Of a stretch of DNA of 64,000 nt, positions 1 through 64,000 are shown in pieces. The notes beneath the pieces were generated by a model. That model saw only the letters and a list, made by a program, of their open reading frames with translations. It did no database searches and was not told where the DNA came from. The DNA comes from Sternotherus odoratus (Eukaryota; Chordata; Testudines; Kinosternidae). The stretch covers positions 104,487,310 to 104,551,309 of the forward strand of contig JAVMKO010000006.1 in the NCBI GenBank assembly GCA_032164245.1, in the 5' to 3' direction. The translations under genes and the position numbers were made by a program. Each line of letters begins with the position of its first letter. Positions within the stretch are counted from its first letter, which is position 1.

Positions 1-370
1 GAGTCTGGAAGCAGCCCGGGGGGAGACTCAGCACCCATGTCAGTGTGTTGCGGGCAGGATCCCCACTGACTGCAGCGGGTCCTTCACCGCGGCTAGGGCC
101 CCGGGCCAGGACGCAGTGGAGTGGATGGGCCTGCGTCCCCCCTGCCACCCTGACTCAGGGGGATTGGCCGTCTCCCCCTCTACCAGACACCTGGGCTACC
201 TGCCTGGCTTTGCTCAGCCCCTGCCTACGGGTCTCTTACTCTTGGGTTTGTTTGCTGCCCCGCCTCAGGGCCTGGGCTTAGTGAACGACTGTTGCTCAAC
301 CCCCTGCCAGGGGGTCTGAGCCCCGACTGTCTGTTTGAGAGTCAAGGCCTGGGCTTATTGAACTGCAGAC
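1..370. other. Flank below the TRIM-CARD stop
   Basis: I see no gene here. It would include the 3' UTR of the TRIM-CARD gene. No canonical AATAAA is visible on the minus strand; the nearest is AATAAG near 354. A short similar phrase (cctgggcttattgaac / cctgggcttagtgaac) occurs twice between 270 and 365. Confidence 0.4.
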
Positions 371-837
371 TCAGTCGACTCGGAGCCTTTGAGCTACCTG
401 CCGGATATTCCCCAACCCGGCAGGGGGTAAGAGCGAGGCGGTGAGGTGCCCCACAACCCGCAGGGGGATGAGCCCCAGCGCCGGCCCCGTACACTCCCCC
501 GCCCCCGAATGTTCCTCCATCTCCTCCCAAGAGGGGCAGGGGTCTCGCTCCAGTTTGAAAACGGAGGAAAGAGATTCTAGTTCTCTACCGTCAAGCTCCT
601 GAACCAGGTCTCTGTTTGTCATGCGTAGCACGCGATAGAGCCGGTCCTTCTGCTCCCAATCCCAGCTCGGCACCAGCTCGTACAGCTTCTGCATTTTCTC
701 CACATCGGATCCCCTGGAGCTGATGCTCTCGTATTGCTCAGCGTTTAGCGTTTGCCGCCGAAGTGCCCTCAGGACTTTGTCCACATCTGTGACTCGCTGG
801 ATCAGCTGCTCTCGGTGCCGGTCGACAAAGTGTCCCC
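371..837 (-). CDS. TRIM-CARD exon 8: CARD 2 with long C-terminal tail
   Basis: Terminal exon, read in phase 1 after ctctccag. The first 80 or so residues are a well-preserved [24 protein letters not shown], then [37 protein letters not shown] and LVQELDG. The first helix is intact here, unlike in CARD 1. After the CARD, where genes A and B stop, this frame runs on for about 75 residues (starting [15 protein letters not shown]) with no recognisable domain, ending at a TGA. The tail may be real or a read-through after loss of the original stop. Confidence 0.85.
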
Positions 838-3800
838 CTGGAGAGAGACATTTTATTACAATAAATGGCAATTGCTGATTTGAGGGCTCCGCAGGGTAGT
901 GGGGGGCAGGCAAGGCCGTGACTCCACCTCCTCCCTGCCCCTGAAGACCTCTCCCAGGGTGAATTGTCCCCCAGGGTCACACAGAGAATGATTCAGTGAT
1001 TCCCCACCCCTAGGCGGGCCCTGCCTCTCTCTCTCTGGGACCAAGACGTCCTTCTCTCCCCACCCCTCTCCCCTCACCAGGAGGAATCCAGGCCCTTAAG
1101 GAGACATGAGCCGAGATGGGGGGAAATGTCTCTTATCCCAGAAAGCAGGTAGGAGGTCCCAGGTAGAGAGGAGGGGGAAGGGAAATACAACCTGACCACT
1201 GACTCTAGATACCACCCACCACTGCCTGATTTATTTCACACCCCTGCCCTCTTTGGTTAAAGCGATTGGATCTGAGGTTTGAGCCTGGGCCAAACTCCGC
1301 CCCCTCCCATATTCCGGAGGGGTTAGAATCTGACTGAATGTTACAAATACCCCAACCTACATAACAAGCCAAAGTCCTGATCCGCCCAGGACAAGTGCGT
1401 GTGAAGGTCCCATGGCCGGGAAGGGGAGCTACCGGCAGAACGGAGCCCCAGCCCAGCTCTGCACTGTGCAACCAGAGACAACTCGGTCTGGAATTGGACC
1501 CAACAGCACAAAACACTGAAATAATCTCGGCCCGGGGGGGGGGGGCAAAAACTCCAGCCAGAGAGGTGATCTCGTGTCCCCCATGGGGAGCATGGGAAGC
1601 AGATTTCCCTGATGTTGTTTATTTACCCTTCAGCTCTTCAACCAGGTCTCTGTTTGTTTCCTTCAGTGCCTGGTAGAGCCGGTCCTTCTGCCATTTGTCC
1701 CAGCTCAGCACCAGCTCATACAGCTTCCGCATCTTCTCCTGGCTGGTTTTCTCAGCGCGGATTGTCTGGTACTGCTCATCGTCCAGTATCTCCGGCAGGG
1801 GAGATGTTCTGTAGAGAAGCTGCGTCTGCTGCCTTTGGTGCCCATCGGAAAAATGTTTCTCTGAGGAGGCATTACAAATAAATCCTGAACTAATGATTTT
1901 AGAGGACGTGTGTTACATGACATGGGGCAATGGGTGGAGTTTGACCCCCAGCTTATCGTCCCTACCCCGCAACTCTGCCTCCTGTGTGGCTGGGCAGGAA
2001 ACAATGAAAAGAATTCTTCCCCTAAAGCAGGGGTTCTCAAACTTTTGTATTGGTGACCCCTTTCACATAGCAAGCCTCTGAATGGGGATTGGTCCTGCTT
2101 TGAGCAGGGGGTTGGACTAGATGACCTCCAGAGGTCCTTTCCAACCCTGATATTCTATGATTCTATGAATGCGACCCCCCTTATCAATTAAAAAGACTTT
2201 TTAATGTTTTAACACCATTATAAATGCTGGAGGGAAAGTGGGGATTGGGGTGGAGGCTGACAGCTTGTGACCCCACCCCCCATGTAATAACCACGTGACC
2301 CCCTGAGGGGTCCTGACCCCCAGTTTGGGAACCGCTGCCCTAAAGCTTCCTCCTTCGGTTGTGAATCCCCACAACCTGGACCAAACCATTGTCTGTTTCT
2401 TCCCCCTGCTCTTGGTGCAGGCATCAGATCCCGCAGGGGAGGAGGACGACCAGAGGCCACAGCGCTGCCTCCTTCTGGTGTGTGGGCACAGAGCAGAGAG
2501 GAGACAGACAGACACACACCGAATTAGACAGACGTACATACTTTTAAGGGGGTCTCTCGGAAGTGAGGGAAGCCCCCTGTGGATCCTTGTTGCTCTGTGT
2601 GCCCCAATCCAGCTTCAGTGCAAACCTGACTCCTCTGCTTCCCGGTGCATCCCGCCCTCACCTTTTTTTGGTTGCTTTTGCTGCTGGTTAGCTATAGAGC
2701 TGAGCAGGGTTTGGGGATGGATCATGCATTGAAGAGTCACCATCACTCCCCCAGCTCCTGAGCACATAGAGGAGATCATACCAACACCCAGTCTGCATTG
2801 GATGACTTCACCGTGGTACCAACACAACACGACCTTGCACTGGAACTGGGGTTTGAGAGGCGGTCGGTCAGACCCAGACGACCACCCGTCTGGACTAGAG
2901 ACTATGTTCTGTAGTATTTACAGAGTTTTCAGTGTAACAGCTCTGCCAACAGGACAGTGTCTTGTTCCCTATTTGTTGCTGTGATTAGAACAGCAGTGGT
3001 TATTTTAATGCAGAGAGTTTCTTAAGAGAGGAGGGGATGTGGTGTTTTAGATGCTGCTTGTAATGATTAGACCTGGGAGGCTGTAGAACAGGAAACAGAA
3101 AGGAGGGGGGAGGAGTTGAGCCAAGCCTTGGGGCTGGTCTACAGTAGGGGGAAGGATGGCGAAGATACTAACTTCAGCTAGGTGAGTGAGAGCTACAGAG
3201 GGGTGCAGTAGCAGCAGCTTTGTAAAGGGTTTCACTGTTGTTGTTAAAGTTTGTTAATACCTTGCCTGCCTGATACAACACTTTCCCAGTCTCCCTCCCC
3301 CGCTTACCATTCATGTGGGCTGAAGAAGAGCTCCATGTAGCTCAAAGCTGGTCTCGCTCAGGAACAGAAGTTGGTCCAATATAAGATATGACCTGCCCGC
3401 CACCCTTGTGTCTCTAATGCCCTGGCACCAACAGGGTGACAACAGCCTTGCAAACAGCTCTAGCCAATATCCCACCACTCTCAGGGAGGCTGCAGGGAAA
3501 GTAGGGTGAGCAGACGTCCCGATTTTATCGGGACAGTCCCGGTTTTTTGCTTTTTGTCCCATGTCCCAACCGTACTTTGGTCAGGACGCCCTTTTGTCCC
3601 GATTTCGGGTCAGTCAGAAGAGCGGGGCGCCAGCAGGAGCACACGGCAGCCCCCACTGCCCCAGGGCCAGGCAGAGACTGGGCGGCCAGGTCTCTGCACA
3701 TGTTATAGGGGCGGGGGGGGGGGAGGAGAGTTGCTGCTGCCGGCTTGCAGCCAGTGCCGGGCCGTCGAGGGACAGAGAGCCCACTCCCCTCCCTCCCCCC

Positions 3801-6800
3801 CCTGCAGAGACATTGGGGGGGGAAGGTGGGCTGTGCCCCCTGGCCACGGCAGGAGAGCTGCAGGGGGGGGGGTGCTGCATGCAAGCGCCCGCCAGCAGAG
3901 GGAGGCGGGGGCAGAGAGCCCCCCCAAAAAACCTGGCTCAGCCCCCCCCCCCCCCCAAGCCTCTCCCGGCCTCCCCTTGCTGCCCCTTAAACCTTCTGTG
4001 GCCCTGGAGCAGAGCGGGACAGTCAGAAGCCTCCCTTCTCTCCGCCGCAGGGTCCTAGTCCCGCCTTCTTCTGCTACCAGTGATAGGGGCGAGTGAGTGT
4101 GCTGCTGGGGGGGGGGGGGCAGGAAAGAGGGGGCCCTGCCCCAAAGCTTGCTGCTCCCGGCAGGGAAAGGGCTGAGGGGGAATCCTCCTCTCTGGCCACA
4201 GTGACAGACCAGCCTGCCTGCACCCATCCCAAACCACACCCCAACCCTCTACCAAGCCCTGTGCCCCAAACCCCTCATCTCCAGCCCCAGCCAGAGCCCC
4301 CCCTTTGCCAACCCATTGCCCTAGTCCTGAGCCCTGCCAACACCCCAAACACCTTATCCCCAGTCCCAGCCAGAGCCCCCCTGCACCCCAACCCCCTTCC
4401 CCATACTACATTACACTATGCAATATTCATTTTAAAAATGTATAGTAAGCAATGCTCTGGGAAAAGGGGAGGGGGGTGCTAGTTAAAAAATTTGCCTAGG
4501 GTGCAAAATATCCTTGAAAACATCCCCCTCCCTACCCCTCCTCCTACCCCCCGCTCAACGTGTCCTCATATTTCGCACTTGCGATCTGGTCACCCTAGTA
4601 CTACATTAGCCTTTTTCCAGTCATCCGGGACCTCCCCCGATTACCATGAGTTTTCAAAGATAATGGCCAATGGCTCTGCAATCACATCCACCAACTCCTT
4701 TAGCACCCTCAGATGCAGCACATCCGACCCCATGGACTTGTGCTCACCCAGCTTTTCTAAATAGTCCTGAACCACTTCCTTTTCCACAGATGGCTGGTCA
4801 CCTCCTCCCCATACTGTGCTGCCCAGTGCAGGAGTCTGGGAGCTGACCTTGTTCGTGAAGACAGAGGCAAAAAAATCATGGAGTACATTTGCTTTTTCCA
4901 CGTCCTCTGTCACTAGATTGCCTCCCTCTTTCAACAAGGAGCCCACACTTTCCTTGACTTTCTTCTTGTTGCTAACATACCTAAAGAAACCCTTCTTCTT
5001 ACCCTTAACATCCCTTGCTAGCTGCAACTCCAAGTGTGATTTAGCCTTCCTGATTTCACTGCTGCATGCCTGAGCAATATTTTTATATTCCTCCTTGGTC
5101 ATTTGCCCAATCTTCCACTCCTGGTAAGCTTCTTTTTTGCATTTAAGATCAGCAAGGACTTCACTGTTCAACCAAGCTGGTCGCCTGCCATATTTACTAT
5201 TCTTTCTACACATCGGGATGGTTTGTTCCTGCAACCTCAATAAGGATTCTTTAAAATCCAGCCAGCTCTCCTGGACTCCTTTCCCCTTCATGTTCATCTC
5301 CCAGGGGATCCTGCCCATCAGTTCCCTGAGGGAGTCAAAGTCTGCTTTTCTGAAGTCCAGGGTCTGTATTCTGCTGCTCTCCTTTTTTCCCTGTGTCAGG
5401 ATCCTGAACTCTACCATCTCATGGTCACTTCCTCCCAGGTTCCCTCTACTAACTCTTCACGGTTTGTGAGCAGGCCAAGAAAAGTTCTGCCCCTAGTTGG
5501 TTCCTCCAGCACTTGCACTAAGAAATTGTCCCCCACACTTTCCAAAAACTTCCTGGATTGTCTGTGCACTGCTGTACTGCTCTCCCAGCAGATATCAGGA
5601 TGATTGAAATCTCCCATGAGAACCACGGCTTGTGATCTTGTAACTTCTCTTAGTTGCTGGAAGAAAGCCTCATCCATCTCATCCCCCTGGTCTATAGCAG
5701 ACTCCCACCACCACATCAGCCTTGTTGCTCACACTTCTAAACTTAATCCAGAGACTCTCAGGTTTTTCTGCAGTTTCATACCGGAGCTCTGAGCAGTCGT
5801 ACTGTTCTCTTACATACAATGCAACTCCCCCACCCTTTCTGCCCTGCCTGTCCTTCTTGAACAGTTTATATCCATCCATGACAGTGCTCCAGTCATGTGA
5901 GTTATCCCATCAAGTCTCGGTTATTGTGGAAATGGGACACGGGAGGGAACGTTAACAGCTGAAATCACCAAAACGTGCTTTGCAAGGTTAATGTCAATGG
6001 GGTCTGTTCCGCTCTCCTGCTTGGACATTTTCTCTGGGGATTCCAGGGACAAAAATGAGCAAGTTTTCCCATCTTGGCTGCCAGTCCTCACAATGACTAT
6101 CTACCCCAGGGGTTCTCAAACTATGGGGCACGTCTCCCAAGCGAGTCACGGGAATGTGTCAAGGGAGGCATGACCTGGGTGGGGCGCATGAAGGAGGGTC
6201 GTGCCCTCTGGGAGGTGGGGCTAAAGGGGACAGATGGAACTCTGCTACCCAGGTTCAGACTTTCCTCCCCCCACCACAATCCCTCACTTGCGGGCAGCGG
6301 GGCTCCAGCTTTCAGCCCCAGGTGGAGTAGCACAGAAGTAAGGGTGCCAGTGCGGCGATACGTCTGTTGTGAACAGTGATGTTGACACATATCACTTTTC
6401 ACATGCCCACACTTACTTCTGTGCTGCTGCTGGTAGCGGCGCTGCCTTCAGAGCTGGGCACCCGGCCAGCAGCCGCCGCTCTCTACTCTGCCTTCAGAGC
6501 TGGGTGTCAGTCTATGTACTTGTGGGGCTGGAGGGGGGGGGTTAAATTGTGACAGACCCAAAGAAGGGGGCCGGATGAAATACATTTGAGAACCGCTGCT
6601 CTACACTATTATGGTCATCACTTTTATGAACTGATGATAAATCTTGTACAAAGCATGGTTTCTGGGGTATCGTGAAAAGTCATTATTTGCTGAATATTAT
6701 TGTCCTGTTAAAATGGATCAACATTGTGGACAGAGTTATGAAATTTTGCGGAATGTTTGTTACTGAAATATGCCATGAAGCTGAAAAACGCCCTCAGAGC

Positions 6801-9800
6801 TGGGTGCCCTGTAAATCTGAAGGACTAGCTCCTCAGAGTCAGGTGCTAAGTGTCCATTCATTGCTTAGCCGGCCATTCACCAGAGAGGAGTTGTGAATTA
6901 GAAATTTACTATTCACGTGAAAGATGGTTGGAAGCCACAGACTGACTGTCACCTGCCCACCAGCTGGGGGTGAGCCTCAAAGAAGATAGAGGTATAAAAA
7001 CACAAGGGAGAGTGGCCTCCATTTTTTACCTCTCCTCCCTCACCTTTTTGGAAGGCAATAAGATGGTTTGAGAGACAAGGGACAAAGTGGACAAATCTAT
7101 ATAATGTGGAGGAGGAGAAAAGGATCCCACAGCCCATCAGACAAATCTCAAGGATGAGAAACCCTATCACTGTCTCCAGTGTGGGAAAGGGTTCATTCTG
7201 AGATTATAATTTGCGATACATCAGACAATCCATAACAGAGAGAAACCCCTTCAATGCTTGGACTGTATGGAAAGCTTCTGTAACTGCTCAGATCTTAATA
7301 ACCACAGGAGAAGCCACACAGGCGAGAATCCCTCTCAATGCCGCAAGTGCGGGAAATGTTTCAGTGGGGAGTCAGCACTAATTATGCATCAGAGAATCCA
7401 CACAGGAGGGAGACCCCAAAAATGCTTAGACTGTGAGAAAAGTTTCACACGGAAATCAGGCCTTGTTACACATCAGGCAATCCACACTGGAGAGAGACCC
7501 CATAAGTGCTTGGACTGTGGGAAGAGTTTCACACAGATCAAATCTCATTAAATATGGGAGAATCCACACAGGAGCTAAACTTCATAAATGCCTTGCCAGT
7601 GGAGAAAGCTTCATTCAGCGATGACACCTCATTAAGCATCAGAGAATCCACAAAGGTGTGAGATCTGAGCTCGCCCGTCAGTGACCCACACAACAGAGAG
7701 ACTTTGAAGGTGGGGAAAGGTTTAATTTGGTGCTCCCGGAGTAGGAGGCACCTGCAAATCCGCACAGGGAAGAAAGCTCCCAGATGTTCTCGGTCTGGAA
7801 AATGCTCCAAGTGGAGGTAACACCATGTTGGACATCAGAGACTCCTCCACACAGCAGGGAAATTCTCTCAGGGCCCTGACTAAGCCATAGTAATCAACTT
7901 CCTCATTCCTCCTTCCCACACGCATCGGGAGCGTTTAGCTCCCAAGGATCCAGCTGCCCAGCGCTGGGGTGAGGATCCAACAGCAGCAGAGCAGCAGCTG
8001 GTCAGTGACAGGACACCCCAGGCACCGGAGGAGAAGCCCCGCTCAGCCCCTCCTCCCTGCTGCAGCCCTGGCTGCTGAGCTGATGGGGCACAGGTGGGGG
8101 AAGGGAGAAAGAGAAACTCCTCCCGCCTGGCTGAAGTTCCCCCCTCTCCCTTCCCCTCCCAGCCGGGATCCCCCTGCCATGGAGCTGAGAAGAAGGACAC
8201 TTGGGCCAGACCCCACCTTCACTCTAGACACCTGTCCCCATCCCCCATCTTCCACCAGCCCCTAGGCTGGGCTCCCCCACTTACCTGGAGCCGTTCCCTG
8301 CAGCAGGGGTGTCTCTGGGGGCTGGTAATGCCTCCCCTCCCTGAATCCCCCAGGGCATGGGGAGCAGGGAGATGCAGCAGGAAAAGAGGCAGAAAAGCAG
8401 CTAGATAGACGGGAGTACCCCAGGGGACTGTCTGTGACTCCATGGTCAGGCTGTTCTGGTGCTTGACTTTTCCCACTTGATACCTAGTAGGTGAAATCTA
8501 AATACAGGACACAGCCAGTGGGAGGTCTGTGCCCTGGTTTATAACTGTTTGCTCGGAGACTGTGCTGACGTTCCTGAGCTGCTGCACACAGCTTGATAGG
8601 AGAACTGAACCTGGGTCTCCCACGGACCAGCTGAGTGCTCTCAGCATGGGGATAAGAGTTATAAGGCAGGTGATATCCCCCAAACCTCATAGAATATTCG
8701 GGTTGGAAGGGACCTCTGGAGGTCATCTAGTCCAACCCCCTGCTCAAAGCAGGACCAATCCCCAACTAAATCATCCCAGCCAGGGCTTTCTCAAGCCAGG
8801 CCTTAAAAACCTCTATGGAAGGTACTACCACGTCCCTAGGTAACCCATTCCAATGCTAGACCACCCTCCTAGTGAAAAAGTTTTTCCTAATATCCAATCT
8901 AAACCTTCCCAACTGCAACCTCCTCCTCCCCCTCCTCATTTCCTGTGAAGGGAGGCAGGTGCTGCCTACCTCATTCCAGCAAGAAACGCCTGAGCCCACC
9001 TGACCTGGCTCCCTGCCCAGTGAGCTGGCCTGGATCCTAAGGAGCTGCTCTGTCCTGGGCGCCTGAGACTGAGCAGGGATGTCACTGAAGTTCCCCGGTC
9101 TCTCTAAAGAAACGCACCAAAGGCACCAACTTTTGCAGGCAGATGCTCCCCATGTTCCAGTGCCCCTGGATCTTCCCACTGTTTAATGGGTTATTTTTAG
9201 GGCTGTGTGTCTCATGGCCACTGTGGATTTGGTTGGTAACTTTAGTTACCATCTCATCAAGATGTTTTCACAGGAATTTTCTCATAATTTAAAGACAATC
9301 TCCGGCTGCAAACTCACCCTGTCTGTCTGCTCCTTGGGGTTTCCCTCTTGGAGTCTCCAGTGCAGATGGCAGAGTGTCTGGAGGGGGAAAGGAGAAAAGA
9401 GACGAGATTACAGACTTTGATATTTATAAGAGTGTCCTCACACTGAACACATAGAACTGTGTGTTCATCATGACAGAAGCAGACCGAAAGGCCAAGACAC
9501 ACACACAGGCATTTAATATAAACTAATCGGAAACCTTCTACTTCCTCCCTCATTCAGGCATCTCCCAGCAACGGAACCAACATCCCTGCAGCCTCACAAC
9601 CATCCCAGGACAGACAATCTGTCAGGGAGATTTACTTTTCCCCTCCTCATCCCCTCCCACCCCTCAGACTCCAGTTGGTTTGTCTCGTTCACTTGCTGCC
9701 TTTTGCCGTAACCTAGACCCAGATCGTACAAAGACTTTGTCATAAAAGGAACTTTCCCACTTGGGTCCCGTTAGCCAGCATCATGTTGTACTATGGACAC

Positions 9801-12800
9801 TTGACAAAATTACCAGACTAGTGATGGACATTGGCGGCGGCGGAGGGAGGATGGCTGTGTCATTCAGTCATCATTCAACCCCGTAAAATAACACACAATT
9901 TTCCACACTGAAGAAAACATAAACTAGCTACCTAGTTATTAAATAATAATAAATTCAACTCACTTTAGTGTTTTTGAATGTACCTCACCGCCGCAGTCAA
10001 TACTTTTTTTTGTGGGATGGGGGCATTGAAATAAATACTTATCCTCTAAGGTGCTACAAGTATTCCTCGCTTTCTATCCTAAAATAGGGTGACCAGACAG
10101 CAAGTGTGAAAAATCAGGACAGGAGGTAGGGGGTAATAGAAGCCTATATAAGAAAAAGATCCCCAAATCAGGACTGTCCCTATAAAATCAGGACATCTGG
10201 TCACCCTATCCTAAAACCATATTTCAGTGCATTGTTGTTATGACTTTTTTATTTTTGTTTAAATAATATGTCTAATGGGAGGATGAATGTGAGAGTGTGT
10301 GTGTGTGAGAGAGTGTGTGTGTGTGTGAGAGAGAGTGTGTGTGTGTGTGTGTGAGTGTGTCCCACCTCTAGACTGCTTCCCCCATTCCTCTCCCCTTTCT
10401 GTGTCCCTTACATGGACGATCCCCCATCATGTCACAGGATGTGGGAAGTGGGGGAGGGCGGGGAGGGTCTCTCAGTGGAGCAGAGTTTCCCATCCCCTCA
10501 CTGTGACCAGGGCACCCCCCTCCAGGCAGGGGTTATCCCGGGGTGGGTGGGAACCTCCTCTGTCCCCTGATCAGGACATAGGGACAAGCTCTGGGCAGGA
10601 GTCTGTTGTGAGCAGAGGCCAGGGGAAGAACATATTCTGTGGAGGGGGCTCATCTCTTGTGGCTCCCCAAAGTGGCTTCCCTTGTCCCTTGTCTCTTCCC
10701 CCTGTCCCTCATCTCTGCTGGAACAGTGCTGGGGAGGGGGAGCAATGAGGGGCTGCAGCTAGGCTGAGGGGCGCTGGGGGAAGGAATTTTTCACCAACTC
10801 AAATTGCCAGAGACCATGAGGGGTTTTTTTTGTCCCTTCCTCTGTCATATGGGGCACGTTTCATTTACAGATGTTAAACTAGAATAAATGGTGGATTCTC
10901 TGTAACTTCAAGTCTTTAAATCATTATTTGAGGACTTCAGTTTAGGGGTAAATTACAGGAGTGGGTGGGGAGGTTCTGTGCAGGGCCGGCGACAGAAATT
11001 TTGGGGACCCCTACTCTGATCGTTTGTGCCCCCCCCCCCGCTGCCGCCCTGCCCCCCCCCACCCCCCCACCTGACCCGGCCCACCCACCCAACCTAATCT
11101 CCTCCCCCAGCCTAACCTCCTCTCCTCCGCACCCATCCCTGCCTGGCCCACCCCACTGTTGGGGGTGATCTTCCTTTACCCCCGCCCAGCCTCCCCCCAT
11201 CTAACCGCCTTCCCTCCCCCACCCCTGCCTGGCCCGGCCCATCCCACCGAACCTAACCTCCTCCCCCCTCCCACTCCCAACCCAGCCTCCTGCCCCCCCC
11301 ATGCCTGACCCGCCCAGCCCAGCCTCCCCCCCACCAAACCTCCTTCCCTCCCGCACCCACGCCTCACCCACCCAGATTCCAGCCTAGTCTCCTGCCCCCC
11401 TCCCCGCCCACCCAGCCTGGCCTCCCCCCCCCCACCCCCTTGCCTGCCCCGAGCCTCCCCAGCCACGCCGATGAATGAACCTCCCGAGGCAGGGGTGAAC
11501 TCACCGCAGAGCCCACCCGCCTGCCCAAAGGCCCCCCCGGAGCCACCGCCCCCCGAGTGGGGCCGGGCCCCCTGCCCCCTTACCTTGGTGAGGCCGGCTC
11601 CCCTTGACCCCTTTTCGGCGCCTCCGCTCCGCTCCGCCACCGTCAGCGCCGCACACCACCAGGGCGGCCGGGCGCGCTTCCCCGGGTCCCCGCTGTGGTC
11701 GCAGTCTGCCGTCAGCCTCAGCCGTGCGGTGCGTGCGGGCGCTTGCCGCGCTACAGCGCAGTGACGGGGTGGCCGGCGGCGCCCGGGATTGCACGCGGTC
11801 AGCCGCGCAACACATGCGCCGCGCCTCTGCAGAGGTCCGAGCATCCGCACTACATCAGGGGCCCCCCTTAAGTCCGGGGCCCAGTACAGTTGTCCCCCTT
11901 GTCCCCCCCGTCGCCAGCCCTGGTTCTGTGGCCTACAATGTACAGGGGGTCAGAGTAGATGGATCATGATGGTTCCTTCTGACCTTAAAGTCTAGGAGTC
12001 ATTTCTTACGTGGTAATTGTAATTGAAAGTGATGTTTTTGGTGCAAAGGTTTGAATCAATCAACCTGAGTGTTTTGGACCCAAGTGTCTGGCATTCTCAC
12101 CCAACGATTAAACAGAAGCATCATCTCAGTGTGAACCAATTGTCCAGCACCATTCTCTTCCCACAGTCTCAGAGGATCATCCCAATTTCCATTCCTAGAT
12201 CCCTTCTAGGTACCTTTGAACTTCCCCAGAGTCTCCGATAGCACAAGAGTTGTCTGGAAGAAATCGCTGACTCGCTCTTCCAGTTCAGGAGAAATCTCCT
12301 CTGGCTGCTGGAACTTCCCCTTCTCACACCTGGAGAGAAACAATTTCACGTGATTGTATTTCATTATGTGACTCATTATAAGTTCTGGCTCATGAGTCGC
12401 TGCTCTAAGGGGCTTGGGGTTAGAATTCCTTGACTCTTCCCAGCCTCAGAGCAGGTGAGACACAGCCCATGGCTGTAGAAGCTTCCCCCCAAAGGACCCA
12501 TTAGTATTCTTCAACTCTGGTCTGGAGAGATCAGCTCTGGGGACAAAATGGGAATTGAGTCTCTAGGGCCAATTCACTCCTTGGCCTCCATTCTCTGAGG
12601 GACAGGAGGTTCCCAGGTGAAGTGCTGTAGAAATCTTCCTACTAGCAGCTAGACTGAGACACCAACTGACCCCTCCCCAGCTCATTCCACCAGGTCTCCA
12701 AACAGTCCTCAGGCGGTAAAGACTCTTGACCACTGCTGCCCTGGGCTGAACGGTAACCAGGACCCAGCAGTGACTGGCCCATATTCCATCCCCACAATCC

Positions 12801-15800
12801 TGAGCCAGCCAGTCCCCCAGGGAGGTGACAGCTCTGGAAAATACTTGAGGTCCGGCTTCCCCACTGTATGGAGAATTCCAGAGTCCTCTGTGCCAGAGTG
12901 ACAACCGCAGGATAAGATCATCTGAGAGATTTGTGTCCAGAATGTGACCTTCCCCACACACGTTGCTGTGGAGGTTCAATCCTCTCACCATCTCCATGCT
13001 CTCTCCCAGCATTGCCAAGTACAGTAAAACCTCGATTTAACGGACTTTGGATGCAACGGACAAAATTTTTAAGAAAGTCTGATGCATCCGAAATCCGTTT
13101 GTCGAGGGCTGGCTGTGGGCTCCCTGCTGCCGCTGGGGTTTCAGCTGCGGGCGGGCTGCCGCCCGGCTCCCAGCAGCAGGCGGGCTGGCTGGCGGGTCCC
13201 GGGAGCCAGGACCCGTGCGGGCTAACTGCCCGCTCCCTGCTACCACCGGGGTTTCAGCTGCGGGCGGGCTGCCACCCGGCTCCCAACAGTGAGTGGGATG
13301 GCTGGCAGGTCCCAGCAGCCGGGACCCGGGCGGGCTGGCTGGCTGACGGCTCCCGCACGGGTCCCAGCAGCCAGGACCCGGGCGGGCTGGCTGATGGCTC
13401 CCGGCTGCCGCCCGAGTCCCAGCAGCCGGGACCTGGGCGGGCTGGCTGACGGCTCCCGGCTGCCACCCGGGTCCCGGCAGCGGGCGGGCTGCCGATCTGC
13501 CTCCCTGACCCTGTGGTGGGCGGGCTGCTGCTCTGACAGCTCATTTTTTTATTATTATTATTAAATAACGGACTTTTGGATTTAACGGACACCCCCTCGC
13601 CCGAATTAGTCCGTTAAATGGAGGTTTTACTGTATGTGTGGGAGTGGGAGAGAGTCACGTACCTGCTCAAGGTGCTTCTGACATCCTAAAGGAGAGAGAG
13701 AGGAGAGAGAGAAGAGAGATTAACAAAAAATCTCAGTCCCACTTGACACACACTTGGGATTCCAGGAAAGGGATTTTGCAACTACAGGGAAAATCAGCCC
13801 TGCCCTGACCCCGGGACAATGGTTTCACTGAGCTAATGGTGCTTTTCAATCTCTAATATCAATGTGTCTGTGAGTCTGCAAAGAACAATTGTCATTCACA
13901 GGTCAGCAATGCACATGCCGAGTGACACTGAGATCTCTGACTGCTGGACCCCAGTGCCGGTAGTTCAGGAGCTGTCCTGACCCTGTGTTGGGAGTTGGGA
14001 TGTTTCTAGCTCAGTCTCACCTGCAGGAATTTACTCGCTGGTTTCTGACACGTCCACTCCAGCTCACTGATCTGCTCACTGAGACGGGAAATCTCCTCCG
14101 AGAGTCGGGTGATATTTTCATTCCCTATCTTCACTATCTCCTTGTCCAGCTCTGCCAGCCGGGCCAGCAGGAGTCGCTCTTGTTCCTGAAGGAACTGCCG
14201 GAGTTGGTGAAATTCAGACACAATCTTCTGCCTCTTGGTTTCTGTCCATTTCTATAAGAAATAAGGAAAGGGCTGGTCAGGAACATGGAGGGAGACTGGT
14301 GACCTTTCATACAGTCTTACAAGAGAGAGTTTCTTTACAATCTCTAACACATCTGTGTAGAGACCAGGATATGAGCCATCAGGACAACTGCTCAGATCTG
14401 TAGTGGGAAGTCAGGAATGAAAGCCAAAGTCAGAGCTGGAGTTAAAGTCAGGATCTCACCAAGCGTTGGGCCTATAGTCAAACTCAGGACTTATGCCAAA
14501 GACTGAGCCAGTTTCAGTGTCTGGAGTCACATGTGGGGTCAGGACTGGAGTCAGAGACAGTCAGCCACGTGAAGGGTCAAGCCACAGTCAGACAGCAGTA
14601 CTGCAGGTCAAACCTGACCCAGGGCCAAGCCAGAGTCAGGGGCCAGTCCAGCAGCAGACCAGGAGTTCACTCCGTTGTTTGGACAACTTCCCGTGACTCC
14701 TGCTGGTGTAATTCGTGCATCCAAACGTCTGCTCCAATCAGGAGCTTCCTAGGCAGGTCCTCTGGGGGGCCAGAGCTTCACTAGCCCCTCCCCTGCTGGC
14801 TCTGGAGAGCGGTTGGTTGTAATGAGAGTCTGTGTGGACTGAAGTTCAAAACCCACCATTCTTCACATCCTGACACGTGACTCTACATTGTGATCACAAG
14901 AGGGAGGATTTTCTTACAGCTTCCCATTGGGCCCCAATCTCTTGGGGCTGTCTCCAGGTCTACTGGGATATAGTCAGTGCAGTTTGGGAGATATTCTGTG
15001 AAAGCCACAAAGGGGTAGCAATTAACTCATTAATTAAAATGAGATGCCGCAGAAGACGCTTTTGTCCTGCTCCAGTGAGAGAACATTTGTGATATGCACA
15101 CATGTACACACCCACACCCACACATGCACAATATCGCATGATCATGGAGAAACACACACAAGGCCGCAGAGAAATGTACTAATAAACATCCCTCCCAGCT
15201 CCATGTCCGAGCAGGTGAAGAACAACAGGCACCTACCAGATATTCCCGGCTTCTCTTCTCTCCAGTCACTTTAAATCCCAGCAGCTTTTCTCTCTCTTCC
15301 CTCAGACTCTTCAAACTGACTTGTATTTTTTCCTGACAAACAGAAATGATTTGCAGGGTTTATTATGAGGGTTGTAGGGGGGTGGATGAGGTGTTTTTAC
15401 AGTCAGTCTTCCTAGATAGACTAGGTGGCTATGGCAATCTCTTCTGCTTGCCCAGCTCCTGTTGGTAAGAGAGTTACACACGACTCAGTTCTGGGGAACA
15501 TACTCTCTCCTGAGCTCTGTGGAAGCTTGAAAGCTTGTCGTTCACCCATAGAACCTGGCCATGAGCAGATATCACTTCACCTACCTTGTCACTCTAATAT
15601 CCCGGGACCAACACAGTTACAACAATATTGGGTACAACAGTGGGTCTTTCTAGAGGTAAGACACCAAGGAAATGAAACCTTCTTTATGGAAACTGGGTGT
15701 GTTTTGGATTCAGATTGTTTGCGGTTATTCCCTCCACTTTCTCCATCGAGCTGAATCAGTGGAAAACTGGTGTCCCATGGCCGTGAATCTATAAAACTGT

Positions 15801-16827
15801 AATTGAGAATATTTAACAAATAATTATACCAATCCCAGAAGCCACCGGACCAGCCATATCGACTGGGATGCTCAAATGAATCCAACTCCATTGACTTTCA
15901 GCCTTGTCCCCCTGGGGATTGGACTGGTTGGACAGCATTGATCGAAGGACTGAGGCAAACCCCATTAGATGTGTTGGTTTGTGTTAGGAACAGCTGGGGT
16001 TTGCCCTAGTGCTGTCCTAGCCCCTTTCCGTGGCAATGGCGTCTGGGTGGCTCCCCCAAAGTCCCCAGCAAAGATCCCAGAAGCGGTGGATTCTGGGAGA
16101 TTTCCAAAGGCTGCCAGGTGGGACCAATGGAGCCACTTTGGCGGATCCTTGCCCATGAACACACTAGAAGGGGTCAGACTGGCACATGGTCCATGCTGCC
16201 CAGGGGTTACTTTTGCTGAAGATAAGTCTAATCCCAGTGGTATGTGGCTTGGACCTGAGCTGTCTGGGGTCCTTGTGGGTGTGAACTCAAGGTGCTTGGG
16301 ATCCCCACAGTGTTCAGCCCAGTGATCTCCTCTAGTCCAGACAGTTACACCATTAACCTGAAATTAACATCCAAAGTTATTACCCATTACACTAGATAGA
16401 AATACTGTACCTTGTACTCCTGAGCAGCTTCCTGTATGGGAACCACCCTGTGAGCGCGGTGAGCCCGGGATAAGGTGCATATCACACAGATGGGGGTTTG
16501 ATCCTCTTCACAGAACAGTATCAGAGCTTGTCGGTGTTCCCCGCACACCCTCTCCTCTCCTCCTTTCTTTGCTGCCTGTAAACTCAGCCGTTTGGCGATT
16601 TCTAGGACATTTGCCAGCTGCCTGTTGGGCCTGAGGTTTCTCTGGTGCACAGTTTTTCCGCACTGAGGGCAGGAGGCGGCTGTAGCAGATCCCTCCCAGA
16701 ACTGGCTGATGCAGGCTCGGCAGAAATTGTGCCCACACTCCAGCGTGACGGGTTGTGTGAAATACTCCAGACAGATGGGACATGTCAATTCCTCCTGGAG
16801 ACTTTCCACGGGGCTCTCTGCAGCCAT
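371..16827 (-). CDS. TRIM-CARD-CARD gene (RING, B-box 2, coiled coil, two CARDs), 8 exons
   Basis: Predicted E3 ubiquitin ligase of the TRIM family whose C-terminus is two CARDs instead of B30.2/SPRY. Exons on the minus strand are 16827-16411, 15332-15237, 14251-14021, 13685-13663, 12329-12214, 9377-9318, 1860-1627 and 837-371. Each junction has AG acceptor and GT donor, phases match throughout, and the total of 1644 nt is a multiple of three (547 residues plus stop). The first six exons have the 96, 231 and 23 nt lengths usual for TRIM genes. The hinge exon and both CARD exons all start and end in phase 1, so the join is frame-neutral. No B30.2 domain is visible between 1 and 9300. The alternative is two genes: a TRIM gene that lost its last exon and a separate CARD gene lacking its start. 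Domain calls are firm; the 7.4 kb splice from hinge to CARD 1 is inferred. Confidence 0.66.
1627..1860 (-). CDS. TRIM-CARD exon 7: CARD 1
   Basis: A 234-nt exon (78 codons, phase 1 to 1) between cctcctcag and gtaaat. It encodes a CARD of the ASC/NLRP1/CARD8 type: EKHFSDGH at the start, then [36 protein letters not shown] and a closing LVEELK. Helices 2 to 6 align easily with the CARDs of genes A and B. The first helix is poor: five residues are missing and the usual QLIQRV heptad is replaced by QQTQLLYR. No stop interrupts it, and no long frame starts with an in-frame ATG, so it is easily missed. Confidence 0.82.
2028..2337. mobile_element. hAT-type non-autonomous element with nested CR1 tail
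   Basis: The element begins CAGGGGTTCTCAAAC and ends GTTTGGGAACCGCTG, an inverted repeat typical of hAT-Charlie elements. It is flanked by a perfect 8-bp duplication CCCTAAAG (2020-2027 and 2338-2345). Bases about 2078-2168 are a CR1 3' end in plus orientation, inserted later. Confidence 0.85.
2346..3500. other. Intronic sequence of the TRIM-CARD gene
   Basis: No coding feature is recognised. About 3308-3440 matches a phrase repeated elsewhere in the window (gaagaagagctc, gttggtccaat, ctctaat), also near 15575, 54550 and 55645, so it is an interspersed repeat of unknown class. Confidence 0.4.
3502..4600. mobile_element. DNA-transposon-like repeat with GC-rich interior
   Basis: The left end agggtgagcagacgtcccg and right end gatctggtcaccct are the inverted ends of a short repeat seen complete at 10085-10210. 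Here they are about 1.1 kb apart, with poly-G/poly-C-rich sequence between. Long open frames in this interior come from base composition and are not genes. Confidence 0.5.
4606..5960 (-). mobile_element. CR1 LINE fragment (endonuclease and start of reverse transcriptase)
   Basis: Two minus-strand frames carry CR1 ORF2 protein: 5879-5411 has endonuclease sequence ([31 protein letters not shown]) and 5417-4641 has the linker to reverse transcriptase ([43 protein letters not shown]). The frames are broken and the rest of the reverse transcriptase is absent. It lies in the large intron of the TRIM-CARD gene. Confidence 0.9.
6107..6598. mobile_element. hAT-type non-autonomous element
   Basis: Ends are CAGGGGTTCTCAAAC and TTTGAGAACCGCTG. 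The flanking 8 bases (atctaccc and ctctacac) match at 6 of 8, as expected for an older insertion. Confidence 0.65.
6600..7140. repeat. Interspersed repeat, class unknown
   Basis: About 6617-6790 (ttgtacaaagcatgg, gttactgaaatatg) resembles segments near 38440-38590, 51120-51300 and 58070-58290. This suggests one dispersed family, perhaps an LTR. No gene is seen. Confidence 0.4.
7150..7640 (+). pseudogene. C2H2 zinc-finger array, broken
   Basis: About six C2H2 fingers are readable, with linkers such as [16 protein letters not shown] and [16 protein letters not shown]. Stops and frame changes occur in the first finger (near 7207), after TQIKSH (7552) and near 7622, so no continuous array can be made. 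A decayed extension runs to about 7860. It sits antisense in the TRIM-CARD intron between the hinge and CARD 1 exons. I see no KRAB or SCAN exon. It is probably a retrocopy or a remnant of a neighbouring zinc-finger gene. Confidence 0.85.
7870..8686. other. Intronic sequence, no gene seen
   Basis: Moderately GC-rich sequence without recognisable protein similarity or splice-bounded conserved exon. Short open frames on both strands look like composition effects. Confidence 0.35.
8687..8940 (-). mobile_element. CR1 3' end
   Basis: This is the reverse complement of the CR1 3' tail, recognised by ggaccaatccccaactaaatc, aggacctctggaggtcatc and tagtgaaaaagtttttcct. It is truncated at its 5' side. 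Confidence 0.9.
9318..9377 (-). CDS. TRIM-CARD exon 6: short hinge exon
   Basis: A 60-nt exon (20 codons, phase 1 to 1) containing [14 protein letters not shown]. Related TRIM genes carry a similar hinge exon just before the B30.2 exon, so this marks where B30.2 should follow. The donor is CAGG|gtgagt. No B30.2 exon is found downstream; the next phase-1 coding exon on this strand is CARD 1. Confidence 0.78.
9380..10084. other. Intronic sequence, no gene seen
   Basis: AT-rich in its second half. The last part (about 10036-10078) is a short minus-strand piece of the repeat also found at 51305-51420 (gctacaagtattcctcgctttc). Confidence 0.35.
10085..10210. mobile_element. Short inverted-repeat DNA element (about 126 bp)
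   Basis: It starts tagggtgaccagacagc and ends catctggtcaccctat, giving inverted ends with a possible TA target duplication. Related copies lie at 3502-4600, 18076-18145 (fragment) and 36165-36290. Confidence 0.7.
10285..10360. repeat. (TG)n/(GA)n microsatellite
   Basis: Alternating runs of TG and GA over about 75 bases. Confidence 0.95.
10361..10972. other. Intronic sequence, no gene seen
   Basis: No recognised coding or repeat feature. A plus-strand open frame of 137 codons here lacks any known motif. Confidence 0.35.
10981..11922. mobile_element. GC-rich hAT-like element, copy 1 (942 bp)
   Basis: The element begins CAGGGCCGGCGACAG and ends with the complementary CGCCAGCCCTG. A perfect 8-bp duplication GTTCTGTG flanks it (10973-10980 and 11923-11930). 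The left half is C-rich repeat sequence. The right part (about 11470-11870) is CpG-rich and shared with copy 3. On the minus strand it reads like an exon ending CACCAAG|gtaagg at 11584. No transposase is encoded. It lies in the TRIM-CARD intron between exons 6 and 5. Confidence 0.88.
12214..12329 (-). CDS. TRIM-CARD exon 5: linker after coiled coil
   Basis: A 116-nt exon read in phase 2 to 1. It starts [20 protein letters not shown] and ends ETLGKFK, a sequence typical of the segment between coiled coil and B30.2 in TRIM proteins. Acceptor ctctccag and donor gtacct flank it. Confidence 0.88.
12330..13019. other. Intronic sequence, no gene seen
   Basis: Unrecognised sequence between TRIM-CARD exon 5 and the Tigger-like element. 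Confidence 0.35.
13022..13632. mobile_element. Tigger/pogo-like non-autonomous element with GC-rich minisatellite core
   Basis: Ends CAGTAAAACCTCGATTTAAC and the complementary GTTAAATGGAGGTTTTACTG lie between TA dinucleotides (13020-13021 and 13633-13634), as in Tigger/pogo elements. The core (about 13085-13540) consists of imperfect GC-rich repeats of about 50-60 bp built from phrases such as cagcagccgggacccgggcgg. A related copy is at 58545-59263. Confidence 0.8.
13663..13685 (-). CDS. TRIM-CARD exon 4: 23-nt microexon
   Basis: A 23-nt exon (DVRSTLSR minus its last base) follows ctctttag and precedes gtacgt. TRIM genes of this class nearly always have a 23-nt exon at this point. It shifts the phase from 0 to 2, which exon 5 then accepts. 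It is too short to be seen as an open frame. A Tigger-like element ends only 30 bases beyond its donor. Confidence 0.85.
14021..14251 (-). CDS. TRIM-CARD exon 3: main coiled coil
   Basis: A 231-nt exon (77 codons, phase 0 to 0), the standard size for the TRIM coiled-coil exon. It contains [19 protein letters not shown] followed by leucine/isoleucine heptads such as [17 protein letters not shown]. Donor CTGCAG|gtgaga and acceptor ttatag are both good. Confidence 0.92.
14400..14700. repeat. Degenerate AGTCAGG-rich sequence
   Basis: Short words such as agtcag, ggagtca and gccagagtcagg recur irregularly. It lies in the intron between TRIM-CARD exons 3 and 2 and shows no coding sign. Confidence 0.4.
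15237..15332 (-). CDS. TRIM-CARD exon 2: start of coiled coil
   Basis: A 96-nt exon (32 codons, phase 0 to 0) reading [19 protein letters not shown] and ending SREYL. The length and position are those of the second exon of most TRIM genes. Charged heptads show the start of the coiled coil through which TRIM proteins form antiparallel dimers. Confidence 0.9.
15340..16400. other. Intron 1 of the TRIM-CARD gene
   Basis: No gene is seen. About 15575-15645 (cacctaccttgtcactctaatatcccgggaccaacac) belongs to the interspersed repeat also present near 3400 and 54600. Confidence 0.4.
16411..16827 (-). CDS. TRIM-CARD exon 1: RING finger and B-box 2
   Basis: The exon encodes 139 residues from an ATG in strong context (GCC before and G after). 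The reading frame continues upstream but has no better ATG there, so this start is chosen. Residues about 16-60 form a complete C3HC4 RING beginning TCPICLEYF, with [11 protein letters not shown] in the middle and SCPQCGK at the end, as expected for an E2-binding ubiquitin ligase. Residues about 93-134 form a B-box 2 ([17 protein letters not shown], then two HxxH-type histidines). All zinc ligands are present. The donor after QEYK is in phase 0. The sequence resembles the TRIM7/TRIM39/TRIM27 group. Confidence 0.93.
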
Positions 16828-16969
16828 GGCTCCCCCTGGGTAGAGGAACAGGGTTAGTTTCACTTTCCTGAGCTCACCCTCTGCCCCGCCTGCAGCAGCG
16901 AGGGGTGTTTCCCTCCCTGGAACTGACTCAGGCTGTTTGCTGAGCAGGAAGGACCCGACCGATTTCACC

Positions 16970-18339
16970 CCTGGAGGCTTTAGTGAAAAAATGTAGCACT
17001 AGGGCTCCAGTCCTGTGATCAGCCCCTGTGCTGGTGGGGAGGGTCACTGAGGGGTCCCCTGTGAGGATGGGCCTGCAGGGGCAGGAGCTGTGTGTCTAAG
17101 GCGGGAGAGTCAGGCTCCGCAGAATTGTTTTTTATACTGTAAAATTGTGCTAGAAAATGTTTATTTTAATCATTTTTTATATTGATTGATTTAACTTTCA
17201 CAGTCACACAACACTCTGGGTTTGAAGCATTTCATTCCCGCTACGATGTTCATGGTTGTGGGAAATGATGGTCAGACAATATTTGTTCAGACCAGAACTA
17301 TTTAATGACACTGAGATTCAAAAAGTTAATGCTTTATAACGTTACAATGGTCTGTGAGCAGGTAAATCTCCTCCCTCCCCCAGCAGAGCCCCCAGGGCAG
17401 TAACCGGCACCTCTGCCCCCCCGGACTGAGGCTGAGAGTCCATCTGATGGTGGCTCAGGGACCTGTGGAACATACGTGGACTGAGTCTCATTGTACGTTG
17501 CTGTTTATACTGGTCAAGGATCCGTCCCATGACTTCAAGCAGCAGAGGTGCTGACCCCATGGGTGCTCTGGAGCTTAAACCCCCATGGAACAAATATAGG
17601 GGGAACTCAGCACCCACCAGCCACAGCTGTTCTGTGGGGCTGCCAATGAGCTGTTTGGTGTCTGGGGGAGGTGCCTGGGGAGGGCACAGAGAGGTTGAAG
17701 CAGGGGCAGGAAGAGGCAGACAGAAGGCAAGGCCTTAGGGGAGGAGGCGGAGTGTGGTTGGGAAGAGGCAGAGTGAGGGTGGTGCCTTATGGGAGGGGCA
17801 GAGTGGCGGCGGGGCCTTGGGCAGAGTGGGGGTGGAGCACCCCCGGGGAAAATTAAAAGTCAGTGCCTATGGTAAGCAGAGACCTAGCAGTGAAAGGCCC
17901 AAATAATATCCCCAGTGTCTCCAGACAGCCAACACCCCAGGGCCCACCCTCTACTCCAGGATCCAGCCCAGGGACCCTAATGGCAGCAGGTGTTGGTAGC
18001 TGACCTTCCACTGCCAGAGTTGCTACATTTCCCTGGGCCACATCCCCACAGGTCTCCTGCTTCTCCCGTCTTCATTATTACCCCCTACCCCCTGTCCTGA
18101 TTTTATACACTTGCTCTCTGGTCACCCTAGGTCACCCTATCAGCCACCCTCCCCACTCTGACTTCAGAGCTGGGTGGCTCATGTCCCGCCCCCCCCCCCC
18201 CCAATACATTCTGCCTACCTCACAGGATAAACGCATTAAAGATAGCAAGGTGCTCAGATTCAGTGGTTTTGTGAAGTTTGTGAATTCAATGTATTTGTGA
18301 ATACAACAGCTTTTGTATTCCAGGGCACCTCATCTTGGA
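16970..18339. other. Region upstream of the TRIM-CARD gene
   Basis: This is the start of the divergent interval between the TRIM-CARD start (16827) and gene A (21850). I see no gene and no clear TATA or CpG-island promoter. A fragment of the agggtgacc repeat lies at about 18076-18145, and a poly-C run near 18187-18202. Confidence 0.35.
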
Positions 18340-19880
18340 ATCATAGAATATCAGGGTTGACAGGGACCTTAGGAGATCATCTAGTCCAACCCCCTGCTCA
18401 AAGCAGGACCAACCCCAACTAAATCATCCCAGCCAGGGCTTTGTCAAGCCAGCTCCCCCCCTCCCCTCCCTCCCGCCACTTTCAGGTAGTTGAAGGCTGC
18501 TATTGCATCGCCCCTCACTCGTCTCTTCTGTAGACTAAACAAGCCCAGTTCCCTCAGCCTCTCCTCATAAGTCATGTGCCCCAGACCCCTGATCATTTTT
18601 GTTGCCCTCTGCTAGACTCTCTCCAATTTGTCCACATCCTTTCTGTAGTGGGGGGTCCAGAACTGGATGCAATCCTCCAGGTGAGGCCTCACCAGTGCCA
18701 AACAGAGGGAATAATCACGTCCCTCGATCTGCTGGCAATGCTCCTACTAATGCAGCTAATATGCCGTTAGCCTTCTTGGAACAAGGGCACACTGTTGACT
18801 CATATCCAGCTTCTCATCCACTGTAACCCCTGGGTCCTTTGCTGCAGAACTGCTGCCTAGCCATTCAGTCCCTAGTCTGTAGCAGTGCATGGGATTCTTC
18901 CATCCTAAGTGCAGGACTCTGCACTTGTCCTTGTTGAACCTCATCAGATTTCTTTTGGCCCAATCCTCCAATTTGTCTAGGTCACTCTGGACCCTGTCCC
19001 TACCCTCCAGCATATCTGCCTCTCCACCCATCTTAGTGTCATCTGTGAATCTGCAGAGGGTGTAATCCAGGTGTGGGCAAACTATGACCCGTGGCCCACA
19101 TCCGGCCCCTGGGCCCGTCCTGCCTGGCCCTTGAGTTCCCAGCCAGGAGGCTTCGACCAGCCCTTCCCCCCCTCCCCTCACAGCCTCAGTGTGCCGCGCG
19201 GGCAGTGCTCTGGCCCGCAGCTCCTGCCACGCAGCGGGGCTGGCTCTGGTGGGGCCTGAGCTCCTGCCGCTCTGAGCAGCGTGGTAAAGGGGCGGGGCTG
19301 TGCACTCCTGCGGGGCAGCGTGTCTCTGGCGGGCCATGTGGCTGCTTGACACACTGCTCTGAGTGGCACGGTAAGGGGGCTGGGGCCAGGGTTGGATAAG
19401 GGGCAGGGGTTTCTGTGGGGCAGTCAGGGGACAGGGAGAAGGGGGTGGTTGCATGGGGAAGAGGTTCAGGGGGGCAGTTAGGGGACAGGAAATGGGGAGA
19501 GGGGTTGGAGACGCATGGGAGTCCCGGGGTGGGGGTGTGGATTGGGGTCGGGGCAGTCAGGAGACAGGGAGCAGGGGGGGATTGGTAGGGGGTGAGGTCC
19601 TGAGGGGCAGTTAGGGTGTGGGTCTTGGGAGGGGGCAGACAAGGAGCAGGGAGGGTTGGGGGTTCTAAGGGGGTGGGAAGTGGTAAGGGTCAGATACGGG
19701 CGGGGCTAGGCTATTTGGGGAAGCACAGCCTTCCCTACCTGGCCCTCCATACAATTTTGCAACCCCGATGTGGCCCTCGGGCCAAAAAGTTTGCCCACCC
19801 CTAATATAATCCAGCCCATTATCCAGCTCATTAATAAAGATGGATTGTTCTGCCCATGGGCTATTGTGAGACACCCGTGA
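18340..19880 (-). mobile_element. CR1 3' part (end of ORF2 and 3' UTR), interrupted by a hAT element
   Basis: The 3' UTR starts near 18340. The end of ORF2 is readable at about 19065-18775 on the minus strand ([33 protein letters not shown]). The hAT insertion at 19069-19802 splits it, and CR1 sequence resumes to about 19880. Confidence 0.85.
19069..19802. mobile_element. hAT-type element inside CR1
   Basis: It begins caggtgtgggcaaactatgac and ends aaaagtttgcccaccccta, inverted ends of the GGGTGGGCAAACT hAT group. The flanking 8-mers gtgtaatc and atataatc match at 6 of 8. The interior is G-rich and encodes no transposase. Confidence 0.75.
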
Positions 19881-20290
19881 CATTCCATGCTGCCGTAAGA
19901 AATATCTTAGAAATGGAAGGATTGTTGCAAACTGTAGACGAGCCCTTCACTGCTCGTTGCAGAAATGAGCTGAGACCACGCAGTTTCCAACACCAATGCC
20001 TCTTTTATTGCCCCACCCCATATACAGTTATATACACAAGTACTCTTACTTAGCTTCTTGAAGGACAGCTAGCTAGGACCATCAGCCAGTTGCTTCTCCC
20101 TTTCCTGTTCCCCCCTGTGCACGTCCTTCCTTCCAGCTTTATCCTTCTGGCCTGGAAAGTGCACAGATGTTTTGCCTTAAGCCCTTCTTGCTAAGGGCCA
20201 CACCCTGCCTGCTCCAATTAACTCCCCTGGCTGGGGCCTGAGCTAGCAGGAGCTGAGCTAATGGGCTGGCTCAGAGCTTCTTTGCCCGCA
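19881..20290. other. Intergenic sequence, no gene seen
   Basis: Unrecognised, possibly part of an older repeat because it contains a reversed polyadenylation-like stretch near 20004. Confidence 0.3.
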
Positions 20291-20399
20291 CCCTGTTACA
20301 CAAACAGAAAAAAATCACCCAGTATTCATGGTAGTGAGCGAATTGAAAGGGAATGGGAAAGGTTGGTGCAGTTTTCACTGCATTGCTGCAAAGCGTAGG

Positions 20400-21375
20400 G
20401 CTTGAAACACAACCCTTCAAGGTCTTTAATCAGAAAGAGGGGACGGTATCTCGGAGTCAGACGCGGTGCAGGAGATAGATCTGTTGCTCACGAAGGAATA
20501 AAATATACAATCAGCCTCCCCACGCCAGTAGACACCAAATCATTGCAGTCATTCTTGGGTCTCGCTGATTTCGGCGGGGAAATTATGGCAGGGTGTGCAG
20601 AGAAGGCGGGACCCTTATATAAAGCACTTAAAAGATCACAGTGAACGTGGATAGAGGAAACAACAAGGGCATGAGAATGTTTAAAAAAGGGGCTAATGGA
20701 AATGCCTACCCAGGCCGCCCTGTGGGGAAATAAAGCTCTCCTTTGCCTGCAGGTTGAAATAAACAATATGCACCTGCTGTATCTATAATAACACCACAAT
20801 GTCCTAGTGAGTTATGTATCAATTAAGCTAGCTAGTCTCAAGGCCCACGGAAACAAAGTAGATAAGCAGGCGGATGGGAATTTAAAGGGAGTAAGAGAAT
20901 ATAAAAGCCAGATGGCCCAATTAAGGCAAGAATGCTTGAGAACGGCAATTCCTTTTCTGCTCAAGGTTGGCTTTTCCTTTGATTAGTTACAAAAGAGTTG
21001 ATCTATATGAAGCATAGGAAATTAACAATTTATACTGCACTATATGTTTACGCCACAAGCTGGTGCTAGAGCTCCATGCTTAAGTATAAGAATCGGAAGT
21101 GTCCATATATAAAGTAAGGTGCTTGCTCTAATGTAATTGGTAGATGTTAGTGTGATGTATAGGGAAATGTTGGCTCTATAAATATCATTGTATTATGCTA
21201 CACGGGACTGACTCTTTGTTTTGAATTGTCAGTCTTTCAGCGCGCTGAAATAAATAGCCTAAGTTCCTTAACCCTTACCCTGCCGTTTAGTCTGTGGATA
21301 TTCGGAGCAACGCGGCTAGACGGAACTTTTCTTTCTTCGGAGTGAGGACTCTGTTAAGTCCTCTTACCACAGCCC
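20400..21375 (+). mobile_element. Endogenous retrovirus remnant (pol fragment and LTR-like end)
   Basis: A short frame at 20497-20644 has the reverse-transcriptase phrase LQSFLGLADF and a following PLYKALK, as in retroviral pol. Broken RNase H-like sequence (KAHGNKVDKQAD) follows near 20840-20876. About 20940-21375 looks like an LTR, with an AATAAA near 21250. The copy is heavily decayed, with stops throughout, and encodes nothing intact. Confidence 0.65.
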
Positions 21376-21849
21376 CAAATAACGTGTTCCCCATTGTGCT
21401 GTATCGAGGAAAGACCTGAGGCACGGAGCAGAGCTGGGACAGTTCTGGAAAGCAATCTGGGTGCTGTAAGAACCCAAAATATCAGTATGAGATCTGAGCT
21501 TAACTGGTCAGGAACAATTCTATCAATCTAGGGAGGCGGGTTTACCCCTGTGTGGGGCAGTGGGTCCAGTTCCTCTCCTGGAGGTGGATTACCAGGAGCG
21601 CCGGGAGAGATCTCCCAGATCAAGGCCTGTGCAAAGGGGGCTGTGATCTTCCGCCCCGGCTGGTGGCAGGAGGAGGGGCTGGCGGGAGCAGAGCAGAACC
21701 ATCAGGCTGCGGTGCGGGAAGCAGAGAGAGGAACAGGCCGGAGGACGGGGCATGTGGCAACGGGGTTGGTTAATGTGGAGCAATCACTTCCAGCGCTGCC
21801 TGTTGCAGCTTCCTGATTCTGTCTCTGCGCCGACGGGGCGGCAGGCGGC
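21376..21849 (+). promoter_or_regulatory. Sequence just upstream of gene A; 5' UTR and possible promoter
   Basis: It becomes GC-rich towards the ATG. No TATA box or defined factor site can be assigned. The preceding LTR-like end (to about 21375) could supply a promoter, but this is only positional inference. Confidence 0.3.
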
Positions 21850-22147
21850 ATGGAGGGGGCGGCAGGCGGCATGGAGGGGCCGGGGTCGGGGAGACGCCGC
21901 CTGCTGCAGATCCTGACAGGGCTGGGGCAGGACGAGCTCCGGAGATGGAAGGAGAAGCTGAGCAAAATCCCACTGAAGGAGGGATACCAGCACATCCCCC
22001 AGGCCCTGCTGGAGGGAGCCGATCCGGGGGCCCTGGCCGAGCTGCTGATCGGCTACTACGGGGAGGAGTATGGGGTGCAGCTGGCTTTACTAGCCCAGAC
22101 TTTCTGCCGTGCAGAACAAGCGGAAATGGATGTCTTAAGGACAACTG
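21850..22147 (+). CDS. Gene A exon 1: pyrin domain (PYD)
   Basis: The exon reads [20 protein letters not shown], then [31 protein letters not shown]: a complete six-helix PYD of about 90 residues, expected to bind other PYDs such as that of ASC. Two in-frame ATGs occur, at 21850 and 21871, within a duplicated GGAGGGGGCGGCAGGCGGCAT phrase; the first is used here but the second is equally possible. The donor ACTG|gtgagt is in phase 1. Confidence 0.93.
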
Positions 22148-25100
22148 GTGAGTAGGAGGAGACCTGGCCCAGCCGGTCCCCAGGGCCTCTTGCCTCTTCC
22201 CCCAGCGATCCGCTCTGGTGACTGGGAACAGAGTCCTGGGACAGTCCCACCCCTGAGCCAGCCCCCAGTCCACTGTCCCAAGCTGGCAGCAGGGCTAGGG
22301 CTGCCCCTTGGAAACGAACCGCTGTCTCCAACAACCTTAGCTCTGCCCCATCCCCGCCCGGCCCCCGCCCTTGTCCTGGACCATGCCCCTCTCTGCCCCA
22401 CACTGCCCCTCACCCCACAGGACCACAGAAGTGGAAGGGACCTTGGGAGATCATTGTGTCCAGCCCCCTGCGCCAAGGTGGGGCCAAGTAAACCTGGATC
22501 GGGTGTTTGTCCAGCCTGTTCTTAAAAACCTCCAGTGACGGGGACTCCACAGCCTCCCTTGGAAGCCTGGTCCGGAGCTGAGCTCCCCTGAGAGTTGGAC
22601 CGATTTCCTAAGATCTAACCTACATCTCCCTTGTGGCCAGGGCCGGCGACAGAAATTTTGGGGCCCCCTACTCTGATCGTTTGGGGGCCCCCTACTCTGA
22701 TCGTTTGGGGGGCCCCTAGCCCATTCTCCTTCCCGCCCTGCCTGACCCGGGCCACCCAACCAAATCTCCTCCCCCAGCCTAACCTCCTCCCCTCCCCACC
22801 CCTCTCTGCCCGCCCAGCCTGGCCTCCCCGCCGACTGCCAGACATACCTGGGGTGGGGGTGCGACCCAGCGGCGGACACAGCGTCACTCCCGGCTGCCAG
22901 CTCCAGTGGGCTCGGCGCTCCCCGGCTGCCCCGCATCCTCCCGCTGGGCTGCCATTGGCTCCCGGCCCCGGGTCTCCCCAGCCTGCTCGCTGGTCCCCCG
23001 CCCCCCTCGGCGCAGCGCTCGCTCTCCGATCGTTCTCCCCGCGTTGTCCCGAGCTGCACCCTACCCCGGCGGCTAAGGGAAAAGGGGCCCGCGGGACGTT
23101 ACTTAGCAGCGAAGTGCCCGGGCGGTGCGAGCCAAGCCCGTGGAGGAAATGCGATTTCCAATGCGAGAGGCGGCAGTGGCTGCTCCCCTTTCCCACCCCC
23201 ACCACGCCAGGCCTTTCCGCCTCCACCCCGCACAACTCCCTGGCGGGGAGCGTGTCCTGAGCCCGGCCTCGCCTTTCCCCCCCTTGAGGTGCCTATTGTC
23301 TGGTGCTGTGCCCCGGCGAGCCCCGAGGGGCGGTCGAGCTCTGCCCGCGGGGGGCTCGTGGTTGTTCCAGCCCGGGGCACTCCAAGGGGAGGAGGTGGCG
23401 GCGGTGGGCAGGGCGCGCCTCTTCCCTCCGCAAAGGCCTGGCGTGGCGGGGGTGGGAATGGGGAGCAGCCGCTGCCGCCTCTCGCATTGGAAATCGCATT
23501 TCCTCCGCGGGCTCGGCTCGCACCACCCTGGCACTTCGCTGCTAAGTAACATCCCGCGGGCCCCTTTTCCCTTAGCCGCCGGGGTAGGGTGCAGCTCGGG
23601 ACAGCGCAGGGAACTTGCCGCCTGGGCATCATTCAGGCCCCCCGACAAGGGGGGATGACTACGGGTTGTACCGGGCCCCGGACGTATGGGGGCCCCCCTT
23701 AAGTCCGGGGCCCGGTACAGTTGTCCCCCTTGTCCCCCCCTGTTGCCGGCCCTGCTTGTGGCAGATTAAGCCTGTCACTTCTTGTCCTGCATTTGGTGAA
23801 CAATGATCCCTGTGCTCTTTATAAAAACCCTTCACGTCTGTGGAGACTGTCAGCAGCTCCCTCCTCGCTCCTCTTTTCTCAAGACTAAACAGGCCCAGGT
23901 TTTCAAACTTTCTTTGTCGGTCAAGTTTCCTGAACCTTTGATCATTTTTGTTGCTCTCCCATGCACCCTCTCCAATTTGTCCTGATCTTTCCTACAGTGT
24001 GGCGCCCAGAACTGGACACTGCTCCAGCGGAGACCTCAGCAGTGCTGGGTAGAGCAGGACAGTTTACATACCACACTCCTGTTAATACACCCCAGAAGAT
24101 CAGCCTTTTCCGCCGCTGCATCACACTGTTGACTCATATTCAATTTGTGACCCACTATAACTGTCGGATCCTTTCCAGCAGTATGACACTTAAGCCCGTC
24201 ATTCCCCATTTTACAGTTGTGCATTTGACTTTCCCCTCCAAAGCGTACTTCTTTGCACTTGTCTTCGTTGAATTCCATCTTTTTGCTCTCACGGCCCTTT
24301 TGTCACGGCCCTTCTGAATTCTGATCCTGTGCTCCAAAGTGCTTGCAACCCCTCCCAGCCTGAGGTCATCGGCAGATTGTATGAGCATCCTCTCCACTCC
24401 ATCATCCAAGTCACTAATGCAAATAGTGACCAGGGCCCTGGACAGACCCCAGCAGGATCCACTGGATACAGTCTCCCAGTTTGACAGTGAACCTTTGAGT
24501 ACGGTCTTTCACCCACATCTGCATTCACTTTATAATCGTTTTCTCTAGGCCTAGTTCGCTTATGAGAATGTCATGTGGAACTTATCAAAGGACGTTCTAA
24601 AAACAAGAGATATCATGGCTGCCTGCTCCCCCCACAGCCATTAGGCCAATAATATTGTCCAAGAAGGAAGCTTGGTTCGTTTGACATGGTTTGTTCTTGA
24701 CAACTCCCTGCTGGCTAGTCCTTATAACTCTCTTGTCCTCTAGGTGCTTATAAACCGATTGTTGAATAATTTGTTCCAGTCTCTCTCTAGGTAGCAGAGT
24801 TCTATAATTCCCCGGATCCCCTTTGCTCCTCTTTTTAAAGGCTGGTATTGCGTTTAGCCTTTCAGTCCTCTGGAACCTGACCTGTCCTCCGGGGTATCTC
24901 CAAGGTAATTGCTGACGGTCCCAAGACTGCTTCAGCTGGTTCCTTAAGCACCCCAGGATGAATTTCATCAGGCCTTGCTGACTTGAAAACCTCTAACTTA
25001 TCTAGCTATTCTTGAAGTGCTTCCTTCCCTATTTGGGCTTGTGGTCATTTCCCCTTGCTGTTAATATTCATCGTGTTAAGTATCTGGTCACCATTAACCT

Positions 25101-28100
25101 CTTAAGGAAACCGAAGCAAGATAGACATTAACCATCTCACCCTTTTTGATGCCATCCATTATTAGCTCTCCTTCCCCTTTGTCTTTCTTAACAACTTCTT
25201 GTATGTCCCTTGCCAGGTGCGACTCATTTTGTGCCTTAGCCTGTCTCATTGTCTCCCTGCATGCCTGTGTTGTTCTCTTACTCCTCTGTAGCAATTCCCC
25301 CATGTGTCCCCTTGCTGTGGGATTCCCTTTTGATTTTCAGGTCATTCCCGTGCTCCTGATGAAGCCACCGTGGTCTCTTATTATTCTTCCGATCTTGGCA
25401 TTGCATCCTGATTGTTGAGCCTTTAATACGGTCTTGAGAAGATTCCAGCTCTCCCCAACTCCTTTTTCCCTTCGATTTTCTTCCCAGGGGACCTCACCTC
25501 CCAGTTCTCTGAGTTTGTTGGTTGGTCTTTTTGAAGTCCACCGTCCTCATTCTGCCGCTCTCGCTCCTTCCTTCCCTTAGGATGGTGAAATCTATCCTTT
25601 CGCGACCACTTTCACTCAAATCGCCTTCCACCTTCACATTCGCAACCAATCCCTCCTGGCTAGACAGAATCGAGTCTCCAGCGGTTTCCCCTTGGTTTCT
25701 TCCTCCACTTTCTGAATCCGAAAATTTCCCCGATACATGTCAAGAACTTATTGGACAGCCTGTGTTGTGCCGGATTATTGTTCCAACAGCTGGCTGGAGA
25801 GTTCAAAGTCTCCCATTACTACCAGGTCCTGTGTTTGGGGTATTTCTGTTATTTGTTCTAGAAATGCCTCATCCGCCCCCTGCTCGTGATTTCAGGGTCT
25901 ATAGAAGACTCCCTTCATTGCCCCTGCTTTGTACCCCTTTTATCCTGACCCAGAGGCTTTCGGCTGCTCTGCCTCTCACTTCCTTCTGGATTTCAGAACA
26001 AGTGTATACGCTCTCGATGTACAATAGAACCCTCTCTTCCTCCTTCCTCTGCCTGGCCTTCCTGAACAAGCTAGGCCCCTCTAGAGCAATATTCCAGTCA
26101 TGAGACTTATCCCACCAGGTCTCTGGGATGCTGTACAACGTCCACTCTGCCCCACAGCCCCGATCACGCCCTGGGACCTGCACTCTGCCCACCGCAACCC
26201 ACGCCCTGGGACCTTCACTCTGCCCACCGCAACCCACCCCATCACCTGCACTCTGCCCACCGCAAACACCCCCCCCCGGGATCTTCACTCTGTCCACCAC
26301 AACCCACCCCATCACCTGCACTCTGCCCACCGCAACTCACCCCATCACCTGCACTCTGCCCACCGCCACCCACCCCATCACCTGCACTCTGCCCACCGCC
26401 ACCCACCCCATCACCTGCACTCTGCCCACCGCAACTCACCCCATCACCTGCACTCTGCCCACCGCCACCCACCCCATCACCTGCACTCTGCCCACCGCCA
26501 CCCACCCCATCACCTGCACTCTGCCCACCGCAACCCACCCCCTGGGACCTTCACTCTGTCCACCACAACCCACCCCATCACCTGCACTCTGCCCACCGCG
26601 ACCCACCCCATCACCTGCACTCTGCCCACCGCAACCCACTCCGCTGCCCAGTGCAACCTCTTTTCTACACCCCTATCCCCACCATTACCCCTTGCTACCT
26701 CCACTCGGCAGATTTACTCTATGGCTACTGAGATCAGAATCCAGTCTTGTCTCCATTGGCATCAGGCGGCTCACTCCAGTTTCACACCAGGGGTCACCGA
26801 GATCACAAGTTGGCTAACACTTTTCAGAATGTCAGTCACATTTTGCTTTGCTTTTCAGGATTAATCAGGGGAGAAGCCGGATCCAGCCCTCGTTCTGCTG
26901 CACACACAGCAACGGCGGGGGAGCTCTGCTTCTCCCTGTCTAACATACGCACTGGCTCACTGCAGCAAAAATGTATCGCCCTTCCCAGTGCTATTCCCAG
27001 CAGCAACACTCTGTCCAAATAACTAGGCCTGTGTACAGCCTAAAATCTACTTGATTCAAGATTCTCGCTCACAACCTGTCCCAAAATCCGACCTGTGCAT
27101 TGTCAGGCAACTGATGCGCCCCACCCCAGAGGTGGCTGCATTTCAGCAGCAGATGAGTGATTCTTGTGCACCGTTGCTGTGTGGCTGTTAACCAGCAGCC
27201 CCACCTCCGCGACAACTACATTCTAACGTTGCTTAGCATCGTTGTGTGTCTTCTAGGCGGTTGTCGTACCCCACCAAATCAAGACAGCAGGAAGGAGGGG
27301 AAGGGGGGTGATGGATACTTCGCTAGATGGACCAATGGCTCTGACCTGAAACAGCAGGGAGGGAGCAGGAAACCAGGCTAGATGGGCCCATTAGTTAGGG
27401 GGCCGATCAGGCTTCTGGGGCGCTGGTACCGGGCCCTGTGTCTGATGAGCACCCGCTTGGACTCTTTATAGGCCTTGGTCAAGATCAGGACCGTCTCTCT
27501 CATCTCGCGCTCTCCGATCTGAATTTGAAGAGCAGCCTTTCCACGTTTGAATGGAGCAAAGAAAAATCCTTCCCCCGCCGGCCTCAGCCTCTGCAGTGGT
27601 TCAGGAAGCTGACGGGCAAGAAGGGGGAGCAGCGTCCGGCCTCCCCAGGCGGTGAGTGCGGCTGGCCAGGGCACAGTTTTCCCAGCCCTTGGAAATTTTC
27701 AAGCCCTCGAGTAAGTTTTCCCGTCCCCAGTCGGGACGAGCCAGGAAAACGTCAACTAGTTCTGAGAAACCGAACGCTTGTTCAGCTTGGGTCCCTCGGG
27801 ACATCTCAGGTAGGTGTCCACTCCACTGGCTCTTCGGGTGGGTGATCCCCACCTCCTTTTTTCGAAAGTCTAATGGGCTAAGATTTGGCAATGGGAAGCC
27901 GGTTCGAACCGGAAAACCTGGCAGGTCTCGTTACGAACGTGTCAAAACAAACAAGGCTTTATGTGGAAAAAAGGGTCTCATGGAAAAATTCCGCGTCAGT
28001 GCCTAGTCGACGGTGCTGATCAGTTAGCAGCAGGGAACCCGGGGGAGGCACTGAGGGGGGGTGTGCTCCTCCATGGGCCAGGGAGAGAGACACAGACTGT

Positions 28101-31100
28101 CCTGCCGCAGCAACTGGGAAAGGGGGGGGATGACCAAGCAGTGCCCACCTAGCCCTGCCTGCTTGGGACCAGATCCTTCCAGAGCTACCCCGAGGTCACC
28201 AAGATCAGAACGCAGCCCTGACGCCATTGCTGAAAGCAGATTCACTCCGGATTTACATCAGGGTCCCCGCGATCCCAATTTGGCTCACGTTCAGGTTTCA
28301 GAGTAGTAGCCGTGTTAGTCTGTATCGGCAAAAAGAACCAGGAGTCCTTGCGGCACCTTAGAGGCTAACCAATGTATTTGGGCCTAAGCTTCCATGGGCT
28401 AAAACCCACTTCATCAGAAACATGGAGTGGAACGTACCGTAGGAATATATAGATATATACACAGCCTCAAATCTACTCGATTCAGGCGTCTCGTTCACAT
28501 CCTGTCCCAGACTCCAAGCTGTGCACTGGCACTGGGCGGCAGTTAGCCAGCGGCCGTGCCCCACCCCAGAGGTGGCTCATTTCAGCAGCAGATGAGCGAT
28601 CCCTTCGCCCCATTCCCCTGCGGCTGTCAACTAGCTGCCCCACCTTGGAGGCAGCTGCCTTTCAATGCTCTTTGCTGCATGGCCTCTAAATCGTCACCGC
28701 ACCCCACCAAATCGAGACAGCAGAAAATATTTCTGGGCCAAGGGGTCTGATCCGGGCCAGCAGGGAGGGGGTGGGAACCCAGGCTAGGGGGGCCATTAAT
28801 CGGGGGTGGGGGACTGTGTGCATGACGAGCTCCATCTATGTCTCTCTCCAGAGCCCGGGAGGAAGCCAGGCCCTGTCCCACAGCCCTCTGAGGACACCCG
28901 CGTGCTGCGGGATATGGGGCTGGGGGTGCCCGAGAGGAACAGAGTTTGGGGGCACACAAGGATGATGAAGGTCTCCTTCCCCTCCCTGACTCTACCTACG
29001 CCGCCACAGCGGCTCAGGAAGCTGACGGGCAAGAAGGAGAAGCAGCGTCCGGCCTCCCGAGGCGGTGAGCAGAGCGAGCCCGGGCACGGTGTTCCTGGCT
29101 CAGGATCCTCCTTCGCTTCCTGTCCCGAACGCCTGTCTGTGCCCTGTCACTATGCGGCTGTTAACCAGCGGCTGTGCCCCACCCCAGAGGAGGCTCATTT
29201 CAGAGCCGTGCATGAGGAGCTGCGGGGAGGAGACTGAGCGGGAGGATGAGGGGGGAGGAGGGGCAGGGCCGGCGACAGAAATTTTGGGGCCCCTTACTGT
29301 GATTGTTTGGGGGCCCCATCAGCTCAGCCGGCGCTTCCCCCCCCCCCCCAGCTGACAGCGGCTGGGCCCCCCCCCAGCCCAGGCGGTGCTTCCCAGTTCC
29401 CCCCCCCAGCCCAGCCGGCGCTCCCCCCACACCACCGCCTTGCCTGCCCCCCAGCCCCGCCGATGAAGGAACCTCCAGAGGCAGGGGTGAACTCACAGCA
29501 GAGCCCACCCGCCTGCCCAAAGGCCCCCCGGAGCCACCGCCCCCCGAGTGGGGCCGGGCCCCCTGCCCTGCCCCCTTACCTTGGTGAGACCGGCTCCCCT
29601 TGACCCCTTTTCGGCGCCTCCGCTCCGCTCCGCCACCGTCAGCGCCGCACACCACCAGGGCGGCCGGGCGCGCTTCCCCGGGCCCCCGCTGTGGTTGGAG
29701 TCTGCCGGCCCCTCAGCCGTGCGGTGTGGTGAGGGCGCTTGCCACGCTTGTCTACAGCGCAGCGCTGGGGTGACTGGCGGTGCCTGCCCGGGATTGCACG
29801 CGGTCACCGCGGCCACGTGGGCGCCGCGCCTCTGCAGAGGTCCGAGCATCGGGGGCCCCCCTTAAGTCCGGGGCCCGGTACAGTTGTCCCCTTTGTCCCC
29901 CCCTGTTGCCGGCCCTGAGGAGGGGGTGGCCCATTATAATAGCTCCAGGGGGGGTCCCCACCGGCTGCGGCTGGCGGCCTGGAAGACGACACGCAGGGGT
30001 GGACGGCATGGAAGGCGCTCGATGGCTGTGCTGGAAAAGCGGCGTCTGGGCCGCAAACATCCCAGGGTGGGACTCGCTGGGTCTTGGCCGGGGCAACCAG
30101 GCGAGATGGGCCCATTGCTCTGATGCAGGGCAGCCGGGAGGAGCCGGGATGCCGGGGTAGATGGGCCCCTTCTTTGATGCTTTTCTCTCTTTCTTTCTCT
30201 GCCTGGACCCTGCCGTGGACCCAGCCGACACATCTCTCTCGGTTTATGGCAGCATCCCGGGGACACCTCCCCCCCCGCCGAAGGTCGGTACTTCCGTATC
30301 CCCTGTGCTGGAGGCACTCGGTGGGGGGCCAGGTATGTTGGGAAAGCAGCCACTGGGCAGGGAGCTCCCCTGGGTGGGATCCCAGACTAGCCGGGGCCCG
30401 TGGGTGCAGCGGTGATCCCCCAGGGCTGGACACCACCTCCCATAACAAAGCCGCCTCCTCTTCTCCCTCCACCTCCAGCGTGACCCAGCTGGGCACGGGG
30501 CCTCCCGATCCGTGAGGTCCCCGTCTCTCCAGTCGCCACCCTGGGACAGGCGGCGGGATCTCCTCCGGTCCAGCTGATCGGCGGCAGATGGGGGCGCTGG
30601 GCGGGAGCGGGACCAGCTGATCGGTGGGTGTGCTCACCACCCACCATTTTTTTTTCCGTGGACGCGCCAGCCCCAGAGCCCCCACGGAGCCAGCGCCTGG
30701 CTCTGCGGCACAAGCTCCCTCCAGCCAAACGAGAGGGGCTCCCCGTTAAAAGCAGGGAGTCCCCCTCCCGTCCTGGGAGCCGACAGAGGGGCCGGCTCAG
30801 CTGGGGGGCCTGCTCTGAAGACAGGAATGGTCCCCGATACACAGATGGGCTCTAGTGGGACATTACTGAGTGTGTCCAATTCTGGACAAACTGCCAAGGA
30901 ATGGGCCAGTCACGGCCCAGGACTGGGGGTCCTCCTCTTAGAAGAGACACCGAACCCCCCGAGCTCCGCTGATGTACTTTGTTCTTGTTTATTATCCTGG
31001 CTCCTTGGAACCCTGTGCCTGGCTCAGGGTCCCACTGTGTCGGGACACAGAACAAAAGCCAGTCCCTCCCCCCCCTTCCCACCGCTGGCAAGCTGAGCAG

Positions 31101-34100
31101 TGAAATCACTGCGATCTACGGTGAACAGCCGGTTCCTAGCACTGGGCTCTCTCCTCCACAGGCCGTGCACCGCAAGCCAGCGAGCCAGCGTTTGTGGAAC
31201 TCCATTCCATTGATGAAGACTCAGAGTTTGCATCAGCCGGTGAGTCCAGAAATGCCGAGTGGGCTGGACCGGGCCCGGTGGGAACTCCCTGCGGGGTGGA
31301 CAATGCCGGCGCCCGGGGCTATGTCTCCCTGCAGCCCTGCGGGACTTTTCCCTGAGGGAAGCTGGGGTCAGCGCGATCAGAATCCGGCCCGGACTCCATT
31401 CACACCAGTGGGGGTCACTCCAGATTTACACCCCGGTCGCTGGGCTCAGAATGTGGCCGTTTGGGCCCTTTCCTCTGTTTTGCGTTGCAGGATGGTTCGA
31501 TGACGAGTTTGAGCCCAGCCACAGATCTGTGGCAGGGACGGCTGAGGCTGAAGGTGGGTGGCACCGATCGTAGCTCTGCTCCGCGGCTTCTAGCAGGCGC
31601 ATCCACTGCCTGGCCCTAACTCGCTGTGTCACGGTGTGGCTGTTAGCCAGCTGCTGCGCCCCACCCCAGAAGCAGCCGCATCTGACTGCTCCGTGACCGA
31701 TCCCTGTGCGGCGATGCTGCACCCAGCTGTCAGAGCCCAGAGGTGGCTGCGTTTCCGCATTGGATATGCTATCTCCGTGCAGTGTTGCTGTGAGGCAGTT
31801 GCACAGCTGCTGTGTCCCACCCCAGAGGTGGCTGCGTGGGTATCCCTGAAAGGCAGTTTGGGATGGATGAGGCCTGGGAAATAGACGCTAATGACGTTAT
31901 TGACATTATTAATAATTCATCCCTCCCCAGAGATCATCTGTCAACAGGCCCCGCTTCTCTCCGCTGGGGCTGCCGGTGAGTGAGGTTCAAACTGACCAGG
32001 TGGCGGGTGGTCTGATGGGCCTCGCTCGTGGCTGAGCAGAGAGAAACCAAATGTCCCCTTGACCCGTAGCTCTGACTAACCCCTGACAAGACCTTGTGTC
32101 TGTCCCCTGCACCTGCATCAGGTTTCATCTCCACTGTCTGCAGGATCGCTCTGGGGTCTCTCCCTGTTCCACCCACCCCTCATCCTTTCCACTCCTCTCC
32201 TCTTTGCACCCCTGATCCCCCTCCCTGACCCCGTCTTTCCCACCCCACCGTCTGCCCCATCACAGAGCCCTTCCTGTGGGCCATGCGAGCCCAGCGCTCT
32301 ACACACTTCGGCAGTGTCAGGGCCGGGCAGACGCACAGAAGAGACGCATCCGCGGGGGTGGGGGGGTTGCCGATGGGGTTGCCCAGGTCCCGTCGCTCTG
32401 CACAGGGGACGGGGGCTCCTCAGTCACCGCTGTGAGAATGTGAGATGTGAACGGGCCTCTCCCTCTCTCTGCCGCAGGAGAGACCAGCCCGAGTGAGGAT
32501 GCCAGCAGGGACCCCTGGGGACAGGACAAATGTGACTTGTGTCCCCGAGAGGAGGTAGAGGATCCTGGTCTGTCTGTCTGTCCATCTATCACCCCTTCCC
32601 TTCTCTCTCATCCCCTCTCGCTCAGCCGAACCGCTGACAATTTCACCACTGCCCAGACCTGGGGCATCTCAGTTACCTGGGAAACAAACACCCCCGGGGA
32701 ATGACTGACTGTGGGGCTGGAATCCAGCTGACCACAAAGTCCCCCCTGCCGCAGGCAGCCCTGCCAGGGTCCCAGGCCACAGAAACAGCCGCCAGCTGAG
32801 CCCTTCCCACAGCTACCCGGGTTCCCTCTGCAGTGGGTGGGGGCCGAGTTAACGCCTGTTCCTGTGTTCTAGGGTCCTCCAAAAGAAAGACACCCTGAGA
32901 CTGTTCAGAGACCAGATGGGAAGCAGGAGACGTACAGGTGAGAGCTGGGCCTGGGTATTCGATGTCGCCTCCACTCGCCAGCAGCATGCTCAGCGTCCCA
33001 TGGGGTGGGCTGCATGTAAAGAGCATGGGTGGGTAGAGCGGAGCAGGGGGTAAATGAGCCAGGAGTCTTGAGAGCTCTGGGAAGGGAGGGGAGGGTGTAG
33101 TGGGTTACAGCCGTGGGGCAGGGAATCAGGACGCCTGGGCTCTGTCCCCAGCACCGAGGGGAGAGGAGAGGAGAGGGGAGGGGAGGGTTAGTCGGGGGGA
33201 GCTGGGACTGAGGAGATCTGGGTTCTACTCTCAACTTTGCCACTTCCTCACCGAGTGACCTAGGACAAGGCACCCGGGGTCAGTTGGAAAAGGACGGGAG
33301 ATGGTTCCTGCCTGTGCTGTTTAACCCTTTTCTCCCCACGCTATGCAGGGTTCACCTCCGGAGGGCAGGCTCCTTCCGTTGCTCTGAAACCGAACTGGGG
33401 TTCGAGGTGAGGGGAGCCGTGACCCTCCAGTACAAATACGACTCCTGGGATCGGCATCTGAGCGCATCTGAGAAGCAGCAATGGTTGGTGGCCGGACCTT
33501 TGTTCAACATCCAGGTGGAACCGGCCTGGGCGGTGGCAGCCGTTCACCTCCCGCACTTCCTGTGCCTCGCGGGTACGGCCAGAAATAATCAATGTAGCAA
33601 TAACTGTACATGGTAACGGCCAGTCCATCCCGTGGGAACGTTAACCCTAGAAACCCAGCCTCCCACTTTGCATAACCACGGTCTCCTGAGCCGGACCCCC
33701 GTTGACACTGTGAGTTGTAACCCTGAGGCCAATCAGGGTTTTAGCAACATCACAGTCTGAAACGGAGCCCTAATCAGAGCAGCCCCTGATCTTCATACTC
33801 CTGGCCTCCAAGCCCTGCTCTCACCCGCCAGCCTGTGCTCCTCGCCCAGGGACAGAACCCAGGAGTCCTGGCTCCCCGCCCTCCCGTCTCTAACCCATCA
33901 GAGACCCCACTCCCCTCTCCAGAGCCAGGGTAGAACCCAGGAGTCCTGGCTCCCCCCTGGCCACTTCCCTACCCACACTTCACCTTTGTGTGCTTTCTAA
34001 TCCACCCACAGACATAGAGGTCGATGCCTCCCAGATGCGAATCGCCCATTTCGTGGACGGGGGGATGACCCTGGAGGAGCTGACGGGGGTGAGGCCGTTC

Positions 34101-37100
34101 CACGCCGTGCTGGAGAACCCCAGCTTCTCCCCTCTGGGCGTGCTCTGGAGGAAGATCCAGTCTAAATGCCAGGTCAAAATCCACTCCCTGGTACTGCTCT
34201 ACCGGGCGCTCAGGGCTGCGGACACAACCCTGCACCTCTACCTGATCCCCAACGACCGCTCCCTGAGAGAGGTACCCGGGAACTGACCGCACACACCCAG
34301 GAGGGAATCATAACCACCGGCCAGCCTAGAGTGTGGAATAGCAGATAGTAGGCCTGTCATAAGTGGAGTGTTGTTTTGCCTGTATGGGGTTAACTTTACC
34401 TGAGAGAGGGTGACGTAGAAGCCCCATCCCACGAGGCAGGGAGGAGGGAGGGTTAGTTTCAGTTTCCTTCTGTCCCAGCTTGGGGCAAGGCCCATTTCTT
34501 CGCTCTGTAGCTATGGAGAGCAAACTTCTGTTTTTTTCCTTCCTATATTCATAAGTAGCTGAATTGTAAGTAACATATTGATTTTCATAAGCTTTTGTAC
34601 CGAATTTGGGTGTCACTAGCCTTTTCAGAGGGAGGGGTGAGAGAACTCTATATCTGTAAAGTGGTCTTGTAAATGTAGGCTTTGTTCTCTTTTCTTTATT
34701 AAACCTTTTTTAGTTATAAAAAGTGTTTGGTATATTCCCTTAAAGTGTCCTAGCTTTGGATTTGACCCAGTTCCTAGGTAAAGGGAAGTCTGTGTGTCTG
34801 AGAGGCAGGCTCACAGTGTGTGAGCCAGAGGGCTGTTTCTCTCTCTTGGTAACAAGAAGGAGGGGGTGAGGGGGAAGTGAAGCAGCATCTGAGTGTCCCG
34901 GGCTCTTAAGAGAGAGAGGGAGTTTGGGGGAGTCTGTGTACCCCCCTCCAGGGTCTTGGAGATTCACACGGATGGTGGCAGCTTGGTCCCCATTTCCGTA
35001 CTGGTAGAGTGTGGGTTTTGGGGGTGAAAAGACTTAACTTAGGCTGGGGAAGCAGTTTATAGTTAAGGGACCATAGAAGAGACTCTCCTCTGTACCCCAG
35101 TGTTCAGAGAGAGGGAATAGACACTCTTACAAGGCCAATGGAGGATTATTCTTCCCATTTCACAGAGAAGAAACTGAGGCCCAGAGAGATTCAGTGGCTA
35201 GCCCAAGGCCACCTGGGGAATCTGTGGAAGGGCCAAGGGCTGAACCCGGCTCCCCTGGGTCCCAGCCCAGTGTCGTATCACAAGCCAACCTTCCCCTCTC
35301 ATGGTGGGTGGCCATACGGGAAGACCAGGGGAAGCAGGACCCTGAGGGCAGGCTCTGCTTGTCCCCTACAGGCCGTCAGTGACCATGAGTCCAAATGCCC
35401 CTCGGTGCGCGTGCACAAGCCTTCCAGGACCAAGCCCTTGAAATTTGGCTCCTACTGTGTGGTGTCCAGCGCATCCCAACTTGAGGTGATTCCCGAGGTG
35501 AGTGACCGGCTTAAAATCAGCAGCCCAAGTCCTCAGTGTGTTCTGTCCCAGTGTGACACTGGGGGCGCTGTGCTGCAGGGCGCGGGGACTCAGTAGGGGG
35601 CGCTGTCCCCCCACAGCCATTTGTGACTCTAATACCTCACGGTGACACTAGGGGGCGCTGTGCTGCCGGGAGCAGGGCAGGGGCTCAGTAGGGGGCGCTC
35701 TCCCTTGGCAGCCAGGGCTGGCCCCGATGCCCTAGGGCAACACTAGGGGGCTCTGTGCTGCAGGGCGCGGGGCGGGGACTCAGTAGGGGGCGCTGTCCTG
35801 GCGCAGCCCCACCGTGGTGTGCCCCCACTAGAGGGGGAGCTCAAGAGAGTCGGCTGGCTCGGGCAGGGTCATTCCTAATGGACTGTTCTTCCCTTCCCCT
35901 CAGGAGCTGGAGTTCTGTTATCTGGGCCCCCAGCTGGAGCAGCCGTACCTGGAGGTCTACACCCGGGACATGCAGGAGGGGCTGCAGCTCCGCCTGCTGG
36001 AAAAGACCGGAGGGGACCCGATCTGGAAGGCCTTGGTGAGACCAGGTAGGCTCAGCCCAGCGGAAGATGGGGACAGAAGTGTGTGTGCAGGGGGATGGGT
36101 GGAGAGCTAGAATGGTGCGTACACAGATGGAGGGATGAATGGGCGTGTGTGGGGGTGGATGGGTGGGGTAGGGTGACCAGATGTCCTGGTTGTATAGGGA
36201 TAGTCCCAATTTTGGAGTTTTTTTCTTATATGGGCTCCTATTACCCGCACCCCGACTCGATGTTTCACATTTGCTGTCTGGTCACTCTGGGTAAGTGTAT
36301 GTGGATGGATGGATGGATGGATGGATGGATGGATGGATGGATGGACCGGTGTAGATGGAGCTGGAGGGATGGATAGTTGTGGATGGAGGGTGTATGGGGC
36401 TGGAGAGACAGACGAATAAATTGGCCAGCAGCCAATGAAATAGGATTAGTTAGATTAGCCAGATCAGCATATGAGGATCTAGGGATGTAGCTAGCTAAAT
36501 AAACCAGCACCCTAGGGTCTAGTGATGGATGTTTTGCTCCAACATGGTGGCAATAAATACATAAACTACAATGTGACTATTTTAGCAAATCAGATCAAAC
36601 GGGTCCCGCTAGGACGTTACCAGCGGCAACATTAATCAAAACTCCAGCCCCCTGACCCCCCCTCCCTTCTCTCTTCCAGAAGACGTGATGGTGGGTGTTT
36701 CATCGGCCCAAATGCAGACAGGTTAGTAGGGATTCACTGAGCTGCAAAACCTGCCCTCTGGTCCCAGCACTTCTGGACACAAAATGCGTGGGAAACCCCC
36801 TCGATCCATAGTGATCATTTGGTGTCCAGTGCGGTTTATCCTCCCGGAACGTCGACTTGTCTTGAAATCTCTGGACCCCGGGGACTCGCCCCATTGGAAA
36901 GCCACGAGACTGCTTTGGCTCTCGACTGGGCAAAGAATGGATTTTGTTTGTTTGCTTTGGCAGCTCCGCAAACCTGGACGGGTGGGGGTGGAATTCACGG
37001 CGGGTCGAATTAAACGTTTCCTTCGACCTGAAATTGAAAGGTTTCCATTTCAGCTCTTTTGAATAAAAGCAAAGGAAATGCAGGGCTAGATTCACAAACT

Positions 37101-38189
37101 AGGGGCGGGGGTGCTCCCCTGATCCCTAGTGGTTAGAGCGCTCCCCTGGGATGGGGAGACCTTGGTTAAAATCCATACTCCAGAGGAAAAAGTTGAACTG
37201 GGTCTTCCCCCGGCCCAGCCGAGTACCCTCACCACCAAGCTGTGGTCTATTCCGAGGAAGCCCCGAGTCTCTCCTGTTGAGCTGTTCCACTGTGTATAAA
37301 AACTTGACTAGTCATTGGGCCAAAAAGAAAGCATGAGAAAGAACATAAGAACGGCCGAACTGGGTCAGACCAAAAGTCCATCCAGACCAGTATCCTGTCT
37401 GCTGACAGTGGCCAATGCCAGGTGCCCTGGAGTGAGAGACCCTAACAGGGAATGATCAAGGTATCTCTCTCCTGCCATCCATCACCCCCCTCTGACAAAC
37501 AGAGGCTAGGGACACCATTCCTTACCCATCCTGGCTAACAGACTCAATAGCACAGTGTTTGGGGCACCCACCTGTGAGATCAATTCTAGCCCCTCTTCTC
37601 CATCCCTCCCCACTCCAGAGGAAGCTGGAATTCAGCCCGTCACCAGTGATCCTTGTGCCCTACTGTTACTAAACAGCTGCCACGTCCCACCCCAGAGGCA
37701 GGTGCGTTTCACTGCTCAGTGCGCAATCCCTCTGTAGCACTGCAGCTGCGCTCCACCCCAGAGGAGGCTGCAATTCAGTGCCGGGGGAGCAATCCGTGCC
37801 AATAAGTGATGTGACGCTTGCATGGGACACTTTTCAATCCAGCTGGGAATCTGTTAGGAGTAAGGCCCAAGGGGTCTGATGGTTCATGATGAGAAATAGC
37901 AATTCCCTTCTTCTCTCTGCCTCTCCCCGCAGAGGAACATTTCATCGACCAGCACCGAGAACAGCTGATCCAACGGGTGCGCCAGGTGGACGGGGTGCTG
38001 GATAAACTGTACAACACGGTGCTAGACCACGAGCAGTACCAGAGCATCCGAGCCGAGAGGACCGACCCGGAGAAGATGCGGAAGCTCTTCGACCTGCTCC
38101 CGAGTTGGAACCGGGCCTGCAAAGACCAGCTCTACCAGGTGCTGGAGGCCAAGCAGAAATTCCTCATCCAAGAGCTTAAGGGGACATAA
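21850..38189 (+). CDS. Gene A: PYD-FIIND-CARD protein (NLRP1/CARD8-like), 15 exons
   Basis: Exons are 21850-22147, 27472-27651, 28852-29064, 30225-30332, 31162-31239, 31491-31553, 31931-31975, 32478-32554, 32873-32937, 33349-33572, 34012-34271, 35372-35497, 35904-36045, 36680-36721 and 37933-38189. All junctions are GT/AG, phases agree, and the total of 2178 nt gives 725 residues. Order: pyrin domain, about 215 residues of low-complexity linker, FIIND (ZU5 then UPA), CARD. Mammalian NLRP1 has the same ends but also NACHT and LRR; CARD8 has FIIND-CARD without PYD. By analogy it would be a cytosolic inflammasome sensor that self-cleaves in FIIND and signals through UPA-CARD. FIIND and CARD exons are certain in outline; the linker exons rest on splice sites and phase, and two of them on similarity to gene B. 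Confidence 0.82.
22420..26110 (-). mobile_element. Old, near full-length CR1 LINE in gene A intron 1
   Basis: CR1 3' UTR sequence lies at about 22420-22637 and resumes at 23755 after a GC-rich hAT insertion. Decayed minus-strand ORF2 pieces follow in order: [15 protein letters not shown] near 24278, KGDPGNYR and [11 protein letters not shown] near 24830-24740, [16 protein letters not shown] near 25230, and endonuclease-like sequence to about 26110. Stops and frameshifts are frequent. Confidence 0.85.
22638..23754. mobile_element. GC-rich hAT-like element, copy 2 (1117 bp) with long internal inverted repeat
   Basis: Ends are CAGGGCCGGCGACAG and CTGTTGCCGGCCCTG. The perfect 8-bp duplication CTTGTGGC (22630-22637 and 23755-23762) shows it inserted into the CR1 copy. 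Inside, about 23041-23220 and 23431-23608 are reverse complements of each other (roughly 180 bp arms, about 210 bp apart). Its interior differs from copies 1 and 3. Confidence 0.9.
26150..26640. repeat. 33-bp minisatellite
   Basis: About 14 units of a 33-base repeat centred on catcacctgcactctgccc, with small variants. Because 33 is a multiple of three, several frames on both strands stay open (for example the 11-residue repeat [11 protein letters not shown]). This is not taken as coding. It lies in intron 1 of gene A. Confidence 0.93.
26641..27471. other. Gene A intron 1, end
   Basis: No gene is seen. About 27030-27400 resembles 28430-28800 (ccccaccccagaggtggct, ccccaccaaatc, gacagcag), showing that the intron and exon 2 belong to a tandem duplication of about 1.4 kb. 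Confidence 0.55.
27472..27651 (+). CDS. Gene A exon 2: linker
   Basis: A 180-nt phase 1-1 exon after ctctttatag and before gtgagt. It ends [17 protein letters not shown], which recurs almost unchanged at the end of exon 3. It has no known domain, is basic and is probably disordered. Confidence 0.65.
28298..28440 (+). repeat. Interspersed repeat (gtagccgtgttagtctgta family)
   Basis: Recognised by gtagccgtgttagtctgta, gcaccttagaggctaac and cacttcatcagaaacatgg. Other copies are at about 51305-51420 and 63757-63823, with a reversed piece near 10036-10078. The class is uncertain. Confidence 0.65.
28852..29064 (+). CDS. Gene A exon 3: linker, duplicate of exon 2
   Basis: A 213-nt phase 1-1 exon between ctctctccag and gtgagc. 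Its last 17 residues ([17 protein letters not shown]) copy those of exon 2, while the beginning ([15 protein letters not shown]) differs. No known domain. Confidence 0.65.
29264..29917. mobile_element. GC-rich hAT-like element, copy 3 (654 bp)
   Basis: Ends are CAGGGCCGGCGACAG and CTGTTGCCGGCCCTG, with a perfect 8-bp duplication AGGAGGGG (29256-29263 and 29918-29925). The CpG-rich part at about 29461-29865 matches copy 1, including the minus-strand exon-like segment ending at 29580 before gtaagg. It lies in gene A intron 3. Confidence 0.9.
30225..30332 (+). CDS. Gene A exon 4: proline-rich linker
   Basis: A 108-nt phase 1-1 exon after gacccag and before gtatgt. It reads [19 protein letters not shown] and ends EALGGGP. 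No domain is recognised; it is probably disordered. Confidence 0.55.
31162..31239 (+). CDS. Gene A exon 5: acidic linker
   Basis: A 78-nt phase 1-1 exon with strong sites (ctcctccacag, gtgagt), reading [20 protein letters not shown]. The acidic run resembles the SEDEFLD of a gene B linker exon at 50688-50753. Confidence 0.62.
31491..31553 (+). CDS. Gene A exon 6: acidic linker
   Basis: A 63-nt phase 1-1 exon after ttgcgttgcag and before gtgggt, encoding [20 protein letters not shown]. No domain is recognised. Confidence 0.6.
31931..31975 (+). CDS. Gene A exon 7: short linker
   Basis: A 45-nt phase 1-1 exon ([16 protein letters not shown]) after ccctccccag and before gtgagt. It aligns with the gene B exon 49013-48954 ([18 protein letters not shown]), which supports both. 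Confidence 0.65.
32478..32554 (+). CDS. Gene A exon 8: linker with CxxC-type motif
   Basis: A 77-nt exon in phase 1 to 0, ending [10 protein letters not shown] at a GAGGAG|gtagag donor. The gene B counterpart ends [10 protein letters not shown] at GAGGAG|gtatct. The shared ending fixes the donor and puts the motif immediately before FIIND. Confidence 0.75.
32873..32937 (+). CDS. Gene A exon 9: start of FIIND (ZU5)
   Basis: A 65-nt exon, phase 0 to 2, reading [20 protein letters not shown]. The gene B exon has the same length and the shared core [26 protein letters not shown]. Confidence 0.88.
33349..33572 (+). CDS. Gene A exon 10: FIIND ZU5 core
   Basis: A 224-nt exon encoding the ZU5 core, with [28 protein letters not shown] and [11 protein letters not shown]. 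These are characteristic FIIND sequences of NLRP1 and CARD8. It is the same length as in gene B and about 80% similar by eye. Confidence 0.95.
34012..34271 (+). CDS. Gene A exon 11: FIIND autoproteolysis exon
   Basis: A 260-nt exon spanning the end of ZU5 and the start of UPA. It holds RIAHFVDGG and [11 protein letters not shown]. Cleavage is predicted between Phe (34125-34127) and Ser (34128-34130). The histidine of AHF is exactly 27 residues before that serine, the spacing of the catalytic H1186 and S1213 of human NLRP1. It ends [13 protein letters not shown] in phase 0. Confidence 0.95.
34346..35130 (+). repeat. LTR-like repeat in gene A intron 11
   Basis: It starts tgtcataagtggagtg and has a polyadenylation-like ttctttattaaacctttttta near 34692. 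The reverse complement of the same family lies at about 39850-40296, and a more distant copy near 44520-45340. It starts with TG like an LTR, but no coding parts are seen. Confidence 0.55.
35372..35497 (+). CDS. Gene A exon 12: UPA
   Basis: A 126-nt phase 0-0 exon with [20 protein letters not shown] and ending LEVIPE, matching the UPA subdomain. The gene B exon is one codon longer and more diverged. Confidence 0.93.
35904..36045 (+). CDS. Gene A exon 13: UPA
   Basis: A 142-nt exon, phase 0 to 1, reading [20 protein letters not shown] and ending WKALVRP. The ELEFCY and W-ALV-P words are typical of UPA. Same length in gene B. Confidence 0.95.
36165..36345. repeat. agggtgacc repeat copy followed by (ATGG)n
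   Basis: About 36172-36290 is a copy of the short inverted-repeat element also at 10085-10210. About 36302-36345 is a pure (GGAT)n microsatellite. Both lie in gene A intron 13. Confidence 0.8.
36680..36721 (+). CDS. Gene A exon 14: UPA-CARD linker
   Basis: A 42-nt phase 1-1 exon ([14 protein letters not shown]) between cttccag and gttagt. Gene B has a 42-nt exon at the same place. It would join UPA to CARD. Confidence 0.82.
37335..37560. repeat. Interspersed repeat in gene A intron 14
   Basis: Recognised by gaactgggtcagaccaaaagtcc and agtatcctgtctgctgacagtgg, a common sauropsid repeat phrase. A shorter piece follows the gene A stop codon at about 38200-38270. Confidence 0.6.
37933..38189 (+). 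CDS. Gene A exon 15: CARD and stop
   Basis: A 257-nt terminal exon read in phase 1. It encodes [20 protein letters not shown], then [35 protein letters not shown] and IQELKGT with a TAA stop. It is a full six-helix CARD of the ASC/NLRP1/CARD8 group, expected to engage caspase-1-like or ASC CARDs. Confidence 0.96.
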
Positions 38190-41136
38190 AACGGGCTGCC
38201 CTGGGTCAGATCAGGGGCCCATCTAGCTCCATATCCTGTCTGTGACAGGGGCCAGTACCGGCTTTGTAAGAGGAATGGCCAAGACCCTCCTCCGTGACAA
38301 TTCTGGACTCATCTGCCCATGTTGGGTTAAACCCAGTGTCCCCAACCGGGGAATCCATTCTACTTCCTTAACAACTTCCCTGGCTGGGACACTCTGTACT
38401 TCAAAGCAGCCCCTAGATGCCCCGTATTCACCACGGTCGTGTAATTATGATATATTTTGTACAAAGGATGCCTTGGGAGGTATCATTTTAAAAGTCTTGA
38501 TCTGTGGAACCTTAATAGCCTGTGGCATTGTGTGCGCTCTCGTTGTATGGGAAGTTGTGAAGTCCTGCTGTGTGTGTTACTGAAATATGTGGGGAGGTTG
38601 GGCAGACCCACAACCCCTTGTAACAAAGGAGTAGCCATCTATTGTCAGATGGGCGATTAAGGGCTCGTCAACATCCAATCCACTAGCCCAGAGACTTCTC
38701 TGGGAAGACAGGCACGGGATGGAGACCGCTTGACCAGTGGGGCCGGCCTGAGCCCCACGTCCCAGCACAGATCTTTCCATCGAGTGGGGAAAGTGACATC
38801 ATCACCCCCCTCCCTAGCTCAACACATCTGGAAGACAAAGACTTTGAAGGGACGGAAGTTTGGGCCCAGGCTGGAAGGTGTTCGAGGGGTTTCCCTCAAC
38901 CCTCCCACTCCGCTAGTTCTTGTCATGCAGACGGCAAGAGGCGGAAGACTTCAAGTCCAAAGCGCAGGCAATGGGATGTTTAGTGGGGTTAGTTTCAAAC
39001 AACCCTATCCAGAGCTCTACACACCAGCAGAATCTGTTTCCCGGCTCCGATGCCGCAGGGCGTTTACCCCTGTAACAGTGCTGGTTCTGGCGGGACCCCA
39101 CTGAGAGTGCCAATTCAGGACAAATTGCTCAAAGCCGGGAAGTTACAGCCCAAGCCTGGGGCTTTTCCACCTCAAAGGCAAACCAAACCAGCCAAACCGA
39201 AAAGACTTTGGCTTTACCCCACTGGCTGGCCACGAGTCACACAAGCAATTCCCTTAGACACTCCAGCTTCCCAGTATCACCACCAACAGCCACTCGTTCT
39301 GGAGACAAATGGTCATGAAAACCAATACCCCAGTCAAAGGAAAAAAAGGTTCCCCCGATCCCAAAGCACCAAGCCCCAGACCCAGGTCAATTATACAAAT
39401 CAGATCTTACCCACAAATCACGCTGTTGCCAATCCTTTAGAATCTAAAACCTAAAGTTTTATTCATAAAGGGGAAAAGATAAAGGTGAGAGCGAGAATTG
39501 GTTCAATGGAATCAATTACAGACAGTAACGGGAAAGTTCTTGGTTCAGGCTTTCAGCAGTGATAGAATAAACTGCAGATTTAAAAGTCTCTTGTAAGAGA
39601 TCTTCCTCCCCCCACTCTAAACTCTAGGGTAAAAATGTGGGGGTCTCTTATATGAAAGACCAATTAACTTTAAGCTACTTTCCCAGCCTAAGTTAAATCT
39701 TTTCCCCCAAAACCCAAACTTCTCCAGTTAGGGCTTGGAACCCGCTGCCACCATTAATGTAAATCTCCAAAACTATGGAGTGGGGCACATTAAAACCCCC
39801 CGAGAGTAACACTCCCCCACCCCCTCACTAGCTGGGAGAGATTGAGAACACAGCCTTCGATCCCAAGCTGGGATCCCTCCAATAGAATTAACAGACACTT
39901 CTTATAACAAAAAGGTTTAATAAAGAAAAGAGAAAAGCTTACAACTTACACAGACTTCACAGGTACTCAATTTTCTAGCCCTCACCCCTCCCTTGAGATT
40001 TCTCCCCCTGAGGAGGTTAGAGACACCATAGATCAATTACAAACTTATACAATCAACAATTCTACTTACTGCCAGACTAACTTAGAAACTTCTTAAGAGA
40101 TGAGTAGGAAGGTGATTTAATTCTCCCAGAGCCGGGAGAGAAGAGATGCAGACAGAGAGAGACCGATAGCCTGGGCAGAAGTGAAACTAACTTCTTTGTC
40201 TTTAGGAATGCTAGCTCTGACATCACCCCCTCTCCTGTTCAGGTTAACCCCTTACAGGTAAAGCAGTAATTCTAAGGCACTTCATACTTATGACATCTCT
40301 GAAGAACATCCACAGCTGGGATGGGTCCTTCAGTTCTTTGTTCAGAGCTTCAGTTTGCAGCAGTCCCCCCAGAGGTAAGAAGCAGGATTGAAGACAAGAT
40401 GGAGATGGTGCATGACCCTTTTATAGTCTTTGCCAGGTGTAAGAACCTCTTTATTCTTACCGTGGAAAATTACAGCAAAATGGAGTTTTCGAGTCACATG
40501 GGCACATCACATGTCCATGCATGACTCAGGCCTTGCAGGAAGCAGCCATTACCCACATGCTACCTTGAACATCCTTAGGGAGACTTCTTATGTGGACTGG
40601 GGCCTTCCAAGCTCTCAGTGGGTCAGTTGTGTAGCTGATGGTCCTTAATGGGACAACAGGATGGGCTCACCAGCGGGACTACATCTTCCAAGATGCCCCC
40701 TGGCTAAGGACCCCATGATGCACAGCTCCCAAAAGGGGAGACCGCAGTGCATCATGGGAGATGTAGAGCCACCAAACTACAGCTCCCATGAGGCACAGGG
40801 GCAGCATTTCTGAATGAAAATGTTTCCATTGTCCAGTGAAAACAATCAAAATATTCCAGAGACAATTTTCACCGAAATGGTTTTGGTTTTTTCCCTTTTA
40901 ATTTCATTGAAAATTTACATGGGGAAAAAAATCCATTCAGATGAGCTCCTAGTCTGCCGTCCACTGGTCAGCATTAAACCAGCAACATCTGACTGGATGG
41001 GAGGGTGAAGAGGGAGAAAGTTTTGTTTTGTATCATTGTCCATCAGCTGCTGACTGTCCAGGAAACCCTTTGGAATCAGGAGACGCAGGAATGGATTCCG
41101 GGTTGGCTGGCAGCAATGGATTCTGGGTACTCACCG
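38190..41136. other. Gap between the convergent genes A and B
   Basis: No gene is seen. About 38430-38600 belongs to the repeat family also near 6620 and 51120. About 39440-40296 is LTR-like sequence, its second half being the reverse complement of the 34346 family. No clear AATAAA serves gene A. On the minus strand an AATAAA near 40450 could serve gene B. Confidence 0.45.
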
Positions 41137-41393
41137 CTACTTCCCCTCTAGCTGACCAACAAGGTGTCTATGTGTGGTCTCCAGCACCTCATAGAACCGG
41201 TCCTTGCACGTATTGTCCCAACTCGGCACTAGTTCGTACAACTTCCGCATCTTCTCCTGGTTGGTGCTCCCAGATTTCACCCACTGATATTGCTCGTTAT
41301 CTAGAACGATGCCATACAATTTATCCAGGATGCGGTCCACTGCCGTCACCCGCTGGATCAGCTGTTCTCGGTGCTGGTCGACAAAATGCTTCT
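41137..41393 (-). CDS. Gene B CARD exon and stop
   Basis: A 257-nt terminal exon, the same length as in gene A. It encodes [20 protein letters not shown], then [35 protein letters not shown] and LVGQLEGK with a stop. All CARD helices are present. Confidence 0.96.
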
Positions 41394-44300
41394 CTAGGGA
41401 CGGGGGAGAAAGAGACACACACAGAAGTTGTGAATTAATTATCATCATTGCTAGATCGGACATGCCCCTAGTAATTTTCAACACGACAGATCTCCACGCC
41501 ATTACAGACTGTGTTCACATGGCTCACAGCTCTGGGGTGGGGCATGGAAGTTGTTTCACAGCCACATAGCAACGCTGCACAGGGACTGCTCCCTTGGCAC
41601 TGAAATGCAGCTGTTTCTGGGGTGGGGCACAGCAGCTTTTTAGCCCCTTCCATCCCCACCCCATCCCCACACACAGTTTAGGACAGGAAGTGAAGGCTAA
41701 GCTAGTTACATTTGATAGCAGAACGACTTCAGTTTATTATAATTTATTATTTGGCAGCAGCAGACCAGCAGAAGTGTGGGGGGCGTGGCTTCTGCCACCA
41801 AGAGTGCTGGCTTAACCCCTTCCTCTCCAGTGCGGGGCAAGTCCACCCAACCACACACTGGCAAAAGTCTCGGACTCAAATGCCCTGGGCCCAGATACAC
41901 CGGCCGTGGAACGTACCCATGCGTGCAATCGCTTGAAGAAAAACTGACCTGTGATTTGGTTTGTTGCTGGTTCTTCACGTTTAACATCCCCTGAAAGAAA
42001 GAAAAGGGATGAAACTAACTTTTTATTTTAATTTTCTGTTTATTCCGCTCCCGTTACAGGACACAGGGCATGTTCAGATCTCATTGGCTAGGCCAGTCAC
42101 ATGACAGTGTGACCAGACTCAACAGTCCAGTTCTTAGACAGACAGCTGCACGGGGGGGCCCTCCCCCGACTCCCAGAACACCAAAGAGTGGAAATGTAAA
42201 AACATGGGCACTGCTCTGACCTCAAGTGTGTGCAAGTTACCACAGGCACCCTGGGACACGGGCAAATCAGACGGCAGCTCATGCCAAGGTCCCTGTGCCT
42301 CTCTTGGATACTCCCAGACACAACGCTGGATTCAAGCTGGCTCATCTCTGCCTTGGTGCTGTGAAACTAGGTGTTCGGGTTTTTAAATGCGTTTGCGCTT
42401 TATTTATGGGGTGTATTAGAGGGGAGCCAGGCGCCCCAGTCACGCACTACAAACCCAGACAGAACCGAAAGAACATCCCGGCCCCAAAGGGTCTTGTCAC
42501 CCACTTCAAGTCTCTAGGGAAGCTGGGTTGGACAATTCTTTCTACCGTTTGCCCGGCCCACTCTTGGGAGAGACACAGAGCAGCCCGCAGCCCGGTGTCT
42601 TGCACACCGATGTCTCTCAGGGCCGTTCCCAATGACAGCTGCTACTTTGGCAGCTCTGATTGCAAAACATCGATCGTTTGCCTCCCACCCACCTGACGTG
42701 CACCGACAGAAAGTTTCGGGTTTCCATGCTTGGGAGCTGCTGGCCATTACAAAGCACCCAAACCCCTCTGAGCCTACCTGGTCTCAGTGTGGCCTCCCAG
42801 CAAGGGTCCTCAGAGGAGCTCTCTGTCAGGCTGAGCTGCGCCCTCCTCCTCAGCTCCTCGATGTAGACTTCAACGAAGGGCTGGCGATTCTTCCGGCTTG
42901 TATAGGAAAATGTCAGTTTCTGAGGCAAAGACAAGGAGTTGTCTCGGGGTGACCCGGCCTGAGCCAGGAGGGTAGGGAGGAGTGATGCATGTGGATCCTA
43001 ATCAGTGATCCAGACGGACACGCCGGGACAGCTTCATCATCTTAACGAGGCGTTAGTGAGTTATTAATAATCGCTATCGCTTACTGCATTGAGCGCTTCA
43101 ATCCCAAACTGAGCGGGGATCACTCGCCACAACAATCAGCCATGTTCTTTCCCATCTGCGTTTGTCCAAAGATTTTCCCCTTTGCCCCGTCTATATGGAA
43201 CGTGCCCACAGCGGTCCCCACCCTCCTTCAGATCTGTGGTTTTGGTCATAGCTGTTTCCAATAGGATCTCTCTCGTTAGGCTCCAACCGTGCAGATGGGT
43301 CGGGCGGGTCTGTCGGGGCTGACAGTTGCCAATACTATATTTTGTGGTTAATTAGATCCCACCTTCACCCATCTAGCTGGGTGTTTTAGGGAGCTCAGAA
43401 TAAATAAGGCCAGGTCTACGCTAAAAAGTTAGCTCAACCCAGCTACGTCATGGAGGGGTGTGAAAAATCCCACCCACCCCCCCGAGCAACATATTTAAAC
43501 TCACCTAACTCCCGGTATAGGGATAGCTAGATTGGCAGGAGAATTCCTCCATCAACCTAGCTAACCTTTCTCGGGGAGGTGGATTAAGTGACCTCCCGAC
43601 ACTACAGTGAGTTTCTACACTGAAGCGCTACAGCAACGCCACTGCTGTATTTCTAGTGAAGACCCAGCCTTTGTCATGTCACCTACTTGGGGTGTTATCT
43701 CTGCCTCTGGAGTGCAGCACACCCCATAGTCAGTGCCAAAGTACAGGGGCTCGTTGGTTTGAGGAGATTTGTCCACGGAAACTGACCGGCGCTTCTCCTC
43801 ACGTTTTCTGATTGCCTGAAAAAAATCAAGAACCATCCGTTCTGGAAGACACAATCATCAACCCCACCCCTCCCCCGGTGATGGGGCATGTACCACCACA
43901 CAGGCCCGGAAGGGGTGAATGTGGACCTGAGGGGCCGATCAGGGTACCTGGCTCACCCCAGTGCTGTTTGGGGTTCTCATTTACCTTTTCTAGCGAGTGG
44001 TCACAGGGGATCAGGTAGAGGTGGAGGGTCGTGTCTGCCAGCTGAAGTGCCTGGTAGATCAGCACTAGGGCGTGGACGGGGATTCTCAGGAAACACGAAC
44101 AGATCAAAATAACTCCGTACAGGGAGAAGCTGGGGTTCTCCAGCACGGCATGGGACGGCCTCACCCCCGTCGGCTCTTCCAGGGTCATCCCCCCGTCGAC
44201 AAAATGGGCGATTCGCACCTGAGAAATGTCAGCCTGTCCGCCTGTCAGTGGACACAGAGAACGATTGGGATCACCTGCCGTTCACAGCGGCATCCCCGTG

Positions 44301-47300
44301 AAACAGTTGTTCAATCCACCCAAACAGAAAACCGTGGAAATCACAAGCTAATGTGACACACAGTCCGTACACCAGCCTTAACACACTGTTCATCCACATG
44401 GCGCATTAAATGGGGATAGTCTGAATTACTAGCTGCCAATTACCCTTAACTCCACCCTCCGTTAACGACCTTTTAAAGTAAATATGACCTATTTGGAAAG
44501 ACATCTAATCTATTAGCTGGTGTCAGGGTCCTCCCCCCCCCCCCCACTCTGAATTCTGGGGTACAGATGTGGGGACCCACATGAAAGAGCCACTAAGTTT
44601 AAATTTTACCAGCTTAGGTTACAACTTCTCTAAGGCACTAGTTTCTTAGACTGATATTGCTGCCGCCACCAAGTGATTTACACAAAATATTCAGGGACGG
44701 GTCACTTGGAATCCCTGTCCCCCCAAAATAGCCCCCCAAGCCTCTTCACCCCCTTTCCTGGGGAGGCCTGGGAATAAACTACCCATTGTCTTAGCAATGT
44801 GAGCACAGATCAGTCTTCAGGACATTGAAATCAATCAGGTTCTTAAAAGACGACATTTATTTATAAAGAAAAAAAGTAAAAGAATCACACCTGCAAAATC
44901 AGGATGGAAGGTAACGTTACAGGGTCATAAAAAGATTTAAAACACAGAGGATTCCTCTCTGGGCTCAGCTTCACGGTTATAAAAATAGGAATGAAGCTAC
45001 CTCTGGAGCATAGGAAAATTGACAAGCCAAAAGAAAAGATAACCTAACGCATTTCCTCACCAGTGTCTGTGATCTGAGATAGTTTGTTCCAGGTATATTT
45101 TCAAGCGATATTGTACCTGCTTGGCTTCTCCCTTCGTCTGGAGAGGAAACAACCCACAAGACAGCAAAAAAATCCTTCCCCCCCAGATTTGAAGGTTTCT
45201 TCTTTTCTCATTGGTCCTTCGAGTCAGGTGCACGCCGGGTTATTTGAACTGCTTAACCTTTTACAGGTAAGGCAATCCAGTACAGCTGCCAAGGACACCT
45301 AAAGATTGCTGCCCTTCCCCCATATTCATGACATACCCCCCAAATCACAGACGGTGCTGGACAGCCTAGTCCAGAGGTTAATATCTTTGCCTTTTAATGC
45401 CTAGTAGCACTGAATGCCAATAGCTTCTGATTACATTTATTTTCAAGGTCCTGCAATAAATCCAAGTTCAGATAAAAATTTCTTCCACATCCAGGACATA
45501 GCTGACCCGCAGTTTTCCATCCATGCACACAGAGACACTGGTCAGGGTGAATTATGCTTCCCTCTCTGGACCCCATCCACAGAGAACGAGTCGACTACGG
45601 GTCCAAGGCCTGCCTCTTTAGCTCAAGTCATGGCAGCTTATTCTTCTTACTCGAGGGGCCCCTAGTTCAACCTCCGTCCTGTTAGCACTGGGCAGCTTGT
45701 CGTGGGCTGGGGGCACAAGCCGACAGCCCTAGCTTTGTTCTCTGTCCCAATTAAAAATACAAAGTACGTCCCTCCCCACAAGGTTAACTGGCCCGGCTGA
45801 TTCAGTGATTTGTCCATAGGGACCGAGTCCGTTCGGCACCATGGGGCCCTGATCCCAACCTGAGTCTCTGGCTGCTACCACCCTAAAAATCAATAAATAA
45901 ACTGTCTGCAGCACACGTATTGGTGACAGTGGGGTCCCAGCTCCATGCTCTCAGCCAGGGCGTGGAAGCCACCTATTGCTCTCAGCTCCTGTACCTGCGA
46001 GGCACAGGAAGTGCGGGAGGTGAACAGCTGTCACGGCCACGTCCGGTTCTGCCTGGATGTTGAACAAAGGGCCGGCCACCAACCATTCAGGGGTGCTCCA
46101 GTCTCTCAGATGCTGATCCCAGGAGTCGTATTCGTACTGGAGGGTCACGGCTGCCCTCACCTCAAACCCCAGTTCGGTTTCAGAGCAACGGAACGAGCCT
46201 GCCCCGGGGAGGTGAACCCTGCACGGCACGGGGAGAAGGGGAGAGAGAAGAGCAAAGTTAAACAGTGCTAGATGGATCCTCCCAGCTCCTGATCGCACTC
46301 AAAACAGGCGGCATCGCTTCTATTCATCCTAGACTTTCTAATTAAAAGGGAAATGGGTAAAATTAGTAATACTCCTCTCCCCTGCCTAGCACCCACCATT
46401 GAAGGACATGCGGGCTTTACGTGTGATCATGAATTAAGGAATCTCGCTGGGTAAGTAACATCATTCCCATTTCACAGATGGGGAAACTGAGGCACAGAAA
46501 GGGGAAATGACTTGTCACCAAGGCCACACAGCTAAACAGTCTCAGAGCTGTCAATGTCACCTAGGACTCATGCCCTCCAGCTCTGACCACTAGCCCCCAC
46601 TGCTCTCCCAGAACCAGGGACTGAACCCCGGTGTCCTGAGAGTTGCTCTTCCACTCTACGCTGCGAGACCTCACTCCCCTCCCATAGTCAGTGATAGAAT
46701 CACAGCTCCCCCATGTAACAAAGGCAGGCTCTGACCCCCACCCTGGCACAGTCTGCAGGAGGTTACAGCCCTGTGTTATGGGCCGGCATTATGACCTAAA
46801 GTTTCCATCCCACTAAACTAGACAGATCCACTCCAGTGGAGGAGCAGCCTCATCGACACTCTCAGCAGAGCTCTGCTGAGTCTACTAAAGTAATTGTATC
46901 AGCTGTATTTATTACACGGAGCCCTTCCCCAGGGGACACGGCAACTCAGTGCACTAGGAGCTGGCCTGTACTCCCAGACACAGGCTTCTGCAGGGGGTGT
47001 GACCCTGAACTCTCAGCCCCAGCTCTCACCTGTACGTCTCTTGGTTCCCATCTGGGCCCTGGACAATCTCTGGGTTCATTTCTTGTGGAGGATCCTAAAA
47101 CACAGGAACAGGCGTTAAGGGGGCTTCACTGGGGATTTCCCACTGCAGAGCTCCTGTGAGGAGGTAACCTGGGAGGCTGTGGCCAAGTGTTTTCTTGGAG
47201 CTGTTTCCGTGGCCTGGGACCCTGGGAGCATAGCTGGCAGAAGGGACTCTGTGATCAGCTGGACTCCAGCCCCACAGTCAATGATTCCATGGGGTATTCC

Positions 47301-50300
47301 CCAAGTGATCGAGACATCCTAGTTTGGGGAGCAGGTGATTAGCAGCATGGCCAGAAGGACTGTGGGGATTACATAGAGAGAGAAATGGATGGATGGGCAG
47401 ACAGAGATTAGGGATGGATGTATTTGGATGAACCTAGGGAGGGAGATAGACAGATACCTCCTCTGTTGGACATAACTTGCATTTGTCCCGTCTTCCTTGA
47501 CCTGCAGGGGAATCTTCTCTGATGTTCACCTCTACTCCTCCTGAAGGGGAAAATATTCCATCTAACACATCCCAAGTGCAACTTCTTTTCCTCCCATGCA
47601 ATCCTTCTTTGTGCTCAAGAAATGTGGTGATCTTAGTGAATGTGTGCTGTGAGCATGGGTGTTTGAATCTTTAACACGGACTGGCTTTCTGTCAACTGTT
47701 TTTTAGGCACTGAAGTTAAATGAGAATTAAGAAAAACAGTCAATAGTCCAACTATGCTTCAAAGAAGCTTGTTGCTCCAAAGCATGTTCAGATAACTGTT
47801 TTAGGGGATCTATGTAGGACATTCACCATAGTTATTGTGTCCTCAGATGCTCCCTATTTCCACAGTGCTTGTGTGAGCATCCTTCTGTCCACTTTATCGT
47901 CTGCCTTCTCTAGGGCTATAAAAGCCCAGAATCAATCCTCTTCCTACTCTAGCTGCTTCTCTTTCGCTTACCAAATTACAGACCTGTTCTATTCTATTCT
48001 AATACCATGCCCATCACTATGGTCTCTTGCTACAAGCCGTCATCATTTCATTAGATCTCCAGTCACCATGGCACTTGCAATGTAAACAGGGTTGGAGTTT
48101 CTAATGCAAAAAATAATCAAGAAAACTAAGCTCATGAAAAATAAACTCTTTCAGACTCCTTTTATCTGTCTTATGGAAGCCAAACAGGGCAAGAGACTAT
48201 TTTCTCTGTGTGATTGGAATACATCTCCCATGATGCTCCACGATCTCTCCTCTTGGCAAAGGGAGGCAGTGCATTATGGGAGAGGTAGTCCATCCCAGGA
48301 GCCTGGCCCAAAGATGAGAATGGGAGCATGAGACACATTAATTTAATTACTTTAATTGGAATCCATGGCAACGGGGTACCCCGCATGGACCCCAAATCCC
48401 ACGTTCTAGTGAGGGTCTGGTGTATTACAGTTTTTGGATGAAATGTTTCAGTTTTTGGCCAAACCCCAAACATTCCAGTTTTCAGGCATTATGATTTTTT
48501 ATTTAAAAAAAACCAAATATTTCCACAGGAAGCAGACACTTTTTGCAATATTAATTATTATTATATAATAGAAATCAAAACCCCAATTTCTGCCCAGCCC
48601 TAATAGTTACATAGTTTGTGTGGAGCAGTGGGAGGGGGAATAGTGACCAGAGAAGAACTTGGAAGGCAATTTGGTCTCTGACTAAGCAAAGCACTTAAGC
48701 CTGGTTTTAACTTTAAGTGAATGCGGTTGTTCATGTGTTTAATGCTAAAGATGTGCATAATTACTTTGCGGAATCAAGGCCTTGAGTATAGTACAGGCGG
48801 CAAACGGGATTCAGTGAAGAGATCTTGGCTGCAGGATGGATGTGATCAGAGCTGTAAGGCCAGCCAGAGGAGATGGATCACTGGCCTCCATACAACCCCC
48901 CGTGAGATGTCATCAGTACCCCTCCCACCCCTGGTAAGCTTAGTCTTGCTCACCCGTGGCTCCTTCCGCTGTGGGAGCAGTGGAAAGAGGTTGCACCTTC
49001 TCACTGGTGATTTCTGAGAGTGGGAGGAAGGAATGATTAATAAACACACAGCAATTCAATTGAAGAACAAGACTTCCCACTGCAACCAGTGACAAATTGG
49101 AGAAAGTCCAGCGAAGAACAACAAAAATGATTAAATGTCTAGAAAACATGACCGTTGAGGGAAGATTGAAAAACTTGGGTTTGTTTATTCTGGAAAAGAG
49201 AAGACTGAGAGGGGACATGAGAACAGTTTTCAAGTATGTAAAAGGTTGTTACAAGGAGAAGGGAGAAAAAATGTTTCCCTTAACCTCTGAGGACAGGACA
49301 AGAAGCAATGGGCTTAAATTGCAGCAAGAGAGGTTTAAGTTGGACATTAGGAAAAACTTCCTGTTAGGATGGTGAAGCACCGGAATAAATTGCCTATGGA
49401 CACTGTGGAATCTCCCATAATTGGAGATTTTCAAGAGTAGGTTGGACAAACACCTGTCAGGGATGGTCTAGAACTAGATAATATTTAGTCCTGCCATGAG
49501 TACAGGGGACTGGATTAGATGACCTCTCGAGGTCCCTTCCAGTCCTATGATTTTATGAAAAGGGGGAAGTGATTTCGTCACTTGGCCTCTCTCCCCTGCC
49601 ATAACTCAATACCTGGAAACACCTCAGGAATAAAGAGTGAACTGGGGAAGTGGTCCCAGGCAGGAAAGGAGGAATCCCAGCCTGTGTATGGAAGATGGGT
49701 GGACTGTTTGTACCATAAGGGTGAGAAGCTGCTTGATTCAAATCCTGTCTAATTTATTGAATTTAGATTGTGATTTTGGTTTATTCCTTAAGCAATCTAC
49801 TTTGATCTGTACACTTATCACTTATAATCACCTAAAATCTATCTTTTTGTGGTTAATAAATCTGTTTCAGATTTACACTGGTCATTATTTTGACTAGGGT
49901 AGGACAGTACAGTTCAGGGGTTCAAGGCAAGGGAGCTGTGGGGAATTGGCTGGAGCCTCTCTATTGTTGGTTAATGAGTGGCTGGCAAGAGCATTCATGT
50001 AACTCAGAAGGGGATGTCCCTGCCTGTGAATGTCTGTGTGAGTGCAGGACCGGGAGAGGTCTGCAGCTTGTCACAGCATCACAGTGTGAGAGGGAACCCA
50101 GGCTGATGAGAATGCCCATCACAAGCTGCCATTTTGTGCTTGAGTTCAGGGCAGAATGTGACACAGTTGGTCACACACCCACTGCACTTTCGCTTGCTCA
50201 CTATTACAGACACTTTACTTTTGTGCCCTGATTCTGAGTAATGTCAGCCAATATCTGATTTCAGAGATGCCGTGAAAAAGAGGAGCAATCCTCTACCTAA

Positions 50301-53300
50301 ATGGAGTCAGATCTGGATTCTGATCTCAGGGACCCTCCTGTAAATTCAGAGTGACCCGACTGACACCAGTGGAAACAGTGCCAGGTTCCGATCTCAGTGA
50401 GCCTGGTATATCCAGAGTGACCCCACTAAAATCAATGATATGATGACCAGATTCTGATCACTGTCAACATGGTTTAAACCTGTCCCTAATGCCATTAACT
50501 TTGGGAAGTCACTCCGGATTTACACTGGTGTACCTGAGCTCCGAGTGTCGCTGAAGGTGTTTAGTTGTTATGCGAACCTCTCATGTTCGCCTTTTTCAGT
50601 AAGCAAAAGCAGAACGGGGCAGGCCGTCAAATCTGAAAGTTTTCAGAAATGACTTCCCAGAGCAGAGCGATCATCTGCAGAACCCACCTATTGATGATAG
50701 GTCTAGGAATTCATCTTCAGAACCGTGTTCGCTGAACTCTGGCAATAACGATCCTGGAAGGGAAAAGAGAAGAAATTAATGGAGTTTTGAAACCTGTGGG
50801 CCAAATTCATGTCTTAGCTACACTGGTGTCAGTCCAGAGTGACTCCACGAAGTCAATGGAATCACAGCCAGATTCCTTTTTTCCTCACTCCAGTATAAAT
50901 CGAGAGCAGCCCCACTGGAGTCAGGGCTGGATTCTGATCTCATTTGCTCCCATGTAAATTTGGAGAGACTGAACTGAAATCGGTAAGGTCCAGATTTGCA
51001 CACCTATAAATGAGGTCAACTCTGGCCCAACTGTTTATCTCCTACAGGTGTTTCCTGTAAAGATCGATGGCTGTGTGACGCTCTGTACCCCAAAGCAACA
51101 CCCTGGCACCCCCTCATCTACCATGGTGATATGATTATGAGGGATCTTGTACAAAATATGTTATGTGAGGTGTCAATGGAAAAGCTATGGTTTGTTGAAT
51201 ATGATTATCTTATTTAGATGCATGGTTCATTTTGGTATCTGGAGTTATGAATATTGACTATGCACGTGTATTTCAAATGTGTTTGCTCCTGTGGTAACTC
51301 CCACAAAGTAAGCGAGGAATACTTGTAGCACCTTAGAGACTAACTAGTTTATTTCAGCATAAGCTTTCGTGGGCTATAGCTCACTTCGTCGGATGTATAG
51401 AATGGAACAGAAGATGCTTTTATACACACAGAAAGAAAAAGAAAAAAATTATACATTAGCATGCCAATTCTAAGAGAGCTGATAAATGTAGATGGGTCAT
51501 TATCAGTAGGAGAAAAAAAAACACCTTTTGAAAGCCGGTCAAGCCAGCACTGTGTGAATGGACTATTAAAGTTGATGGCCCAGCACTAAACACAATGGTC
51601 AATGGAAAAAGCTTATCCCATCTGATCGGCTTTCATGTGACCGTTCCAGCCAGAATATGGGAAATGGTCCCTGCTAGGACATGTGACCAGCTCATGTGAC
51701 ACGGGACTCCATCTTGTGCCTGTACTTTTCCGTTAACTATACTGGGGCCTTTGTTTGGGACAATGATGTTCCCTCCATATGGCAGAATATATAAAAGGGG
51801 GAAGTGACATCATCATTTGGCCTCACTCCCCCCACAACTTACCTGGAAACTTATGACGACCAAAGACGGGACTGTTGAGATGGTCCCAGGGGGGCAAGAA
51901 GACACCCCGGCCTGCAAGTGGAAGATGGGTAGACTGTTTGCATCATCAGGGTGAGACACAGTTTGACTCAAATCCTTTCTAGATTATAGAATTTAGATTG
52001 TGGTTTTATTTTATTTCTTAGATCATCTACTTTGATCTATACCAGGGGTGGAAAAACTACAGTCCTGGGATCACATCCAGAGACATTTTTTCCCTTAGTC
52101 TTCACAGAGGAGGTCAGCTCTCAGACTGCTGCACTGGGCAGCACGTTATAGGGAGGAGGGGAGCAACCTTAAGTGCTGAAAGAACAGATTAAAGACTATT
52201 TGAAAAGGCTGGACATGCACAAGTCCATGGGGCCAGATGCACTGCATCCAACGGTGCTGAGGGAGGAAACACTTGGAGGAGAGGAAGGTGATCAGGAACA
52301 GTTAACATGGATTCCCTAAGGGTGAGTCATGCCTGACAAACCTGATTGCCTTCTATGATGAGGTAACTGGCTTTGTGTACATGGGAAAGCACATGTGATA
52401 TACCTTGACTTTAGCAAAGCTTTCGATACAATCTCCCACAATATTCTTGCCAGCAAGCTAAAGAAGTATGGATTCATAGAATCTCAGAGCTGGAAGGGAC
52501 CTCAGGAGATCATCAAGTCCAACCCCCTGCTCAAAGCAGGACCAATCCCATTTTTGCCCCATCCCTAAATGGCTCCCTCAAGGATTGAACTCACAGCCCT
52601 GGGTTGAGCAGGCTAATGCTCAAACCACTGAGCAATCCCTACCCATTGGGTGAATGGACCAAAAGGTGAATAGAAAGCTGGCTAAATCCTCCGGCTCAGT
52701 GGGTAGTGATCAATGGCTCAATGTCCAGTTGGCAGCCAGTATCAAGTGGATTGCCCCAGCGGTCGGTCCTGGGGTCAGTTTTGTTCAACATCTTCATTAA
52801 TGATCTGGATGATGAGATGGATTACACCCTTCGCAAGTTCACATAGGACACTAAACTGGAGGACGGGAGAGGGGACATACTGCATAGGGGAGGGATAGAT
52901 TTCAGAGTGATGTAAACAAATTGGAGGATTGGACTTTACTCAGGAGCAGTGCACCAAAGTAATGTGATCCAATATCTGATTTCTGAGACAACATGAAATC
53001 AGGAGCAAACCCTGAAATGAATGGAGTCAGGGCCGGATTCTGGTCTCAGGGACCCTCCTGTAAATTCAGAGTGACCCAATTGACACCAGTGGAAACAGTG
53101 CCAGGTCCCATCTCAGTGATCCAACTGTGGCTGAAGGTGTTTATTTGTTATGCGAACCTCGCATGTTGGCCATTTTCAGTAAGGAAATGCAGAATGGGGC
53201 AGGCAGTAAAATCTGAGCATTTTCTGAAATGTCTTCCCAGAGCAGAGCTATCATCAGCAGAACCCACCTTCTGACGGAGAGATAGGGAATATGCCTCCAC

Positions 53301-55550
53301 AATTGTAGTGTATTAAGGATGATCCTGGAAGGAAAAACAGAAATTAATGGAGTTTTGAAATCTGTGGGCCAAATTCATGTCTTAGCTGCACTGGTGTCAG
53401 TCCAGAGTGACTCCACGAAGTCAATGGAATCACAGCCAGGTTCCTCTTTTCCTGACTCCAGTGTAAATCGAGAGTGGCCCTGAAATTGATACGGTCCACT
53501 CACACCTGTAAGCGAGGTCAGAATCTGGCTCAGCTGTTTATTTTCTACAGGTGTTTCCTGTAAAGGTCAGTGGCTGTACCATAAGGGTGAGAAGCTGCTT
53601 GATTCAAATCCTGTCTAGTTTATGGAACTTAGATTATTTAATAAGTAAAACAAAATCACAATCTACTTTGATCGGTACACTTATCACTTATTATCACCTA
53701 AAATCTATCTTTCTGTAGTTAATAAATCTGTTTTAGATTTTAACTAACACACAGTGGTGTGACTGAAGTCCATGACAAAAATCTTAGCTAAGTTAACAAA
53801 AACCTGTGTATGTCCTCTTCACATTGAGGGACGGGGCAGACTAGGTTACAAACTTACACTGGGCAGGGTTTTGACCAGGGCAGGATGGTACAGTTCAGGG
53901 GTACAAGGCACGGGAGCTGTGGAAAATTGGCTGGAGCCTCTCTATTGCTGGTTGATGAGTGGCTGGCGAGAGCATTCATGTAACTCAGTGAGGAGTGTCC
54001 CTGCCTATGAATGTTTGTGTGAGTCCAGGATCAGGAGAGGTCTGCAGCTTGTCACAGCATCACAGTGCAAAAGGGAGACCAGGCTGGTGAGACAGAGAGT
54101 TCAGCCGTTCTCCAGTTCCAGGCTGAAACCTGGGAATGCTCGTCCTGGGCAGCCATTTTGTGTTAGAGTTCCAGAGGAGAATGTGACAAAGTGGGTCACA
54201 CACACACTGCGCTCTCCCTCGCTTTCCGTTACAGAGGCTTTACTCAGAAGCAGGGCACAAAAGTGATGTGAGCCAATATCTGATTTCTGAGACAACATGA
54301 AAATCAGGAGCAAACCCTGACATGGAAATTTAGATTTCACCCACCTGACTCTGTGGACAGACAGTGATTGCAAAGTCCACTCTGGCTGTTACTCCAACAT
54401 GAACAGGGTGCTAGGGAGACAAACCCTAAGAGTTAGTCAGACAGAGCAGGGAGCACCACAGACATGTGTAGACACACACACACACACACACACACAGATA
54501 CAGAACTGTTCTCAGCAGAGGCTGTTACACACGTGAGTAAGGAAGACACGCCTGAAGAAGAGCTCTGTCTAGCTCCTAAGCTCATCTTTTGCACCAACAC
54601 AAGTTGGTCCAATACAAGATATTACCTCACCCACCTTGTTCCACACCCCCACACTCAGTCATGCAGAGCGGTGCTCTTCGGGGACAGGGGCGGACACAGA
54701 TAAACATGCCTTTTCTAGATTAGAGAAAATGAACTGGTTCCTGGGCTTTGCTTCCCTTCAGTCAGTGCCTGGCATCACCTACTAACCATCCCTGGGAACT
54801 TTAGACCTCACTCACCTTCCTCTGTGGCTGAGGGGCAGCAGCAAACCAAACTCCTCCACCAGCTGTTCCTTAGTGTCGCACGGGCGGCTACAGAGACAAA
54901 GCCAGGGTCAGTCACTGTGGTGCTGGAACACTTTTAATAGTGGGGTGCTGAAAATCAGCCTCCTTGCTGTCCTCACCCCTCCTCAAAGCTGGGGCCAGGA
55001 GAGGGTGGGGTTTCCAGGATGGGGGGAACCAGACAGGGTAAGGAGCCACAGCTTGGGGCAGGGGCAGGGCCAGTGGCCGGAGGCTCGGACACAGGGCTGG
55101 AAGTCAGGACTCCTCCTGTGGGGCCAGGAACAGAGTCCCGCGTGAAAACTGGGGATTCTGGAACAGCCCCACACGGCTAGTTCCCGCACCTGCGGTCAGC
55201 CACAGAGAGCAGGACAGCTCTGCACAGAGATCACTGCACAGACACACGGTCTGACTGAACAGAGAGGCTCTGAGATAGGAAGGAGGGTCTAGCGGTTAGA
55301 GCACTTATCACAGCCTGAGCCTGTTGGTGGAAAGGAATCCAGGCCGGAGTTTTTACTCCCTCCATCTGCACTTTGCGGTGCCTGGTCAGTACCTCATGGA
55401 AATTTAGATTTCACTCACCTGACTCTGTGGACAGACAGCGATTGCAAAGCCCACACTGGCTGTTACTCCAATGTGAACAGGGTGCTAGGGAGACAAACCC
55501 CAAGAGTTAGTCAAACAGAGCATGGGGCAAAACACATACGCATGCACACA

Positions 55551-55587
<37 letters not shown>

Positions 55588-58500
55588 AGTAATACAGAAC
55601 TGTTCTCAGCAGAGGCTGCTACACATGTGAGTAAGGAAGACACGCCTGAAGAAGAGCCCTCTCTCTAGATCCTAAGTTCATCTTTTTTACCAACACATGT
55701 CGTTCCAATACAAGATTTACCTCACCCACGTTGTCTCGTACACAGACACTGAATTACACAGAGCAGTGCTCATCACGGGGCACCCCCCCGCCACACCCTT
55801 TCAAGATTCGAGCAAAGGAACTGGTTCCTGGGTTTTGCTTCCCTACAGTCAGTGCCTGGCATCACCTACTAACCATCCCTGGGAACTTTAGACCTCACTC
55901 ACCTGCCTCTGTGGCTGAGGGGCAGCAGCAAACCAAATTCCTCCACCAGCTGTTCCTTGGTGTGGCACGGGCAGCTACAGAGACAAAGCCAGGGTCAGTC
56001 TCACAGAGCAGGACAGCTCTGCACATGGGGTCACTGCACAGACACAGGGCCTGACTGAACAGAGAGGCTGTTAGGTACAAAGGAAGGTCTAGTGCAGTGG
56101 TTCCCAAACGTTAACAACCTGTGAACCCCTTTCGCTAAAGTGTCGCGTCTCGCGAACCCCCTCCTAAAACGGAATATTTCCAGGGATTTTCTCCTTTACC
56201 TGAATATAAAAGTAGTGATCTTGGAAATACAGAATATGTTTTTATGACATGCTTATTACACACTATTATTAATTATTACAGTATTTTTATTACATTACAG
56301 CAACACTCTTCCAAGATCTCACTTTCGTAGCTGCATCACTTTGAGTAAGCCTGTGTTCACAAGGCTCCTATGTTTCATCAAGGAGCATCAGATGTGAAAC
56401 AGCAGGAAGGTATTTAAGAAGCCAACTCAAAGAGTTCCTCCTACACAAGCATTCCGGTCATGAGCAGCCCCGGCAAACAATGCACATTACAACAAAGCTT
56501 AAACTTGTTCTTCATAATAATTTTAAAAACAATACTAGGCGCCTATTTAATTTTAAAAACAGCAAAAAATATCCAGCTCCCTTTCCATTTCTTATAAGGA
56601 GTCTTGAAGTTTAAATCTCCTCAGTGTGCTTTGATCTGTTTAGCTCTTGGAAGTCCAGGGGCTCCAGGCTCCTGGCCCCATACTGCCCGGGGTCCCTAGG
56701 GACAGCTCTGTCCGCCATTAGGGATTTTTCCCCCAAGAACTCCCTGTAACATTTTGCAAACCCCAATTTGGGAACCACTTGTCTAGTGATTAGAGCAGCT
56801 TTGGAAGAACCAGGTTCAATTCTTTGCTAGACCACAGAGCTTGAACAAGTCTGTGTATCCCCATCTGCACAATAGCCTTACCCTGTCTCACAGGGCTATG
56901 GAGGGGATAAATAGAGGTTGGCATAGCGATCTGTGCTCAGCAGAGGGTGCTAGACACAAACACATATTGTGAGGTGCTCAGACAGTGTGGTAGAGAGGCC
57001 AGTGTGAATACACCAGATAGGCAGTTCTCAGCAGGAGGTGCCTATGCGCACACACAAAGTGAAGTCAGCACGTGTGTAAGGGGTGTAGTAGGAAGAGAGA
57101 ATAAAATATAAGGCCTGAGGCCTGAGCTAAAGTACGGGGCTAGTGATATAAAACAAAGTAAGCAAACATCAGGCTCCGCTTACTGTCACAGAATCTGGGG
57201 AAAACAGGGCTCATGTTGCAAACACACACATTTTTAAGAAGAACTTATGCAAACACATTTCGGAAGGGTGGTACCAAAACATCCCGATATTAAAAATGGT
57301 ACAAAAACATTCCCCCAAAATAACAAAATAACACTGACTCCGTCTAAAAGATAAGTCAGAATAATAATGTAATAAATAAAAATATTTTAATTAAACCAAC
57401 ATATACAAGAAAATGGGTAATACTTAGTGATGTCAGGGGGCAGTAACTATGTCGGGGGGAGTATGTAATTTGTTTATATTAGGTATAAGGAGGTATTTCT
57501 AAAAAAGTGGTTTGGTCCAGCCAAGGGGGGAATAGAAAGTCCTGCTATTTACTGAGCTGTATCCATTGCTTTGGGCATACATGTCTTAGTATCCTCATAG
57601 AGTCTGCCAAGTGCTGTTACCATGCTTCGTCAACAATATACCTGGCCTGGTGCCTTCGTTCCTTAACGGGTCTTGTAGTCATTTGTTGGTTTGCTAAATG
57701 TCTGCTGCACCGGCTGTCTGCACACAGTTGGAGCAGCACACAAGAGGAACACACACATGCAGCCAACCATCTAACCACACCGGTGGCCCGTGACCATGAA
57801 TCTGGTAAGTAAGCAAGCTGCCCTCTGCAGGAATCACAATCTAACATGAGAGAAAACCACAAGCTACGGACCTCTCTTATTCACTCCCTGCAAATCCCAG
57901 CAGATTTTGATGAAATTTGGACCTGCTGGATGGCCAGCAAGGGAGGCCCATTTGAATTTTAGAAAGAAAGTGGGGAAATAGAGGGGGTAGAATCTGTAAA
58001 GCAATGGCAGAAACTGAAGCTTTGAAAAACAACAGGAAAAGTAAAAAATGCAGAATATTGCAATTAATGACTATGACGTTGCACTCCATATGTTTTATGG
58101 AAATATGCTTATACGTGTGAATATGATGTAACTGGAATATGCTTTTTGCAAACTGTCTCCTATAAGGTATCATAACAAAGGTTGTAAACTACTGAATGTA
58201 TTTCTCCTTTGTATGCATGTATCATTCCTGTATCTGAAGCTAGAAATATGAAATATAACTCTGAGGTCCTATTGTAATTATGCTAAGTGTGGGCCATTAA
58301 TGGTGGTTTAAAATCTTGATGACTGCCATTAATTAGGATAATTGGTTTATTTACCTGCAAGCCTTCCTGTGTATGTGGGGGCCAAAGCAGGAAGAATGCA
58401 GATTAGGGGTCTTACAGTGACATATGACCATATGACGTGATACTGGAATGCATCTTAAATCTGGTATCTTTCCATTTAGAAGGAGGGGTGGGGACCCAGA

Positions 58501-61500
58501 GAGACAAAAGATTCAAGCCTCATGCCAAAGCTAACTTTCGGCTGACAATGGACACCCCCCTCGCCCGAATTACTCCGTTATGTCGAGGTTTTACTTTTAT
58601 CACGGCCGGGAGCCCGGCTGCTGGGACCCTGGCGGGAGCCGTCAACCCACCCGCCCGGGTCCCGGCTGCGGAGGGGGGGGTGGTAGACAGCTCCCGCCGG
58701 GCTCCCCGCTGTGGGGAGCCCGGCGGGAGCTGTCAACTCGCCCGCCCGGCTCCCCGCAGCGGAGAGCCGGGCGGGAACTGTCAAACCCCCCCCGCCCGGC
58801 TCCCCCTGCAGGGAGCCGGGGGGGGGGGGGTTGACAGCTCCCGCCGGGCTCCCTGCTGCGGGGAGCCGGGTGGGGAGCTGTCAACCTCTGCAGGGGGAGC
58901 CGGGCAGGGGGGGTTGACAGTTCCCGCCGGGCTCCCCACAGCGGGGAGCCCGGCGGGAGCTGTCAACTCCCCACCACCACCCTTCTCCCTGCAGGGGGAG
59001 TGGGGGGGGGGGGTTTGATAGCTCCCACCGGGCTCCCCGCTGCGGGGAGCCGTGCGGGAGCTGTCAACTCACCCGCCGGGCTCCCCGCTGCGGGGAGCCG
59101 TGCGGGAGCTGTCAACCTCTGCGGGGAGTGACAGCTCCTGCCCGGCTCCCCGGGGCGGGAGCCGGCAGCCCCCGAATAACAGATTTCGGATGCATCGGAA
59201 ATTTTGTCCGTTGCATCCGAAGTCCGTTAAATCGGGGTCCGTTAAATCAAGGGTTTACTGTACTCAAATTGTTACATGTGTGGCTCAAAAGCATTTCAAG
59301 CTATCTTGTGTCTTAGCCAAATTAAAGATGCTTTAAAAAATGCTTTTAAAGATGCTTTTAAAAATGCTTTAAAAAAAATCTCCTACTAAGCTGGCTAACA
59401 AAATTCAAACATATATTACGTTAACAGCAGGAAAAATAGATCTTAAGAAGTTAAAGCAAATTATGTTACAAGCACTGGCTCCAAAAGTAGCAAAATAAAA
59501 AAAAATGCCTGGTATAAAAATAAAGGTAAAAATATGCTTTGATATAAGTAAATTAAAAATAATAAATACTGCTGTCAAACAACAGAAAGGGACCCCTGTA
59601 AATAAGTTGCAAGCACAGCATTAAACCATTTATTTTGTTTAATAATCTTGTGTTTAGCAATCATACGGCAAAGAACAGCACTCTCCACAACTCAGAATGC
59701 ATTTTTCAGTAACCCATGGCAACAGATGTCTGCCTGCCCACCCTCACGTAAGCATCTGAGTCATGGATGGGCTTGTAAATGTTCCATTAAGCACGGGGGC
59801 AAAAATCTCCATAGTAAAAAAAAAATGTAGTGCATACCCAATTACAAACTCTGCACAAACACAAAAAATATCACAAAACAAGCAAATATCTAATACTAGA
59901 GAAAATTCCCGGCGTTGCTCGGGTCTGTCAGAGGTGGGGAGGGGGCAGAGAGCTGAGCGAGTGCGGGGTCCGTTGAAGGGGGGAGCAAACGTGACACCCC
60001 CACTTCCCCCCCCGACCAAACCCGACACCCCCACCTGACTTACCCCTCGACCAACCCCGACTCACATTTTCACCCCCCCACCCAAACCCAACACCCCCAC
60101 GTCACCCCCTGACCAACACCCACATCTCACCCTCCGCAGACCAAACCTGACACACCCACCTCACTTTCCCCCCAACCAAACCCGACACCCCTACCTACCA
60201 CCACAAACAAGCCCGACACCCACACCTCACTTACCCCTCGACCAACCCCGACCCCCCTCCTCGCCCCCCCAACCAAACCCAACACCCCCACCTTACCCCC
60301 CCACCAAACTCAACACCCCCTGACCAACCCCAACACCCACACCTCACCCCTCACCCACCCCGACACCTTCCCACCCCCCCAGACCAAACCCAACACCCCC
60401 TGCTCACTTACCCCCTGACCAAACCTGACACCCCCACCTCACCCCCCGACCAAACCCGACACCCCTACCTCACTTACCCTCCGACCAAACCCAACTTGGG
60501 TCCGTCGCAGGTGGGGAGGGGGCAGAGAGCTGAGCGAGTGTGGGGTCCGTTGGAGGGGGGAGGGGCAGAGAGCTGAGCGAGTGCAGGATCCGTTGGAAGG
60601 GGGAGGGGGCAGAGAGCTGAGCGAGTGCAGGGTCCGTTGGAGGGGGGTATTATGACATCATAACTATGTCACGGCGAACAGCAGCTGCCCAGCTGATGTG
60701 ATTGGCCTTTAAATAATTTCACCCCTGGGGGGCGTCAGAGGTGAGATTTGAAAAATTTTCGACTCTTACCCTGATTAGGACCCTAAGGCCTCTAACTGTA
60801 CCAAATTTCAAGTCTCTAGCTCAAACGGTGTGGAAGGAGTAAGTGAACGTACATACACGCATACACGCATACACCATTTGACTTTTATATACATAGATAA
60901 ACATACCACCTCTCCAGTTTGGTGCACATGCCATTCAAAAAAAAGTGTACTATCACACAAAAAAATTAATTAAAGCTAAAACAATGAACAACTGCAAATA
61001 ATCATAAATTTCCCAAACACACACACACAGCCAAACCTCTCTCAACACTGGGGAAAGGAGATCATAATGTCTGTGATATTACCCTACTGTAGTGGGGCAG
61101 CTGCCCACTCCATGAAAAAAGGGTTTAGAACAGCCCTGCAAAGGGCTGTGGCCGGGCCCTCCGGCACTCGTACTTGGGCCCCGGCTTCATGAGCCCTCCC
61201 GGCTTCCCCACTCCCACGCCCTGAGCCGGCTGCACACCTTGCAGCCGGTTTCGTTCCGAATCGCGCCGAGGAAACAGCTGTACACGCTCGTGTTCCACAC
61301 GATACATCTCCTCACCCTCGCGTCCCGCCCCGATACCAAGCGGCGGGACTACCTTCCACCGGACGAGGGTGAGCGGCCCCAGTGGGCCACCTTCTACTCC
61401 ACCCTAATTCCACGGCCCGCCGGGGATATTAGTTGGCGGCTCCTTCATGGAGCCGTGAGCACGGGCGTGTACTTGGCGCGGTTCCTCCCCGTGCCCGACA

Positions 61501-63506
61501 CCTGTCCCTTCTGCGGCGTGAGGGAGGACCTGGCGCATGCCTACCTCAAGTGTGCCAGGCTGCAGCCCCTATTCCAGCTCCTCCAGAACCTCCTATTGAG
61601 GTTCTGGCTGCACTTTTCCCCCCACCTTTTTCTTTTTGGACACCCCATCTGTGGCCCCACAAAGTCGCGAGACCTCCTCGTCAACCTCCTCCTGGCGCTT
61701 GCTAAAGTCGCCATCTATAAGACCAGGAGGAGGATGCTAGACGAGGGGGTATGTTGCGACTGTGGGGCCTATTTCCGGTCCTCCCTGATCTCACGCATCC
61801 GGGCAGAGTTCCACTGGGCAGCGTCCACTGGCTCCCTCGACAGCTTCGCGGAGCAGTGGGCGCTGTGCGGGGTTCTCTGCTCGGTGTCCCCATCCTGTAC
61901 CCTCGTTTTGAACCTATGACCCTCATGCACTCCCCGGCCTTTTTTCATTAGTTGTTCCCCGTAATTAATTGGCCCCGGGTCCAGTGTCCCTCCCGCCAGG
62001 CTGGGGAGGAACTTTAGTAACGGGCAGGCTTAGGCCCGCCCACCTCCCGGGTACCCAAAAGGTGCAAAGGGCTGTGGCTGGGGGCAAGCAGCTCCCAGGC
62101 TGATTAGGCCTAGCAGCCATAGGTGTGGCTGGTTTAATTAAGGCCCAGCTGGCCCTGATAAAAAGGGCTCAGTTTGGTACAGAAGAAAGAGTCTCTTCTG
62201 CTTCCAGAGGCAGACAGGCCTGGCTGCTAGGAGCTTAAGGTACCTAGAGTGAAGCAGGGCTGGGGCAAGGCAAGAGGAGCTGGGGGAAGCTCCTGCCTGG
62301 AAACCCCCAGGCTGCATGGCCTAGGAGAAGGCCCAACAAAGGGGTATTGGGTTTGCAGGGGGCAGCCCATGGCTATAGAGACAGAGGCAGCAGGCCAAAC
62401 CCTCCTTGCCAGTGATGAATGGCAATTATACCGCAGTCTGCCCCAGTGAATGGGGGCAAGTGGTGACTGGCAGTTGCCTAGACTGAGGCAAGGTGGGGAT
62501 AGAGGGTGGGGGTTCCCCAGGGAGGGAGACCCTAAGACCTGTGGGGGTACTGCAGGGGGAAGCACCCCTGGTAAGAGGGCACTGGGGTCCAGGGAGGGAC
62601 TCGGGGCCACAGCAGCAAGCGGGACATCGACCTGAACAGGGCGCTCCAGAGGCTGAGAAGAGCTAATTCCCGGACATACCAGCAGGAGGCGCCGCAGCTA
62701 ATGCCCTGCCCAGGTGCCCTGCGACGCCTACACATAAGACTATTTCTCCACTGTGTGATGCTGAATGCCCCATAGGGGCACAGAACGACTAATTAAAATC
62801 AGCCTAATAATGGGAACCCCGATTGTCACCCTGTGGAGAAGAAGCTGTGCTAGACAGATATCCCATGTCTGTGAAGCTTACACAAAGAAGCTGGATGTAT
62901 CGTTCTCTCCCAAAATAGCCGCTGTTGTGTCTTCAAAGTCCCAGCAAGGGGACCTAACAAAATTGCTGGCATGGATTTGCTGTCTCGGCCTCCTTCCCAC
63001 CATTAATCACGCATCCCGGACCACCCTAGGCTCACTGCTCTTTGGCTATTTCTTATCAACCTGGGAAATAATAGTGTAAACTTTTACCCCAGGGAGACAC
63101 CCTTATGGAGATGGATAGACAGACAGAAATCTGTCCCTCCAGCAAACTCCTGGAGTTTCTAATGCTTCTGACCGGGGGGGGAATGGTCCCTTCTCTGACC
63201 TGAGCTCCCCTCCCCAGCCCATTCCTTACCAGCTCTCAACGGGACAAGGAGTCTCCCTGCCAGGTCTCCCTGGCTGATGGCTCTGAGGGCCCCTGCAGCC
63301 ACCTCCATTCCATAGTCCTGCCCATAGGAGCTGAGCAGCAGGTCGGCGAGTGCTGGGGGATCCAGGTGTGTTAGTCTCGCTAAGAGGATGCGTCCGTATC
63401 CTTCCTTCAGCTCGATTTCACTCAGTTTGTCCTTGAACGTCCGGAGCTTCTCCTTTTCCAGCTGCTCCAGCGTCTCCAGGAGGAGAGCCCTCCTCGACCT
63501 CTCCAT
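41137..63506 (-). CDS. Gene B: PYD-FIIND-CARD protein (NLRP1/CARD8-like), about 16 exons
   Basis: Minus-strand exons are 63506-63230, 55974-55903, 55484-55419, 54887-54816, 54410-54345, 53324-53268, 50753-50688, 49013-48954, 47540-47458, 47094-47030, 46218-45995, 44241-43985, 43815-43687, 42919-42778, 41990-41949 and 41393-41137. The sum is 1935 nt, giving 644 residues in one open frame. It has the same domain order as gene A and no NACHT or LRR. The last nine or ten exons pair with those of gene A by sequence and length. The linker exons between 49 and 56 kb rest only on splice sites and phase, and their reading frame is not certain. Function by analogy is a self-cleaving cytosolic inflammasome sensor. 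Gene B is more diverged than A in UPA. Confidence 0.78.
41949..41990 (-). CDS. Gene B UPA-CARD linker exon
   Basis: A 42-nt phase 1-1 exon ([13 protein letters not shown]) between tttctttcag and gtcagt, in the position and at the length of gene A exon 14. Confidence 0.78.
42778..42919 (-). CDS. Gene B UPA exon
   Basis: A 142-nt exon reading [20 protein letters not shown] and ending CWEATLRPG. It aligns with gene A exon 13 (ELEFCY, LEVYT, WKALVRP) at equal length and phase. Confidence 0.9.
43405..43680. mobile_element. DNA-transposon-like repeat with inverted ends
   Basis: The left end aggccaggtctacgct and right end agtgaagacccagcctt are degraded inverted repeats. The interior has the phrases gtgtgaaaaatcc and tctcggggaggtgg, seen in common sauropsid MITE-like elements. 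It lies in a gene B intron. Confidence 0.55.
43687..43815 (-). CDS. Gene B UPA exon
   Basis: A 129-nt phase 0-0 exon reading [20 protein letters not shown] and ending AEITPQ. It corresponds to gene A exon 12 but is one codon longer and quite diverged. Confidence 0.85.
43985..44241 (-). CDS. Gene B FIIND autoproteolysis exon
   Basis: A 257-nt exon, one codon shorter than in gene A, with [14 protein letters not shown] and [10 protein letters not shown]. The predicted cleavage lies between Phe (44128-44126) and Ser (44125-44123), again with His 27 residues upstream. Residues after the serine ([15 protein letters not shown]) differ from the PLGVLWRK of gene A. Confidence 0.93.
44520..45340 (-). 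repeat. LTR-like repeat in gene B intron
   Basis: Read on the minus strand it starts tgtcatgaatatgg and contains cttacctgtaaaaggttaa, resembling the family at 34346-35130. A TTTATTTATAAAG stretch is near 44857. No coding part is seen. Confidence 0.45.
45995..46218 (-). CDS. Gene B FIIND ZU5 core exon
   Basis: A 224-nt exon with [31 protein letters not shown] and [11 protein letters not shown]. Identical in length to gene A exon 10 and intact. Confidence 0.95.
46219..47029. other. Gene B intron, no feature seen
   Basis: Unrecognised sequence. It contains generic phrases such as tttcacagatggggaaactgaggc that recur in gene A introns (for example near 35160). Confidence 0.35.
47030..47094 (-). 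CDS. Gene B first FIIND exon
   Basis: A 65-nt exon reading [20 protein letters not shown], phase 0 to 2, matching gene A exon 9. Confidence 0.87.
47458..47540 (-). CDS. Gene B linker exon with CxxC-type motif
   Basis: An 83-nt exon, phase 1 to 0, ending [12 protein letters not shown]. It matches gene A exon 8 in its last ten residues and in the position of the donor. Confidence 0.75.
47541..48953. other. Gene B intron, no feature seen
   Basis: AT-rich, unrecognised sequence. Phrases around 48230-48300 (catgatgctcca, gcattatgggagaggtag) resemble 40720-40770, suggesting another dispersed repeat. Confidence 0.35.
48954..49013 (-). CDS. Gene B linker exon
   Basis: A 60-nt phase 1-1 exon ([20 protein letters not shown]) between actctcag and gtgagc. 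It aligns with gene A exon 7. Confidence 0.65.
49060..49560 (+). mobile_element. CR1 3' end
   Basis: Plus-orientation CR1 tail recognised by caaattggagaaagtccag, ttggacattaggaaaaactt and ggtcccttccagtcctatga. Confidence 0.9.
49561..50260. repeat. Interspersed repeat, also at 53580-54280
   Basis: The phrases gagaagctgcttgattcaaatc, tacagttcaggggt and ggagctgtgg.gaattggctggagcc recur in order at 53580-54280, and partly at 51890-52030. The family may be an LTR; no coding part is seen. Confidence 0.5.
50688..50753 (-). CDS. Gene B linker exon (acidic)
   Basis: A 66-nt phase 1-1 exon reading [19 protein letters not shown] between cttccag and gtgggt. A diverged duplicate is at 53268-53324. The acidic core recalls gene A exons 5 and 6. 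Confidence 0.5.
51075..52050. repeat. Interspersed repeats in gene B intron
   Basis: About 51075-51300 starts tgtgacgctctgtacccc and resembles sequence near 6620 and 58070. About 51305-51420 is a copy of the 28298 family. About 51775-52030 resembles 49550-49770. Together they look like one repeat interrupted by another. Confidence 0.5.
52085..52960 (+). mobile_element. CR1 ORF2 fragment interrupted by a reversed CR1 tail
   Basis: Plus-strand CR1 reverse-transcriptase sequence runs 52085-52473 (aagtccatggggccagatgc, ttgactttagcaaagctttcg) and resumes at about 52645-52960 (cagcggtcggtcctggg, ttcattaatgatctggatga). Between them, 52474-52643 is a minus-strand CR1 3' tail. Confidence 0.85.
53268..53324 (-). 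CDS. Gene B linker exon, duplicate
   Basis: A 57-nt phase 1-1 exon ([18 protein letters not shown]) in a block (52975-53480) that duplicates 50265-50930. It keeps the splice sites of 50688-50753 but has lost the acidic run. It may be a decaying exon. Confidence 0.38.
54345..54410 (-). CDS. Gene B candidate linker exon Y, copy 2
   Basis: A 66-nt exon between ctccctag and gtgggt. In phase 1 it reads [17 protein letters not shown]; in phase 0 it is also open ([17 protein letters not shown]). It is one copy of a tandem pair with 55419-55484. Its frame is undecided. Confidence 0.38.
54470..54497. repeat. (AC)n microsatellite
   Basis: A run of CA dinucleotides that recurs, longer, at 55545-55583 in the tandem duplicate. 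Confidence 0.95.
54816..54887 (-). CDS. Gene B candidate linker exon X, copy 2
   Basis: A 72-nt exon between gtctctgtag and gtgagt. Phase 1 gives [17 protein letters not shown]. Phase 2 gives [18 protein letters not shown], which looks more protein-like, and three of five differences from its duplicate are silent in that frame. The phase-2 frame would need an upstream phase-2 donor that I have not found. Confidence 0.38.
55419..55484 (-). CDS. Gene B candidate linker exon Y, copy 1
   Basis: Duplicate of 54345-54410, 66 nt, with the same splice sites (ctccctag, gtgagt). In phase 1 it reads [17 protein letters not shown]. Confidence 0.38.
55545..55583. repeat. (AC)n microsatellite
   Basis: CA dinucleotide run, paired with 54470-54497 by the 1.07 kb tandem duplication. 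Confidence 0.95.
55903..55974 (-). CDS. Gene B candidate linker exon X, copy 1
   Basis: Duplicate of 54816-54887, 72 nt, with the same splice sites. Phase 1 reads [17 protein letters not shown]; phase 2 reads [18 protein letters not shown]. It is the first candidate exon downstream of the PYD exon. Confidence 0.38.
56095..56780. mobile_element. hAT-type non-autonomous element
   Basis: Ends CAGTGGTTCCCAAAC and TTTGGGAACCACTT are inverted repeats. A perfect 8-bp duplication GTCTAGTG flanks it (56087-56094 and 56781-56788). The interior is AT-rich with no transposase. Confidence 0.88.
56789..58540. other. Gene B intron 1, no gene seen
   Basis: Mostly AT-rich. About 58060-58300 (catatgttttatgg, gtatcattcctgtatctgaag) resembles the repeat family near 51120. 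Confidence 0.35.
58545..59263. mobile_element. Tigger-like element, rearranged, with palindromic GC-rich core
   Basis: The right end (about 59175-59263, gtccgttgcatccgaagtccg ... tttactgta) is the reverse complement of the left end of the 13022 element. The left side (ggacacccccctcgcccgaatt, about 58547-58592) repeats the other end in unusual orientation. The core is repeated inverted units around agctcccgccgggctcc and ggagcccggcgggagct. Confidence 0.65.
59270..59890. other. AT-rich intronic sequence
   Basis: No gene is seen. A short run of gatgctttaaaaa-type repeats occurs near 59326-59375. Confidence 0.4.
59890..60900. repeat. Repeat with C-rich tandem core
   Basis: It starts tactagagaaaattcccggcg and ends catttgacttttatatacatag. 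The core (about 59995-60490) is a degenerate tandem repeat of cccgaccaaacccgacaccccc. G-rich units containing ggggcagagagctgagcgag occur at about 59938 and three times at 60505-60650. It looks like one mobile repeat with internal minisatellites. Confidence 0.65.
61125..61919 (+). mobile_element. Tx1-type LINE ORF2 C-terminus
   Basis: An open frame of about 265 codons, read through from about 61125, ends at a TGA. It contains [20 protein letters not shown], then [20 protein letters not shown], the zinc-binding end of non-LTR reverse transcriptases, and [10 protein letters not shown]. Similarity to Transposon TX1-like ORF2 is from recognition only. The frame is intact, so the insertion is fairly young. 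It is 5'-truncated and encodes no reverse-transcriptase core. Confidence 0.75.
61920..63158. other. LINE tail and unrecognised repeat
   Basis: About 61920-62050 is probably the 3' UTR of the Tx1-type LINE. About 62060-62760 (gctggttTAATTaaggcccagctggccctgat) looks like another dispersed repeat. No gene is seen. Confidence 0.35.
63230..63506 (-). CDS. Gene B exon 1: pyrin domain (PYD)
   Basis: From an ATG at 63506 the exon reads [20 protein letters not shown], then [30 protein letters not shown] and [13 protein letters not shown]. This is a complete PYD, clearly related to that of gene A (KEGY, LADLL, YGQDYG). The donor GCTG|gtaagg is in phase 1, as in gene A. Confidence 0.93.
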
Positions 63507-63756
63507 GTTGGCTCCTCAGATAATCACAGAGCCCTGGGTAGCAGAGGGAGGCGGGAATTGGTGTACGTCACTCCAATGAGCACCAAGAATTGTGGGCAGG
63601 ATATAGCTTAGGACTCCACACAGCTCTCTTCTCACAGCACAGCTTTCCTGAGTCAGGAGCAGGTCATGACTCTGGCCTGTGCTTAGAATCTAATGTTTTG
63701 GTTACCGTGACTCAGTATCCCTCATTAACCACAGTGATAGCATCTGGATATGATTA

Positions 63757-63823
63757 GCATATATCAGAGGGGTGGCCGCGTTAGTCTGGATCTGCAAAAG
63801 CCGCAAAGAGTCCTGTGGCACCC
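63757..63823 (+). repeat. Interspersed repeat fragment (gccgcgttagtctggat family)
   Basis: A short copy of the repeat at 28298-28440, recognised by gttagtctggatctgcaaaa and gtggcacc. Confidence 0.65.
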
Positions 63824-63824
63824 C

Positions 63825-64000
63825 AGGGGTTCTCAAACTATTGAGAACCGCGACCCCTTTTTCCTCTCTCCCTCGGCGTGGCGGACCCTTGTACGTCCGC
63901 TGAAAAGCCGCCGAATACATTAACTCCTCATTAACTTTCGGGAGTGCTCGGCCTGTCCGCCGAAAATAGCCGCCGGATGTGGAAGTGATCGCGGCAGCGG
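63825..64000. mobile_element. hAT-type element, cut by the window end
   Basis: It starts CAGGGGTTCTCAAACTATTGAG, the same terminal sequence as the elements at 2028 and 6107. The other end lies outside the window. Confidence 0.65.

Follow-up and report, generated by a model that had tools for sequence, protein, structure and literature searches.

We analysed a 64-kb stretch of Sternotherus odoratus DNA, referred to here as the window, in which eight exons lie on the minus strand between positions 16827 and 371. Their coordinates are those given in an earlier note on this DNA, as are the sum of 548 codons (1644 nt), the matching phases throughout and the phase 1 at both CARD joins, and all internal borders are AG/GT. 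The 260 kb that we examined around the locus contain zero N.

The first six exons have the layout of a TRIM gene. Exon 1 (16411..16827) encodes a RING that keeps all eight C3HC4 ligands and a B-box 2 whose C/H ligands are readable in the translation, exons 2 (15237..15332, 96 nt) and 3 (14021..14251, 231 nt) encode the coiled coil, exon 4 (13663..13685) is a 23-nt exon, exon 5 (12214..12329, 116 nt) encodes the hinge, and exon 6 (9318..9377, 60 nt) is in phase 1 at both ends. Two CARD exons follow, CARD1 (1627..1860) and CARD2 (589..837, 249 nt), each of phase 1-1. A Pfam search of the predicted protein recovered RING, B-box and two CARD stretches with no SPRY, and a PDB search with the 547-residue model found likeness to TRIM proteins and to the CARD of NLRP1/ASC.

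A truncated TRIM copy

The order of RING, B-box and coiled coil (RBCC), together with exon sizes equal to those of an array of TRIM copies on another contig (C12), places exons 1-6 in the TRIM family, the TRIM_CC match in Pfam falling under the cut-off (E 0.012). The nearest relative is L029, an intact and complete copy in that array which also has a counterpart of the 23-nt exon 4. The RING-B-box-coiled coil-hinge arrangement is shared with turtle class IV TRIMs annotated as 'zinc finger protein RFP-like', identity in the TRIM part reaching 83% among the matches listed. Most of these relatives lie on other contigs and end in PRY-SPRY, continuing from exon 6 into B30.2, whereas the Sternotherus copy stops before it and so lacks the C-terminal PRY-SPRY/B30.2 of class IV (C-IV). 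The absence of a B30.2 near the TRIM, which the earlier note had pointed out, is borne out by protein queries over the 260 kb, which gave no credible exon: full-length P0006 and P0009 found none there at E 1e-4, and four B30.2 pieces found no credible match over 98 kb at E up to 5. The only weak, repeated match, at 16351-16112 (E 0.05-0.6), lies inside intron 1 in a stretch common to L029. The last DNA homology to L029 is at 9027..9107 (L029 8277-8358) and ends about 100 bp before the L029 B30.2 match, which starts at L029:8457. Since homology to an intact copy stops short of B30.2, the copy here is truncated.

At its other end, the copy carries its own upstream flank (16828..17271), common to L029 in blastn comparison, and could be a separate short gene. 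Within this flank, 17114-16828 differs from L029 at only 10 of 263 aligned bases; six intron pieces, each of at least 130 bp, show 13.6-30.6% differences.

With B30.2 lost, the copy could be a piece of a pseudogene that landed in the cluster and evolves neutrally, but we consider this improbable. Across 943 coding nt aligned with L029 there is neither a stop nor a gap and the splice sites are intact, while a crude simulation put the chance of an open frame at 0.0003-0.011 for neutral divergences of 0.05-0.10. The dN/dS of the TRIM exons against the nearest copy is 0.49 (Fisher p 0.0009), and that of exon 1 is 0.37 (p 0.016) when the majority of 8 close copies serves as the reference and 0.44 (p 0.051) with 20 copies. 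On the other hand, the copy may have moved recently, constraint having acted earlier in the array, and it deviates at 8 of 124 conserved sites, the second highest rank among 115 sequences. Because of these high deviations, constraint on the TRIM may have been relaxed.

An NLRP1/CARD8-like sensor running beyond the window

Sequence and orthology establish that an NLRP1/CARD8-like gene, which we call gene A, has the CARD pair as its 5' part, and the proposal of the earlier note that the protein ends in two CARDs does not hold. CARD2 closes at a phase-1 donor (GACG/GTAGAG, 589/588), located at the residue at which turtle relatives part from CARD2 and continue with different sequence. Because this donor precedes them, the stop at 371 and the read-through tail at 371..588 that had been called coding are both probably part of an intron; the next exon lies at C6:104476015, outside the window. 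We therefore rejected a gene end at CARD2, given the donor and the open, in-phase exons downstream. The remainder of gene A is found on the same strand about 12-24 kb past CARD2, open and in phase; it opens with a pair of linker exons, continues through ZU5, UPA and a further two exons, and closes with a CARD. In our model CARD2 has to skip a linker exon that has the donor AT here, not GT, a point against the model.

Pfam identifies the ZU5-UPA module (FIIND 1.6e-49, UPA-FIIND 5.8e-20) followed by a C-terminal CARD. This arrangement, together with a conserved autoproteolysis histidine and F/S site, is that of NLRP1 and CARD8. In an alignment with 6x6c, the autoproteolysis residues of NLRP1 are kept in gene A as H604 and F630/S631, H604 being aligned to H1186, the autoproteolysis histidine of human NLRP1. 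The cleavage site of the human protein is given as F1212/S1213 in PMC7483925. Gene A differs from NLRP1 and CARD8 in having an N-terminal CARD pair, in lacking NACHT and LRR, and possibly in carrying a TRIM E3 in cis.

Turtle proteins with the architecture PYD-CARD-CARD-...-FIIND-CARD (Chrysemys LOC101950806, Gopherus LOC115651398) have CARD1, CARD2, linkers, FIIND and a final CARD orthologous to those of gene A. The Chrysemys protein (P0170) aligns to gene A exon by exon, with identities of 67% in CARD1, 72% in CARD2, 84% in ZU5, 85% in UPA and 86% in the last CARD. A third half-CARD exon of these proteins was not found between CARD2 and the linkers of gene A. In the CARD profile of 85 positions the match of CARD1 is limited to 29-83, and its structure model has four helices of at least 8 residues and one of 4 at low confidence (mean pLDDT 66), which does not amount to a complete six-helix death fold. 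The weak N-terminal half is common to relatives, and their having the same truncated form led us to reject decay of CARD1 in Sternotherus alone.

The closest turtle orthologues of gene A begin with a PYD and have no TRIM, and the PYD of P0170 sits where the TRIM exons lie here. At E up to 5, five PYD queries detected no PYD in the minus-strand interval that separates the TRIM from CARD1, and other N-terminal pieces of 12 related proteins found nothing in the same interval at E up to 0.5, with matches for 4 of the 12 listed only from 60 bits. By sequence comparison, then, a truncated copy from the C12 array, consisting of the upstream flank and exons 1-6 without B30.2, occupies the place of the PYD exon of gene A.

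It is very unlikely that the first exon of gene A is instead a same-strand PYD located some 61 kb upstream (63449-63249), with the TRIM inside an intron. Although this PYD is most like those of gene A orthologues and their kin (57-63%), a same-strand FIIND-CARD gene directly downstream of it (46.2-41.1 kb) is a simpler owner: that gene has no other recognised first exon, and its CARD most resembles P0167, a protein of the gene A type (78%). A gene on the opposite strand also lies between the PYD and gene A. We rejected this PYD as the first exon of gene A in favour of its nearer owner.

The proposed junction between exon 6 and CARD1

The TRIM exons and the sensor exons are, as read from the DNA, complementary orphan ends. 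The TRIM copy lies directly upstream of CARD1, shares its strand and fits it in phase. The join of TRIM to CARD pair proposed in the earlier note is plausible, but not with the CARD pair as the end of the protein. Joined, the two sets give a frame of 15 exons on one strand, with AG/GT at all internal borders, all phases matching, 2562 nt including the terminal stop, and 853 residues in which Pfam recognises RING, B-box, three CARDs, FIIND and UPA-FIIND. We give close to an even chance to a single gene in which exon 6 is spliced to CARD1, encoding a RING-B-box-coiled coil-CARD-CARD-FIIND-CARD sensor. We infer this splice from phase, order and missing alternatives. Phase agreement alone was rejected as proof of fusion: exon 6 of L029 ends in the same phase and all three CARD exons of gene A start in phase 1, so that the fit is weak evidence, since an exon 6 of this type would suit any of them.

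Two neighbouring genes are the chief alternative, also a serious prospect, if somewhat short of even: a B30.2-less (or dying) TRIM with its own promoter, ending in intron 6, and an ordinary FIIND-CARD gene A whose first exon is short or unrecognised and lies between 9318 and 1860 or elsewhere. The upstream flank of the TRIM was copied along and is little changed, and some turtle RFP-like proteins are predicted without PRY/SPRY (P0058, P0118). A Pelodiscus relative of gene A (P0177) is annotated without a PYD and starts near CARD1. Against this, the CARD1 exon has an acceptor and no in-frame ATG ahead of the CARD core. Gene A must therefore have a phase-1 exon upstream, for which TRIM exon 6 is the only recognised candidate nearby. 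Polyadenylation-type motifs point both ways, as AATAAA is absent between exon 6 and CARD1 (zero, with 1.4 expected), whereas four ATTAAA separate them, in keeping with two genes. Also consistent with two genes, no protein combining RING or B-box with CARD or FIIND was present among 48 matches, nor among the 120 listed of 1825 and of 1028. The TRIM family and the sensor family lie on different contigs in 16 other turtle species. Among the literature titles listed, none concerns a TRIM-FIIND or TRIM-CARD fusion.

A sensor with a possible built-in E3 ligase

If exon 6 is indeed spliced to CARD1, the FIIND would cleave itself at F630/S631 and the coiled coil would dimerise the N-terminal fragment. 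Clustering or disturbance could then lead the RING to ubiquitinate its own fragment, the proteasome would clear TRIM-CARD-CARD-ZU5, and the freed UPA-CARD would nucleate caspase-1. The whole scheme would be the 'functional degradation' of NLRP1 with the E3 ligase built in. A self-igniting sensor, in which a RING E3 captured from the TRIM array and fused to an autocleaving FIIND-CARD gene could ubiquitinate and remove its own inhibitory half to free UPA-CARD, is a plausible reading, if less likely than not.

Some parallels exist in known proteins. In pyrin (TRIM20) a TRIM frame also meets a death-fold domain, with an N-terminal PYD and no RING; here, by contrast, there is a RING, and the death folds come after the TRIM. 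Zebrafish Gbp4, like gene A, has a FIIND. It has a C-terminal CARD and, at the N-terminus, a module outside the NLR class (PMC4932187), but that module is a GTPase, compared with the TRIM here. As described in PMC7483925, the N-terminal fragment of NLRP1 is destroyed after ubiquitination, which frees UPA-CARD, and NLRP1B depends on a separate E3 ligase, UBR2.

Annotated reptile FIIND-CARD proteins have an N-terminal PYD, C2H2 fingers or a p53-type domain, and a fused gene A would add TRIM to these N-terminal swaps on a FIIND-CARD chassis. Tagging of the N-terminal half for degradation activates NLRP1 and CARD8, and the responsible ligase is known for some triggers only. If the fusion is real, an inflammasome sensor with its own E3 ligase would put functional degradation to a test provided by nature, and exon capture would be shown to have re-wired an inflammasome trigger.

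The CARD pair and its gene

An earlier note had read, on one strand of the window, eight exons for a TRIM protein apparently ending in two CARDs. We found all eight exons on the minus strand, with AG/GT internal borders and 548 codons in total, and a Pfam search of the prediction returned RING, B-box and, in two stretches, CARD, with no SPRY. The proposed C-terminus did not stand. As judged from sequence, CARD1 (1860-1627) and CARD2 (837-589) are part of an NLRP1/CARD8-like gene, here gene A, because in-phase exons lie downstream, orthologues match and the FIIND is NLRP1-like. Left of the window, on the minus strand of the same contig (C6), gene A continues through linker exons at C6:104476015 and C6:104474214, a ZU5 exon at C6:104473385, a UPA exon at C6:104470571, two further exons at C6:104467490 and C6:104466474, and a final CARD exon (C6:104463704-104463448) that ends in a stop; all phases are compatible if CARD2 is spliced at its own donor. 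The sequence examined (C6:104370001-104490000 and 104550001-104630000, merged with the window into 260 kb) contains no N.

Exon by exon, identity to isoform X5 of Chrysemys LOC101950806 (P0170) is 67% for CARD1, 72% for CARD2, 70-76% for the linkers, 84% for ZU5, 85% for UPA, 86-89% for later exons and 86% for the last CARD; Gopherus P0173 and Pelodiscus P0177 match every one of these parts too. Mauremys P0134 also couples CARDs to a FIIND, and is weaker support because that FIIND is nearer other FIIND genes of the cluster. In a PDB search, human NLRP1 (6x6c) aligned with the gene A FIIND at E 2.3e-78, including the CARD, and its self-cleavage His and F|S pair are retained. A small linker exon near C6:104476567, with a counterpart in relatives, has AT in place of the expected GT donor, so CARD2 must splice to the linker exon that follows, which leaves the frame intact. 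This altered donor counts against reading gene A as a straightforward copy of its ancestor.

The closest protein relatives found with both TRIM-CARD-CARD and CARD-only queries are mainly from turtles. Among all 48 matches to the CARD region (residues 315-476), the best-scoring was a many-CARD Dermochelys protein (P0121, 51%), and the nearest by identity were turtle PYD-CARD-CARD proteins (Chrysemys P0122, 71% across the whole CARD region; Mauremys P0123 and Trachemys P0127, 77% over 85%; Natator P0130 and Lepidochelys P0131, 67%) and Malaclemys P0132, which continues into FIIND (78% over 83%). These turtle proteins share the weak N-terminal half of CARD1 and, compared as proteins rather than exon borders, pass from PYD into CARD1 at the same residue (...EKH) at which the acceptor lies in this gene.

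A PYD-FIIND-CARD gene at 21889-38183 (plus strand), the counterpart of the NLRP1-like Pelodiscus protein P0166, stands head to head with the TRIM. Loci L012-L015 (C6:104405405-104413443, plus; C6:104433964-104423678, minus) are FIIND genes apparently followed by PYD, not CARD, an arrangement also seen in annotated turtle proteins P0134 and P0178. At C6:104379215-104394456 (plus; L009-L011), nine sites in a row match the CARDs of P0121. As annotated, gecko proteins P0192 (Eublepharis) and P0135 (Gekko) combine a p53-type DNA-binding domain (PF00870) with CARDs, and P0192 additionally has FIIND and a final CARD.

A TRIM copy truncated ahead of its B30.2

In the TRIM encoded by exons 1-6 (16827-9318), the RING retains its full set of eight zinc ligands, and B-box C/H ligands, assigned by the usual ligand pattern, are readable at 95, 98, 106, 109, 114, 117, 123 and 126. 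Across the 1.76 Gb genome, the window copy is the single exon 1 match on C6; two lie on contig C2 and all others on C12 (150 scored of 472 candidates). SPRY matches are mostly on C12 as well, with one on C6, at 97.3 Mb, and none near the window (150 scored of 456). A big RFP-like TRIM array fills two blocks of C12 (1.5-12.5 and 34.2-37.3 Mb), and solitary copies lie on C2 at 64.4 and 218.5 Mb.

We compared the window copy with one whole array copy, L029 (C12:36649600-36659500), and with exon 1 of 19 more. L029, the nearest by exon 1 (91%), is a complete copy whose B30.2 match lies at L029:8457-8969. Its blastn homology with the window runs, interrupted, from 17271 to 9027 across exons and introns, and ends at L029:8358, about 100 bp short of the B30.2; a separate, repeat-like match comes next, at 8542-8451 of the window. 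The full-length proteins P0006 and P0009 matched only the TRIM exons in the 260 kb (E 1e-4). B30.2 pieces of four RFP-like proteins, searched over 98 kb at E up to 5, gave only matches of E at least 0.05 apart from exons 5 and 6, which one query extending into the hinge matched at E 0.003 and 0.043. By these comparisons the TRIM is truncated ahead of its B30.2, a domain that was not visible to the earlier note either; no credible match occurs in the regions searched.

Constraint on this copy is probably relaxed, to judge from its many departures at conserved sites: 8 of 124, second among the copy and 114 of 120 listed homologues, with 61 of 314 departures overall against a median of about 10%. 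Exons 1-6 differ from L029 with dN 0.094 and dS 0.191 over 314 codons (ratio 0.49, Fisher p 0.0009), figures that span the time since the split from the array, not since the move to C6. For exon 1 the ratio is 0.37 (p 0.016) when the reference is the majority sequence from 8 close copies and 0.44 (p 0.051) when it is that from 20; six array copies treated alike give 0.09-0.62 and 0.28-0.63, respectively. The 943 coding bases hold no gap or stop against L029 (open-frame chance 0.0003-0.011 at divergences 0.05-0.10 in a crude neutral simulation), whereas intron and flank pieces, biased towards similarity because they were chosen from blastn matches, show 408 differences in 2248 bases and 27 gap events. 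Directly upstream of the TRIM start, 17114-16828 differs from L029 at 10 of 263 bases, intron pieces of at least 130 bp differ at 13.6-30.6%, and exon 1 dS is 0.12, lower than in exons 2-3 (0.22-0.24); the low upstream divergence may reflect promoter constraint or gene conversion.

A possible TRIM-FIIND fusion

We tentatively predict, at a chance a little under even, that exon 6 is spliced to CARD1, making a TRIM-gene A fusion. The two lie on one strand, 7.5 kb apart with no sequence gap; exon 6 lacks a B30.2 to which it could be spliced; CARD1 carries an acceptor and no in-frame ATG before its core; and the joint would form a Glu codon, as in relatives. Between them the minus strand holds no AATAAA (four ATTAAA are present), a search there with 12 related proteins found none of their other N-terminal pieces, and tblastn found no PYD near CARD1. 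A PYD at 63449-63249 resembles those of gene A orthologues but is an unlikely first exon for gene A: directly after it stands a same-strand FIIND-CARD gene (63449-41140, minus; linker 47.1 kb, ZU5 46.2 kb, UPA 44.2 kb, CARD 41.4 kb) with no other recognised first exon, which probably begins with this PYD.

That TRIM and gene A are two separate genes is also a serious possibility, if slightly further below even: gene A may start from a first exon without a recognisable domain, and no TRIM-CARD/FIIND protein appears among the matches listed. The top single-TRIM matches to the 476-aa TRIM-CARD-CARD query are 'zinc finger protein RFP-like' proteins of at most 83% identity, mostly with PRY-SPRY, and none of the 120 has a CARD in its Pfam annotation (best 120 of 1825); for the joined 853-aa query, none listed combines RING or B-box with CARD or FIIND (best 120 of 1028). 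TRIM and CARD genes sit on different contigs in the 16 turtle species with listed matches for both families (Chrysemys, Trachemys, Malaclemys, two Mauremys, two Gopherus, Chelonoidis, Chelonia, Caretta, two Lepidochelys, Natator, Carettochelys, Pelodiscus and Macrochelys), as judged from the size of the single longest contig per cluster, some of them short scaffolds, which makes this a mere proxy for separate chromosomes.

The interval between TRIM and CARD1 also holds a remnant of C2H2 zinc fingers, lying in more than one frame (7135-7877, plus), and open frames (4641-5909, minus) resembling parts of a CR1-type LINE endonuclease and reverse transcriptase. The annotation of Chrysemys P0187 combines PYD, zinc fingers, FIIND and CARD.

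According to PMC7483925, NLRP1 and CARD8 cleave themselves, and proteasomal destruction of the N-terminal half releases UPA-CARD. Alongside the demonstrated domains, order, phases, catalytic residues, orthology and truncation, we propose that the TRIM part of a fusion would dimerise, that the protein would ubiquitinate itself, and that UPA-CARD would then be set free. Our literature search found no paper title on a TRIM and CARD/FIIND combination. The component parts are already known; if spliced as predicted, the gene would be a novel variation on the FIIND-CARD sensor.
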